The notes under the pieces: model-generated
The model's database searches: none
What the model was told of the DNA's origin: nothing
The model's input: the letters and a program-made list of their open reading frames with translations, nothing else
Position numbers and translations under genes: made by a program
From: Mesostigma viride
Taxonomy: Eukaryota > Streptophyta > Mesostigmatophyceae > Mesostigmatales > Mesostigmataceae
Direction of reading: 5' to 3'
NCBI GenBank assembly: GCA_009746045.1
Contig: RPFO01000485.1
Location: forward strand, 354,883 to 418,882
DNA length: 64,000 nucleotides
Part shown: piece after piece, positions 1 to 64,000 of the stretch
Layout of the letters: each line of letters begins with the position of its first letter
Numbering within the stretch: position 1 is the stretch's first letter

Positions 1-53
1 GCCAGGTTGGTTGCATCACTGAAGCCAGCCAAGCGACGGGCACAGGCTGAGGC

Positions 54-172
54 ATGTGCACCAAACCCAAGCGCAGGAGGGATGAGGGGGAGGATGGTGG
101 AGAAAGGGGGGGAAACCAGGGCAGAGGAGGACACGGCGACCAAGAATCTGCACCAGCGCAACGAGCGGGCGG

Positions 173-207
<35 letters not shown>

Positions 208-1004
208 TGCAGCAGCCACTCGTAGGAACGACAACCACGACCAACATGGCCTTGTGTAGGCCCAGGTTTGATCCCAAGAAGAAAGAGGATAAGCTAGTAT
301 TCCCGGGGCTGCCAGAGGGCCATACCCAGGATGAGGCTCGGGAATGGTTGTTCAAGCTCTCACATGCTTATGCTAGTGATAATGTGCGTGACTGGTTTGC
401 ATCCCTGCGTGCATCCACACCTATACATCAATCTGCCAAGCCCATCCAACAGTTGGTACAATTGTACCAAAAGCGTGCCAGCAGTGGGGTGGATGTGGCA
501 GAAAATGTTTTGTGGGCGCAGTTCATGGTAGACCTTAGGGCACTCGTCACCACGGGGGAGCACTTAGAAGTACTTATGGGCTTCCAGTGGATAGAGGCGT
601 ACAAGGTCAACAAGCGTGACTATGTCAGTGACAACAAGAAGTATGTCATGTACATAGAGGGGGATGAGGAGCTTAAGAAGCTCAATGCCAAGTACCTAGT
701 ACGCCTATGGTTGCAAAAGGCAGAACTGGACCCTACCACGCTGTCAGTTATACTGGCAGGTCTGAAGGATAAGTGGGAGGACTTCAGGAAAGCAATGGCT
801 TATGTGCAGCAGTGCCTAGAGCCATTTGCTGCTGCAGCCAAGGATGTAAAGGTGAAGCAGGTTAAGGGGGAGGAGGCCTCGGGTACGGGGCTCTCTAAAA
901 AGCAGTTGCAGTCGCTGGTGGCCCAGGTGAAGGCGGTAATGGGGGGGATAAAAACAAAAACAATAAAAGTGGGGGAGGTGGAAATAAGGGGGGGGGAAGA
1001 ATAG
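54..1004 (+). pseudogene. copia-type gag (capsid-like) region
   Basis: Open frame of 316 codons starting with a charged segment and a CAG-encoded run of ten glutamines (about 175-212). A more gag-like part follows from the internal Met at 246 (begins MALCRPRFDPKKKEDKL). The middle is helical, with Trp, Leu and Phe at regular spacing, as in retrotransposon gag capsids. The frame ends at 1004 just after G-rich tracts (937-944, 985-994), and the zinc knuckle follows in another frame, so gag is broken there. Either Met could be the start. The assignment rests on position before a CCHC knuckle and on general character, not on a diagnostic motif. Confidence 0.6.
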
Positions 1005-1080
1005 TAACAACAAAAACAGAAAACAAAGTGGGGGAGCTAGCAAGCCAGGGGGTGCTAAGCCAGCAGGGGGGGACAAGAGG

Positions 1081-1250
1081 TTGCCTCATGACCCCACCAA
1101 ACATTGTACTAGGTGCCTATCTGAGGGGCACCTAAAGGATGATTGCTGGAAGGGCAAACCTGATTATGGCTCTGACGTGGATGTTTGTCCTGGTTGTTGG
1201 AAAACACATCACCCCATTGCAGCAGGAGCGCGCTGCACGGCTCCCAGGCA
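1081..1250 (+). pseudogene. gag zinc knuckle (CCHC)
   Basis: The frame encodes CTRCLSEGHLKDDC, a perfect C-x2-C-x4-H-x4-C nucleic-acid-binding knuckle, at about 1105-1146. A second Cys/His-rich stretch (CPGCWKTHHP) follows. In LTR retrotransposons this knuckle closes gag and binds genomic RNA. It is one frame away from the preceding gag and one frame away from the following integrase. Confidence 0.75.
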
Positions 1251-1340
1251 TATAACAAGAACACGCCGGGGCGCTACAACCGCGCGGGGGCAGCAGACCA
1301 GGGAGACTCCTGTAAGCTACCCTCACCATTTTTCACAAAT

Positions 1341-2045
1341 GGTTACCTGCTACCTTCTGTCTGCCAAGTGTTGCCTGAGAGTGAGGATGTGGATTGGGAT
1401 GTGGCATATGATATGACACTGTCACACATGATTTGTGACCCCACCATAGCTTCCCTTAGTGCAGCAGCAGAAAAGGTAATCACGTACGGTGCTCTAGCAG
1501 AGCAACTGCACAAGGTTATGGGCCATGAGGCTGTGGCTGAAAGGCTAGCCAATAAAATACAAGGCCGTGATCTGGAACAGATGTGCAAGCACGTACGTAA
1601 GCACTGTGAGCAATGTCAGCTATATGCTCCTAAGCCCAGGAAATGGCATGTGGCCACACCACCACTGGCTAGAGGCAAACTGGTTGGGGATGTTATACAC
1701 GTGGTTAAGGACACGGTATACTACCTAGTCATAAAGGATGCCTGGTCAAGGTTTGTGGTAGTGGAGCCTCTGCCTGGAATGGATAAAGAGCAGTTGCACA
1801 GAGCTTTACAGATAGCCTTGGCACGTTTCCACCCCATTGAAAAAGTAATGCTGGATCAGCAGTTCCTCTGCATTCAGGACAGGAATGATCTGCCCAAGAT
1901 AGAAGTGTCTGGGGCTCAAGATCATGAACGTCAGGGGTTGGTAGAACGTACCATGAGAGCCATCAGGGATGTGATAAGAAAAATGCCATCCAGGTTGGCT
2001 GACTCTGGTAGCTATGCTGACAGGGCATCTTGGGCAGCGGGGTGA
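1341..2045 (+). pseudogene. Integrase, zinc-binding and DDE catalytic domains
   Basis: An H-x4-H pair (HKVMGH, about 1510) and a C-x2-C pair (CEQC, about 1606) form the HHCC zinc-binding domain. The catalytic core follows: a first Asp in VGDVIHV, a second in VMLDQQ and the Glu in GLVERTMRAI, which match the D,D-35-E triad positions. The frame runs into a stop at 2043-2045. A one-base change there would join it to the next frame, which continues with the C-terminal integrase module. Integrase inserts the cDNA copy into the host genome. Confidence 0.75.
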
Positions 2046-3262
2046 CTACCCAGCTAAACGCCAAACCAATAATGTCCTCACCTTTTGGGGAAATCACCCC
2101 AACTGGCCTTCAGCCAGGCAGCTATGCTTCAGAGGTGAACACTCACTACAACACACAAAGGCAGCACTTAGCCAAGTTGCTGGCAAAGAAAGACAAAAAT
2201 AATGCCAGGCCTGTGTTTGAAGTGGGGGACCATGTGTTGTTTTTCAGAGAGGGTGATAGAGGAAGAGCACACTCTGCAAGGTGGCACGGTCCAGCTGTAG
2301 TCACTAAGATTCATGAAGAAGGGACTGCAGTCACTATACAACATGACAGAGAGCGTGTGGTCAGCAAGCATAGACTCAAGCTTTATTACCCACCACTGGC
2401 AGACGTGTCAGGGGTAGAATTCTTGGACATGGATTCAGAGCAGGAGTCTGGTGGATTGATTTCACCCAATGAATTGGCTAGGGACGTCATTGATGCAAGC
2501 ACTAGTACCACAGTAGAAGCTCCTGTATTCCTCAGTAGTGCAGCCACACTACAACCCAATAGTCCAACTGGGCAGGAGGAAGGTGCACAGGGTGAGCACC
2601 AGGTAGCACCTCCCTCACACCTGGAAGAGTCACAAGAGAGAGCAGATCCTGTCGTTCCCAGGAAGTCATTTGCTGAGATTCTTAAGGCCTTGCACAAGGC
2701 ACACAACACTAAAGCAGTTGTGGCCACAGGTACAGCACAGGTCAATGCTGTAGGGGGTGCAGGTCAAGATCCTAGTATTTTGGCTGTAGACACCCAAGCA
2801 CAGGTGAGCATCATCAGTGCAGCAGCTGTATCTGGTCTGAAAATGAAGGCCTCACCATGGGCTAGAGTGTCAGATTTTTCAGGCAAAACAAAAATGCAGG
2901 TCAAGGGTCAGGTGATCATTCAAATCTTGGGTATGCCCACTCCATTTCAGGTGGTTGAGGGTTACTCAGGGAATGCCCTGTTAGGGGAACCTTTTGTATC
3001 TTACCCTGGTGTTGTCATCTCAGCTGGGAGGTTGAGTGTGGCAGGGGTAGGACAGGTACCTCTAGATCATTTTAAAATCCCTTTGAGCCAGATGAGCACT
3101 GGGTTGGATGCTGCCATCAATGCAGTTAAGCCCTGGAGTACCTCCCAGGTCAGGAACCATGTACGTGTGGAGGACCTCATACACTCTCAAAAGCTACACC
3201 CTTCTGCGTTTGGGCTTGGTAGATGGGATGTTGCATCCCATGTCTCCCCTGTCCTACGATGA
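2030..3262 (+). pseudogene. Integrase C-terminal module followed by aspartic-protease-like domain
   Basis: At 2215-2400 the protein has a module with FEVGDHVLFF and WHGPAVVTK followed by a KHRLKLYYPP end. This resembles the GPY/F module that closes gypsy and retroviral integrases. A low-complexity linker follows. Then at about 2765-3030 comes VDTQAQVSIIS (flap-type Asp-Thr start, with Gln-Ala where Gly-Ala is usual) and, about 75 residues later, ALLGEPFVSYPG, resembling the ILG motif of retropepsins. The protease-like region therefore lies after the integrase. The variant active-site triplet means activity cannot be assumed. Confidence 0.55.
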
Positions 3263-3963
3263 TATTGTACGGGACTGCCAGACGCAGATTGGGTTTCTTA
3301 AGTGGCTGGAGGCTTTTACCAAAGCCAGGGAGGAGTGGGTTGTTCCAGATGCACGTAGTCCCACTCACACACCACCTGTGACTCCTCTTGATGCTATGCC
3401 AGCTGGAGCCAAGAAGCTAAGGTTAAAGTTTGTGTGCAAGCATAAACCTCAAGCTGATGGGGGACCACCCATTTTCCATGCTAGGCCATATGTCATTGAG
3501 TTCAGGGGCTCTACAGAGCTGACAGAGGCTGAGCTTTATACTCCTGGTATTCAGCAAACGTCTCTTAAGGTGTTGCTTTCCTTGTTTGTGCATCAGCTCA
3601 ACACAGGGAAGGATTATGTGTGTAAAGCCACGGATATCAAAAGAGCCTTTCAAAAGGGTGACCCTGCCATAGCACAGCAGGTCTGGAGAGGTCAGGTATA
3701 CGTGGTGAATACTCCTAAGGTGTGGCACAGGGATATTGTACAACCCTTGTTGAGGCCAAACATGGGGGTTGAAGGGTTGCAGTCAGCTCCAAAAATTTAG
3801 GTTGTCTGCACAGGAGGTATTCATGAAGCTAGGGGCCACCTATGATGACATTGACCCTTGCTTGTTTGTCATCCCACACCCTGATGGAATGATGATGTTT
3901 GTATGGCATGGGGATGATCAGTTAAATTCTCAGGTCCTAGAGCTGCAGTGGATGCTTTCATAG
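3108..3963 (+). pseudogene. copia-type reverse transcriptase, in two frames
   Basis: The first frame (to 3800) carries FHARPYVIEF, then CKATDIKRAFQKGD, matching the copia motif in which an Asp precedes AFLNGD, and then GLQSAPK, matching the GLKQAPR box. A break in the A-run near 3774 moves the frame. The second piece (3769-3963) continues with DDIDPCLFV and FVWHGDDQL. The catalytic box is usually YVDD in this family; here it reads HGDD, keeping both aspartates. RNA-dependent DNA synthesis is the family role; this copy is broken. Confidence 0.75.
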
Positions 3964-4823
3964 CTCAGGTGTCTGCTAGCTTTGAGATTGGCAAGCAGCT
4001 AGAGCTGGGCAAGGAGCCAGTCAAGTTCTGTGGCATGATGCTTGAGTTGCTGCAGCAGCAGGGCAGCCGGGCTTGTTCCATGCAGGCCTCTGCTGAATAC
4101 ATTAAGTCTTGTCTGGATGTCCTGCCTGTCACCATCACCCCTGACTTGTGCCCTACCATTAGAGGCAAGCTTGGTTGGCTATGTGCTACATGTGCACCCC
4201 ACCTGGCTTTTGTGAGCAGGGTAGATGATGAGGTACTACAGGAGGTAGGAGCACGGGCAATCAAGCAGTTATTGCATGATGGTCCACCTTTGATGCTTCA
4301 CTCACTCGATCTGTTTACTCCCATTCACATCACGTGCATGATGGATAGTTCAATGGAGTCCAGGGTAGTTACCAAGGTTCAAGCCAGAGAGGCTGGATTG
4401 TTTTTCCTGCATAACCAAGGTGGGAAGAAGTCACTAGTCTCCTGGTTCAGTAGATTGCACAAGAGGAAAGCTGTGAGTAGCAATGTAGCTGAATGCAGGG
4501 CTGTGGTATCTTCTGTCTTGCATGCAAGGTATCTCAATCACTTGCTGGTCTGGCTTCAACACCAGGCTGGTAGCTCTGCAGGAGTGAAAGCACATTTGCT
4601 GACTGACTCTCAATCTATCATCTCTTTCCTTGCCAATCCTTTGGCTGTTCACTCGGACCTGGATTGGATTGTGCTAAAACAGGAATGCAAGTACCTGGAG
4701 TCTAAAGCCCACGTCAAGGACAAAGACAATGCTGCAGACGCACTGACCAAGGTGCCACAGGCAGCAGGACAACAGTACCAGGTCTTGTATGGGTTGATGA
4801 ACCCTGGTTACAGTCTGAAGTGA
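3948..4823 (+). pseudogene. copia-type RT end and RNase H
   Basis: Open frame of 291 codons. The first half matches the part of copia Pol after the YVDD box (KFCGMMLE, then a GKLGWL segment). The second half is RNase H with its acidic residues visible in MDSSMES, NVAECRAVV and LLTDSQSII, followed by the closing DNAADALTK. The stop at 4821-4823 is probably the natural end of Pol. Confidence 0.75.
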
Positions 4824-5926
4824 CTGGCACGTTGTACATGTTAGCCCATGACCCCCTGCCTAATACTGCAGCTGAAAGGCTGCAGTGGCAGCTGGGTAGT
4901 TTTCTGACAGTGTGAAGCACTGGTCTAGAAAGTTGGGACGTGATGAATGTGTTATTTATTGAATAAATTTTTTGGGACACCATGTTTGGATGACCATGAC
5001 ATGCTGGGGCCTTGAGCACCCATCTCACTCAGTTAAGAAACCATGCTTGAGACATGGGGCCTTTTTTAATGCATCTCTTGTACATGTGTGAGGTGACCTT
5101 GGCCCGGGTCCTAGTAGGTTATCTGACAGTTTTTCTAAGGCATTGGGAATGGCTGCGTCCATTTGATGGCTATGTGTGTTTCTGTTGAAACCCAAAGAAA
5201 ACTTAAATTGGGAGTTAGTCTAAGTCTCCCGCCTGTAGCCTGAGTGGACACGTGCCAGCACCGCCGGCGCCCAATTGGGTACTGGGACGGTGCTGGACTA
5301 GAGCAGTCGTGGCATGGACACGTGGCTAGACTCAGTATGTGTTGAGCCGGTACCACAGTACCGGGACTGTAGTTGTCATGTTAGGACTGACTAGATCAGG
5401 TTGTAACTGATAGGCTAGTCCGTCCAGGATCAGTAAGTTAGGCTTAACTTACGCAAAGTCTGGTCAGCCGCAAGTGACGGCTGACCAGCGGTATATGTGC
5501 CATTCTATCCTAATGCCAAGGTGGACATCTCGTCGTTTCCACACAAGCCATTTGGCATTGTCTGCGTGCACTGAGTTTCCCAGTTCTCAGCCTGCACTAA
5601 CTCCCTAGGCAAGGGAGATCCGTGCCCTCCCCTGCGCCAATGGTAATGAACCGCAAACAATCTGGAGACATGACGTCGGAGCCCCCCCATCGCAGCAGGA
5701 TGCGAAAACCAGTCACCATGCGCCGTGTGGGATACCGCTCCATCCAGCTGCCAAGGAAGAAAAGACCGGCCCCCTTGCCCGACGGATGGTGCAGGGGTTA
5801 AAACAAGCAGACCCTTGAGCTTGCGCTATCATCCATTTCCCCTTGCCCACAACGGCAGGCACACGGCTGGGCACAGGTACCCTGCGAAAGCGGTGCCATC
5901 ACCCAACCTCACATGCTGCCACCCAC
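4824..5926. other. Non-coding stretch between the copia remnant and the kinase exons
   Basis: No coding region is supportable here. A possible polyadenylation signal (AATAAA, about 4960-4970) follows the retrotransposon Pol stop. Between about 5215 and 5490 the sequence is rich in short perfect inverted repeats. This is where the missing 3' exons of the minus-strand kinase gene would be expected, but I see no APE motif or C-lobe sequence on the minus strand. Confidence 0.5.
5461..5487. repeat. Perfect 10-bp stem, 7-nt loop hairpin
   Basis: TGGTCAGCCG (5461-5470) and CGGCTGACCA (5478-5487) are exact reverse complements separated by CAAGTGA. Two further short inverted repeats lie within the preceding 250 bases (CCAGCACCG with CGGTGCTGG; CCGGTAC with GTACCGG). 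No function is assigned. Confidence 0.6.
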
Positions 5927-6331
5927 CTTTGTGAGAATATCCTAGTGAGCTTGTTGCGGCTGTTATCCAGCGACCACTTGCTGCTCGACCGGAAGCTCCT
6001 CTCGCTGAGCTCTGAGCCGGAGCGGCCTGGGAGACCCTGCCCGCTGTAAGAACCGCTGCCCTTTGAGTTGCTGAAGCTGGCGTCGTCACCAGGGCTGAGG
6101 CGGCTCCTGCGGCGGCTTGCGCGCCCGGTGTTGGTGAAAAAGCTTTTCGCGAGCGCGCGACGCTCCAGCGCGCGGTGAACCAGCTTGCCTAGGCCAAAGT
6201 CGGTGATCTTGGCCACCCCTCGGCGTCGATCAAAATGTTCTGCGCCGCTTGCATGAGCGGGTGGGCGCGAGCGATGTACCGCATGTGCGTGAGTGTAGGT
6301 GGATGGGAGGGTGGGCGGGTGGGTGAGCAAA

Positions 6332-6582
6332 TGGTCAGGTGGTCAAGTGGTCAGGTGATCATGTGGTCACTAGGTGGTCAGGTGGTCAGTCAGGTTGTCA
6401 GGTGGTCAGGTGGTCAGGTGGTCAGGTGGTCAGGTGGTCAGGTGGTCAGGTGGTCAGGTGGTCAGGTGGTCAGGTGGTCAGGTGGTCAGGTGGTCAGGTG
6501 GTCAGGTGGTCAGGTGGTCAGGTGGTCAGGTGGTCAGGTGGGTCAGGTGGTCAGGTGGTCAGGTGGTCAGGCGGTCACGTGG
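6332..6582. repeat. 8-bp tandem repeat (GGTGGTCA)n in kinase intron 2
   Basis: About 25 nearly perfect copies of GGTGGTCA with a few variant units at both ends. It lies in the intron between kinase exons 2 and 3. The long open frames it creates are repeat artefacts. Confidence 0.9.
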
Positions 6583-6765
6583 TCCCGAAGGCAGGAGAGA
6601 AGGCAGGAGAGAAGGCGGGAGGGAAGGTAGGCGGGCGGCCAGCAGCTGCAAGCAGTATGCACCGTCGATTCGCCGCGGTCTCCAGAGCATATCCAAGTTC
6701 ACACCTTTTCATCTCTCCATCCTCCTTGTTGCCACCTCACACTGGATTACTGCGTCCGTGCCCTC

Positions 6766-7151
6766 CTCCCTCCCTCCCTCCCTCCCTCCCTCCCTCCCTC
6801 CCTCCCTCCCTCCCTCCCTCCCTCCCTCCTCCCTCCCTCCCTCCTCCCTCCCTCCCTCCCTCCCTCCCTCCCTCCCTCCCTCCCTCCCTCCCTCCCTCCC
6901 CCCCTCCCTCCCTCCCTCCCTCCCCCCCCTCCCTCCCTCCCCTCCCTCCTCCCTCCCTCCCTCCCTCCCTCCCTCCCTCCCTCCCTCCCTCCTCCCTCCC
7001 TCCCTCCCTCCCTCCCTCCCTCCCTCCCTCCCTCCCTCCCTCCCTCCTCCCTCCCTCCCTCCCTCCCTCCCTCCCTCCTCCCTCCCTCCCTCCCTGATCC
7101 CTCCCTCCCTCCCTCCCTCCCTCCCTCCCTCCCTCCCTCCCTCCCTCCCTC
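6766..7151. repeat. Tetranucleotide (CCCT)n array in kinase intron 2
   Basis: About 385 bases of CCCT units with scattered single-base interruptions. On the transcribed (minus) strand it reads AGGG/GGGA, a G-run pattern capable of forming G-quadruplexes in the intron RNA. Confidence 0.95.
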
Positions 7152-7883
7152 AAGACCGTGGTAGGATGCCATCTGCCACAGTACAACACAACAGTTCAGG
7201 TCTGGGCATGGGTGGGGCCCATAAGCTCCAATATATAACTACAGGAATACTAGTATTACATCCTTTACTGACAGGCTATTCATCTTTGATAGCCCAATGG
7301 GTGGGTCGTGACATGAACGCTGCGTATGTGGTGGCAATGGAAATCTTAAAATGCGCAGAAATTATGCAAGATCAAGAGAACCAGCAACCACCACATGCTT
7401 GCAACAAGGAGTAATTGAGCACCCACATCCAGCTTGATGTCTCGGTGCATGACGGGCGGGATGGATTCGTGCAGGTAGGCCAGGCCGCACGCGATGTCGC
7501 GCGCGTATCGAAACGCCTGCGCTACCGTGACCCTGTTCCTCTGGATCAGGGAGCCCAGGGACCCCCCTGGCAGCATCTCCATGCACACAAACCGGGGCAT
7601 GTAGCCATCCTCCGCGTACTCTCCCACGCCAAGGAAGCGGCAGATGTTCTTGTGCTTCAGCTTCTTCATGAGTGCCACCTCCTGCGGGTGTACAGCACAC
7701 AAGGCGGACATGTGCCACAGGTTGCGTCAGGCCAAGACGTGGAAGGCGAAATGGAACAGGGCTCACGACTGACATGGGAGTTTGAATGTGCGAGATGATA
7801 GCGTCATAGCCATGACCCCCAACCAAGTGATATGATCATCCAGGGGAGGGGGGGAGAAGAGAAGGTGAGAAAGCAGAAGAAAT

Positions 7884-8006
7884 GGCAGTGGCAGTGGCAG
7901 TGGCAGTGGCAGTGGCAGTGGCAGTGGCAGTGGCAGTGGCAGTGGCAGTGGCAGTGGCAGTGGCAGTGGCAGTGGCAGTGGCAGTGGCAGTGGCAGTGGC
8001 AGTGGC
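7884..8006. repeat. Hexanucleotide (GGCAGT)n array in kinase intron 1
   Basis: About 20 perfect GGCAGT units. It lies between exon 1 (ends 8741) and exon 2 (begins 7681). Because the unit is a multiple of three it produces open frames on both strands, which are not genes. Confidence 0.95.
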
Positions 8007-9217
8007 GGGGGGGGAATTAAGATGCAAATGGAAGCAAACTGAAAGGGAAGGAACGGAAAGGGGATTAGTGTGTGAAGATCAAAGCCACCACCCACAAATG
8101 CCCGGGGCACAGATTCCCATGCATTGATGGGGGTGACTGCTTCAATCACGCAATTCCTATTTCACCAATGGCACTGCCCTCTAACGGGGCACATGCCACG
8201 TGGCGCGCAAGCATGCCTGTGTGTTGCGATACAACACTGCCAGGTGCCAGTGCTGCATTAACCCCTTGTGCGCTTCCTCCTCCTTGTCTGCAGCAAGTAT
8301 GCTTGCAGGTGGGCACCTTCCCTCCATGAGGGCTGGTCTAATAGTTGCCAAGTGGCGCGCTCTAGTGCATGGATGCCTAGCTACAAACACAGGATTTAGG
8401 TTGTCGTGGCCCACCAACAGTTGTGAACGAAAGGAGCGGCAAAATTGGTACTACGCAGATGATGGGGGGCACCGGGCAGTCCCCTTAATTCACCAGCAGT
8501 TGGATTTTTTTCTAGGAGGAGGATGGCATATTATAGGAGGGGAGCCCATGAAATACGCCGCCTCAACACAGAAGAAAGCATACAATCAACACAGCGATTT
8601 GGAAAAAGCTGCATGGGGCATTCACTGGTTTGCCTCTGGCCACAGCGAAGGCTGGTGGCGTGGGGCCATGACAGCCCTGCAGTCTAACCATGATCAGTGA
8701 AGAAACACCTTCTTAGTGCCAAGGGCAGGGAGAAGCTTACCTGTGCGAAATCTCGCAATTCTGGGCCACCGGCAAGAAATTCCAATCTCAACTTCTTCAC
8801 CGCCATGGCCGGCCCCTCACCCGATTTCATCCTGTATTGATCCACCGTCGCAAAAGCACCCTCACCAAGGCGCCCCAAATTCTGCATGTCCTCCAGCTGG
8901 ACATAGCAGTCCGGGGACACCATGTCCCGAAGTGTACGGAATCTTGCGGCAAACCTATTCGTCATGACTACCAGGTGTGCCACCTCGGCAAAAGTTCTTC
9001 TTGACGGGCTGGCAGGTTCCACAGAGGAGGCCATTGGTGCCATCGTATCAGATTCTCCCCAGGGCGACTCTGCCAGTGGCATATGGTAAGCCATAACGGA
9101 TGACATTGGGGATGGCATAATATCGGATAACGTCCTTGTCGCCGGCATGCGTAGATCACCTTGATGATTGTCTGCGGTACTTTCAGGAAGCTCAACAATG
9201 ACGCCACTGGTCTCCAT

Positions 9218-10076
9218 GGCGCTGAGGGAAGTAACTGCCAGTGACTAGTAAAGACCACACCGCCTCGAAGACCAATGTACACCATGCATTTACTTAAGGC
9301 AGGAATAAATACCGATCATCAACGCATGCGTCGCAAGGAGGCCGGGCTAGGATCGTTCATGAACCCGATTGCGCGCACCCGCGTATAAGGGCTAAGGCAC
9401 ATTGTTTTGACATTGGTCATTACAGCACTGATGAGGTTTGCGCGAAGTATACCCCGTTTGAGCCCCGGCCCCGGCAAGTTCTTCCCGGGTCTAACAGGCA
9501 TAATGCAACCACGGCTTGACACTGGTTTCATTTCCCCGCATCGGCAACTCTAATTAAATGAACACGTCGCTGGCGACCTCTAGTCGCCACACCTTAATTA
9601 ATTGATTTCAGTTTATTTCCGCGCCGGTTGTCCGACAGGGTTATTAATAGTGGATCCAAAGACTGGTCCTGCCTTATTATGGTAGTTGAATATATACTCG
9701 CCACACCTGCGATGCGGCTGCTCCAACGGTAGTCGGCACTCGAAGCAGCTGGAATTATGCCTTCTGTGGATTCTGAAAGGGCGCAGGATCTTTACCCGAG
9801 CCAGCACAAAGCTGAATGTAGTTACAAGACTGCTCGCATGGCCGCCAAGACAGCTCGCATGTCCGCCAGAGCTGGAAAAACCGAGCCGAATTTCGGCGTG
9901 CCGTTGCGGGTTATAATATCGGGTAATATCGTGTTGGAATATTACAACAGGTAAATTGGGAGATCATTAGATAGATGGTACCGGTTCCGTGTTACGTATA
10001 CTAGTCACGTGGGAAACAACAACAACAACAACAACATGACACGTCTGTCGCAGCAGTGTCGCGCATAGAGTTTCTG
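9218..10076. other. Upstream region of the kinase gene, no gene seen
   Basis: This stretch should hold the 5' UTR and promoter of the minus-strand kinase gene, but I cannot point to a convincing core promoter element. It contains one dispersed repeat (9617-9672), a CAA tract near 10018-10035 and TTAATTAATT. Small open frames show no recognisable domain. Confidence 0.4.
9617..9672 (+). repeat. Dispersed repeat shared with 37070-37130
   Basis: CGCGCCGG, then CCGACAGGGTTATTA, then TGGATCCA and AGACTGGT occur in the same order and spacing here and at 37070-37130, immediately upstream of the L1-ORF1-like frame. Small indels separate the copies. This suggests a common element end, probably the 5' part of one LINE-like family. 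Confidence 0.6.
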
Positions 10077-10292
10077 TAAGATAGCAGCACTTCCAGATAA
10101 ATAGGTGTAGGTTTATTCCTAATATATCCAATAGTTAATCCCTGCTAAGCCTAGGGTATCAGATAGCAGCACTTCAGCAGAGTCAGAAATGTCCGCGAAA
10201 GTCTCCTTTATTCAAAATATATCCAATAGTTAATACCTGCTAAGCCTAGGGTATCAGATAGCAGCACTTCAGCAGTGTCAGAAATGTCCGCC
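10077..10292. repeat. 95-bp tandem repeat, two full copies and a partial
   Basis: AATATATCCAATAGTTAAT begins at 10121 and again at 10216. Each is followed by the same CCTGCTAAGCCTAGGG and AGCAGCACTTCAGCAG blocks. A partial AGATAGCAGCACTT copy precedes them at about 10077. Confidence 0.8.
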
Positions 10293-10360
10293 AAGGTATC
10301 CTCATGATCATTTTCACGCGCATGTCGTCACTACTGTACAGATATGGCTGTGCCACTAAC

Positions 10361-11121
10361 AGGAGGGGTGACATTGAGCCAAGCTAACTAGCTAGGGGCC
10401 GGATCCTGCAGCCGCCGGTCCAGAATGTCTGGCCCCTATTTCCATACTAGGGGCCCGTGCAGCTGTAGCCCCCATCTTTTCGGCCCCTATAGGGGAGATT
10501 CCAGGGGCCGAATTTTTATGCAGCCGCCAGCCCTAGATTTCGGGCCCCCATATTGTACAGCAGGCGCGGCATGCCGCATCATGCCACGTGGCGTCCCATC
10601 TTGCCATGCCCCGGATGCCAGCTATGTACGGGCCTACGGATGCCTACACAAAAAACTGTGTCGGCATCCGTCCTCACGCCGCGCCGCGCTATACTGTCAT
10701 GCAGTCTGCAGATGTCTTGCCCAGTTCAGTTCAGTTCAGTTCAGTTCAGTTTAGTTGGAATCCCACGCCGGTCATATCCAACAGAGATAGTGTGGCGACG
10801 TAAGTAGCTCGGATGGTAACCTTACTAGGGTACTGTGATATGTCTTGCCCAGTAGTTGCCTGTCGCCGGAGAGGCATGCCGGCATCAAGCCACGTGGCGC
10901 CTCATCTTGCCACGTGGTGCCGCATCTTGCCACGTGGGGCCGCAGCTCGGCCACGTAGCGCTGCGCTATTGGGGGCCAGTAATACGGGGCCACCGCCGCC
11001 GACCCTCGTTTTACTCGCCAGCCCCTAATTCAATTCAGGGGCCGGCGCTTACCGCAGCAGTCAGGCCCTGGGACGGGCCCCTAGTATCCGGGAAAAATTG
11101 CCTGGAGATGTCACCCCTCCT
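10361..11121. mobile_element. Fold-back / MITE-like element with 14-bp terminal inverted repeats
   Basis: AGGAGGGGTGACAT (10361-10374) and ATGTCACCCCTCCT (11108-11121) are perfect inverted repeats 761 bp apart. A second, internal 15-bp pair (ATACTAGGGGCCCGT at 10444-10458; its complement at 11073-11087) is nested inside. The interior is GC-rich with repeated GCCACGTGG and GGGGCC motifs and no coding frame of note. I see no clear target-site duplication at the outer edges, so the element class is uncertain. Confidence 0.55.
10728..10752. repeat. (TTCAG)n microsatellite
   Basis: Five TTCAG units, the last slightly changed, inside the fold-back element. Confidence 0.85.
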
Positions 11122-13497
11122 CTGCTAGCCCAATTCTACCGTTAAGTTACGTTCCCTCGTGAAGTTACGAAGCCCAGAACTGGAATTTGGCAGCGATTGT
11201 AACTTGACGCGGGAATGACTGTAGAAGTGCAGGTCCGCAGGTCCGCAGTCCGCTTTTAGCCCTGGTACTATCGGGGCACTGGGACATGGACGGTTGCATC
11301 ATCGGATACCTTCGCGTGGGGGTGTACTGGTGTTGTTGATGTTGTTGTGTCCCACGCCGTGGGGGTGTACTGTACTGTACCGTATTCCCTGATTTTGCTC
11401 TTTCCAAAATTGCCCAAGGGTCCTTTTTGGGAAACGTGGTCGCGAGCGAGCGACCGTCTTGAGTCTTCATTCCTCAACCAACGCAAATTTTCAAATTTTG
11501 CAGAAAGTACTCCACGGATCGATGAAATAAAAATGTCGTCACCACCAATTTCTGCTTTGAATTATGCCTATATTAAAGGTGAGGGCCCCCGGTTCCATGG
11601 CCAATGCATTTAATTTTTAAGCAATTTCCGCTAGCGAGGAAACACAATGGGAACGCGAGAGGCGCGCACGCAAATGAATGGAAGTTGCCGCAGGGATTTG
11701 ACCTAGCACCGCATACGGGGCGTAACATATCGGTCTCGCAGCTATGGCCGCCATGGAGCATGCTGCGACCATGTCAAGCTTGTAAGTCAGTTAGTACCTA
11801 GCTGTACACACTGGACTCCCAGAGTGTATTTCAAAATTTTTGTTTGCTTTATGTTATGTGGTAGATTATGGCTATTCGTTGCGGTTGAGAACAGTTGAGA
11901 TGAAGGGGGCATACTGCGCTCCCCGCACGTTTGTAATTTCATTTATATGGACACGTCCTATATTTACCTCTTCTATTCGACTGAAGCTCACCGTTGCTGC
12001 GTATAACCATGTGTCACTAAGCTAGGCTTTACAAATACGACCCCTCGTTGAAAGGGGTCGGATTCCTTAGTTTTTAAACACTGGCCTGGCTTGGCCTGGG
12101 CTGGGCTGGGCTGGGCTGGGCTGGGCTGGGCTGGGCTGGGCTGGGCTGGGCTGGGCTGGGCTGGGCTGGGCTGGGCTGGGCTGGGCTGGGTAAGGGGGTT
12201 TCAGAGAGAGAAGAGCTGCTTACCAGCATGTGCTTTTTGCATCACGTGGCTTGTTTAGGTTGATGCTGGTGCTCTGCCGGGTCTAGTGAATGCTCACTTT
12301 TGAATTGCGGTTGTTTTCCAATCGTTAGGCGTATTGTTGTTTTATCCAGCCTAGCAAAGGTCCTTCAGACATCACGTGAGTCTTATTTGCAGCCTGCCAA
12401 AGCTTGCTTACTTTATTTGTAGTCTGCCAAGTTACGCGTTTCTTTTGAAAGCTATCTTAATTACGTTGGGTCATAGTAACCCCTTTGGCGGTAAGCGGAT
12501 TGCTGTCTTCTCGCCATGCGAAACCTGCCGGATTGTAGCTAAATCTTTCAATGTTATACCGAACGGAAGCTATACTGGAGCACACAGGTTAGCAATTACT
12601 CTTGCGGGCATAACACTGTAGCCTTTCGAATCCGAATCTTCTAAGTGGTTTCATGGTCGTTTCGGTTCTGCCTCGCCTTTTTCTGCCATACTGTGGACCG
12701 GTTGGAGCAGGAAGCGAGGCAAGCTGCCACAATCAGTGTCACCCCACGTTGTTGGCCGCCGCATTGCGGAGCCGAGGGTGCACCTGAATGCAGGTGGAGC
12801 TAGCTCAACGGTGGAGCTATCTCACGCAGGGATGCCAAAGGAGTTGGGTGGGTGGCAGTTTGGGCAGTTTCCATTTACACGAAGCTGTGTTCGTAAAAGC
12901 GGACACTTTCCTGTGTGTCTTTGAATGGGTTTCGGGAAGCGCTCGCCTTTTCTGCTTCCTTTGTTTGTTTTGGCCGTGGCGGTGAAGGTCGACATGCTAG
13001 AAGATGTGCTTTCGGAAACAAATGGTCAGTGTGGGTGTGTGCATACGCCGTGGGTTATGGGAAGTCTATTTTGAGGCGTTCTACCTGATGTCATGGGGAA
13101 GCTTGTGGATGCTGAGCTTGTCTAGACAGGTCCTTGTCGGGGGCTTTTATGCCCAAACTGCATCGGCACAAAAGGGCACAGTCAGGTAGAGTTCTAGCTC
13201 GCAAGGGGGAGTCTTCGTGCAGCCTGCCCGTACAGGAACCAACCACAGAAGGCGCCATTTGGGTAGCATGACAGTAGGTTGCTTTTTGGAGTCAGTAGCT
13301 ATGCCGGCTATGCTCTAGCCGGCCCTATGGCCGAAATTCTGTGCATCAATCTGGGCACATGCAACAAACATGGAACCGTTCTCCCATGGGGCACGTTTTA
13401 AATCTGGGCTAAATGCAAGAGACAATTGGTGAGGTGAGCAGGTGTGTCACGGAAACATTTGTGAGGCATGTGGCATCATTGACCGGCATCTTTGCCC
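11122..13497. other. Intergenic stretch upstream of the large plus-strand gene
   Basis: No convincing gene. It contains a hairpin (CGACCCC at 12038-12044 with GGGGTCG at 12054-12060) and the CTGGG array. The part from about 12200 to 13490 probably holds the promoter, 5' UTR and possibly unrecognised first exons of the large gene that follows; I could not identify them. Confidence 0.4.
12085..12191. repeat. Pentanucleotide (CTGGG)n array
   Basis: About twenty CTGGG units preceded by imperfect CTGGC/TTGGC units. Non-coding, G-rich on the plus strand. Confidence 0.95.
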
Positions 13498-16400
13498 ATG
13501 TTGCTCTCCTTGGCACACTCTGCTGCATGCCAAATCCCCCTGGCCACGCCAGCAGGTTTGCATCCTGAGGCCTCGCCACCGCTGCAGGTGCCCCTGGTGC
13601 GTGTCTTCCAGCAGGCCGCGAGCCAACGCCTGTCGCAGCACCACTGGGAGGCACGGAGGGATGTGGCGCCTGCGCCGCTGCAGGGAGGCGTTGGCATGTC
13701 CAGGGGGGGAGAGTGGGGCGACAGTGTTGCTGGGTCGGGCCACATGAGCAAGCCAACATCTGCAGCTGGTGTGCGGCTGGGTCAATCTGGTCAGCATTGG
13801 GACAATGCACTTCTCGAGGAGGATAGCGGCACCCTGGGGCCCTGGGACTCTGACTGTGGGGATGGGAGGGAGGTGAACCAGATGGCCGCAGCCACAAAGA
13901 GAAAAGTGATAGCAAAGGAGGACACCGCTGCCAAAGGTCCACGAACGGTCGCTTCTGGTCCTCCCGAAGCCCGGCCTGCACGGCTAACGTCCGCCAATAC
14001 CCGCCTTGGCCCTGTTGCCAGCTCCCACCAGCGAGCTGTCCGACCTGGCAGCGCGGCGACCCTCCCACCTGGTGGACACCTCAAGTCCACCCGTGGGGGG
14101 CCGCGCGCAGCGGCACCCGCGCTGAGTGCCGAGTTCCTTCAGATCGTTGCGCAGTACGCCCCCGACGAATACGACCGCATCACGCGTGGTGCCAGCGGGG
14201 CCCGCACGCTGACCGCACAGCCTGCGGCCGCTGCTGCCCGGACAGTCCATGCAGTGGAGAAAGGACTGCCTGGTGGCGTTTCTGCTGCAGGCCTGGTGAA
14301 TCCACTTCTACGCGGGGATTCTCCACCTTCGTCGCCACCTGCCACCAAGCGCACGAGGCCAGATGGCAGCAAGAGCAACGGCAATGGTGGCATAAAGCTG
14401 CTGCCGGTGGCCACGTCCCACCCTAACGTCCGCCGGGTGCAAGAACCCGCCAGACCAGCAGCGGTTCCGGCGTACGCATCCAGCAGCAGCGGCGAAAGCA
14501 GCGGGAGAGAGGAGTGGGAGGAGGAGCAACATGCACTCGCAGGCCAGCAGGCTGGCCAAAGAGAACGTGGCGCTGTCTCCCCCCACCGCGTACGGTATGA
14601 TCGGTCAGGCGCGCGGCCTGCCCCTGATAATGGCTCTGCACGAGTGGGCGGGGGGAAGGCATCGGCCGCCCCTGTGGCCCCCAAGCGCCCGTTGGTGGGT
14701 GCGCAGGAGCGGGCAGCGGTGCGGCGCGCGGAGGAGGCCGAACGTGCGCGCCGCATGGAGGCGCTCGCACGCTTGACCGAGCGGGCCAAGCTCGGTTTGA
14801 AGGTGGGTGGCCGGGGGCAGGGTGGGAGGGGCAGGTGGGTGGGCCCCCAGCTGGAGCGCAGTCCTCGGTGGGATCGCTGCACGCATGTGGCTGACTTGGC
14901 TGGCTGGCAATTGGACGTTATTGTCTTTGCTGTCTTTCAGCATGGTCGAGTCTACTTACCCTGCGCAGCCGGACACACTGGGTCCTCTGCGGCAGTATCA
15001 CCCTATTTATGAGACAGCCCTATGAGTGAATGCATCCCATCCAGTGCATGGTAGGACCAAGTGACAGAATGGCATCTGCAGCCCTACAGCGAGATCCCAC
15101 AGATACGCGTTCAACTGGATCTCTGGGGCTTTTGAAAAAAATGCGGTTATAGTTGTGCCATGACTCTGATGTGGATGGGCTGCGCGTGACTAAGCAGTTC
15201 CGGTTTCAACCTGGTGCACCTGCTGTGCCGATCGTTGCTGAAGGACACGAAAAGGTTTCTATTTTGTCCTTTCATTTGGTCTCTGCTGACACCGGCCTTG
15301 TATTGTCCGGCTTGTGGTTTGTTATTGTGAGCAGCACAATTGCGAAGCCTTCCGATCATGTAGTGATAAAACCTGGAAAAGCCTGAAAAGCATTTCAGTC
15401 AACTTTGTGACCATTGTTCAGTGTACATGGAAGCTTGAGCGTGTCCATTCGCACTGCTGCTGTTTCAACTCAGCTGCCCTGCCTGCTGCCTGCCTGCCCG
15501 CCTACAGCTTGCTGTATCCAAAGTGCCTAATAGAGACTTCTTCAGCCTGCTGTCATTGTGTGGTGCCCCTACTTGCGCATGGCAGGCGAATAAGGGGAGC
15601 GGTGTTGCGAGCAAAGCCGGTCCATCAAGAGGAGCCACCGCAGCCGCAGCGCCATCAACCACAGCTACCACCGCCGAGGCCGGCAGACGGGACCACCCCG
15701 ATGGCACGTCACACGGTGACCAGGGAGGGAGCCACGCGGACATCACGCCCTCTCCGCGTAAAAACGTGCGTCGCAGTGCTTCCCATGGCAAGCACTGCGC
15801 TGGTGGGCAACAAGGGGTTCCCGTGGCCACATCAGCAGTGGCTGCAGCCGCAGATGGCAGAACGGAAGGGGCCACGGGGCCCACTGCGCGCAAGCGCTAC
15901 TCCAAGCCGCCGGTGCCCCGCTTCAAGCACAAGGCGCCCAAGGTGGCCAGCGCGCCGGAGCAGGAGGGTGCCCCAAAGGCCGTGCGGCGCGCCAACATCG
16001 AGCTGACCATGGCCCGTGCCAAGCAAGCGCGGCCCGAGGACCTGATGCCACCGGCCAAGCCGAGCGGCGAACCGGAGGTGCCCAAGGTCCGCAGCTGGGC
16101 GGTTCCCGAGGGGGGCGTCCTGGGCGAAGACGAGGACAAGGTGGCCAAGGTAGGCCGCTCTGCCCACGTGATCGTGTGGCATGAAGGAGTTTGGTGCTTG
16201 GTGCTGAGCTGCATAATTGTACTGGATGTTTTCCTATGCAGGATACTTTGAGAGCCATTCCCGTGTAGAGGGCTGCTGGGGCAGGACCAGCAGAGGCCTG
16301 ATCTTTCCTGGGCTATTTGTTCCCGCACGTGTTTGCAGTGGACGTTTGTGGAACGCCATAGACAATGTTGACAATGCCATTTCTGTCATCACATGATGTG

Positions 16401-19400
16401 ATTGTTGCAGTCGTTTCTTGCGTTTCCGCCTTGCCAAAGACAAGGCCACCCCAGAAACAGCTTCCTTTTAGATTCAACTTTTTCATTGAACCATGTTTGC
16501 GCTGCTTGACGCGCCGTAGTTTGTGCTGATCTGTGCGTTCATGGAATGCCCTTCTCTGCTGCATGGCAGGTGAGGACCTACATGGAGCATCGCAGGGAGG
16601 CTCGCAATCGCCAGGCATTGGCGACAAAGCGCGCGCAAGCCTTAAAGGAGCGCCGTCGCAAGCAGATTCTGCGCGAGCTGGACCTGCGCGCATCGAGGGC
16701 CATCCGCACACACGACTTCAAGGGTTATGGCACGCATGTGAAGGCAGGCGGCAAGGTCGGCCGCCGGCACTATGCGCTGCCGTTCCCTGCCCAGCGGCCC
16801 GCATGGGACGGCTCCTTTGAGAAGGGTGCTGGGCACGAGTTGGACGTGGAGGGGGAGACGGCGGCGTTCCTGGGTGTGTCAGGGAGGATGACTAGTGTGG
16901 TCACCCACCCAGGTGCGCCGCACCCTCCAGGGATGCATCTCCCTTCCGGCACTTTGGGCCATCCTGCGCACCCGCAAAGGCCAGGTGCGGGAGAGCACGG
17001 CGTCGAAGGCAAGAAAGCGGCGAAGAATGCTGTGGCTGCCAGCAGCGCACAGCCAGCCCTCGTACGTCTCGCATGTTCTGCTTGAGGCGCCGTGTGTGTC
17101 ACCTGTTCCTTGGTGTTTGTTGCCAGCAGCGCACAACCAGCCCACATATGTCTCACATGCTCTGCTTGAGGGCCGTGTGTGTCACATGTTCCATCGTGTT
17201 TTGTGCTGTAGGGCAGCAGGTAGCTAGGATGCAGTCCCCCGTTGTGCTCCGCTTCCTCGCCTTGCCCCATGCAATTATGATCGTCGGGGGCCAGTCTTAG
17301 TTCTAGGCACCATTCTGACCATTTGTCTTACCCTTCAAGGTGCTTTTGACTCACTGTCGTATTGACTCACCGTCCTTGGCAACATTTCCAGTTCTCTTTT
17401 GCGCATACCAGAGGCTGTGTTGCATGCTCATGTTGTGCCCCTGTGTGATCCCATGTTGCCTTGGGCATGCTATTGGCACCGCCACATGCTGCCCGCTGCA
17501 GGCGCCCTTGACGCGCTTTAGCGGCCTCGACAGCATGACCACGGCGGTGGTGGGCGCTTTTGTGCCGAGCATGCCACGGCAGCCACCGCCGCCGCCCCCC
17601 CGGCCCAAGCTGCACATGGAGGACTCGTTGGCCATGCTGTCCCGGGCGCGGTGGTTCACGTCTGCGGGCGGCAAGATGCACGAGGGGAGGCGCGAGGATA
17701 TAGAGCGTCAGGTGCAGGGCCTGCAGCGGCTGGAACGCATCCGCCAGTACGCCAGCAAGCAGGTGAGGGCGGTGTATGCCGACAAGCAGGTGAGAGCGAG
17801 GGAGGCGCTGTGCAAGCGACGTTGTGGCACTCACTGTGGCACGCTGACAGTCATGGGCATGGTGGGCTCCATCTGTTTGGCTCATGCAAACATAACTTAG
17901 AAGTTAAGCTTGCTGCCTGCCACAAACTGGCTGTCGGAGCTGTGCCTGCCAACGTGCCCCGCCTGGCCGTGCAGGCAGCGCTGGCATATGCGTGCTTGTA
18001 GGTGGCGGGTTCTGACGAATGGGGTTCTAGCGGGTTTTGGAATGTCTGGTTGTTGAGTGAGGCACATGCGGAAGCATGTGAGGTACCCCTATCCCTGACT
18101 CATTCAACCACCGAGCCAGGAGATCTTTATCAGCATGTAACGCCCACGGTTGGTGATGAGGGCACATGCGGAAGCATGTGATGTACCCCCATCCCTGACT
18201 CACCTTGTTCAACCACCGAGCCAGGAGATCTTTATCAGCATGTAACGCCCATAGTTGTTGATGAGGGCACATGGAAGGTGGCAGCCAGGCACAATGTAAG
18301 AAGAGAAACACCATGTTGCAGGTGCTAGCTTTGTTCCTGTCCCAACCATGCACCTAACATGTGCGCCTGCGTTTGCTTTGGACACCACATGGACCCGGCC
18401 ACAGAAATCTTTCATGCTTCGCAAGGTGCGGCGCGCAAAGGGCCGCCAGCCCACAACCAAAACGCAGCAAGGGCCACGCATGCACACTGCCTCAGGATCT
18501 CCCAGGCACCACCAGAGCAAGCCTACCGCCCGGCCCCACCACAAAAAGCACAAGAGATTGTTCAACGTCAGTCGGCGCTCCGGGCTAAAGCTGCGGGCCT
18601 CCTCCCGGGGCGCTCGGCACTTGCAGGCGCGCTCCATCATGGGACGCGCCGTGCGCCGGCGCCGCACGCAAGCCCAGCGAGATGTGCTGGTGGCCAACAC
18701 TACGCGCCTAGACGGCCGTGGTGGCACTGCCCATATGCGAGGTGTGTCCGCTCGTGTGCCCGCACCGCCCCCCTGGGGTGCCGATACCTTGCACCCCCCA
18801 CCAGGGCAGACAAGGGCGGCTGAGCCCACCACAGAAAGTGGGTGGGATGGCTGGGGGGGGGGGCAAGGTATCCGTGTGCCCATGGAGTGGCGGCGTGCTG
18901 GCCCCAGCGGCCAGACAGGGGGCCGGGGTTCGGTGCATGTGATGCCAGGTGAGCTGCCCCATGCCCATCCCTCCATGCCACCGGCACCACCTGGCCACGG
19001 CGCTGTGCTGGGGGTCCAGGAGGGGGATCGCGTGGACACGGACGGCTGGCGTGGGAGCTATGGGCCAGCGGCCGGGTATGAAGTGCCGCAGCTCACCAGG
19101 CCCGCTGCCTTTCACGTGCCAGCGCAGGCAGCCCCTGTGCCTGCTGGCCACATGCCAGTGCCTGCTACCCACGCGGCGGCGCAGGCGGCGACACATGAGC
19201 AGGAGGAGCTCTCCCGCCTGCGCGAGGTGGCACTCCGCCTTTCCCAGCGCTTGCGGCAACAGCCACCGACGTCCTCCGCGCAGGGATTAGCGGCCGACAG
19301 CGCGCTGCGGGCAGGTCTGGGCGCGGCCTCGGCTTTGCTGCGCGCCAGGGCCCCTGCGACTACCTCAGCGGCCACCACCGTGCGCCAGCTCACCTCGTGG

Positions 19401-22400
19401 GCGGCCACCACCGTGCAGAGGTGGTTCCGAGGGTACCTTGTTCGCCGGCGATACCGCGTGGTAGGTGCTGGCAGACGCAGGGATTCCGTCACGATCGGCT
19501 TGCGCTGTATTCATGCAGTCTCCTTCCCGCCTTTTTAAATTCTGCGTCATTGCGGGGTGCCCCGGCAGGAAGTTTTCTACTTGCTTTCCTGTCCTACTAT
19601 GACCTCTCGTGTGTGCTCTGTCTGCTTGGTCTTACCGCGGTGCACGCTGGTCACAGCCAGTGACATGTGGACCCCCTATTCCTGTTGTGTTGCGGCGGCT
19701 TGAGACCTGGTATCTTCCCCGCACACCTCCCATGCCATGCTTGCCACGCCATGCTTGCATGGTGCCCCTGACTCATCGGGTCCGCGCACCAACGCGTCCA
19801 CCGAATGCTCTGTGCACTTGCAGGGGGGTCTGGTAATCCACGCACACAAGCCTCTGGTGGAGACTAGGTCCCTGGCAGGCCCACACGTGCGCAGTACACC
19901 AGCACCGGTTGCCTCCGTCGCCAGTGGGCGCAGGATGACGGAGCCTCACGGGACAACACAGCAGGGGTCTGGCCGGGAGACGACATTTGCCACGACCCGC
20001 GCATCAACAAGCGCATCGGCGATTGGGGCGACACATGAGGGCACTGCCAGCCAGAAAGGCACGGTGCCAGGGCGAGCGGAAATGGGTGAGCCGGCAAGCA
20101 GGCCTGCAACCCACACCCGCCACGGTGAGGAGGCAGCCCCGCTTGGCTATCGGAGCGAAGGCAGGTCAAATGAGGGGCTAGGGACAAGCGGGGCACACGC
20201 GCAGAGTGACCCCCTGCCCGCCTCCCATCCCATGTACGCCACCACAGGACAGATGCGTGCTGTGGGAGGGCGGCCTGCCAGCATGAACCAGGATGCCGGT
20301 GCCGCCCCGTGGACCTCGCTGTCCATGACGGAGCCTCTGCTGGCCGGCGGGGGCGTTTTTGGCGGCGCCAGCGTGCACGGTGCGCGCGTGCATCTCGAGG
20401 AGCCGCAGCCGTGGTCCTCGGGGTCGTCCGATGCGGCGGACAGCGATGAGGAGGAAGAGGCCACTGTGGATCTTTCCACAGCTGGCACCGTTGAAGACGA
20501 GGGCTCCAAGAGGGATGAGAGCACTTTGCTGAGTATTGATGACTCAATGGTAGCCTCGACCTCAGCGACGTACACCAGCCCTCTCCTTCCCAGTGGCGGC
20601 GGCAGCGTTGCTACCCGCGCCGAACGGCCCTGGATTGCGGAGGAGCGAGCAGAGAGGGCTGGGCCAGGGCCCGTGGATGCAGATGTGGATGGCGGCAAGG
20701 GGAGCATGCTGAAGCTGTTCATGGCGGCGCGACATCATGGGAGTGGCAGTGCCAGCATCAGCTCATTGGCGACGGCGCGGGTGGACATGGGATCTGGGGA
20801 CAAAGCCCCGGTGTCGCATCTGGAGGCCAAGTACGGTGCTGTCACGAGCAGCCATGGCTTTGAGGGGGACGGGGCAGCAGCACACAGCAGAAGCAAGTGG
20901 GGGGCGTCTGGTTTTGTGGGAAGGTGAGCAGCTGCCTAGGTTTTGTAGCGGTGACATCAGCGTATACAGCAACTTTCCCGGTGCCTGCTACTGCATGTGC
21001 TGCGCAGACGTAGAGTGGGTCTACCTCTTGTGCAACACCGTGCTTTGCATTTTTCTGCTAACGATATGGCGGTAATCCGTCCTGCCAGGCATCACCGTGC
21101 GGCCACCAAACTATTGTGTGAGCCACGTTGAGCCTGCAGGCAGCACAACTTATCTGGTCTGCACGAATTGTCTCCCGGTTTTGCTGTGTGGGCTGGCGCT
21201 GCTTCTACCACGCTGCTATTCTTCCTTCGTTGCTCTGCACACAGTCCATGTGCACACAGCAGTAGGCTCCCAACCATTCTAGCTGCTCACTGTGTTTTGC
21301 GCCAAAGTGTCCGCATCAAGCCAGTCGTCCGCATGGTGCATGCTTGCTGATAATGCTCCTCCGAAAATGATTTTCTCCCTTGGCCCGCCAGGTACACGAC
21401 GGACGGCCCTGGTGCTGCGCCGGAGCCAAGCAGCGTTGTGCTGGCGTACGCGCGCGAGATCGTGTCCCGTCAGAAACAGCGGGCGACCGCAACCGTGCCA
21501 CCGTCGCAGGACATGGCACCACCGGGCAGCCGACCAGTGGGTGCGGCGGACGCAGCCTCCAAGTGGGCTCCTGGGCCCCTGCTGGGTGGCGTCGAGGACG
21601 AGGCTAAGGGGGCGCTGATGCCGCGCGAGGAGCGTGCAAGCGGCCTCGGAGAGTCTGTCAAGGGGAACGAGTATTCCAGCGACAACTACGCAAGTGAGTC
21701 CGAGTCGCAGGATGCACGCGTGGCGACCACGTCTGCCAGCAGGAGTCATGGTAACGTTCCCACACAGCACGCAGAGCGGGCAGTTCCCCTGCTTGCAGCG
21801 TCTCAGGGAGCACCGGGTGAGGCCGCTACACTCGCTGGCCCTGCCCTGCCCCTGGGCGCGGCTGTCAGCACTTCCCTCCGTGCGCCAGAGCCGGAAGATG
21901 GCCCGCGTGAAGCAGGGGGGGTGGCGGGCAGCATCTTTGCGTCCACGGCGGCAGCTGGGCCAGCGAGGCTGTCTCACGGCTTCGGTCTGCCCCGGGATGA
22001 GCGGCTGTCACCCCGCTCGTTGGAGAAGAGGTCCGTGCCCCATCTATTTTGGTGTGGCTTGTCTGCAGTTGCATTATTGTGTACGCTGGCTGGAGCAGGT
22101 TTTTACTGCCACCTGCTGCGCAGAGGTAGCGAGCATGTTGCCATCCTTGTGACTGTTGTCAGCACTGCCGATCCCTTTCTTTCCCGCACTCGATTTATTC
22201 ACCTCCACACACAACCAGCCCATCCACCAACCATACCTGCTCTCCCGACAAAGCGTTGAACAAACCAAGGAGAGCTCCCCCGAGCTGACTTACCCCTGCC
22301 TTTGAAACCACACGACTTGCCCGCCACACCACGGCATGCTTAGCCACCCGTCGGCCGGACACTGCCCCGCTGCCCCTGTGCCAAACTCGTATGGGTGCTC

Positions 22401-25400
22401 TGCCCCTGTCTCTTGCTGCCCCACACCGCGCCGCGCGCAGGTTCCATGCAGAGCTGCAGCTGCTGGAGGAGGTGGAGGCAGCGCACCGCGACCTGCTGGG
22501 CATTGAGCGGGACCGCGCCATCTCCCACGCGCACCAGGAGACGGTCAAGTGAGCATGCGCATGGCAACCCCACCCCCCCTTGGCGGGGACTCGCTAGTGT
22601 GGGGCGCATTCACGTATGCACCGCAGTGTGTATGTCCTTAAAGCGCGTCTGGCGTACAGCCTCGTCAGTTGCGTAGAGCTGTTGGCCCACGATGGTGGCT
22701 GTGCTTGCTTGATGCGATGCTTTCAGTGCATCAGGAAATGGTGGGTGTGTATCTGCGTCAGGAGAAAGGACGTCAACACGTGTGCTGGCACATCTGTCCT
22801 TGTTGAATCCGTCTGTGGCCATTCCCGGTCGGAGGTACCGGAACGGTGGCGTACCCTCCCGCGTCTCTTGTAGGACCACCGCTGCCTTTCCTATGCTAGT
22901 ATGAAGACAGTTTCTCGGAGGACGCCCAGTCGTCTTCTAGTGTGTCACATGGCCTTGGGGGAATGCTGAGTGTTTCGCTGGCAATCTCGTGCCTTCCTTG
23001 CGGCTCTCCCCTTCTTTTCCCCTCGCACCTGGGCGCCGGCCAGCCTGGCGCGCCTACTGGAGAAGCAAGCGGCGGCGCGCGAGCAGGCGGAGCGGCTGGA
23101 GGCCTGGCGGGCGCAGCAGGAGGCGGCGCTGCAGGCGCGCACGGACCAGCTGCTGCGTGAGATGAGGGGCGAGGGGCTGCAGCACCTTAAGGTGAGAGGA
23201 CGGGGGAAGGGTGTCAGCACCTTCACGTGAGGACAGGGAGGGGGGGTTTGCATCTTCATATGAGGCGGGCAGGGAACCACCGCGTAAGTGCGTTAAGCGC
23301 TATGGGCAGCAAATCACCGCCACGACCCCCTCGGCCACACGCTTGGGACTCCTGTCAGGAGCACATACGGGTGGACGGTGCTAGCCGGCATGGCTAAGGG
23401 CAGAAGGACATGTTGGCGGACTTAAGGCAAAGGATGTGTTGGCAAACGTATTCAAGCTTCACTCTGTACATGCCAGAAATGTCAACCCCGTATAGAACCA
23501 TTCTATGCCCTTTACACGCAACCGTTTCTGGAGTCTGCCTGCACTGCCCTCACCGTTCTGCTTCTAATGCCTGCTGCCTCTGAGCTGTCTGCTGCCCTCT
23601 ACCCTGTTCTCCCCCTTGCCCTCCCTACTGCTTCCCCCCCAGGACGTGACCGAGGTGTTTGTGCGCCAGTTCAGCAGCAGCCGACAGCGGAGCAGCACCG
23701 CACAGACCGACGCAGAGGAGGGTGATGGGATGGCTGGGGACGGCGCAGCGCATGCGCCCACGCCCGCTGGCCCGCTAGCTGGCCCGCTAGCTGGCCAAAC
23801 CCCCAGCCCTGGCCCTCGCACCACCACGGCCAGGCACCCACCGCCCACGTCGGGCCGTGCAGGTGCCGGCGGTGGCCACGACGCGGACAGCGTGGCGTCT
23901 GCGATGGATGCGTCCTACTCGGCCGATTTCCACTCGGTGGCGGACCAGGAGGATGAGGTGGAGGAGCAGGTACGTGGCCGGGACAAGGTTTCGTTTCTGT
24001 CGTAATGCGTTCAAGGGATGGTGGATCAAGTATGTGGCAGCGGCAGATGCTCCTCTCCCCCCACTTCCCTCTCTCCCTCTTGCAAGGGTAGAGCCCAATC
24101 GATATTTTAGTTGATTGTAAGGATTTGCCTGCATTTGGCATGGTTGTTGTACATTATGGTTAGGGTCCCAATTGGTAGCGAGAGATAAGGGTTTTCTGTC
24201 GGATGTAGCACCCACCTGTGGGGTCAAGCAGGGACAGAGCCCCACGCTGATGCTTATCTCCGACTTGTCCATTGTCCCTGGGGTGGCTGCCTGCAGATAC
24301 CCCTGCACACTCCACATCTGCAGCGCGGGGACGATTACGTTGCCTCGGATGCCAGCATCTCCGATCACATCTCTGCAGAGAGTGGGGGCACCCCGACCAC
24401 GTCACGGTCGCAGTCAGTGGATGGGGTAGCAGAGTCAAGCATTCCAGATCCATCCTTCTTGAGCGGCGGGAGTAGGAGACCCGGGCGCTCCACGTCCAGC
24501 ATTGTGGACGAGGTGGCTGGCATGAGCCAGGGGTTGGGAGGCGCCAGCAAGGGATCGCGGTCTAGCGTGAGCCAGGTGGCATCCTTCACTGGCTCCGGTG
24601 ACGGCACCAGAACCCACACGGGTTCGGCCTCTATCGCAACATCGGTGCCGGCGGACGAGGTCGCCAGCTCAGCTAGCGACGGTGCTTCCTCCGGCCGCGC
24701 ACGCCAAGGGCTTCCCCCCCCATCCGTGGCAAAGGAGAGCGGAGGCCTGCCGGTGGCGGTGGCCGAAGGCGACCCGTCCAGCGCCGACGTCTCGCACGAG
24801 CTGAGCGCGCAGTACGTGGCGGCGGCAGAGGCCCGCTTCCGTGCAGAGGAGGCCCGCCTCAAGGGGGAGGAGAAGGCTCTGGCGGAGCAGGCGGCCACGC
24901 GCATACAGCAGCTGCAGCGGGAGGCGCAGGCAGCGCGGCCGGGGTCGTCCGCGGAGAGACACGCCAAACAGCAGGTATGGCGTGGCGTGGTGAGGGGTGA
25001 GTGGATGGCCATGCCCATAGGCAGCGCGCCTGCCATCCAGCTCGCATGCCTATGGGTGGGACCCTCTGTTGCATTGTTGCCCGCACTCTCAGTATTGCTG
25101 GTGGTGCTATCTCGCCTATCACAAGCATGTGTACGAGTTACCTTCCCCTAAGCCTCTCAAGCGTGTGTACTGTTTGTGTCCCAATCCGTTGTAGCTATGC
25201 AGATTGGCTACTGCAGCATATAATTGCCTTGTGCTGGCCGCTGCCCATGCACCCTCTACGCTTTTTTCTCTCCACCTCACGTTCATGTGCATGCTGTCGT
25301 GCATTTGCGTGCCCCTGCCTGCTATCGACCACGCTTGCCCGCGTTGCCCCACCTGCACTTTCTTTCACATCGGCCTGCCCTTTCTTCCACATCCACCTGC

Positions 25401-28400
25401 ATCGCCATCCCCTGCCCTCGCCCACATCAACCACCCTGCGTGGCCGCATCAACCATCGGCCACATGCACTACTCATGTGCCCGCCTACCTCCACCGTCCC
25501 GCGTGGCCAGGAGCGCATGGTGTCGATGGAGCTGGCCACCGCGCGCGCGGACATTGCACGCCAGCTGGCCATCCTGCGGTCAGACCTCATGCGCCAGAAG
25601 CTCTTCTGGGAGCAGGCCGCACTCATGTCCCAGCTACGGGGGCACCGCGGGCGCAAGGCAACGGCGGGGGACAAGGGGGCGGGTGGCAGCAGCAAGAGCA
25701 AGCCGGCTCCCCTCGCGACCGGCCTGCTGGATGCGGGCAGTGCGTGGGGCAGCCCCGCGGGCCTCAAGCTCACGTCACCCATCCAGCTGGCATCCCTGCA
25801 GGGTGGCCAACGTGCCGCGCGTGGGCCACCCACTGCCTACGCGTCCTCGGTTGGGTCTGAGGACGAGGTCAGCAGTGGCAAGTTGGGGGGGAGCGGCGAT
25901 GGGCGGGATGTGAGCTCGGACGAGTCAGCAGGGGCTTCCAAGGCCACACAAGGCAAGGTACTGGCAGCGGTCACCAGCCGGCTCCCAGCCAGGGTGCCAC
26001 CCGTTCCCCGTGGCAGTGCTGCATGTGCACCGTCCTCTCGCCACTCCTCGCAATCCATCGTGTCAGAGGACGCGGCGCTGGGTGCCAAGGGGAGGGGGGG
26101 GGGCACCACCTCCTCCCTCACGTACACGGACGAGTTTGAGAGCGTGGTCGAGGAAGAGGAGGTAGGATGAAATTGAGCTTGTGGTAGAGGAGGTAGGATG
26201 AGTTAGGGCTTGGTGGAGGAGGTAGGATGAATCTGAGGCAACGACCGAGGTAGGATGAGTATAACTGCTTGTTGAAGGAAGAGATAGTGGAGGGTGCTAT
26301 GTGTGTCAGGCGAGCTGGTTTGCCTGCTGCAGGGAGCATGATGGACGTAGCTCCGGGCTGGTGCCTCTTGTTTTTCTCGGCTACCCCGTGCCATGTAGCT
26401 GACTGCCCCATCTACTATCTACCTTAAAATGCGACCGTGTAGCGGGGTGATCCGGTGACAGAAGCACGCCGACAATGGGGCTGTATAAACCAAGTCAGAG
26501 CAGGCATGAAATAGCGGAAACGGGTGCAGCATTTACGGGGCATGAGCTTCCAGGTCTCACCAAAGCCTCCCTGGATCCTCACTGGTTATTGCTATTGCTA
26601 GCCAGTCTCTGGTGTCGTATCGAGGGGACTGCGGGCAAGGAAAATCTGCGGGGCTACATCGAAGGTTTCCAGATCCCCTTCCGTTGGCTGTCCCATGCGT
26701 GATCCATTCATGCCTTTCGTTGGCTGTCCCATGCGTGACCCATTCATGCCTTCCGTTGGCTGTCCCATGCGTGATCCATTCATGCCTTCCGTTGGCTGTC
26801 CCATGCGTGATCCATTCATGCCTTCCATTTGCTGTCCCATGCGTGATCCATTCATGCCTTCCGTTTGCTGTCCCATGCGTGATCCATTCATGCCTTCCAT
26901 TTGCTGTCCCATGCGTGACCCATTCATGCCTTCCGTTTGCTGTCCCATGCGTGACCCATTCATGCCTTCCATTTGCTGTCCCATGCGTGATCCATTCATG
27001 CCTTCCGTTTGCTGTCCCATGCGTGATCCATTCATGCCTTCCGTTGGCTGTCCCATGCGTGATCCATTCATGCCTTCCGTTGGCTGTCCCATGCGTGACC
27101 CATTCATGCCTTCCGTTGGCTGTCCCATGCGTGATCCATTCATGCCTTCCATTTGCTGTCCCATGCGTGATCCATTCATGCCTTCCATTTGCTGTCCCAT
27201 GCGTGATCCATTCATGCCTTCCGTTGGCTGTCCCATGCGTGATCCATTCATGCCTTCCGTTGGCTGTCCCATGCGTGACCCATTCATGCCTTCCGTTGGC
27301 TGTCCCATGCGTGATCCATTCATGCCTTCCATTTGCTGTCCCATGCGTGATCCATTCATGCCTTCCATTTGCTGTCCCATGCGTGACCCATTCATGCCTT
27401 CTGTTGGCTGTCCCATGCGTGATCCATTCATGCCTTCCATTTGCTGTCCCATGCGTGATCCATTCATGCCTTCCGTTTGCTGTCCCATGCGTGATCCATT
27501 CATGCCTTCCGTTGGCTGTCCCATGCGTGATCCATTCATGCCTTCCAGTCTTTCTTCGCGTAATTGGTTCCTCCTTCACGCGCTGGTGTCCTTCACTCAC
27601 TCACTAGTTCTACGCATGCCATGCGTGGGCGCCCTCCACCACAGGGGCTCGTGCGCGGATCCCCTGCACCGGGCAAGTCGTCCTCATCCATCAAGTCTGG
27701 CATTCGCTCCGCCATACAATCTGACATCCAGTCCAATGTCCAGTCCGAGATCGACTCGGAAGGCTTTTACACCGCCAGCCGCAGCAGCGCCCGCACGTCC
27801 GCATCAGAGATTGTGTCCGAGATCGAAGAAACCCCGCGGGGGAAAGGGCCCACAAAGACGCCAGTGACCAGCGCGGTGCCAAAGAGCACACCCAAGCCTA
27901 CCGCGGGCACGCCAGCGGCCTCTGCTGCTGCGGGTGGGCATTCCTCGTCGGGCCTGAGCTCGAGCGCAGAGCTGCGCCAGCTGGCGGAACTGGAGGAGGC
28001 GGTGGCGCGCAAGCGCAAGGAGGCGCAGCGCGCGGAGATGGCGGCACGCAAGCGGGCGCTGGAGCAGGAGCTCATGTCCCTGGAGGCCATCATCCAGGGG
28101 TCCAAAAAGCAGGCCACAGCCGACATTATCATGGGTGCCGCCGCCTCACCCGCGTCTGCGCGACGTACACCACACGCCACAGCGGTGGGTGGCCGGCAGG
28201 AGGGTGCATCGTCTGCGCGTGGGGGGGGATCTGTGGGTGCGGGCAGGAAGGTGGGCCGTGTGGCTGCGACCGAGCGGGACAGCGATGAGTCCATTTCAGA
28301 GGAGGTGGCCTCGCACTCCTCTGCGTCCGGCAGCAGCGTGCAGGAACAGATTCCCAGCGAGGTTTCCGGTGCGACCGCCAGCAGCGCCAGCGGGCAAGAG

Positions 28401-31400
28401 GTGGCCGAGTCCGGTGAGGTGGCCTCCGTGGCCAGCAAGGGCACGGGCCGGAGCCGCTCTGGGCCCCTGGTCACGACGCAATCGCTGCATCACTCTGGTG
28501 CGTCCCTGGTCTATTCCGACTCATTCGAGGCATCCGAGGGGGTGACTGATGAGGTGGGCAGCAGCAGCGTCGACAGGGCCCCCCAGGCATCTTCCTCCAT
28601 TGCGGACGAGGCACACCGGGTGAGCAGTCAGCTGGGCGGAGGCAGCTCGGGTGTTCGTGGCGGCTCTGCTTCCATTGTGGATGACATGCAGGGCGTGACT
28701 GGGCAAATCGGTGAAGACACGATGGATGAGCAGAAGGGAGCCGCATCTGTGGTTGAGGATGATGGCCACTGGGATCAAAGCCGTATCGGGGAAGACACAT
28801 TTGATGCCCAGGGTGCAACCGCATCTATTGTGGATGACATGCAGGGCGTGACTGGGCAAATCGGTGAAGACACGATGGATGAGCAGAGGGGAGCGGCGTC
28901 TGTGGTTGAGGATGATGGCCACTGGGATCAAAGCCGTATCGGGGAAGACACATTTGATGCCCAGGGTGCAACCGCATCTATTGTGGAGGACATGCAGGGC
29001 GTGACTGGGCAAATTGGTGAAGACACGATGGATGAGCAGAGGGGAGCGGCGTCTATGGTTGAGGATGATGGCCGCTGGGATCAAAGCCGTATCGGGGAAG
29101 ACACATTTGATGCCCCCGGTGCAACCGCATCTATTGTGGATGACATGCAGGGCTTGACTGGGCAAATTGGTGAAGACACGATGGATGAGCAGAGGGGAGC
29201 GGCGTCTGTGGTTGAGGATGATGGCCACTGGGATCAAAGCCGTATCGGGGAAGACACATTTGATGCCCCGGGTGCAACCGCATCTATTGTGGACGACATG
29301 CAGGCTGTTCCTGGCCATACAAAGTCCTTTCTTGACACCGTGGATGAGTACGATGCGGAAGAAACCTCTGCCCCTGACATCGTGGATGAGGAGGATGAGC
29401 ACGAGGTGGCCAGCAGCATGAGTGGGGGTCATTCCAGCATCTCCACGGACGAAGCTGCCAGTGGCGCCGTGTCCTCTTCAAAGGACGGCAAGGGCAGCAC
29501 GACGGAGGCCATCACGGACGACCTGCCGAGCGCGGGGGCGCCCTCGAGGAGCAACGAGGGGTCCATCCCCACCGACACGGCATCCATCCGACAAGGTGAG
29601 GGACGCTGGCTTACCCCGCCAACACGAGGGTTGCTTGTTGGCTCAGGCGGGGGTTGTCGCGGTGTGCTGTATAAGCTGCGTGCTCACTGGGTACATGAGA
29701 ATGTGGGCCAGCTGCTTTTTGCTTAGTATTTGGGGCGGGCCATGTGAGAAATTTTCGGGGCTGTAGTCCTTGCAATCGCCATTTGTTTCTTGTTTCCTGC
29801 CTGAAGCCCACCCTGCCATGCATGGGCGTAGTCACGTCGACGACATACGATTTTTCATGGTGCGCATACGGGGTGTCATTGGATGCAAATGATTTGTACA
29901 TGCATGCATGCTTTTTCATGGGCGCTCTTCCAGTTCGGGTTTGTGCAGTGGAGGATGCTACCATGGTGGAAGGAACGTAGTGTAAGTTTCCGGCATTCAT
30001 GGCATGGCCACCTGGTTGTTGTATGTGTTGTATATGTTGTATATGTTGTATATGTTGTATATGTTGTATACGTTGTATATGTTGTATAAATAATAAACCA
30101 TGGCCCTGTTGCGCTGATGTGGATTTTGGTATCACAGGCACCACCAGCAGCTCCAAAGGGGGCAACGGTTCCATCCCCGAGGCGGTGCCCTCAGATGTGG
30201 AAGAGGAAGCGGAGATTGAGCTGTCGGATGTCCCGGACGACATCTCGGTGGTGGACGAGGAGGACGATCAAGGCGGTTACAGCGGTGAAGAAACGGAGGA
30301 CTTGCCCCTCCGCCCGACGTCCGGTGAGCCCCCATTCTTCCCCTAGGACTTGGAGTAGCGCCGCGTTTCTCCCTGTTCAAGGCTTTATGCACGCTCACTT
30401 GGCAGCCTTTGACCCCTTGGCACCCCCATGGTGGCACACGTACAAATGCTGCAGAACGCAGAGTCTTGCCCAACAAGGTCCTTTTTCACGACACATGCAT
30501 TTTGGGGCTCCGGATGTTGATGGGCTGTCTGTGTATGGATGTGCCGGGCTCTTGGCAGCATGACCATCGCCCCTGTCAACCCTATGTCCCTATTGACCCT
30601 TGACATTGTGTGGTCTGTGCAGCCGCGCGTGCCCCCCTGGCTGAAGACGCGGGCGCCAGCATTGCCTCAGAGGTAGAACCCAGCGGGGACATCCACTCGG
30701 TGGAGGAGGCGTACAGCGTGGACGACGAGGTGGCTGACGAGGCCCACTTGGGCGACAGCAGCGGCCAGCGGACAAGCTCACGTCTGCCTACGGGTCACCG
30801 CCCAGTGGCGGACGCCTCACTAACGGAGACTTTGGATGAGGTTGCTGCTGCTGGCAAAGCAACGTCGATGGATGAGGCACGCACAGGGAGCCGTGCATCT
30901 TCTTCGGGGGGCGATGAGGAGGCATTGGACCAGGACACCAGCGACCGTGCCGAGGATGGCGCGGGCAGCTTGGTGGTCTCACACGGTGGGCCGTTTGATG
31001 ATGGCGTCGTCATGCCGCAGGTGGCGGAGGCATACGCACAGTACCGGTCATCCCTGGAGGCAGCGCGCGGAGCAACCAGGTTGTCTGCCCACAGGACCCT
31101 GGCGGACTCCCTTGCATCGGTGGCGGACCAGCTGCTCTACCGCCTGCTGGCCGGCACGCTGGACCAGCTCAGCACGCGGCAGCTCCGCCCTGGTGAGTTG
31201 GGTGTCTAGAGACAGAGGGCGTCTAGAGACCAAGTACGAGAGTGTTAAATTGCTGCCCTTGGCAATGGTCTCAACATCCGTATGACTTTGGCATGCAACC
31301 TCTAGACTGGCATTGTTGGGCGGCTTATCCATGTCTGCGCTTGCATCACCGTTTATACGGCATGGAAAAATGGGAGGGAAGAATATGGGGTGGTTGGGTT

Positions 31401-34400
31401 GACGGGCGGGCAGAGGGTAGGGTGTTGTGGGGTTGAGGTGGCAAATTAGAGTTGTCAGGCACGTAGAGCTTGCCTGGCTTGGTTTCTTACGTCTCGCCAT
31501 GTGGCCATTCTACCGGTGGTGGCGGTAGCGGCAGGCATTCATGGCACTTCCCAACTTGCTCTGATTGTGCGCGACTTGCTGACTTTTCTTTACCCCTATA
31601 TGCCTGTGCCGTATGCCTGTGTTCACGCACGGCACCTCTATCAATGCAAGCAGCCACCGCCGGCCCCCTGGGTGGCCTGCACTTGCCTCGCGGGAACACC
31701 ACCAGTGGCACATCTGTGGCTGCGGCGCCCATGGCTCATGGCATGGCGCAGGAAGCTAGGGTGGAAACAGATGATGCCAGGGTGGGATCCCAGCCCCTTG
31801 CTGCTGTCGGCTCCGACATGGAGCTGCGGGCGGGTGCAGCCGGCACATCGCCGGAGCCTGCAGCAGTCAGGGAGGACGACATGGCGGTGGCGTCCGATGT
31901 GGAAGGGGAAGCAGACCTTTCCATCAGTGAGGAAGCCAGCAGTGCGCTCATGAGCGAGGATGAAGGCTTGTCGCCGTCAAGGCCAAGCCCCCGCGACAGC
32001 CCCATCTCTCCGCCAGATGACGGGCAGCTTGTACGACCCGCAGATGCAGGGGCGGCTGCCAGCACAGACAGCCGTGCGGCCGCGGAGCCAGAGCCCCTCG
32101 CGCGTCCCTGTGCGGACGCGGTTGTTGCGGGGGCCAGCGCGGAGGGTCTTGTGGACGCGGCGCTGGCAGCGCTGCTGCAGGACACGATCGCGGAGATGGT
32201 GGGCGTGCTGGCGTCAAGGCGCGACCGCGTGCAAGCGGGCCAGGTGGGGGCGCAGGAGGCGGTTGGGAGCACGCAATCAGAGGCGGAAGTGGCCCCTGCG
32301 TCAGTGCCCCAGCCAGGTACAGGCGCGCAGTCCCTGAACAGGCTGCAGGTTAGCATGTCACTCCTTTTCCCGAATTGGGGTGGGGGGTTGGAGGGGTGGC
32401 TGCATCGCCCAGCGTTTGTAAATGTGTGGAGGGGAATCGCATGCATGTTTCTAGTGCCCATTTGAACGTTTTGTAGGATGATACAGATGGATTTTTCGTC
32501 CAAGCTCATGCCCTGGGCAGCTTAAATGCCCCGTTAAATCTTGTACATGCACCTGCTCTAGCTGCAGCCTGGCCGGTTGCATCCCTATTTTGTTCATTGC
32601 TAAGGTCCGAGGATGCCGAGAATTCCCAGCCTTCAACTGATCAGCGTGTGCGCGTGCCCTCAAGCATAATGTAAAGCGCTGCAGCCCCACCTTTTACTCA
32701 CTATCATTGCAGCCCCACCTTTTACTCGCTATCCTTCATCCCTCGGCCCCCCTTCTCTCACGATCATGAAGGGCTGCAGCCCCACCTTTTACTCGCTATC
32801 CTTCATCCCTCGCCCCCCCTTCTCTCACGATCATGAAGGGCTGCAGCCCCACCTTTTACTCGCTATCCTTCATCGCTCGCCCCCCCTTCTCTCACGATCA
32901 TGGGCACCGTTTGATGCGGCTCGCTACATAATCCCAGCAGCTCGTGTGCCTGAAGCCACCTCTTCAGCGTCCAGCGAGGTGCGTGCGCCAGAAGCGGCGA
33001 GGACGGCGCCCACAGACGTTGCAGAGATGGATGATGAAGAAGAAGACAGCATGAAGGACGCGTTCCCAGTCCATGTGGCGAGTTCTGGCAAGTCTGACCT
33101 GGAGGAGTTGTTGGGAGGCGACGACGACGACGACTATGATGAGGATGACTTTGAGGAGCTGCCCGTGGAGGAGGAGGTGATGAGCCCGCCGTCCCCTGTC
33201 GCAGGTGAGGGAGAAGTGACATAACAGCCGTGCATCCACATTATTATGACAAGTGGGTTCAACTTGGTCCTTCTAGGTGGCAAACGCCCAATGGCTTTTA
33301 TGCTCCTGGGGTGATGTTAATGGTATAACTTCTGGTTATCCTTTTTGAGCAAATTCAGAGTTGGTGCCCATGTTTACTGGTTACGCTGTTGAATAAGAAT
33401 TGTTGCCAGCAAGAGAGTTGCCCCTACCCCCTACCCCCTACCCCCTACCCCAAGCTCCCAAGCTAGCCAATATCTAGGCGCTCGAGGCCATATCGGGGCA
33501 AAGTGCTAGTTAAATTTTGGCATGCACATGTAGTGACCAAGCCTTGCCACTTGGTATTTGCCACATCTACACAAGCTATGCTAGGGTGACGGATGCATAC
33601 TGGGCCAGCCAGTAAAGTTGCTAATTGCACGGTGGAACTAAACAACTGCTTATTGCGCGGGAATCTCTTTGGTGGCATATCTCATTGTATTCTCGCGCAC
33701 AGCCCACGACAAACCCAGTTTGAGCACGCACGAGCTGGCAGGGTCGCCCCCCACCAGCCCCACCGAGGTGGACCCCGAGCACGTGGACACAAGGGAGCAG
33801 GCGATCCGGGACTATGTCGCCGCCGTGATGGACCACGCGGGGCTGCTGGAGGAAGGCGCCGTGTGGGACGGGCCCAACACATGTCCAGGTACGCGCCGCT
33901 GGTGAATTGGTCAATCATCACGTGGCTGTCTGGCCTGCCGTGATAACTAGCGTCTCTCTTCGCCGTCAGTCTACTCGTGTGTGGTGGATAGGCTAGCAAC
34001 ATGCAGGGGTGGGCGGGAGCACCGCATGCATGGGATGGTTTGATGTCAGCATCAGCGCGGCATGCGGGCTAGTTCCAACCGTTTTTTTTTTGGGGGGGGG
34101 TGATGTAGCGATGTGTTTGCCGGTCGGACCTTGGGCTTGACCTGGTCCATGGCTTCACCTGGTGGTTGGTAGGAGTGCATGCACGTTTGCCGCCTTTCTC
34201 CCCATCTGTGCCATGCCCTGACTTTGGAAGGTTTCGCTGCTGCCATGCCCATGCGCCATTCATCCCTTGTGTGCCAGGCCTTGACTTGGAAGGTTTCCTG
34301 GCGCTGGAGCGGTCACGGCCCCCCTCCAACGACTTCAAGCACATCCACAACAAGCTGGTCTTTGACGCGACCAACGAGGCGCTGGCGACGCTCTACCCGC

Positions 34401-35052
34401 ACGGCACGCGGCCCGCTAGCATTGACGCCGCCTTCCCCCCCTGGCTCGGCAAGGTAGCGCCACTCAAGGCACCAGCCACGGGGCAGGCGCTGCTGGCTGA
34501 GGTCACGGAGCAGGTGCGTCCAGCCACCTGCCCGCCTTGTGATTGCTGTGCGGGAGGTAGGATTTGAAAGTGTAGCTGTTCAGGTTGCTCGACTAGTCGA
34601 CTTGCTGGTTATCCTTTCCATCGTGTCGGTCTACAATACACATTCCATCATATGGAAGAGGTCTTGGATGCAACATTAAGATTTATTCATTTATACTGCT
34701 TTTTGCGTTTCTGTTTAGCATTTATTCGGCATGCTGCCACCTGTGGAAAAGTCGCCATGCCATGCAAGCTGTTTATCATCGTTCTTATTTCTCCCCTCTC
34801 TCTGTGCGGTTTTACCCGTGTCATGCTCAGGTGGTTGGGTGGATGCGGCTGCGCGACCGGGACTTGGACGCGGTGCTGGCGCATGACCTGCGCGACGACG
34901 AGCAGGCGTGGAACGGTCACGAGGAGGACGAGGTGGAGCTCAAGTTTGAGATCAGCGAGTGCATCTTCGAGGAACTGGTGCTGGACACGGCGCTGCTGTT
35001 CGCGCAGATCGAGCGGAAGAAGGCGCAGAGGGCTCACGCGGGTAGGCGATGA
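13498..35052 (+). CDS. Very large coiled-coil scaffold protein, CAP350/TRM-like, with DUF4378-like C-terminus
   Basis: Inferred exons, all with GT/AG borders and consistent phases: 13498(?)-14802, 15586-16149, 16570-17061, 17502-17762, 18405-19460, 19824-20923, 21392-22030, 22441-22548, 23044-23191, 23643-23969, 24297-24974, 25511-26161, 27645-29595, 30138-30323, 30623-31192, 31651-32348, 32477-32604 (tentative), 32975-33204, 33703-33888, 34278-34513, 34831-35052. This gives roughly 3,900 residues. In order: a low-complexity basic N-terminus; charged helices; an IQ-like motif (TTVQRWFRGYLVRRRYR) ending exon 5; coiled coils in exons 8, 9, 11, 12 and 13; acidic Ser-rich motifs; four 51-residue repeats; and a C-terminal block resembling DUF4378. 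DUF4378 occurs in plant TRM proteins, which share motifs with human centrosomal CAP350. A cytoskeletal or basal-body scaffold role is inference. The first exon is uncertain (an acceptor at 13587 is an alternative), and 17789 is an alternative donor to 17762. Confidence 0.7.
18058..18266. repeat. About 104-bp tandem duplication in an intron
   Basis: The block GGCACATGCGGAAGCATGTG ... GCCAGGAGATCTTTATCAGC ... ATGTAACGCCCA is present twice in tandem between exons 4 and 5 of the large gene, with few differences. A third partial start (GAGGGCACATGG) follows at about 18262. Confidence 0.8.
26155..26260 (+). repeat. Repeated 5' splice-site sequence (GAGGAGGTAGGATGA)
   Basis: The exon-12 donor GAG|GTAGGATGA at 26161/26162 is followed at about 30-base intervals by three more copies (near 26191, 26221 and 26251) of a GAG(G)-GTAGGATGA string. 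Any of them could in principle be read as a donor; the first keeps the frame used above. Confidence 0.7.
26690..27548. repeat. 36-bp minisatellite, about 24 copies, in the intron before exon 13
   Basis: Unit starts GTTGGCTGTCCCATGCGTGA and continues TCCATTCATGCCTTCC. Variants alternate GTTGGC/GTTTGC/ATTTGC and GATCC/GACCC in an irregular order. The unit is a multiple of three and lacks stops in several frames, so long open frames appear on both strands. None has a recognisable domain, and the array lies between a good donor (26162) and a good acceptor (27644). Confidence 0.9.
28668..29330 (+). repeat. Four tandem 153-bp coding repeats (51 residues each) plus a partial fifth
   Basis: Inside exon 13 of the large gene. 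Each unit has ASIVDDMQGVTGQIGEDTMD, then GAASVVEDDG.WDQSRIGED and TFDA. Units start at 28668, 28821, 28974 and 29127, and a degenerate fifth starts at 29280. The period is exact and the frame is kept, so copy number can change without breaking the protein. The repeats are acidic and probably disordered or helical. Confidence 0.9.
30019..30088. repeat. 9-bp (TTGTATATG)n repeat in an intron
   Basis: Seven to eight units of TTGTATATG with one TATACG variant, in the intron between exons 13 and 14 of the large gene. Confidence 0.9.
32690..32905. repeat. About 64-bp tandem repeat, three copies, in an intron
   Basis: Repeated blocks GCAGCCCCACCTTTTACTCG, CTATCCTTCATCCCTCG and CTTCTCTCACGATCATG. It lies directly before exon 32975-33204 and supplies its pyrimidine-rich acceptor region. 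Confidence 0.85.
33420..33452. repeat. (CCCCTA)n short tandem repeat
   Basis: Four to five CCCCTA/CCCTAC units in an intron of the large gene. Too short and of the wrong unit to be a telomere tract of the usual green-plant type. Confidence 0.8.
34278..35052 (+). other. DUF4378-like C-terminal domain (last two exons of the large gene)
   Basis: Exon 34278-34513 carries HNKLVFDATNEALATLY and ALLAEVTEQ. Exon 34831-35052 carries VGWMRLRDRDLDAVLAHDL and then FEISECIFEELVLDTALLF before the stop at 35050-35052. The order 'LVFD..NE', 'L..EV', 'D.LV..DL' and 'IE..IF.ELV.E' is the recognisable pattern of DUF4378, the C-terminal module of plant TRM/LONGIFOLIA-type proteins. A GT directly before the stop (35041) leaves open a further exon, but none is visible. 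Confidence 0.55.
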
Positions 35053-36107
35053 TGCCATGTGGGCAAGAACCTGCATGCATGATATGTGCACGCATGGCAT
35101 CTTCATAGTAAATTATTGAATGGTCCATGTAAAATACCTTGTTCAAGGTTGGCTAGCAACCATAGCAGAGGCCACACATCCCGACGGGAAACGCCCAACA
35201 TCATAAGGGCCGCTAGCTGTGCTGCCATGCAGCTATTTCATGCACCTCACGCCACAGTACAGAGGGTTACCTAATGCATTCCCAGTCCAAGGGTCATCCA
35301 ATGTTTGATGCCCACTGGGATCATTATGTAGAAATGGATTTAGACAAGGAGAGCCAGTTACTGGTCACATCATGCTTGCAGGAAATGGTGGCAATGTTGA
35401 GAGTGTCTTTGGGTGCGATGGTAGTTATTTATTCTACACAGTAGAAACACTAAGTTAATAACAAAGCTTTGAATTTTGGTGTACCAGCCATGGCCACCAA
35501 AGACTAAAATGCACATCCTAGTCAAGTTGAAAGAATATTCATTGCCTGTGGCAAAACGTCGTTTTTGCCTTTATAAAGGTTCACCTAGCAACCCTAGCTA
35601 GAGCTAGAGAACCATCATAGGGGATTATGTAATTTGTTCGTACGTTGACCCTGAAAAATACGCATGGCTGCATTGCGTACGTGGGCAGAAGTCCTCCATC
35701 AGGAGGGTGGGAGGATGGATGTGATGGACGGGGTGTACAACAGTCTACAGTCCATGTGCACACAGCTATGCAGTCTACTTAATCAATTCATACACATAGC
35801 TAGCTAAGCTGGTCAACGTACCATGCAAGCCCGCGCAGCAGGGCGCTTTGTCGATCCTCACATGGTGGGCGGCCAGGCGGCCAGGTGGTGGCCATTCCGG
35901 CATGGACCTCCACGATAGGCTCAGACATGAACATGCACGTACACCGTCCGCATCGGTAGTTTTAATGCACCCTCAATTTCCGCCCTCGGCGAATTTTGAA
36001 TTACCCTGGATGGATTGTTTGGAGACAAGTAGGGGTGATATGTCCTAAACCTGGCGACGTGCCCCAGGCCGCGCGCGGCAGGGCCGCCACCCGTCGACTT
36101 TTCGTGA
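35053..36107. other. AT-richer intergenic stretch, nothing recognised
   Basis: It follows the stop of the large gene and should contain its 3' UTR. I see no coding frame with family features on either strand. Confidence 0.5.
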
Positions 36108-36293
36108 TTAATTAATTAATTAATTAAAATCATAGCTCCGTGGGGAGCATATGTAACACATAGCCCTGAGAAAGGGGCATCTATGGGTTTGTAATACAAT
36201 CAGGGCGACAACCTGCAGGTGTAGGATGTACAACTATCACCTGCTCTGGGTGCACAAGGTGCACCGGCACCGCCATGATGGTTCATGCCTCCT
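36108..36293 (+). repeat. Dispersed repeat, copy 1 (inverted copy at 50477-50683)
   Basis: Starts with a TTAATTAATTAATTAA run and continues AATCATAGCTCCGTGGGGAG, GGGTTTGTAATACAATCAGG, CCTGCAGGTGTAGGATGTAC and GCACAAGGTGCACCGG. The reverse complement of this whole series is present at 50477-50683 with small indels. Non-coding. The family is unknown; the AT-run end suggests a non-autonomous element. Confidence 0.8.
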
Positions 36294-37068
36294 AAACAAG
36301 CACAGGCACACAAGGCGGCTTGAGGAGAGGGCCTAGAAGGCCTGCATGACATATGGGGTGGAAGGTATGTGGCTAGGCTATAGCTGGTAAACATTTTTCG
36401 TGATAGAGATAGTGGTAAACATTTTTCGTTTTCGTGATAGAATCGGCATGGACATGTGCTACACTGGACGCGACGGGCTCACGCCCGGGCAGCCTCCTGG
36501 TTTGTCTGTAATATGGAGGCAGATGGTACGCAATTGGATAGATGGCAAGTAGTGATGAAGGAGACCACCCCCAAGTCTGTGGGGGCTCCGCGTGTGACCG
36601 CGTATGGCATTCATAGCGATTCGGGCCGCGGTGCCCACATCCCTGTAACTAGGACCTAGATAGCTTACACCATCCGTTCCATTCAGTTAGGTTAGTTCGA
36701 TTACGCGGCTTCCTCCATGCACACCACCCATCCAACCGGGAATATGTGCTACATGATCTCCCAACGGAGACATGTTATAATTTGATTTAATTTTTTAATC
36801 CGTGGCCATCCCATGTTCCCCTCCCACTGAGGACTTATGCTCACGTGACGCAGTCACGTGTCTATTAATTAATTAATTAAGTAGGGGCCCCGGCTTTTTA
36901 TGTATTTAAAATTCTTTGTTTTTTTTTTTCGTCGTGCAGCCGTTCAAGGCAGCTGGGTATATAATTATTAATATTCTTTTGTTTGTTTGGTAGACAATGT
37001 ATTCGTGGCCGTTCCCGACATTCGGCAGGCCCTACTAACAACTGTTATGTTCAGTTGAGTTGAGCTGA
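36294..37068. other. Intergenic, repeat fragments only
   Basis: No gene seen. It contains a copy of the repeat around GTGCTACATGATCTC (36741-36800; second copy at 38401-38462), an inverted CACGTGAC/GTCACGTG pair near 36843-36860, and another TTAATTAATTAA run. Confidence 0.5.
36741..36800 (+). repeat. Short direct repeat, copy 1 (copy 2 at 38401-38462)
   Basis: GTGCTACATGATCTC, then CAACG and ATAATTT followed by a T/A-rich tail, occur in the same order at both sites. They bracket the L1-ORF1-like fragment. Confidence 0.7.
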
Positions 37069-37562
37069 TTCCCGCGCCGGTGTACCGACAGGGTTATTAT
37101 AATACTGGATCCATGTACAGACTGGTACAACTGATCCATACTTTCCATAGACTGGAGTGCCGAGTGGTGCTACGTCGCTTCCCCCAGAAGCCAGGTGAGA
37201 CGTCAACCTCCCTTGCTGACGAGATCAAGAACCAGCTTCTTACCCTCATGGGCCTGGTAGGTGAGGTAGAACTGCGTGGGTGCCACCGCCTTCCCCACTC
37301 ACGGGACAAGGCGGCCACCCCACCAGTCCTGCTCACCTTCCTCTCCCCTGAGGATAAGCAGCGGTTCCTCTCTCGTCGCAAGCGGTTGCACGACCTCACC
37401 TGGACGCTGGATGACGACCTAACCCCCGCTCAGCAACAGCAGCGACGCGACCTGTGGCCGGAATACCTCCGCCATAAGCAGGACCCCCAGAAGCCCAAGG
37501 TGTACTGGAGGGGCGGGGACCTGATGATCAACCACAAGATGTGGACGCCCCCAGCGGGCTAG
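37069..37562 (+). pseudogene. L1-ORF1-like (Transposase_22-type) RNA-binding fragment
   Basis: Open frame of about 150 residues from the Met codon at 37113 to TAG at 37560. The order of motifs matches the C-terminal half of L1 ORF1 proteins: VVLRRFPQKPGET (RRM strand), GCHRLP, then VLLTFLSPEDKQRFLSRRK, then DDLTPAQQQQRRDLWPEYL and a final basic/aromatic stretch. In LINEs this protein coats the RNA and acts as a chaperone. There is no neighbouring endonuclease or reverse transcriptase, so this is an isolated fragment or a solo ORF1-like gene. The 60 bases before it also occur at 9617-9672. Confidence 0.65.
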
Positions 37563-38013
37563 AATAGCAATAGCCCTAGCTTGTAACCATTGGAGTCACT
37601 GTCGCTAAGGCAGCCATGCCTAGAATATGTTTGCCTAGCTGTGCCAACACACCTAGTCACGTGCCGCCAACGCACGGTACACAACCAGCCATAGCCTTAG
37701 CCTAGTTCTAGTACAGCCATGCTACGCCCTGGCTATGTTCAGATTACTTGCCCACGCTCCTTGCTATGATATGCTCACATGGGTCTTATTGCACCCACAG
37801 TTTGCCGGATCGTTAGCCTGTCCTTTTAGCTAGCCGCGCCCGATTGCAGCTGTGGCATGCCTTTGGCGTGAAGGAGACTGGGGGTCTCTGCCCTTTCTCC
37901 TGTAGTGCACTCACAGGGATTAAAAGCACTTCGGTGCTCCGTGACTCCCCAACGGGAGCACGAGTTTAATTAATTAATTAATTAATAGACTGGACTGATA
38001 GGCGGTTTCCAAA

Positions 38014-38134
38014 TCTCTGCTGCCCATGTGCGGCGTGGGCAACAACAACAACAACAACAACAACAACAGACTGGACTCAATGTGCGGCGTGGGCAACAAC
38101 AACAACAACACTCCCTCTCGGCAACAACAACAAC
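38014..38134. repeat. CAA-rich repeats with a leader also found at 50053-50100
   Basis: TCTCTGCTGCCCATG, then GGCGTGGG, then (CAA)n. The leader plus CAA tract is present in the same orientation at 50053-50100 and is partly duplicated here (GTGCGGCGTGGGCAACAAC twice). Confidence 0.75.
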
Positions 38135-38276
38135 ACCGCATTCACTCCCTCTCTTGCTTGGACTGCTATGCAGAACAAGACGAGGTGGCAGAAGATTGTC
38201 CAGGCTCACACGCCAGCCCCTGTGGGCAAGCCCCCTAGCTCCCACCAAGCGGAAGGGGCGCTTTGCTGAGTTGCGT

Positions 38277-38352
38277 AGTTAGGGTTTTTCTAGACTAGAC
38301 TAGATTAGCTTAGAGTTAGGGTTTTTCTAGACTAGACTATGATGAGCTTAGA
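38277..38352. repeat. 37-bp tandem duplication containing TTAGGG
   Basis: AGTTAGGGTTTTTCTAGACT followed by AGACTA and GCTTAG, twice in tandem. The TTAGGGTTTTT resemblance to telomere repeats is limited to one unit per copy. Confidence 0.75.
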
Positions 38353-38718
38353 GTTCGCTTAGTTCGGTCCGCGGCTTCCCCCACCTCCATCCATCCAGCA
38401 CAGAATATGTGCTACATGATCTCGCAACGAAGTCATTTTATAATTTAAATAATTTAATTTAACAACAGCACTGCGCAACTCGTGCTAAGTAGGTACACAA
38501 GGCCAGGAGCGAAACTCGCCCCGCGCGCTCGTCTCGAGGCGCTTTTTTGAATTTCTCCGAGGGACTCGCATGCAGTTTTGACATACTTTTTAAACTACTA
38601 TTTGTTTGTTTTTTCCACCAGGGTACACCCCCCAGAGCCTCCAAGATTTAGTATATTAATTTGCTTTGTTTGTTTTGTAAGGAAATCTTTACTCCGATCC
38701 ACATGCAGGCTGCCCTTG

Positions 38719-39845
38719 TGTCGCGCGCCGTTCCGATTCGCACGAGTATCGGCTTTACGCGGGGCCGCCACGCGGCCGGCCCGGGGGACGAGGCGAGGCA
38801 GCTATAGGCATTGCGCGTGTGCGAGTTGTTACGCCTTTGGCATTTGGGCCTTACGGGAGCAACGCATGCGCCGTAGTGCGACGCGCAGCACTGGGAGTTG
38901 ACAGCGGTACTGACAAGCGTCACCAAGAGGTCAGTGCCAACGCTGGCAAGCAGCACGCACTGGCTGCTGGACTACAACACGGACCAAGCTAGGCTGCCAG
39001 CCTGGCAATTATGCTTTATCGTGCAGGCTGAACATGCACGTGCACGCAAGCTGGCGCGTTATTGATCTCGAGAACTGTCCGCTGCAGGTAGATAATGTCG
39101 TGCAATATTGGCATTGATATTCGGCAGGCTGGCAAGCCGCTTTTGTGAATGCGACGAGGCAGCTTTTCTCGTCAGGGCCAGCTAGTTGTCGTACATGCTT
39201 GGTTGGTGATATAGTTGTTTGGCAAGCTCAGGGGTCGGCAAGTCGACACTGGAGTGATCTGCGACAAGGACATTTTGTCGTCTGGGATTTCTGGCCTACC
39301 CAGGTTGTCTAGTTGATTTTGTCGTCTAAAGAGAAAGTGCTAGATGATATGTTTCATATGCGGAACAGGGAGTCGTTGCAGACAACGACTTAGGATTTTG
39401 TGTACTTTTAGGTCTTGGTGCTGACCAAAGCCGAGTGCCACGGAGTAGCTTTGGTGTAATTGAAGCAGTATGGACGACAAAGCGGTTGTCGTCAGGATCA
39501 GATACTGAGCGTGGCTACGTGGTAAGGCTGACGCAAGATATTGCGTAAGTGTGAGGCATTCGTTGGGATAAGTGTGTGTTTCCACCAGGGCGTTGGATGT
39601 AGCTCTGTGTGGATCCTTGAACTCTGTCTTGGTCATGGTGGTGCGTGGCAAGTGTGGCCAGCCCTCCTTTCTTTCATCGAGCCCAGCCATTGCTGAAACA
39701 GAGCTGCCAAGTTAGGTAGAGTATTGGTAATAAAAACGTTATTTCATTTGCAACAAAGAACACAGTGTGAAGCCTAACCTAGTCATACCTCACTCTCAGG
39801 TCTCACCTTTTTGAGAAGTGCAGTTGGCACTGGCTTCTCGTCTTA
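38719..39845 (+). repeat. Split direct repeat A1 (left end of the element)
   Basis: 1,127 bp, identical to A2 at constant offset 9671 except for two mismatches (38916 and 38926). It should contain the promoter. Unlike a normal 5' LTR it is not followed by the B segment that follows A2. Directly downstream I see no clear tRNA-complementary TGG primer site. Confidence 0.9.
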
Positions 39846-40172
39846 TCCACACAGAGCTAGACTGAGAGTTGGTAGGTAAGCTTGGTCAAGGCTGAGGCCT
39901 CTTCCTGAATACTAGGAATAGAGGTAAAGCTGGCTGTGCAAGGCTGTCAAGGCAGGCAGCTTGCAAGAAGGTCCTGAAGCAGCATTGGTTTTCAGCTTTC
40001 AGGCAATTGTTTTCTTTCTCCTTGCCCTTGCATCTGGTGTGGTGCCAGCAAGTTGAAGGGGCCAAGTGGTGGCCCCTGTGGTGCATACTGATTTTGCACT
40101 ACGTCTGCTCACTCTGTAGCCCACTGATTGGTTGCAGAAACGGTGCTCACGAGAGCACAAGCACGAAGCTTG
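39846..40172 (+). other. Leader between A1 and gag
   Basis: Untranslated leader of the retrotransposon. It contains a good splice-donor-like GGTAAGCTT near 39876 and a TGG-containing string (GATTGGTTGCAG, about 40125) that could serve as a primer site, but neither is established. Confidence 0.4.
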
Positions 40173-43100
40173 ATGGCAGACCAAGATGGTCAACATCAAG
40201 GGGGCGCCAACCCCAACCAAGGCACGGTGGTGGATGGCGCACCGCGGCAGGGTGATGCTGCAGGCACGCAGGCATCCTTGCCAACTGGCGACAACGGCAA
40301 TGGGCCACTCGTCCCACCAGCAGCCTCGGGTTCCGGGATGGGCAATGGGGGGGGGTCGCCGATCGGAGTGGTGGCGTTGGTGGTGGTGGTGGTGACACAT
40401 CGGTCGTCAACGGAGGGCTGGGTGGCAGCGCGGCAGGTCCTCAAGATGGAACAGTACTTCCCATCACACCATCATCGCAGATACGGCTCAGCGGGTTGGC
40501 AGGCACCGGGCTAGCGCCGGGGCCAAGTGCCAGCCAGGGGGTGGGTGCGGATGTGTTGCAGCAGATTTTGCAACATGTAGCACAATCCCAACAACAGATG
40601 CAGCAGCAACAGCTGGCTATGCAGTTGCAGCAGCAGCAGACGGCGCAGTTGGCGGCGCAGATTGCAAGTCTGCACGCGACGTGGACCGCGCAAGCAACGC
40701 TGACACCAGCGCCGCACCTACCACAGCCGCAAGTGTTGCAGCCGCAGGCGCAAGTTTGGCAGCCCCAAGCGCAGGTGTTGCAGTCGCAGGTGCCTTTAAT
40801 GTCGCAGGCACCATCCGTGCAGCCACAGGCGCAAGCGCCACAGATGCAGGCGTCGCGGCAGCATGTGCCTGGGATGCCTAGTGCACAAACTGGGTTTTCT
40901 TTTGGCGTGCCGCATGCGCCGGCACCAACAAACCCAGCGACGCCACGGCTACAAACACCGTGGGTGCGGCCAGGCATCATTCCGGGATTGCAGCGAGGCA
41001 GTCCATACACGGTGGAACGAGGCTATGGGCTGGAGCCGAGGTTTGTGGCTACTCTACCAAGGACGCCAAGCATGCCGGTGGGCTACAATGGGTCGCCGAT
41101 TGAGGGATCCAAGGTGGGAATGCCGGTGCAAGCGCAGGTGGAGCTCAAGGACAGGTATACTGCTGACGGTGGGCTTGTTGACATCAACCAAGCCTATTGG
41201 AAATATAAGACTTGGCTGCACCAGCAGTATATCGTCACGCATAACCAGCTGCCGAAGTCCTTTGAGATGGACAACATCCCAATGTTTTTCTCGGGCAACA
41301 CGCAAAAGCTGGTGCAGCGGTGGGTCACAGGCTACCATGAGGTGGCGCTGAAGACGGGAAGATCCGATGTGTGGTACAGGCGCGACCAACAAGGCTTGCC
41401 GGACTACCAACACGTGGTATTTGACGTCGACCCTGCCGAGGAGCTGTGGGAACTTCTGCGCGCCAAGTACGCCCACTCCTCCACCAAGGCGGAGGCGGAG
41501 TGGCATGATTTCAAGGTGGGGGACAAGGAGTCGCCTGACGCCACGATGGACCGCCTGGAGGTCTTGCGGGATGAGGTCCCGGCATGGACGGAGGCGGAGG
41601 CGTGTGAGAAGTGGCTCAAGGCGTTGGGTCCAAAAGCTGCCATGATCCCACAACCTAGATTTGGTTGTCACTGGGACCTGGCCCAGCTGTGCACGGAAGT
41701 GCATGCATTCAACCGGCGACAGGCACGGGGTCTCCCGGACCTAGTGGAGCTGGTACGCCAAGAAGTCGCCCAAGCGCACAAGGGTAACAGGGTGGGTGGC
41801 GCGCAATCAGGCGGTGGAGGGTCCAGCGGTGGAAGGGGTGGACCAAGCAGCCGGCAGTTTGGGTCGCAGGCGGACAAGCCAGCCAGCGCGGGGGGCGACA
41901 ACACGGCCTCCAGCAGCACCGGCCAGGCGACGGCTGACCCGCACAAGGCATGTTGGATCTGCGGGAAGCCAGATCACGTGAAGCGGGCCTGCCCAGCCCA
42001 GTGCAAGAAGGAGCACGCGGCTGGAACGCCCGCCCATGCTCCGGCAGGGTGCAAGTACCCAGTGGTCACCAAGACCGTGCAAGCACATGCAGCGGCCATG
42101 GTGGCGGCCGACAGCACGCCAACAGAGCAGGCAGCTGAGGTATCGGCAGCGCCGGCGTCACCCAGCCAACCGAGTGGGCAGGCGGCGGGGATGGAAGCGT
42201 ATGACGCGTATACGCTGGTGGAGCAACCCGACTTGTTCTGGGCTCCTATCCATGCCGTCGAGGTCCAGGCAGCTACCCGAGGCAAGCAGGCACGGGCATT
42301 GCCGTCGTTCCTACCAACCACGGGAAATGGTGAGGGGGGGCCACCCCAGCTTCCTGCATCGTTCCCGGCAGGTTCAACCGGCGGTGAGTCATCGCTGCTG
42401 GAGCACCCGAACCCCGCCGACGCCGAGCAGCGGCGCAAGCTGCCACCATTCTTGCCAGTGGATGGAGTGATTGATGCTCCCTTGTTTTCTGCCAGGCAAG
42501 TGATTGATGGCTGCGGGCAGCGGGGCATCACGTTGGTGCACCAAGCAGCTGCGGCACTGCAGCGGTGCGCCGACAGCCTAGACGCACGCACATTGCCGGT
42601 GGCGGAAACTGCGCGGCGGGTCACCATGCCAGTTATGCCGGCAACCCCGGCAGACGTCCCAGCACCAACCATGCCCCGGGAAGCAACCCGCGAGGAGCGG
42701 ATGTCACGGGTGCCGAGGACAGTCACGGTGGCAAAGCACCCTGATGGGTCCCCGGCTATCGCTTTCCAGGCAATCAGCGAGGACGGCACTTGTTGGGGCC
42801 CTATGGTGTGCCCCAGCGCAAAGTCCGTCACCAAGCTGGATGGCGGAGCCGGGCCGCTCGTGATCACCATGGAGCTGGCCAAGATGTGTGGTGCGACCCG
42901 TGAGAACGGCGGGCTCATAGACAGCACCGTTCTCGTGGAGGGATGGAAAGGGCCAGCGGCGCGACCCGATGCAATGACTTCCATGCTGATCAACGTCATC
43001 CTCAACCCCACGGACCCAAAGCGGATGGCCTGCGTGGCTGTGCCGGCCTTGGTGGTCGACAGGTGTGGGTATGCAGCCCTTATCGGGATGGACGTCATGT

Positions 43101-43326
43101 ATCGCCTCGGGCTCATAATTGACCCTTGGCTGGAGGTTGCGACCTACCGCCGTGATTGGCAGGGGGAGGGGAAGCAAAAGGCGCTTCTTCCCATTCAGTG
43201 CAGCAGCGACCCGGAGCCTAACCCGCAGGGGGTGGTGTCGCTAGACGCGTGTGTGGCTGCAGTGGTGTCGCCCGCCAGCATAGAGGTGGAGCCAGGGCCG
43301 GATGCGGCTGAGAACTGGGGGGGGGC
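40173..43326 (+). CDS. Retrotransposon gag and aspartic protease polyprotein
   Basis: The Met at 40173 (MADQDGQHQGG) opens a Gly/Pro-rich start. The frame shifts by -1 at a run of G near 40346-40354, then stays open to 43501. Next come a Gln-rich helix, a Pro/Gln linker and a gag capsid-like region (NIPMFFSG, ELWELLRAKYA, about 41270-41730). A CCHC knuckle CWICGKPDHVKRAC follows at about 41951. A retropepsin-like domain has KLDGGAGPLVIT (DGGA where DTGA/DSGA is usual, about 42833) and ALIGMDVMYRLG (about 43078). The knuckle binds RNA and the protease would mature the polyprotein. The downstream Pol is entered by another -1 change at a nine-G run (43317-43325). I ended the feature at that junction; the nominal stop is at 43499-43501. 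Confidence 0.75.
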
Positions 43327-46300
43327 GTGTGGCCGGACGCGCAAGCGGTGCACATGGCGCAAGCGGCTAGCGACAAGCGCGCGCGCGATAGGCACCGGTG
43401 TGTGCTGCCTGCGGCGTTGCCAGCGCGGGATGCGCAGAGGCAAAGTTGGCTTGCCCAGGTTGCGCCCCTGCCACGCCTGCGCGATGTGCGCGCACGGGTG
43501 ATGGCGGCATGTCAGGCACTGCCCAAGGGTGCTGGGGGGAAGCGGCGCCAGCCGGGTGCCATCACGCAGTACCCCGGCTTTAGCGCAGAGGTGCTGGAAC
43601 GCATCCCGGACTTCGGGCGTGCCACCGTCGTGCTGGAGCTGTTCGCAGGTATGGGTGGCGGCATAGCCGGTTTCCTGAGCAGCGGGGGGGTATGCAGCAA
43701 GCTCATTGCGGTGGAGGCATCGCTCACAGCCAGGGCGGCATATTTGCACCACTGCGCTATCTTGTCGCAAGCATACCCAGCACAATTTCCTCCATCCGCC
43801 TGGGCTGATGTCTTCGGCGAGGGCACTCATGACGTGCGCTTCCTTGGGCAGCAGCAGCTGCGCCGCCTCATCTCACAACATGGCGAGGTAGGGTTGGTCA
43901 TTGCTGGCTGGGAGTGCCAAGGCATGAGCCAGGCTGGGCATGGCCGGGGCCTTGCCGACAGCAGGAGCGGCCTATTTTGGGACATGCTGCGCATTGTGGG
44001 CGAGCTCCAGCAGCTGCAGCAGGTGCCACCCGCCTACTTATTTGAAAACGTAGTGGCGGTGGACAGTCCCAGCCCCACTGTTCGGGAGGATTGGGGCACC
44101 ATTGTGGGTATTTTGGGGGAACCCGTGGTGTCGGACAATGCCGGGCTGGGAGGGAATACCCATCGGCTGCGCGCGTTCTGGACCAACATCGCTGGCCAAG
44201 GTTCTACGCAGGCGGTGATGCAGCATGTCGCTAGCCACATTGAGCTGCCACCGGTCGATGTCGTGTTGCCCAGTCAACTCACGGCGCAGTATGTGGAGCA
44301 CGATGATCAGGCACCCTACGCGCCCGTCAACAAGGCAGGCGCCCCCATGCGAGCACTGCCCACCCTTGTCAGTTACCAAGGGTCCCAGGCTTATCGTGAC
44401 CGGGGCAAGGGGCTTGTGTGGGAGCGTGCCACAGGTCTCTTGGTTCAGCCACCCGCGGGGTTTCGTGAACTAAGCATGGGCTTTGCCGAAGGTGCATCCG
44501 CCGCCCCAGGGCTCCTGGAGGTGGAGCGATGGTCGCTCATTGGCCAGGCCATGTCAGCCTGGCAGGTGGGGTACACCTTGCTAGCAGCGCAAGGTGTGCG
44601 GAGGGTGCAGCGGGTTGCACTTCCCGTCCATGCTGCGACTGCACAGGCGCAGAGTGAAACTTCTCCACCCACCGGTGCTGCGCCGGCTGGTGTGCCTAAG
44701 GCGGAGCGTGCAGGCGGCAGGGGCCAAGGGTGGTCCTACACCTGGCGCCAGGTATGGTCAGTCATCCTCATGACTGCGCTCCTCACCAGCTGTGTGTTCT
44801 CGGCGGCTCCGGCCTTTCAGTTCCTCGTGGCGAAGGCACAACGGCAGGTGGGAGAGCGAGGCATTACGCCGGGAGCGGCGGCATACATGCTGTTTCAGTC
44901 GGCGGCCGTGCGCGGTCCCACGGTGGCTGTGCACAATGTCTCGAGCGCAAGCGACCCGGCAGCAAACCATCAATGGAGCGTCTGTGAGCACCTCACAGCT
45001 GAGCAACGTGCGAGGCTGCTCAAGTGGCTGGAAGGTGCGCGCAACGCGTTTGCATTCAGCAGTCAAGAGCTGGGATGCTACAATGGTGGGCAGATGCGGG
45101 TCCCGCTGGACACCGATCAGCCACTGTTTCGCCGACAACACCGGCTGAGTCAAGCTGAGCTGGAGTTTGTGCAGCAACAATGCGAGGAGCTGGAGGCTGC
45201 TGGCATCATTCGGTCATCCACATCCAACTATGCGGCCGCGACCGTCGTGGCGCCCAAGAAGGATGCGGTGACAGGTGAATGGACTGGGATGCGCATGGCG
45301 ACGGACCTGCGGCAACTCAACGCACACACCCCGATGGACAGGTACCCCATGCCGCGAGTGGACGATGTGCTTGACCGGATATCGCCACGCGTGCAGTTCA
45401 TCTCATCCCTAGACCTCCGCAGTGGGTTTCACCAAATCCAAGTGGCGGAGGGTGACCAACGCAAGCTCGCGTTCTGGGGGGGCCACCGACTCTATGAGTG
45501 GGTCAGGATGCCTTTCGGGCATAGGAATGCGAGTGCCATCTTTCAGCGTGCCATGGATCAAGTGTTGAATGGCATGCCATTCGCTGCGTGTTACATTGAT
45601 GATGTGATCATCTTCAGTGAGACATTTGAGCAACACCTCCAGCACCTTGAGCAGGTGCGCATGGCACTGGCGCGAGCCAACCTGAAGCTGCATCCCGAGA
45701 AGTGTCGGTTTGCGCAGCGGAGCCTCGACTTCCTCGGACACCAGATCATTCCTGGCGGCAGAACTCCACAAGCGGCCAAGGTGGAAGCGATCGTCAACGC
45801 GGCAACGCCCACGGATGTGGCGGGTGTGCGGGCTTACCTGGGGCTGGCGGGGTATTACCGAGGTTATATCCCCAACTTCAGCACCAAGGTTAAGCCACTG
45901 ACGGAGCTGTTGAAGAAAGGTGCAGTCTGGGCATGGGGTCCGGCGCAGCAACGCGCCATTGAGACCATCAAGGCAGAGCTCACCTCAGCGCCGATACTCC
46001 GTCAGCCCGACTATGCCCAGCCATTTGTGCTATACACGGATTGGTCCAGGGTTGGACTTGGTGCTGTGTTGGCACAGAAGGACGTGCATGGCAAGGAACA
46101 TGTGGTGGCGTATGCCAGCAGGAGCAACAACACGGCTGAGGCCAAGTACTCATCGTATGAGGGCGAGGCTCTGGCCGTGGTGTGGGCCATCAAACATTTT
46201 CGGCCATACTTGTTCGGGCGTCAGTTCACGCTGGTCACCGACCATCAGCCACTGCAGTGGTTGATGACAAGTGCCAATCTGACTGGCAAGCTGGCGCGCT

Positions 46301-48240
46301 GGGCCATGATTATTCAAGAATATAACATGACCATTGTACACCGCGCTGGGGTGGACCATTCCAATGCCGATGTCTTATCACGCTATGCTTTGGCAACGTC
46401 AGAGGACCGGACGGGGGCGCGAGCGCAGGGCGCGGAGGGACCACAGGGCTCAGTCGTCTTTGTCAACGCAGCCGGGCCATGCGATTCCGAGTCGCGATGG
46501 CTTTCCTGCAGTGATGCCGTGGCGGAGTTTGCGTGCTACGCCAATCCCGTACGGCCAGCGGCTTTCACGCCATCCCAGGGCGTGATATTTCTTCCTTTGG
46601 CTGAAGACACGCTTGCGCAGCCGGTGGATCCGGCGAGCATGGGCTGTGTGGTGCTGCATGCTGCCGCCAGTCACGCCATTGCGGTGGAGTGCTGCGCTGG
46701 GGACGTGTGGCTGGATGGGAGGGTTCTCGAGCGGGTGCAGGGTTTGCCTGCCTCTCCAGCCCCTGCTGACTGGACACCGACGCAGAGGCAAGCCGAGCAA
46801 GAGCGCGTGGAGCGCCGGGCTGTGAATTATACCTGGGAGGGCAACCAGGTCTACAAGCTTGTGGGGCGCCGCAAGCTGGTCGTGCCGCCCCCTGACAAGC
46901 GTGCTGCCCTCGTTGCACATTACCATGAGCGGTTCGGGCACATGGGTGCAAACCGCACAGGTGCCATGGTGCGTGGGGTCTATTGGTGGGCGGGCATGAA
47001 GCATGCCATCGCACGGCAGGTAGCCAGTTGTGCTGAGTGTGCTCGCGCGAAAGCGCGTTTCAACCTGGACCATCATGACAAGGAGCTCATGAGCTTGCCC
47101 ATCCGGGGCTTGTTCTACCGGTGGCACGTCGACTTGTGTGGGCCCTTTGAGCTCAGCACTTCCGGCAACCGTTACGTCATGGTGTGTGTGGAATCGTTCA
47201 GCAAGTGGCTGGAACTGATTCCCCTACCCGACAAGCACGCCGCCACCACAGCCACCTACTTCCTGGATGTTATTGCTCGGTATGGGGCACCGGCGGAGGT
47301 GGTTTCAGACCAAGGCGGGGAATTTCGTGGGGAATTCCAAGAGCTATTGGATTCCTGCTCCATCGATCATCGGCACACGTCGCGGGAGCACCCTCAGGCC
47401 AATGGACTGGCTGAGCGTTTGGTTCAGACAGTCAAACAGGCGCTGCGCAAATGGGCGTTGCAAGCAGCACGTGTGGCCACCTGGGATAGGGAACTACCCT
47501 GGATCGCCATGGGCTACCGGATGAGCCCACAAGAATCCCTCGCCCAGTTCTCCCCCTATTTTCTGCTCTTTGGTCGGGCACCATTGTTGCCCTCTGAGGT
47601 GCAGGAAGCTCACCCCCAGCCGATTCAATGGGATGACGCCAATGAGTGGCTGCGGGAGGTTGTGGCGCGCGCCGCCACATTTAAGAAGGTGATGCCCATC
47701 GCGATGAACAATCTGTTGATCGCGCAGCACCGCGACACACTGCGGTACGCCCAGCGACGGGGTGGCAAGTATATGGCCAGGCGGCTGCAGTTCCACCCCG
47801 GCCAGTATGTGTTTCTGCGGACTCAACCCCAACACACGCTGGACGTCACGGCCGGGCCCACCATCCTTCGCATTGTGGAGATTAAGCCTTCGGGGGTGGC
47901 CATCCTCGAAGGTGCGGATGGTAGTAAGACCACTGACAATGTGTCGAACCTGTCTCCTTGCTCCATGCCCCACCTGGCACGGAGCATCCAGCCGCACACC
48001 GCTAGGCGCATCCGCGATGCGCAGTGTCAAATTTGTCACCGGGTCGACCAGCCTGAGGTCATGTTGCTGTGTGATCACTGCAACTGCGGCTGGCATCTTC
48101 ACTGCCTTCAACCCCCTCTGTCTCAGGTACCTGAGGGTTCCTGGTTTTGCCCTGTGTGCATTGCTGCGGGGTTCACCAACCATGCGATTCAAGCAGCTAC
48201 TGCCACTTTGTTGCTCGCTACCCAGCAAAGGACTTGGTAG
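43327..48240 (+). CDS. Methyltransferase - reverse transcriptase - RNase H - integrase - PHD polyprotein
   Basis: One uninterrupted frame of about 1,637 codons. (1) C5-cytosine methyltransferase, about 43610-44600: motif I LELFAGMGGGIAGF, motif IV AGWECQGMSQAG with the catalytic Cys codon at 43915, motif VI FENV (44041), motif VIII THRLRAFW, motif IX RELSMGF, motif X IGQAMSAWQ. (2) A hydrophobic segment (44752-44835). (3) Reverse transcriptase with SSLDLRSGFHQI, MPFGHRNA and YIDD (45592-45603). (4) RNase H with YTDWS, YEGEALAVV, VTDHQPL. (5) Integrase with HHCC and DDE residues Asp 47131, Asp 47308, Glu 47413 (codon starts). (6) A GPY/F-like stretch. (7) PHD finger 48025-48159 (C-x2-C, C-x2-C, H-x2-C, C-x2-C). 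The first in-frame codon used is not a likely start, so expression is probably by frameshift from gag. Confidence 0.85.
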   Translation: MWPDAQAVHMAQAASDKRARDRHRCVLPAALPARDAQRQSWLAQVAPLPRLRDVRARVMAACQALPKGAGGKRRQPGAITQYPGFSAEVLERIPDFGRATVVLELFAGMGGGIAGFLSSGGVCSKLIAVEASLTARAAYLHHCAILSQAYPAQFPPSAWADVFGEGTHDVRFLGQQQLRRLISQHGEVGLVIAGWECQGMSQAGHGRGLADSRSGLFWDMLRIVGELQQLQQVPPAYLFENVVAVDSPSPTVREDWGTIVGILGEPVVSDNAGLGGNTHRLRAFWTNIAGQGSTQAVMQHVASHIELPPVDVVLPSQLTAQYVEHDDQAPYAPVNKAGAPMRALPTLVSYQGSQAYRDRGKGLVWERATGLLVQPPAGFRELSMGFAEGASAAPGLLEVERWSLIGQAMSAWQVGYTLLAAQGVRRVQRVALPVHAATAQAQSETSPPTGAAPAGVPKAERAGGRGQGWSYTWRQVWSVILMTALLTSCVFSAAPAFQFLVAKAQRQVGERGITPGAAAYMLFQSAAVRGPTVAVHNVSSASDPAANHQWSVCEHLTAEQRARLLKWLEGARNAFAFSSQELGCYNGGQMRVPLDTDQPLFRRQHRLSQAELEFVQQQCEELEAAGIIRSSTSNYAAATVVAPKKDAVTGEWTGMRMATDLRQLNAHTPMDRYPMPRVDDVLDRISPRVQFISSLDLRSGFHQIQVAEGDQRKLAFWGGHRLYEWVRMPFGHRNASAIFQRAMDQVLNGMPFAACYIDDVIIFSETFEQHLQHLEQVRMALARANLKLHPEKCRFAQRSLDFLGHQIIPGGRTPQAAKVEAIVNAATPTDVAGVRAYLGLAGYYRGYIPNFSTKVKPLTELLKKGAVWAWGPAQQRAIETIKAELTSAPILRQPDYAQPFVLYTDWSRVGLGAVLAQKDVHGKEHVVAYASRSNNTAEAKYSSYEGEALAVVWAIKHFRPYLFGRQFTLVTDHQPLQWLMTSANLTGKLARWAMIIQEYNMTIVHRAGVDHSNADVLSRYALATSEDRTGARAQGAEGPQGSVVFVNAAGPCDSESRWLSCSDAVAEFACYANPVRPAAFTPSQGVIFLPLAEDTLAQPVDPASMGCVVLHAAASHAIAVECCAGDVWLDGRVLERVQGLPASPAPADWTPTQRQAEQERVERRAVNYTWEGNQVYKLVGRRKLVVPPPDKRAALVAHYHERFGHMGANRTGAMVRGVYWWAGMKHAIARQVASCAECARAKARFNLDHHDKELMSLPIRGLFYRWHVDLCGPFELSTSGNRYVMVCVESFSKWLELIPLPDKHAATTATYFLDVIARYGAPAEVVSDQGGEFRGEFQELLDSCSIDHRHTSREHPQANGLAERLVQTVKQALRKWALQAARVATWDRELPWIAMGYRMSPQESLAQFSPYFLLFGRAPLLPSEVQEAHPQPIQWDDANEWLREVVARAATFKKVMPIAMNNLLIAQHRDTLRYAQRRGGKYMARRLQFHPGQYVFLRTQPQHTLDVTAGPTILRIVEIKPSGVAILEGADGSKTTDNVSNLSPCSMPHLARSIQPHTARRIRDAQCQICHRVDQPEVMLLCDHCNCGWHLHCLQPPLSQVPEGSWFCPVCIAAGFTNHAIQAATATLLLATQQRTW

Positions 48241-48258
48241 CGAGGGGGGGGAGAAAAG
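48241..48258 (+). promoter_or_regulatory. Polypurine tract after the Pol stop
   Basis: The stop TAG (48238-48240) is followed by C and then GAGGGGGGGGAGAAAAG, a long purine run of the kind that primes plus-strand DNA synthesis. Its last seven bases AGAAAAG belong to the B1/B2 repeat, so they recur at 49517-49523. Confidence 0.6.
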
Positions 48259-48387
48259 TGGGCAGCACTAGTGGGGTAAGGCTAGCATGTGGCCCATCGA
48301 TCACCGGCCCATGCAGCCATACCTCATGAGGGCCAACGAGGTCGTGGGCTACTGTCAGTGCAGGGAGTTTGGCACGAGTACGCGACA
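48252..48387 (+). repeat. Split direct repeat B1
   Basis: 136 bp from AGAAAAGTGGG to CGCGACA, apparently identical to B2 at offset 1265. B1, the dinucleotide GC and the start of A2 form the 14-bp palindrome GCGACAGCTGTCGC, as expected if two element ends had been joined. Confidence 0.9.
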
Positions 48388-48389
48388 GC

Positions 48390-49516
48390 TGTCGCGCGCC
48401 GTTCCGATTCGCACGAGTATCGGCTTTACGCGGGGCCGCCACGCGGCCGGCCCGGGGGACGAGGCGAGGCAGCTATAGGCATTGCGCGTGTGCGAGTTGT
48501 TACGCCTTTGGCATTTGGGCCTTACGGGAGCAACGCATGCGCCGTAGTGCGACGCGCAGCACTGGGAGTTGACAGCGGTACTGACATGCGTCACCAGGAG
48601 GTCAGTGCCAACGCTGGCAAGCAGCACGCACTGGCTGCTGGACTACAACACGGACCAAGCTAGGCTGCCAGCCTGGCAATTATGCTTTATCGTGCAGGCT
48701 GAACATGCACGTGCACGCAAGCTGGCGCGTTATTGATCTCGAGAACTGTCCGCTGCAGGTAGATAATGTCGTGCAATATTGGCATTGATATTCGGCAGGC
48801 TGGCAAGCCGCTTTTGTGAATGCGACGAGGCAGCTTTTCTCGTCAGGGCCAGCTAGTTGTCGTACATGCTTGGTTGGTGATATAGTTGTTTGGCAAGCTC
48901 AGGGGTCGGCAAGTCGACACTGGAGTGATCTGCGACAAGGACATTTTGTCGTCTGGGATTTCTGGCCTACCCAGGTTGTCTAGTTGATTTTGTCGTCTAA
49001 AGAGAAAGTGCTAGATGATATGTTTCATATGCGGAACAGGGAGTCGTTGCAGACAACGACTTAGGATTTTGTGTACTTTTAGGTCTTGGTGCTGACCAAA
49101 GCCGAGTGCCACGGAGTAGCTTTGGTGTAATTGAAGCAGTATGGACGACAAAGCGGTTGTCGTCAGGATCAGATACTGAGCGTGGCTACGTGGTAAGGCT
49201 GACGCAAGATATTGCGTAAGTGTGAGGCATTCGTTGGGATAAGTGTGTGTTTCCACCAGGGCGTTGGATGTAGCTCTGTGTGGATCCTTGAACTCTGTCT
49301 TGGTCATGGTGGTGCGTGGCAAGTGTGGCCAGCCCTCCTTTCTTTCATCGAGCCCAGCCATTGCTGAAACAGAGCTGCCAAGTTAGGTAGAGTATTGGTA
49401 ATAAAAACGTTATTTCATTTGCAACAAAGAACACAGTGTGAAGCCTAACCTAGTCATACCTCACTCTCAGGTCTCACCTTTTTGAGAAGTGCAGTTGGCA
49501 CTGGCTTCTCGTCTTA
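48390..49516 (+). repeat. Split direct repeat A2
   Basis: Gap-free copy of A1 (offset 9671). It starts TGTCGCGCGCC and ends CTCGTCTTA. It is followed immediately by B2, whereas A1 is followed by the leader. Confidence 0.95.
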
Positions 49517-49652
49517 AGAAAAGTGGGCAGCACTAGTGGGGTAAGGCTAGCATGTGGCCCATCGATCACCGGCCCATGCAGCCATACCTCATGAGGGCCA
49601 ACGAGGTCGTGGGCTACTGTCAGTGCAGGGAGTTTGGCACGAGTACGCGACA
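49517..49652 (+). repeat. Split direct repeat B2 (right end of the element)
   Basis: Copy of B1. Its last seven bases CGCGACA are the inverted complement of the first seven bases of A1. The next four bases, CTTG, repeat those before A1. Confidence 0.95.
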
Positions 49653-49656
49653 CTTG

Positions 49657-50476
49657 GAGTTAGTCAATCAACATTTCTTTGTTCGTTTTTGGGCAGAAAA
49701 GTTTTGAGCAATTCTTGATTTCTTTATAAACTATACCAATGCGGACGGTGTACGTACATGCCTTCGATAATACATAGGAAGATTGGGCCCACGCCTGGCC
49801 AGGCATGCGCCAGCCTCCCAGCTTATCTGTGATCGATCTGGGGGCGGATGACTCCCAATTGGCAAGGCGGTTGTAAGGGATACAGGATTCTTCAGATTTC
49901 TGGCCACCTGCGCTGGTTGTTACATTAACTACAGTCCCCGAGTCGATTGGTGGGCCGGGTGACGGATGTGACCTAATACACGGTAAGCTAGCATGCACAG
50001 TACCAGCGATACTAAATATATCCCGGCCGGCCCTCGGCCACTATAGATTAATTCTCTGCTGCCCATGGGCCGGCGGCGTGGGACACGACAACAACAACAA
50101 GCATGCACAGTGGTTCGGGTCATGTCGCCCGCACCCTGCAACTAGAGGCAAGAGAGACACCCATCCGATTCCATCGATCTCCGTGCAGATCATGCTCACG
50201 ATATGTGATGCAGTCATGCTTGGATAATGAATGAATCGATAAACAAGAGCACCCAATGATGCATGATGAGATCTGGATGCATCGATGACACAAGAGCGTA
50301 CGTGATGGAATCAAACCGGCCATGTATCAAGGTCGGCACCTCAGCATTCATTCATTAGTCTCGGCGTGTTCCCGTACAGGGACCACGCGAACACAGGACA
50401 CATGCATGATGCGGGGCATCCCATCATAAAACGCCGCCCTCTCCACGAGCCGCCCGGCCCGTGTGCCACTCGATCA
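49657..50476. other. Intergenic stretch right of the methyltransferase element
   Basis: No gene recognised. It contains the CAA leader repeat copy (50053-50100). Confidence 0.5.
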
Positions 50477-50683
50477 GGAGGCATGAACTATCATGGTGGT
50501 GCAGGCTGGTGCACCTTGTGCACCCAGAGCAGGTGATAGCTGTACATCCTACACCTGCAGGTTGTAGCCCTGATTGTATTACAAACCCATAGATGCCCCT
50601 CTCTCAGGGCTATGTGTTACATTATTACTACTGTAGTATGCTCCCCACCACGGAGCTATGATTTTAATTAATTAATTAATTAA
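50477..50683 (-). repeat. Dispersed repeat, copy 2 (inverted relative to 36108-36293)
   Basis: Reverse complement of copy 1, ending in the TTAATTAATTAATTAA run. A few substitutions, a roughly 5-base insertion and a roughly 17-base insertion separate the copies. It abuts the LINE remnant. Confidence 0.8.
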
Positions 50684-50689
50684 GAACAG

Positions 50690-50858
50690 TAACCTTCGGA
50701 AAAGATCCTGGTTCCGGCCAGCACCCACTGCCCAGGTTCTTGGCGTGCCACCGACTCTGTCTATAATTCAAGCAAAGCCCTCCACATAAGACCTATGCAT
50801 GTGTGTGTCGATGTCACCCTTGGTGCTAGGAAGCCGGCACTGCCCGAGAGTTTATTAA
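50690..50858 (-). pseudogene. LINE reverse-transcriptase remnant, distal piece
   Basis: Read on the minus strand, one frame gives STKGDIDTHMHRSYVEGFA, a stretch like the segment after the reverse-transcriptase palm in LINEs. It continues the remnant at 52558-53504 if the TTAA element between them is ignored. Frameshifts and stops are present. Confidence 0.5.
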
Positions 50859-52557
50859 CCCCTAAATGGTCTGGCTGCCGATTTTCCGCCTAAAACTGAG
50901 TTACAGCCGACACGTCGGCCCCTTCTCGGGGGACCAAATGCCGCGAAAACTATTGAGAATTAGGAAAAGTTTAGCTGAGAAGAATGAAAGTTTATAAGTT
51001 TCTCCAGAACATGATACTAGGGTTTGCTATATTTTGACCAAGTTTAACAGGTGTTCCAGACCGTCAAAGTACAAGGGGTCAGGGTACTTTTTCACGTACA
51101 ACGTGCATTCCGGAAAACGACGACCTGGCCATGGCGGCTTGCGCCCACGCATGGCATTTACGTTTGCGTTCGAATTTTCTGGCCAAACTTAGGATATTGA
51201 TTTTATACGTCCTAAAGATGATACAGGCCAATTTTTGGTTCGCGGGAATGCCATTTGATAGGTGTCGGCAGCGTTCTTGCTGGAAAAAACTGCGTTCAGG
51301 CCGGACGATAGAAACGTTGACAGCAATACCTTTCCGGCGTATTTTAAAGGATATATTGGTTTCTTTGTACTTTTTATGATACATGGTAGTCGTAAACGTG
51401 CAAGGGTGGCCAGAAATCGCCGAATCCAGCGACCATGCTGCACAACTTTGGTGTGCCGAAATGCGCCATTTTGCGGCCACCGCCTGGGCCAAGGTAACGC
51501 CATCCATGCCTGGTAAAGCTTAATCATCGTTTTCCAATCGATGTTTGACGTTTATATATACGTTCTAGCTTGTGTAGCACATTCTTTTTTCATTATTCAT
51601 GCTCTTTCTTGACCCTGGCCTGGCCCCTTTCTAAAACACCCTTCTTAGATGCTTCCCTCAGTCAGTTGACCTGCCACAGTGTGATGGTGATAAGTTTTAG
51701 AGGCTGTATGGGTTTGAATACCTCCATATATGTTTGTTATACATTTCCCACACACATATTGCATGAGTGTGAGGCAGTTGGCTGGTCTCTGTGGCATCAT
51801 CAAGCATGTAACCGGTGAGTAGAAGCTTCCCATTGTCAGCATGTGCCACCAGGTGTGCTGGCCATCACCTTGCAAGCTATAGCAGCTGAGGCCTAGTTTA
51901 TCCTTGCTAGGGCAAGCTGAAATAGGCTTAAAATCACTAGTTTGTTGGTGGCTGCCTCCTAGAATGCATGACTTGCGTAGGGTATCCGTACCACGTTACC
52001 TACGTGCATGGACAAGGTGGCACCTGCACATAGGTGCCATGTAAGGGCAGTGTGATGATGCAGTTATGTTTCCCCATCATTGTGGAAGGGAAATGTATTG
52101 TGTGGCATGGTTGGGGGCCATATTAGTAGGTATTAGTAGGTAGTATGCCCACTCCTACCCCCTTGGTTGCTTTTTACCAACGGTACCCCTATGGGCTGTA
52201 CTGGGTGTAACTGCTGGTATACCCACCCAAATGATGACCCCAATGGCTCAAACTGTTCAGCAACTAATTGTTTATCATCCCTGAAGTGGTAGGTGCCTAG
52301 CTCTTACAACATAATTCAAAATGCACATTCTACCAAAAATGAAAACGCTCGTCTTGACCCCCCTGACTTTGACGGCAGTTATACATGGCCTACCCTGCAT
52401 ATATGTAAGGTTGTGATATACCAACCCGAAGGGCAACTCATGGACATGCTTGGCCCCCAAGGACAGCCATTGGATATGGGTGGGTTGGATGGCATCTGGT
52501 TTGCAAAATTGTGAAGTTACAGCCGATGCATCGGCAGTATTTCTGCCCATTTAGGGG
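50859..52557. mobile_element. Non-autonomous TTAA-target DNA transposon, copy 1
   Basis: 1,699 bp flanked by TTAA (50855-50858 and 52558-52561). Terminal inverted repeats CCCCTAAATGG ... CCATTTAGGGG, with CTGCCGAT repeated just inside. Each end also has a subterminal palindrome (GCCGACACGTCGGC left, GCCGATGCATCGGC right). TTAA targets and CCC-starting ends are typical of piggyBac-type elements. No transposase is recognisable; a minus-strand frame of 142 codons (51079-51507) is kept in both copies but matches nothing I know. It is inserted in a LINE remnant. Confidence 0.8.
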
Positions 52558-53504
52558 TTAAAACGCTCGGTGTAGCCGGGAACCGCTACGCCATCCAGGT
52601 GTAAAAGCGGCGGTGGGCCGGCGACCGTCAACTGAGCCCCACTGAGGGCCATCGCTTCAGTCTTCTTGCTGATTTCCAGGCCAACTGCTCGTGCTTCCAA
52701 GTTCCAGGGCCAGGCAGACTGTCCAACCAGAGCTGGACATCCTTGCTCGGTATCCTCGATGAGAATGGCCGGTATCATCGCCTTAGATCAATTCTGCCAG
52801 GTGGCCGGGTATTCCGTCCCATTCGCATTGCCACCCGTGCTGGGGTCATTGTGAATGACTAGGCCAGGCCCGGATGCCCTACAATGCTGGCGACGATAGG
52901 CTTGCGTATGCATGACACAGCAGTCCACAACGACGATGAACGGTTACGTGTAAATTGATTAATTAATTGTTTAATTAATGGATTAATGATGAACAGGTAT
53001 GGTGACAGAACACAATTCCTTGCCACACACCTGCTTGGATCGAGGGGGCAAGGGCAGGTGGTGCCATACGGCGTACGGACGTAGTGATGCCGTAGACCCC
53101 TCATACAACTAATTGCGAAGGACAGCTACAAACGGCTTGTCGGAACCTGGTAGCGAGCAAGTATATTCCAAAGGCCAGTACTATTCCAGGCGGGCAGGCC
53201 AGAATACCGTGAGTCAAAGGCCTTGTGCACATGACATAAGTCCACGAAGACCACGTGGACAGGGTCAGTACTCACCCAGGCTCAGCCGCCACGCTTCCTC
53301 CACAAGCTGGCGTGCAGCAAAGACAACCATAACAACGTATTACAGCCGCCGGCGGCGGAACGATCAAAGCCCATCTGGGTCTGTCCTAAGTGCTCATGTA
53401 AAGCAATTGCCGGAGCCGGTTAATGGGTTAAGGACCATTCTCATGAAATCCTTAAGCGCAGAGCTTTGAAGGCCAACACAGGCTATATCGGTAATTACTC
53501 GGGT
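52558..53504 (-). pseudogene. LINE reverse-transcriptase remnant, central piece
   Basis: Minus-strand frames, with breaks, contain the ordered motifs of a non-LTR reverse transcriptase: FVDLCHVHKAFDS (like VDLKKAFDS), then CVLSPYLF (like GCVLSPLLF), then LEARAVGLEISKKTEAM (like WGLRINTKKTK). The catalytic YADD box is not preserved in the parts I can read. The gene continues upstream at 63336 and downstream at 50858, split by two later insertions. Confidence 0.65.
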
Positions 53505-53509
53505 CCGGG

Positions 53510-54292
53510 TGTAACAAGCAAAAATGACTTTGTTGTTACATCCTTTGTTTTGTGAATGTTTGGCTTTTATTTGAGGACTTTTGGATCAGTATTGAGAAAG
53601 TTATGAGGTTTCTAAGACGACGGTACTTGGAGCTGATACTTTGTCAACCAACTGATAGGAACCCTCATTGGTCGTGGCCTGATCCACGTAGGGTTGTAGT
53701 TTGTTGGCTGATACTACTGATAGGAGCCCTCATTGGTCGTGGCCTGATCCACGTGGGGTTGTAGTTTGTTAGTTGGTACTATTGAGTCTTAAATGCTCCT
53801 TTGGGACTTCAGTGCTTACGACAGATTTAGGATCTCATGGAAAGATTCTGCCAGGCTGTGTGTGGTGTTGTTCTGTTCTGTGTGACTAGGATGGATACGA
53901 AGATCTTGTATAGAATCCCATGGTTCTGATTGGTTCTCTTCAGGCGAAGGTTGGAGCAAGTTCGACAAGCACGTCGATATCAAGGACGTGGGGTCGCCAT
54001 TGTTGGAACGTTGGTTTTGATTCACCATGGTATAATAAAGCTTGGCTTTGTTGTCCAATCCATAAGAGCCCCTTGGCTATAGTAGACGTCCTTCAGTTCC
54101 ACAGAGGTCGTCTACACACGAACTTGTCTTTGTGTCTACAAGGGGTGTGATTCCCTAAATCACGTGCTGTGGAATTTCCATCTCAACGTTGCTCGGATAC
54201 TTGAAGTTCTGCAACTCCGGAAAGCAACCCAGGTAAAAAGATCTTTCATATTGGACTGTGGATGATGATGATGATCATTTTTAGTCGTTACA
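53510..54292 (+). repeat. Left LTR
   Basis: Starts TGTAACAAGCAAAAATGACT and ends AGTCGTTACA. It contains an internal duplication around TTGGTCGTGGCCTGATCCAC. Visible differences from the right LTR are near 53945, 54007, 54080 (an extra TAG) and 54121. Confidence 0.95.
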
Positions 54293-54293
54293 T

Positions 54294-54304
54294 TGGTATC
54301 GGAG
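54294..54304 (+). promoter_or_regulatory. Primer-binding site, initiator-tRNA-Met type
   Basis: TGGTATCGGAG starts two bases after the left LTR. The common plant initiator-Met site is TGGTATCAGAG, so one base differs. It primes minus-strand DNA synthesis. Confidence 0.75.
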
Positions 54305-54519
54305 GTCTCTACTTTGGTGTTTCTCTTGAAGTTGTAACCTTCCGGGTAGTACAACGTTGATCAGATGTCTGCCATCCGAGAAGATTCATAGAGTTGCGGA
54401 AAACTTACGGTGTTACAGACTGAGACACATCCTGATGTGACTGTCTTGCTCTGTAACACTAGAAGTCAGCCGTAACCGTTGTCTCTACTAGGCAGACGAT
54501 CGCGACTTCATGTGGTCGT

Positions 54520-54753
54520 ATGAGTAGTTCGAAGACACAATCACCTTTACCCCCTACTAATCAAGGTGCAAGCGACCCGTCATCATCTCTTGAACCCATT
54601 GCTAGGGAAGGTGCTGAGACAACTACTCATACTCCACGGCGTCAACTTAATTTCAATCGTACTTCTATGACTGAAGTGAGGCGGGTTACACAATCACCTT
54701 CATCCCTACGGAACCAGGTGTGGGCGACCTTCTTCTCCTTCACCTCTCCCTAG
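54520..54753 (+). pseudogene. Possible gag N-terminus remnant
   Basis: A 77-codon Ser/Thr/Pro-rich frame starting MSSSKTQSPLPPTN, at the right distance from the primer site for a gag start. It has no diagnostic motif and ends before a capsid-like domain is reached. Confidence 0.35.
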
Positions 54754-55430
54754 AAAAGGGTGTTGCATAAGCCATTATTAACGCACCACTAAGTCACCGT
54801 CCCTTTCTTTAAATTCGTGCAATATTTCATTGACAAGCGTCCTTACTTACGGGCTTTCGGCTGGCTGGCCGCATCGTGCTGAAGTCCGACCACCGCCCTG
54901 TCTGTCGTGGCTGCTGACGCCGCAGTCTCTGCCTAGCTCCAAACATCTTTATATATCGGCATTACGCAAGTGTTGCTACGTTTCGAGCAGGGCCATGCGG
55001 AGTGTTGGGCCAGTAGCTCAGCAGGTCCGGCTCCAGAATCCTGCTCGGAGCTGTCTTTTTTCCCTGCAGGCTCTGTTTTCAGCCAGGCTGACATGGCGCT
55101 ACGGGTTATGGCTGAGCCGACGCACTGTTGCTGCCGACGGCACCTATCACCCGGTTTCCGGGTTGCGGCTGCACGCACGACCACCACCGCGACCGCCTGA
55201 CGACGTCGCCGTCTAAGGTTGTTTTTTTTCCCGGTGCCGGCTGCTTTTCTTTGACGACATTTTTACGGTGTGGCTCAGGTTACACCTCGTGTCTTTTGAG
55301 GGTGGCTCCGGATGAGCGGACAGTAGGGATTCATGGCTGCCCTTTTTACGCCAGGTTCCTTTTGCACTCACTTGACAATCTTTCAGGATCCTTTTCTTCG
55401 GTGCATGGGCAGCCTACCCTTGCTGTTTAA
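54754..55430. other. Interior of the LTR element, no recognisable domain
   Basis: Open frames of up to 128 codons are present but resemble nothing I recognise. A string resembling a tRNA A box (TAGCTCAGCAGG, 55014-55025) followed by a T-run is noted separately and rejected. Confidence 0.4.
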
Positions 55431-57132
55431 CCCCTAAATGGTCTTGCTGCCGATTTTCCGCCAAAAAGTGACTTACAGCCGATTTGTCGGCACCTACTCG
55501 GGGGACCAGTTTGCGAGAATACTATTGGGAATTAGGAAACGTTTAGCTGAGAAGAATGAAAGTTTATAAGTTTCTCCAGAACATGATACTAGGGTTTGCT
55601 ATATTTTGACCAAGTTTAACAGGTGTTCCAGACCGTCAAAGTACAAGGGGTCAGGGTACTTTTTCACGTACAACGTGCATTCCGGAAAACGACGACCTGG
55701 CCATGGCGGCTTGCGCCCACGCATGGCATTTACGTTTGCGTTCGAATTTTCTGGCCAAACTTAGGATATTGATTTTATACGTCCTAAAGATCATACAGGC
55801 CAATTTTTGGTTCGCGGGAATGCCATTTGATAGGTGTCGGCAGCGTTCTTGCTGGAAAAAACTGCGATCAGGCCGGACGATAGAAACGTTGACAGCAATA
55901 CCTTTCCGGCGTATTTTAAAGGATATATCGGTTTCTTTGTACTTTTTATGATACATATTAGTCGTAAACGTGCAAGGGTGGCCAGAAATCGCCGAATCCA
56001 GCGACCATGCTGCACAACTTTGGTGTGCCGAAATGCGCCATTTTGCGGCCACCGCCTGGGCCAAGGTAACGCCATCCATGCCTGGTAAAGCTTAAGCATC
56101 GTTTTCCTATCGATGTTTGACGTTTATATATACGTTCTAGCTTGTGTAGCACATTCTTTTTGCATTATTCATGCTCTTTCTTGACCCTGGCCTGGCCCCT
56201 TTCTAAAACACCCTTCTTAGATGCTTCCCTCAGTCAGTTGACCTGCCACAGGGTGATGGTGATAAGTTTTAGAGGCTGTATGGGTTTGAATACCTCCATA
56301 TATGTTTGTTATACATTTCCCACACACATATTGCATGAGTGTGAGGCAGTTGGCTGGTCTCTGTGGCATCATCAAGCATGTAACCGGTGAGTAGAAGCTT
56401 CCCATTGTCAGCATGTGCCACCAGGTGTGCTGGCCATCACCTGGAAAGCTATAGCAGCTTAGGCCTAGTTTATCCTTGCTAGGGCAGGCTGAAATAGGCT
56501 TAAAATCACTAGTTTGTTGGTGGCTGCCTCCTAGAATGCATGCCTTGCGTAGGGTATCCGTACCACGTTACCTACGTGCATGGACAAGGTGGCACCTGCA
56601 CATAGGTGCCATGTAAGGGCAGTGTGATGATGCAGTTATGTTTCCCCATCATTGTGGAAGGGAAATGTATTGTTTGGCATGGTTGGGGGCCATATTAGTA
56701 GGTATTAGTAGGTAGTATGCCCACTCCTTACCCCTTGGTTGCTTTTTACCAACGGTACCCCTATGGGCTGTACTGGGTGTAACTGCTGGTATACCCACCC
56801 AAATGATGACCCCAATGGCTCAAACTGTTCAGCAACTAATTGTTTATCATCCCTGAAGTGGTAGTAGGTGCCTAGCTCTTACAACATAATTCAAAATGCA
56901 CATTCTACCAAAAATGAAAACGCTCGTCTTGACCCCCCTGACTTTGACGGCAGTTATACATGGCCTACGATGAATATATGTGAGGTTGTGATATATCATG
57001 GCTTAGGGCAACTCATGGACATGCTTGCCCCCCAAGGACAGCCATTGGATATTGCTAGGTTGTACAGGGGCTGGTTTACAAAATAGGTGAGTTACTGCCG
57101 ATTTATCGGCAGCATTTCCGCCCATTTAGGGG
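55431..57132. mobile_element. Non-autonomous TTAA-target DNA transposon, copy 2
   Basis: 1,702 bp flanked by TTAA (55427-55430; 57133-57136), with the same ends as copy 1 (50859-52557) and high identity throughout. Subterminal palindromes are GCCGATTTGTCGGC and GCCGATTTATCGGC. It lies inside the LTR retrotransposon. The largest differences from copy 1 are in the last 150 bases and the first 80 bases. Confidence 0.85.
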
Positions 57133-57136
57133 TTAA

Positions 57137-60100
57137 GGACTGTGGCACGTCCTTAATTCACGCGTCGCCAAACATTTGTTTCAGTTGTGGGGGAAACTCT
57201 TCCTTTTCTTGTTGAGCATCATGACAGTGGAGGCGTTCTAGGTTGAGCTTTGGTTCCTCCCACGTGTATGGTGGTTTGGTTTTGGTGGGGAGGAGAACAA
57301 CGGCATTTGTGTTGTTCCCACTATCATCATGGTACTATGGGTAGGGCGAGCTCCCTAGGAGTTGTCCAGATTGGTGGCAGCTACGTCTGGTTACCCTGAG
57401 CAATTTTTTGCGGGGGAGTGGACATCCTGGATGTCTGCAATGTAATTTCCAGACGGCATCACACATGCCAGGGCAGAACAACAGCATTTACGGGGTTTCC
57501 ACTATCATACTTGGACAGCTGTGTCTAGTTACCCTGAGAAAATTTCTGCGGGGGAGTGGATATCCCAGGTCTGCCAAAGGGTGCCAGATGCTATCATGGA
57601 GGCATATGGCATGGTAGATGCCACCACATCAGGGGACATCGGGATACCTGCAGTGGGTTGTCCCCTAGAGGGTATCACACGTGCACCCATGAGTTGCCAG
57701 GTGTCTCTTGCATGGGTTGCCCACTTGCTAGACGGTGTCCTTTGACACATGTTCCCAGAGGGGGTGGACCACTTGCTTGACAACGTCCCTTTACAAGTGG
57801 GGTGTGGGTCACTTGCCAGTTGGGGCCCTTACCTGCGCCAGACCATTGTGACCACGCATTTACTTCTCCCAGGACATGATGGTTACCACTGCTTGTTGGC
57901 AGATGGTCCCTGTTGGGCCTAGGAGGTGCACTAGGACAGCAAGTATGGACACCAGGGCTGCTGTCATAGTTCTTATCTGTGAATATATCTGATATAGTTC
58001 TCAGATCAGAATTTTTGACACTGGTCAAGGCGTTTTTAGGCCCATTTTTTCGACTTTTGGGCAATTCTGCTGGCTGTTGGACCACCTCAGGCCCTTGTGC
58101 TCCTCCGGCTTAGGAGTTCTGGCTACCTGGCACTTGGTAGTAGCCCTGTTCGAGTCTGCTATCTTAATAGGTTGGCAGTCTGTGGCTTGCCTACTAGGCA
58201 GTTTTTCTGAGTGCCATAGTGAAGAGTGCTGGCTCCTTCCTGCAGCCTGATTGACGTTTAGTCCGGGCAGTTGACAGCATGTGGTCCTTCTTCCAAGCAG
58301 CTTCTGGAGCCAGGCTCATTGGTGTCCGTCCCAGGCCTCCATAAAGCAGCTTAGTCACTTCCCCATAGCGTGATCGGCGCAAGCAGCTAGTCTTGGTTGT
58401 CCAGTCAGGCAACAGCTGTGTTGGATACCCACATGTGGGGGTGGTCCAACGCTGATTGGGCGTGGTGGCAGTAGCCTCTTGGGGGCTTGAGGCCAGTGGG
58501 GGATTGGGAACATGTCTATGGCGGGCATGGTGCATGGAGGCTACGTTGGAGAGTACCCTGGTAGTGGACTAGTGCTGTTGGTGGCAACTGCAAGCACTCA
58601 TGGTGACGAGTGCCAGCACTCCTGGTGGCGACTACCAGCACTCATGGTGGGGCCTGAGAGCACTCGTGGTGGCGACTGCAAGCACTGCATGGTGGCCGCT
58701 GGCGACTCTGGTGACTTGGGGACGCCCAAGTGACGAGTATCTGTAATGCTGGTGCCTGCTCCTGACGCAGTGCTGGGTCCTGCCTGCTGGTGGACATCAA
58801 GCCAGCCTTGTGCAGATGAGTAACCTCCTACCCTTGCTTTGCCCTGCTATGGACTTATTCTTGCTTGCATGGTGCCAGGATGGCTTGTTGTCTTGATAGT
58901 ACACCATCCGCCCTTGAGCTGATTGCTTGCACAGCATGATGGTTGTATGAATGGGACTGCTTGCACGGGGGGTCTGGCATCATGTTTGCGTGGGTAGGAT
59001 GTCCTTGTTGGTTGGATGATGGGCGGGATCAACGGAGCTACAACTGTGGGGCAGGCTGGAATCTTTGGCATGACAGTGATGACAATGATGCCCACTCCGT
59101 TGACTCTTAATTGAGGAGTTGGACTACTTGGTGCTGGGCGGGGGCTCACATGAGCTTAGAGGTGTGGGTTAGTTGGGGGACCCATTCAGCCCTCTACCAC
59201 CCTTACAACCTGCCTCATGTGCATCAGTATCCGTGGTACACTGACATTAATACCATTTGGCAGTCTACGTGGTCCACGGACATGGATACTACTTTCCATG
59301 CTTTGACTAGGGGGACATGGTTCAGTCTACTTGCTAGGGCCCTGCCAAGCTGAGGGTGTATCTGTTTGATGACTGATGGCCTCATCCAGCATACCCTTAC
59401 GCTGCCCTACTTGTGCAACCTTGTCTTGGGCTCCTTCGATCCTAATGCCCACATTACCTTGCATGGTAGTGCCACCTGGATGGATGCGGGGAGTGATTTG
59501 TTGCTGGGGCCCTGCCAAGCTTGGGCACATCAGTTGGCTGATTGGTGATTGCTTTCAGTCTGCTCTCAAGCTGCCTTGTATGCAACTCTGTCTTGGATGC
59601 TGTAGTTCCCACCCCATCTTTAGTCATGAGGTGCATAGGACGTCTTAATAGAGCGACCCTGCAGGCCACCAGTGGTTTAGTGGGCTGAGAGACTTGCCTC
59701 CCCCACCCTTCTCTGGTTGGCTGGGCCTCTGTCTTCATGCGTATCCCATGGCGTTTGTTCCTGCTAGGTCATGCTGTCAATCTTGGGAAGCTGATACCAG
59801 GATTATTACAGCTTATTCTACGCAGAGGGGTGGAATTATTAGGCATGCTGGTAGTCTCCAGTTTACCAGTTATGCTGAGGGGGATTTGTGTGGGGAGCAG
59901 GGCGTGCAGGGGATTGGGCTGCACCTAGCCCTTGCATGGGGGTAGCGTGTGCTACGATTTACAAGTTGGGGCATACCGTTCATAATGCTGGTGAGGCATT
60001 ACTGATCTTCTGCTATCCCTCTCAAGGCTGTGGATGGTTTTCCCAGGCATCTTATGGAGAAATAGTGTGCCTTGTGATTATCATAGGCCACTGGCTATGG

Positions 60101-60480
60101 GTTTGAGTGTACTAGCTACTAAGGAGATGTGGCTTTACCTCACTCTCACTCCTTTGGTGCGACTGGAGGGGGGGAATTTTGTTCTGGTGGGGAGGAGATC
60201 TGTGAGGATCATAGCGTGGATTCACCCTGGGATTTCAGTTCATCCTGTCGGGCTCACCTCATAGATCCCTGACTATGTGGTATCCTGGTTTCGCTGGCCA
60301 TCGGTGGGCTATTTTGGCTGTGCTTTGTGGCACCTCCCCAACCTGCTGACGGGTACCCACTGGTGACAACCCTGTCCACGGCCTCTCTTCATCATGGGTG
60401 TACTTCTGAGATACCCTTGATCTTCCTGAGGCGACCCTGTTGGCGACGTCTTCCTGCTGGATTGCTCCTGCCTCTTGGTG
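57137..60480. other. Decayed interior of the LTR element
   Basis: No readable retroelement domain. The sequence is rich in TG and CA and looks poor in CG, and has many stops. A short degenerate repeat around GGTGGCGACT.CAGCACT lies at about 58570-58690. Confidence 0.5.
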
Positions 60481-60486
60481 ACTGCA

Positions 60487-60650
60487 CTTCCACCTGGGGC
60501 GCTGTTGACGTTTCCTCGTTCCAGTTTGCGTGGACTGACGGGTGTCAGCAGGCCTTGGACTTGCTGCAGCAGAAGCTCACGCCAGCCCCTGTGTTAGGAT
60601 TGAGCATTCTTGGAATCCACCCAGCCTGCTATGACCTGTTGGTGATCTGA
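60487..60650 (+). pseudogene. Gypsy-type RT/RNase H junction remnant
   Basis: The frame contains FAWTDGCQQALDLLQQKLTP followed by APVL. This corresponds to the conserved 'F.W....Q.AFE.LK..L..APVL' link between reverse transcriptase and RNase H in Ty3/gypsy Pol. The expected TDAS motif that should follow is lost. Confidence 0.55.
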
Positions 60651-61490
60651 GGGAGGTCCCCAGTTGGGATGGATTGGGGATTTATTATGGCTCGGTTACC
60701 TGCCACTCTGTTGTGGTGATACAGCATCTGTCCCTGACTACCTCTTCCCTTGAGAAGGGCTGGAATCTTTGGGTGTGCTGTGGTGACTAGCTTTGATGAG
60801 CCTTGGACCCTGGCAGCCCAGTTAGTTTTGTGGGGTTCGCTGTATAGAGGGTTAGCCTTGCTACATGACACTCTGCTTCCTGCCCTGATCAAGCAGTGAG
60901 AGTTGTCAGTATTTCGTGGCATGGATCCCTGTGGATGACCCGTTATCCCTGGGAATGTCAGGCTTGTCTTTCACCCGTGGACTCTAGCTGAGGGAGGGTG
61001 GTGTCCCAGAACATGGAGTGGCCTCGCCTTGTTTGGCTTAGGTGCCTTGATCCTGTTTACTCCTTCTTGGATTCATGTGGACTCATTGAATCCGACGGGG
61101 ATCTGAGTTGAGTGGGATGGACTCTGGTGGGAGTTTGGTTGGACTAAGCTGAGATGACATCCAGATTTTGGTGACCAGTTTCTGAGGATGGTTGAGGGGA
61201 TCTGAGCTTGGATGGCACATGGAGAGTGACTTCTGTGTTGTACCCTCGACATATGGAGTGGTTCACCTAGGGCTTGATTCCTGGTATGATTAAGACACGT
61301 GGGTCATGTTCTGCATGCACGTCTTCGTGTACCAGACCAATAGTATATACCTGGAGGTTTCTACCTTGGTGCTGCTGAGTGGCCTATGTGGATCATAGGA
61401 ACTGCACGGGCCCCTGTGACCACTATGAGACTTTGGCCAAGGCGTTGGCTGCACTCAACAGAGAGGAGGGGGAGGTGAGCTCTGAAGGCT
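60651..61490. other. Decayed interior of the LTR element
   Basis: Should correspond to RNase H and integrase, but I find no HHCC or DDE signatures. Confidence 0.4.
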
Positions 61491-62192
61491 ATGTGGAGGA
61501 GGTCCTATCTCAGCTGCACACAAGCCTGTATGAGAGTGGCTCCCCTTTTTGTGGCTCATCTGCTGCATAGGATGTATGCATTGTCACCAGGACCTGAGAT
61601 TGACATGAGGCCTGCTGAGGGGCCGGTCATGCTGGCAGCCTTACCTGAGGCCTTGAAGGAGGCATTTACTCAGTTGCAGCCAGTGAGTATGGGAGAGGCT
61701 TCCTACATGGAGCTGTTGGAGTTTTCAGTTCAGAAGGGTGCCTTTGATTTGGTTCCTTCTTCCTCCAGCTCTGCCAGAAGGTGTTTTCCTTTGGAGACTT
61801 CTAACCTCTTTTGCCATCCAGGGTTGCCCAAGTACACTGTGGAACTTAAGATCCGTCAGACGCCACTAAGGGTGCTGGTGCCTCTGATAGGTGCTAAGTG
61901 GTCGGTGGTCAAGACCTTTCTGCAGTTCTGGTGGGCGTACAGATCATGGGTGAGCAGGCACAAGACGTCCTCTACTTGGGTGATGGACCCTGAGAGTCAG
62001 TCTGTGGTGCTCTTCTCCTATCCAGGGGCATGCCTTCGCTATGCTGCCCAGATGGTGGCAGGAGCTGCTGAGACTTGCGTGGTGTTGCAGGTCAGCAGGA
62101 ACTGGCCAGAGTTGGCCCACATGGTGGAGCAGTTTCCCATGGGTGGACTCAAGGGCAAGGATGGCCTGAATGGGGATTGGTATAGCCTGTGA
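61491..62192 (+). CDS. Unknown open frame near the 3' end of the LTR element
   Basis: 233 codons from ATG to TGA, clearly longer than any other frame in the decayed interior. The middle has KYTVELKIRQTPLRVLVPLI and aromatic-rich FLQFWWAYRSWV. I recognise no family. It lies where an extra ORF, or the end of Pol, could be. It may be a chance survivor or a part still under selection. Confidence 0.35.
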   Translation: MWRRSYLSCTQACMRVAPLFVAHLLHRMYALSPGPEIDMRPAEGPVMLAALPEALKEAFTQLQPVSMGEASYMELLEFSVQKGAFDLVPSSSSSARRCFPLETSNLFCHPGLPKYTVELKIRQTPLRVLVPLIGAKWSVVKTFLQFWWAYRSWVSRHKTSSTWVMDPESQSVVLFSYPGACLRYAAQMVAGAAETCVVLQVSRNWPELAHMVEQFPMGGLKGKDGLNGDWYSL

Positions 62193-62537
62193 GGAACAGG
62201 GCTGAGAAGGAAAGGGGGCTTTGGATTGTGGTGTGAGGGGGGATTCCAGGATGGATGATGGGGGGGCTCCAGTCCAGTTCTGATGTTCCAGTCCAGAGTT
62301 CCAGGTTCCAGGATGCTGAATGGAAGACCTTGTATTATGAGATGTGTTTATCTGGATTTATAGTAGATAAGGTAGTGACTTGTCTGCTGTAGAAACCTGT
62401 GACTAGATGTTTATGAGATAGGAGGCCCTGTTTCCAGGGATGTAAAAACCCATCTGCTTTTCCCAAGAGATGGTGGATTTCTGTTCAATGTTCCTCTGCC
62501 TTCAAGAGTTGGCTATTGGACCTGGGAGGTCCAGTTT

Positions 62538-62550
62538 TGAGGGGGAGATA
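62538..62550 (+). promoter_or_regulatory. Polypurine tract before the right LTR
   Basis: TGAGGGGGAGATA directly precedes the TGTAACAAGC start of the right LTR. Confidence 0.7.
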
Positions 62551-63330
62551 TGTAACAAGCAAAAATGACTTTGTTGTTACATCCTTTGTTTTGTGAATGT
62601 TTGGCTTTTATTTGAGGACTTTTGGATCAGTATTGAGAAAGTTATGAGGTTTCTAAGACGACGGTACTTGGAGCTGATACTTTGTCAACCAACTGATAGG
62701 AACCCTCATTGGTCGTGGCCTGATCCACGTAGGGTTGTAGTTTGTTGGCTGATACTACTGATAGGAGCCCTCATTGGTCGTGGCCTGATCCACGTGGGGT
62801 TGTAGTTTGTTAGTTGGTACTATTGAGTCTTAAATGCTCCTTTGGGACTTCAGTGCTTACGACAGATTTAGGATCTCATGGAAAGATTCTGCCAGGCTGT
62901 GTGTGGTGTTGTTCTGTTCTGTGTGACTAGGATGGATACGAAGATCTTGTATAGAATCCCATGGTTCTGATTGGTTCTCTTCAGGCTAAGGTTGGAGCAA
63001 GTTCGACAAGCACGTCGATATCAAGGACGTGGGGTCGCCATTGTTGCTACGTTGGTTTTGATTCACCATGGTATAATAAAGCTTGGCTTTGTTGTCCAAT
63101 CCATAAGAGCCCCTTGGCTATAGACGTCCTTCAGTTCCACAGAGGTCGTCTACACACGAGCTTGTCTTTGTGTCTACAAGGGGTGTGATTCCCTAAATCA
63201 CGTGCTGTGGAATTTCCATCTCAACGTTGCTCGGATACTTGAAGTTCTGCAACTCCGGAAAGCAACCCAGGTAAAAAGATCTTTCATATTGGACTGTGGA
63301 TGATGATGATGATCATTTTTAGTCGTTACA
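62551..63330 (+). repeat. Right LTR
   Basis: Nearly identical to 53510-54292. It ends CGTTACA and is followed by the CCGGG target duplication. Confidence 0.95.
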
Positions 63331-63335
63331 CCGGG

Positions 63336-64000
63336 CAGTTAGTGGATCCTTCGTTCTTGTAGATCACGGACGCGGAGCGGGCACGTTGTTGCCAGGCAGC
63401 GGAGGGGGGGTATACTGCATCAGGCAGCAAAAGCTGGTTGCAGAAGTCCAGAAGGAACAGTATCACATACTCATCCTCAAGTTTAACCACAGCTGCAGGC
63501 AGGCAGGCTATCAGCACCCGACAGCCACATCAAAGCGAGGGCGCTTGACAACTAGCGTCATCAAATTCTGCCGATTGCATGCAATAGAGGGGCATGTCAC
63601 TCATATCGGCTAGCAAGCCACGAAGGACCAACCATGTAATCCTCATCGGCAGTAGGGGGGCAAGGCAGATATGGCTCGAACCGGCTGCAGCCCCCCGGCA
63701 TGCAGTCACTGCAGGTGGTGCATGGCGGAGGGGGCGGCCGGGCCGCGCCAAGGCCTGCTGCTTGGTGGCATCCGTCCAAAGCTTGAGGCGATGTGCATAA
63801 GGGCCAGGGCTCTTTGGCCTCCAGGTCAACGTATGAATACGTAAGCGACCGGCAAGACGATAGATGTAATGCCACATGCCCTTACCATAGTGATTCTTGC
63901 GCTTGCACTCGTTGATGGCCACAATAAGCTTGGCAGTTGCCTCATCCTTGGCCTTGGCATATGCACTGCGTCAAGGGCGGCGAGCAAGCGAGGCTTGGCA
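63336..64000 (-). pseudogene. LINE reverse-transcriptase remnant, proximal piece, running off the window
   Basis: On the minus strand, the part next to the LTR element encodes SVIYKNEGSTNCP, matching the 'IPIYKKGD..NYRG' motif at the start of non-LTR reverse transcriptases. The expected continuation (ACVGLQSSALKDFMRMVLN, like 'LLSVLYKVF.RILLNR') is found at about 53400-53490, on the other side of the LTR element. Further upstream, 63530-63922 reads as a 130-codon frame that should be the linker before the RT domain. Several frame breaks are present. Confidence 0.6.

Follow-up and report, generated by a model that had tools for sequence, protein, structure and literature searches.

A young Ty3/Gypsy element of Mesostigma viride with a DNMT3-like cytosine methyltransferase in its Pol frame and DIRS-like split repeats

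The window analysed here, a stretch of 64,000 nucleotides of Mesostigma viride DNA, contains a whole Ty3/Gypsy element on the forward strand (38719-49652), flanked at both ends by the target duplication CTTG (38715-38718 and 49653-49656). The element begins with a left terminal repeat, A1, which spans 1127 bp (38719..39845) and starts with TGTCGCG, followed by ORF1 (40496..43501), encoding a Gag-like protein with a CCHC knuckle (zf-CCHC E=0.0031, 18 bits, below the cut-off of 20.8) and, by motif only, a protease-like stretch (~42820-43120). The Pol open frame (43312..48240; 1642 aa from stop to stop) overlaps ORF1 at 43312-43501, and a G GGG GGG heptamer (43318..43324), the single one of X XXY YYZ type found within the overlap, constitutes a candidate −1 frameshift site. 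Pol encodes a C5-cytosine methyltransferase (MTase) domain resembling DNMT3 (~43624..44646, borders taken from relatives), a reverse transcriptase (RT; RVT_1, 45253..45747, Pfam E=1.6e-29), an RNase H (RT_RNaseH, 46009..46323, E=2.5e-38), an integrase (IN) with H2C2 zinc domain and DDE core (rve; 46885..47394, E=1.3e-13 and 4e-12) and a C-terminal PHD finger (48025..48159, E=9.1e-9). Beyond Pol, a putative polypurine tract, GAGGGGGGGG (48242..48251), lies immediately 5' of repeat B1 (136 bp, 48252..48387), which is followed by A2 (1127 bp, 48390..49516) and by B2 (136 bp, 49517..49652), a copy with 0 differences from B1 that terminates in CGCGACA. The B1/A2 joint forms a strand-symmetric 16-bp palindrome, CGCGACA-GC-TGTCGCG (48381..48396).

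The earlier note on this DNA had proposed a C5 MTase with ordered motifs inside a Gypsy-type Pol, in one continuous frame with RT, RNase H and integrase. A profile search of the region against the DNA_methylase family found a C5 MTase match and fold comparison bore it out, the motifs being recovered in order with the catalytic Cys, ENV and RxR and with ECQ as motif IV; the continuous frame was likewise confirmed, and includes the PHD finger too. Neither ORF1 nor Pol gave a Pfam match to a tyrosine recombinase at E<=1 or to an env-like domain. Pol had no chromodomain match at E<=1, the PHD finger occupying the position after the integrase where chromoviruses carry that domain, and the minus-strand primer motif TGG was not found directly 3' of A1. 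Elsewhere in the window, direct repeats of 99.1% identity (53510-54292 and 62551-63330) enclose 8.3 kb in which no ORF reaches 260 aa and may mark a non-autonomous LTR element; a further direct repeat of 1.7 kb is 96% identical (50855-52561 and 55427-57136), and two tandem arrays consist of 24 copies of 36-bp units (26677-27546) and four copies of 153-bp units (28674-29304).

The window element is young, multi-copy and recently active, its A1 and A2 repeats differing at 2 of 1127 positions. Genome searches covered a 440 Mb assembly of 2243 contigs, in which 123 of 415 candidates were scored, so that all counts are lower bounds. A PF00145 search returned at least 28 MTase matches that score 43.4-45.1 bits, including six within full-length 1642-aa frames, and at least 21 further matches at 35.2-35.4 bits; the four of the latter that were fetched all belonged to a second family, F2, distinct from the family of the window element, F1. 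Element ends were inspected in 20 of the 28, and the MTase region in two more, C1956, with an MTase 98% identical, and C1107, which represents a further family, F3, with an MTase 64% identical. Residues common to F1 and F2 amount to 65% in the MTase and 81% in RT, and the A repeat as genome query gave at least 40 matches. The linkage of MTase and RT is therefore genuine. That the composite Pol might be an assembly chimera, for which nothing was found in favour, can practically be dismissed, because the identical frame recurs among these matches at independent loci with different target duplications.

The MTase is nearest to the DNMT3 class, judging from its highest profile similarity and from motifs that are not permuted as in DRM. 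Profile comparison gave E values of 4.4e-19 for DNMT3A, 1.2e-9 for HhaI and 2e-4 for DNMT2, the DRM-type structure 4onj matching at 7.8e-15 over positions 2-136 only; none of the 57 chains matched by the MTase profile at E<=0.1 was a DNMT1 chain. Fold comparison of a predicted model (mean pLDDT 67.7) likewise placed the domain nearest DNMT3. As estimated from substitution ratios, purifying selection on the MTase is shown between the Mesostigma families, with pN 0.239, pS 0.710 and omega ~0.13 for F1 versus F2 and omega ~0.06 for F2 versus F3, synonymous sites being near saturation in both comparisons; the ratio was not computable for F1 versus F3, nor for RT, RNase H and integrase of F1 versus F2. 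Within 11 near-identical F1 copies the variable sites of the MTase (7 synonymous, 5 other) are not numerous enough to judge selection.

We infer the activity and the purpose of the domain from these sequence features, and the possibility that it is a catalytically dead relic, or a chaperone binding RNA or DNA, has to be weighed. Such a role would agree with ECQ in place of PCQ at motif IV, with the weak single-sequence scores of the domain and with the inactivity in yeast of the related Klebsormidium nitens domain, a result judged inconclusive by its authors (PMC5890265). However, the catalytic Cys, the ENV Glu and RxR are retained, purifying selection has acted between families, and ECQ is frequent among clade members (33 of the 79 rows), so that we regard either role as unlikely.

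The distribution of the domain among related Pol proteins points to an old association. A search with the MTase retrieved 18 proteins, and from an RT-IN search the best 120 of 355 proteins at E<=1e-100 were taken, 117 of them new. When the window Pol is added to the 135 distinct proteins among the matches listed, 81 of the set carry an MTase in the same ORF (62 of the 117 new ones), a share that is no census, since the searches began from an MTase-bearing query and kept best matches only. The MTase lies between RNase H and integrase in 59 of these 81 (one without RT) and before RT in 17, while three have MTase and integrase without RT and two the MTase alone. Two of the proteins, P0057 and P0080, are named as Klebsormidium nitens and two, P0058 and P0059, are labelled Tetstr1; P0096, from Tetrabaena socialis, retains a short MTase remnant. 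In P0005, P0006, P0011 and P0016 a long extension follows the PHD finger, in some with a DPFSGAG-like stretch by eye; this extension gave no Pfam match above cut-off in P0007 or P0011. A scan of IMG/VR with the whole Pol gave no match, and one with the MTase profile 12 loci; in the one inspected, L015, the other ORFs resemble phage genes by eye.

In a tree of RT, RNase H and integrase (129 rows, quick method), all 75 MTase-bearing rows, which include Mesostigma, Klebsormidium and (judging by the label) Tetraselmis, fell within one clade of 115 rows (SH-aLRT 99). In 58 rows of this clade the MTase follows RNase H and in 17 it precedes RT; another 36 are without MTase and have RT starting fewer than 450 residues into the frame, so that another ORF could hold the domain, and four further rows lack it. 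The 58 rows with the MTase after RNase H group in one 61-row clade (SH-aLRT 99), together with three lacking the domain. Two smaller trees concur, one of Pol (support 100/100) and a 21-row MTase tree (89/87) in which five rows without RT were placed by inference. Two short rows of the 81 were dropped from the larger MTase trees. In the quick tree of the remaining 79, the group with the MTase after RNase H requires four changes and that with the MTase before RT two; this tree contained five rows whose architecture was open, as well as two long branches, and in the 72-row tree that drops those seven the two arrangements separate with one change (support 100/98). Since the carriers form one clade and the 21-row and 72-row MTase trees split likewise, the domain was most likely acquired a single time and, if the tree is rooted on the outgroup, then shifted once from a place preceding RT to one following RNase H. 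The agreement of MTase and Pol trees on the place of the domain suggests a long-held part rather than one repeatedly captured. It is dispensable for some members, as P0080, a Gypsy Gag-Pol from K. nitens that lies in the same clade but lacks the MTase, shows that it can be lost.

The terminal architecture of the F1 element, A1-coding-B1-GC-A2-B2, corresponds to DIRS-like split repeats (A-coding-B-A-B). A plain reading of A as an ordinary LTR is ruled out, B occurring both 5' and 3' of A2. Among the 20 copies inspected, nine have the long form, with B-GC-A and then A|B, and four terminate after a single B (C1835, C1837, C1579 and C1813; in C1813 an internal deletion extends into B and the remaining B could be either), whereas in seven the 3' end is lost or lies beyond the fetched stretch. 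A 4-bp target duplication was present in all seven copies of the 20 with both outer ends readable, four long and three short (CTTG, TACA, CGGA, AACG, AGTT, GGCC and TACT). This count leaves out copies in which an end is missing or broken, among them C1690b, whose 3' end breaks inside B2 and shows no duplication, C446, with a disrupted B2, and C777 and C1468, in which the A1 start was not found in the fetched stretch. The B1-GC-A2 joint is invariant and palindromic in nine of nine long copies; the A2|B2 joint takes seven forms in these nine copies, all from this one genome, namely CTTA (two copies), CTT (two), CTTAA, CTTATC, CTTATCCA, a T7-G11 insertion and a deletion of ~139 bp of A. Two of these forms are extended by TC or TCCA, the bases 3' of A1, and the G run of the insertion resembles the polypurine tract before B1. 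This anatomy is shown for F1 alone, since the one 2.1-kb stretch read past Pol in F2, at C58, contained no B-A-B repeat.

How such repeats are copied bears directly on the life cycle of the element. A templated circularisation of DIRS/PAT type, in which the internal B-A joint guides faithful copying of the split repeats and the resulting cDNA is the substrate of the MTase, as de Mendoza and colleagues proposed, with no end joining, would be suggested by the A1-B1-A2-B2 anatomy, which matches PAT-type elements (PMC4157794), and by the DIRS-like repeats described for the K. nitens element (PMC5890265). We consider this route rather unlikely, since it predicts a constant joint, whereas A|B varies among copies and includes A1-border bases and a tract-like G run; moreover, a tyrosine recombinase match is lacking in ORF1 and Pol, and the 4-bp duplications indicate a DDE integrase. 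Instead, the variable A|B joints look like end-joined cDNA termini. Their forms fit a cDNA in which B-GC-A serves as the LTR, the tract marks one border and the sequence 3' of A1 the other, and integrase acts at a site within that LTR.

On balance we think it probable, though with limited confidence, that the window holds a young element of the KnitGypsy-Dnmt3 kind, from an old MTase-bearing clade, which inserts end-joined cDNA and methylates its own DNA. Frameshifting by −1 at the G GGG GGG heptamer would yield Gag-Pol and thereby package the MTase together with RT. Plus strands would begin at the tract before B1, making B-GC-A the LTR of the linear cDNA, and joining of its A and B ends, in a 2-LTR circle or in a concatemer, both of which would yield the same product, would generate the variable A|B joint. 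Integrase may then cleave the internal palindrome of the repeat on both strands, which would produce TG...CA ends and a duplication of 4 bp, as spumavirus (PFV) integrase cleaves a palindrome at LTR-LTR junctions with the loss of two bases (PMC1180852). One LTR would give A-coding-B, and two would give A-coding-B-A-B, the form retaining both transcript ends; short copies could also form once an element has inserted, if its B1 and B2 recombine. The MTase would act on the double-stranded DNA of the element, after reverse transcription and before insertion, so that this DNA might be tolerated in a CG-methylating nucleus, and the PHD finger may assist in tethering the insertion complex to chromatin. 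A more speculative extension, conceivable but somewhat doubtful, holds that in this clade, with the integrase site placed within the LTR and not at the cDNA ends, only end-joined DNA (2-LTR circles or concatemers) gives replication-competent copies, and that the MTase is kept because such DNA has to last as a nuclear episome, methylated against recognition. If so, MTase and circle-type insertion would constitute one linked strategy, parallel to that of MTase-bearing DIRS elements.

Self-methylation of element DNA is a suggestion already published (PMC5890265), and the traces of methylation in the genome permit no strong claim on its occurrence in vivo, since C-to-T transitions are weakly enriched at CG and the element shows no CpG depletion. 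In 11 copies, excluding C1956 with its 546 mismatches, C-to-T changes affected 20 of 1514 CG sites as against 26 of 5011 cytosines in other contexts (odds ratio 2.6, p 0.002), a weak signal, and observed/expected CpG was no lower in the element (0.78) than in its flanks (0.67 and 0.53). The host itself encodes a DNMT1 (L022), in one long exon that matches RFD and, slightly under cut-off, BAH. A DNMT1 exon of this assembly agrees at 100% identity with EukProt Mesvir1/7057 across the 500 residues compared, in keeping with M. viride (Streptophyta, Mesostigmatophyceae) as host. This CG excess, and the union of PHD finger and integrase in one polyprotein, would also agree with an MTase that targets host DNA where the element inserts and, together with the PHD finger, methylates around each new copy, causing early silencing with less damage to the host. 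We hold this to be unlikely, as the MTase is found before RT and also before integrase, which favours neither partner. Five other loci of the genome (L002, L021, L024, L026 and L027) contain dcm-type MTase ORFs, one kind with ten equal-scoring matches, and their adjoining ORFs are alike between loci by eye; perhaps they represent endogenous virus-like insertions. The youth of the F1 copies makes both self-methylation and circle-type integration directly testable.

A Gypsy Pol with a Dnmt3 has been published as KnitGypsy-Dnmt3 of Klebsormidium nitens (de Mendoza et al. 2018, PMC5890265), and P0057 (KFL_009030040) is probably this element. The proposal in the earlier note of a further, possibly independent case consequently does not hold: independent capture is unlikely because P0057 has the same order, MTase-RT-RNaseH-IN, and falls in the same 115-row clade, although the two are not sister rows. 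Both elements share a Gypsy Pol with RT, RNase H and DDE integrase, an unrearranged Dnmt3-class MTase in the Pol ORF, A-coding-B-A-B repeats and, according to PMC5890265, an MTase under purifying selection, here seen between families. They differ in host class, and their MTases are 38% identical over 274 columns; the Mesostigma element has a PHD finger, whereas the partial K. nitens record stops before that point, and target duplications and joint variability are not described for KnitGypsy-Dnmt3 in the passages of PMC5890265 consulted; the main text of that paper makes no mention of Mesostigma, Tetraselmis or PHD. SymbioDIRS-Dnmt3 and SymbioLINE-Dnmt also carry an MTase within a retrotransposon, and the former shares the A-coding-B-A-B repeats, but these are tyrosine-recombinase or LINE elements with an unrelated Pol (PMC5890265). 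PAT/DIRS retrotransposons have split direct repeats, and DIRS-group elements bear a putative methyltransferase domain (PMC4157794); the Mesostigma element, in contrast, has a DDE integrase and a 4-bp duplication. The likeness to spumavirus integrase on 2-LTR circles extends to a palindromic junction and two bases lost between CA and TG, one cut giving both processed ends at once, but in spumavirus palindrome and LTR-LTR junction coincide (PMC1180852), while in Mesostigma the palindrome lies inside the repeat. A literature search of titles and abstract openings, with most subscription journals outside its coverage, returned neither an MTase after RNase H nor Gypsy integration from joined cDNA. 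The kind of element is thus already known; what is new is the MTase clade, the probable single relocation within Pol and the target duplications and split-repeat joints of the Mesostigma copies, and a Gypsy case described from one species becomes a clade with an MTase in 75 of 115 rows.
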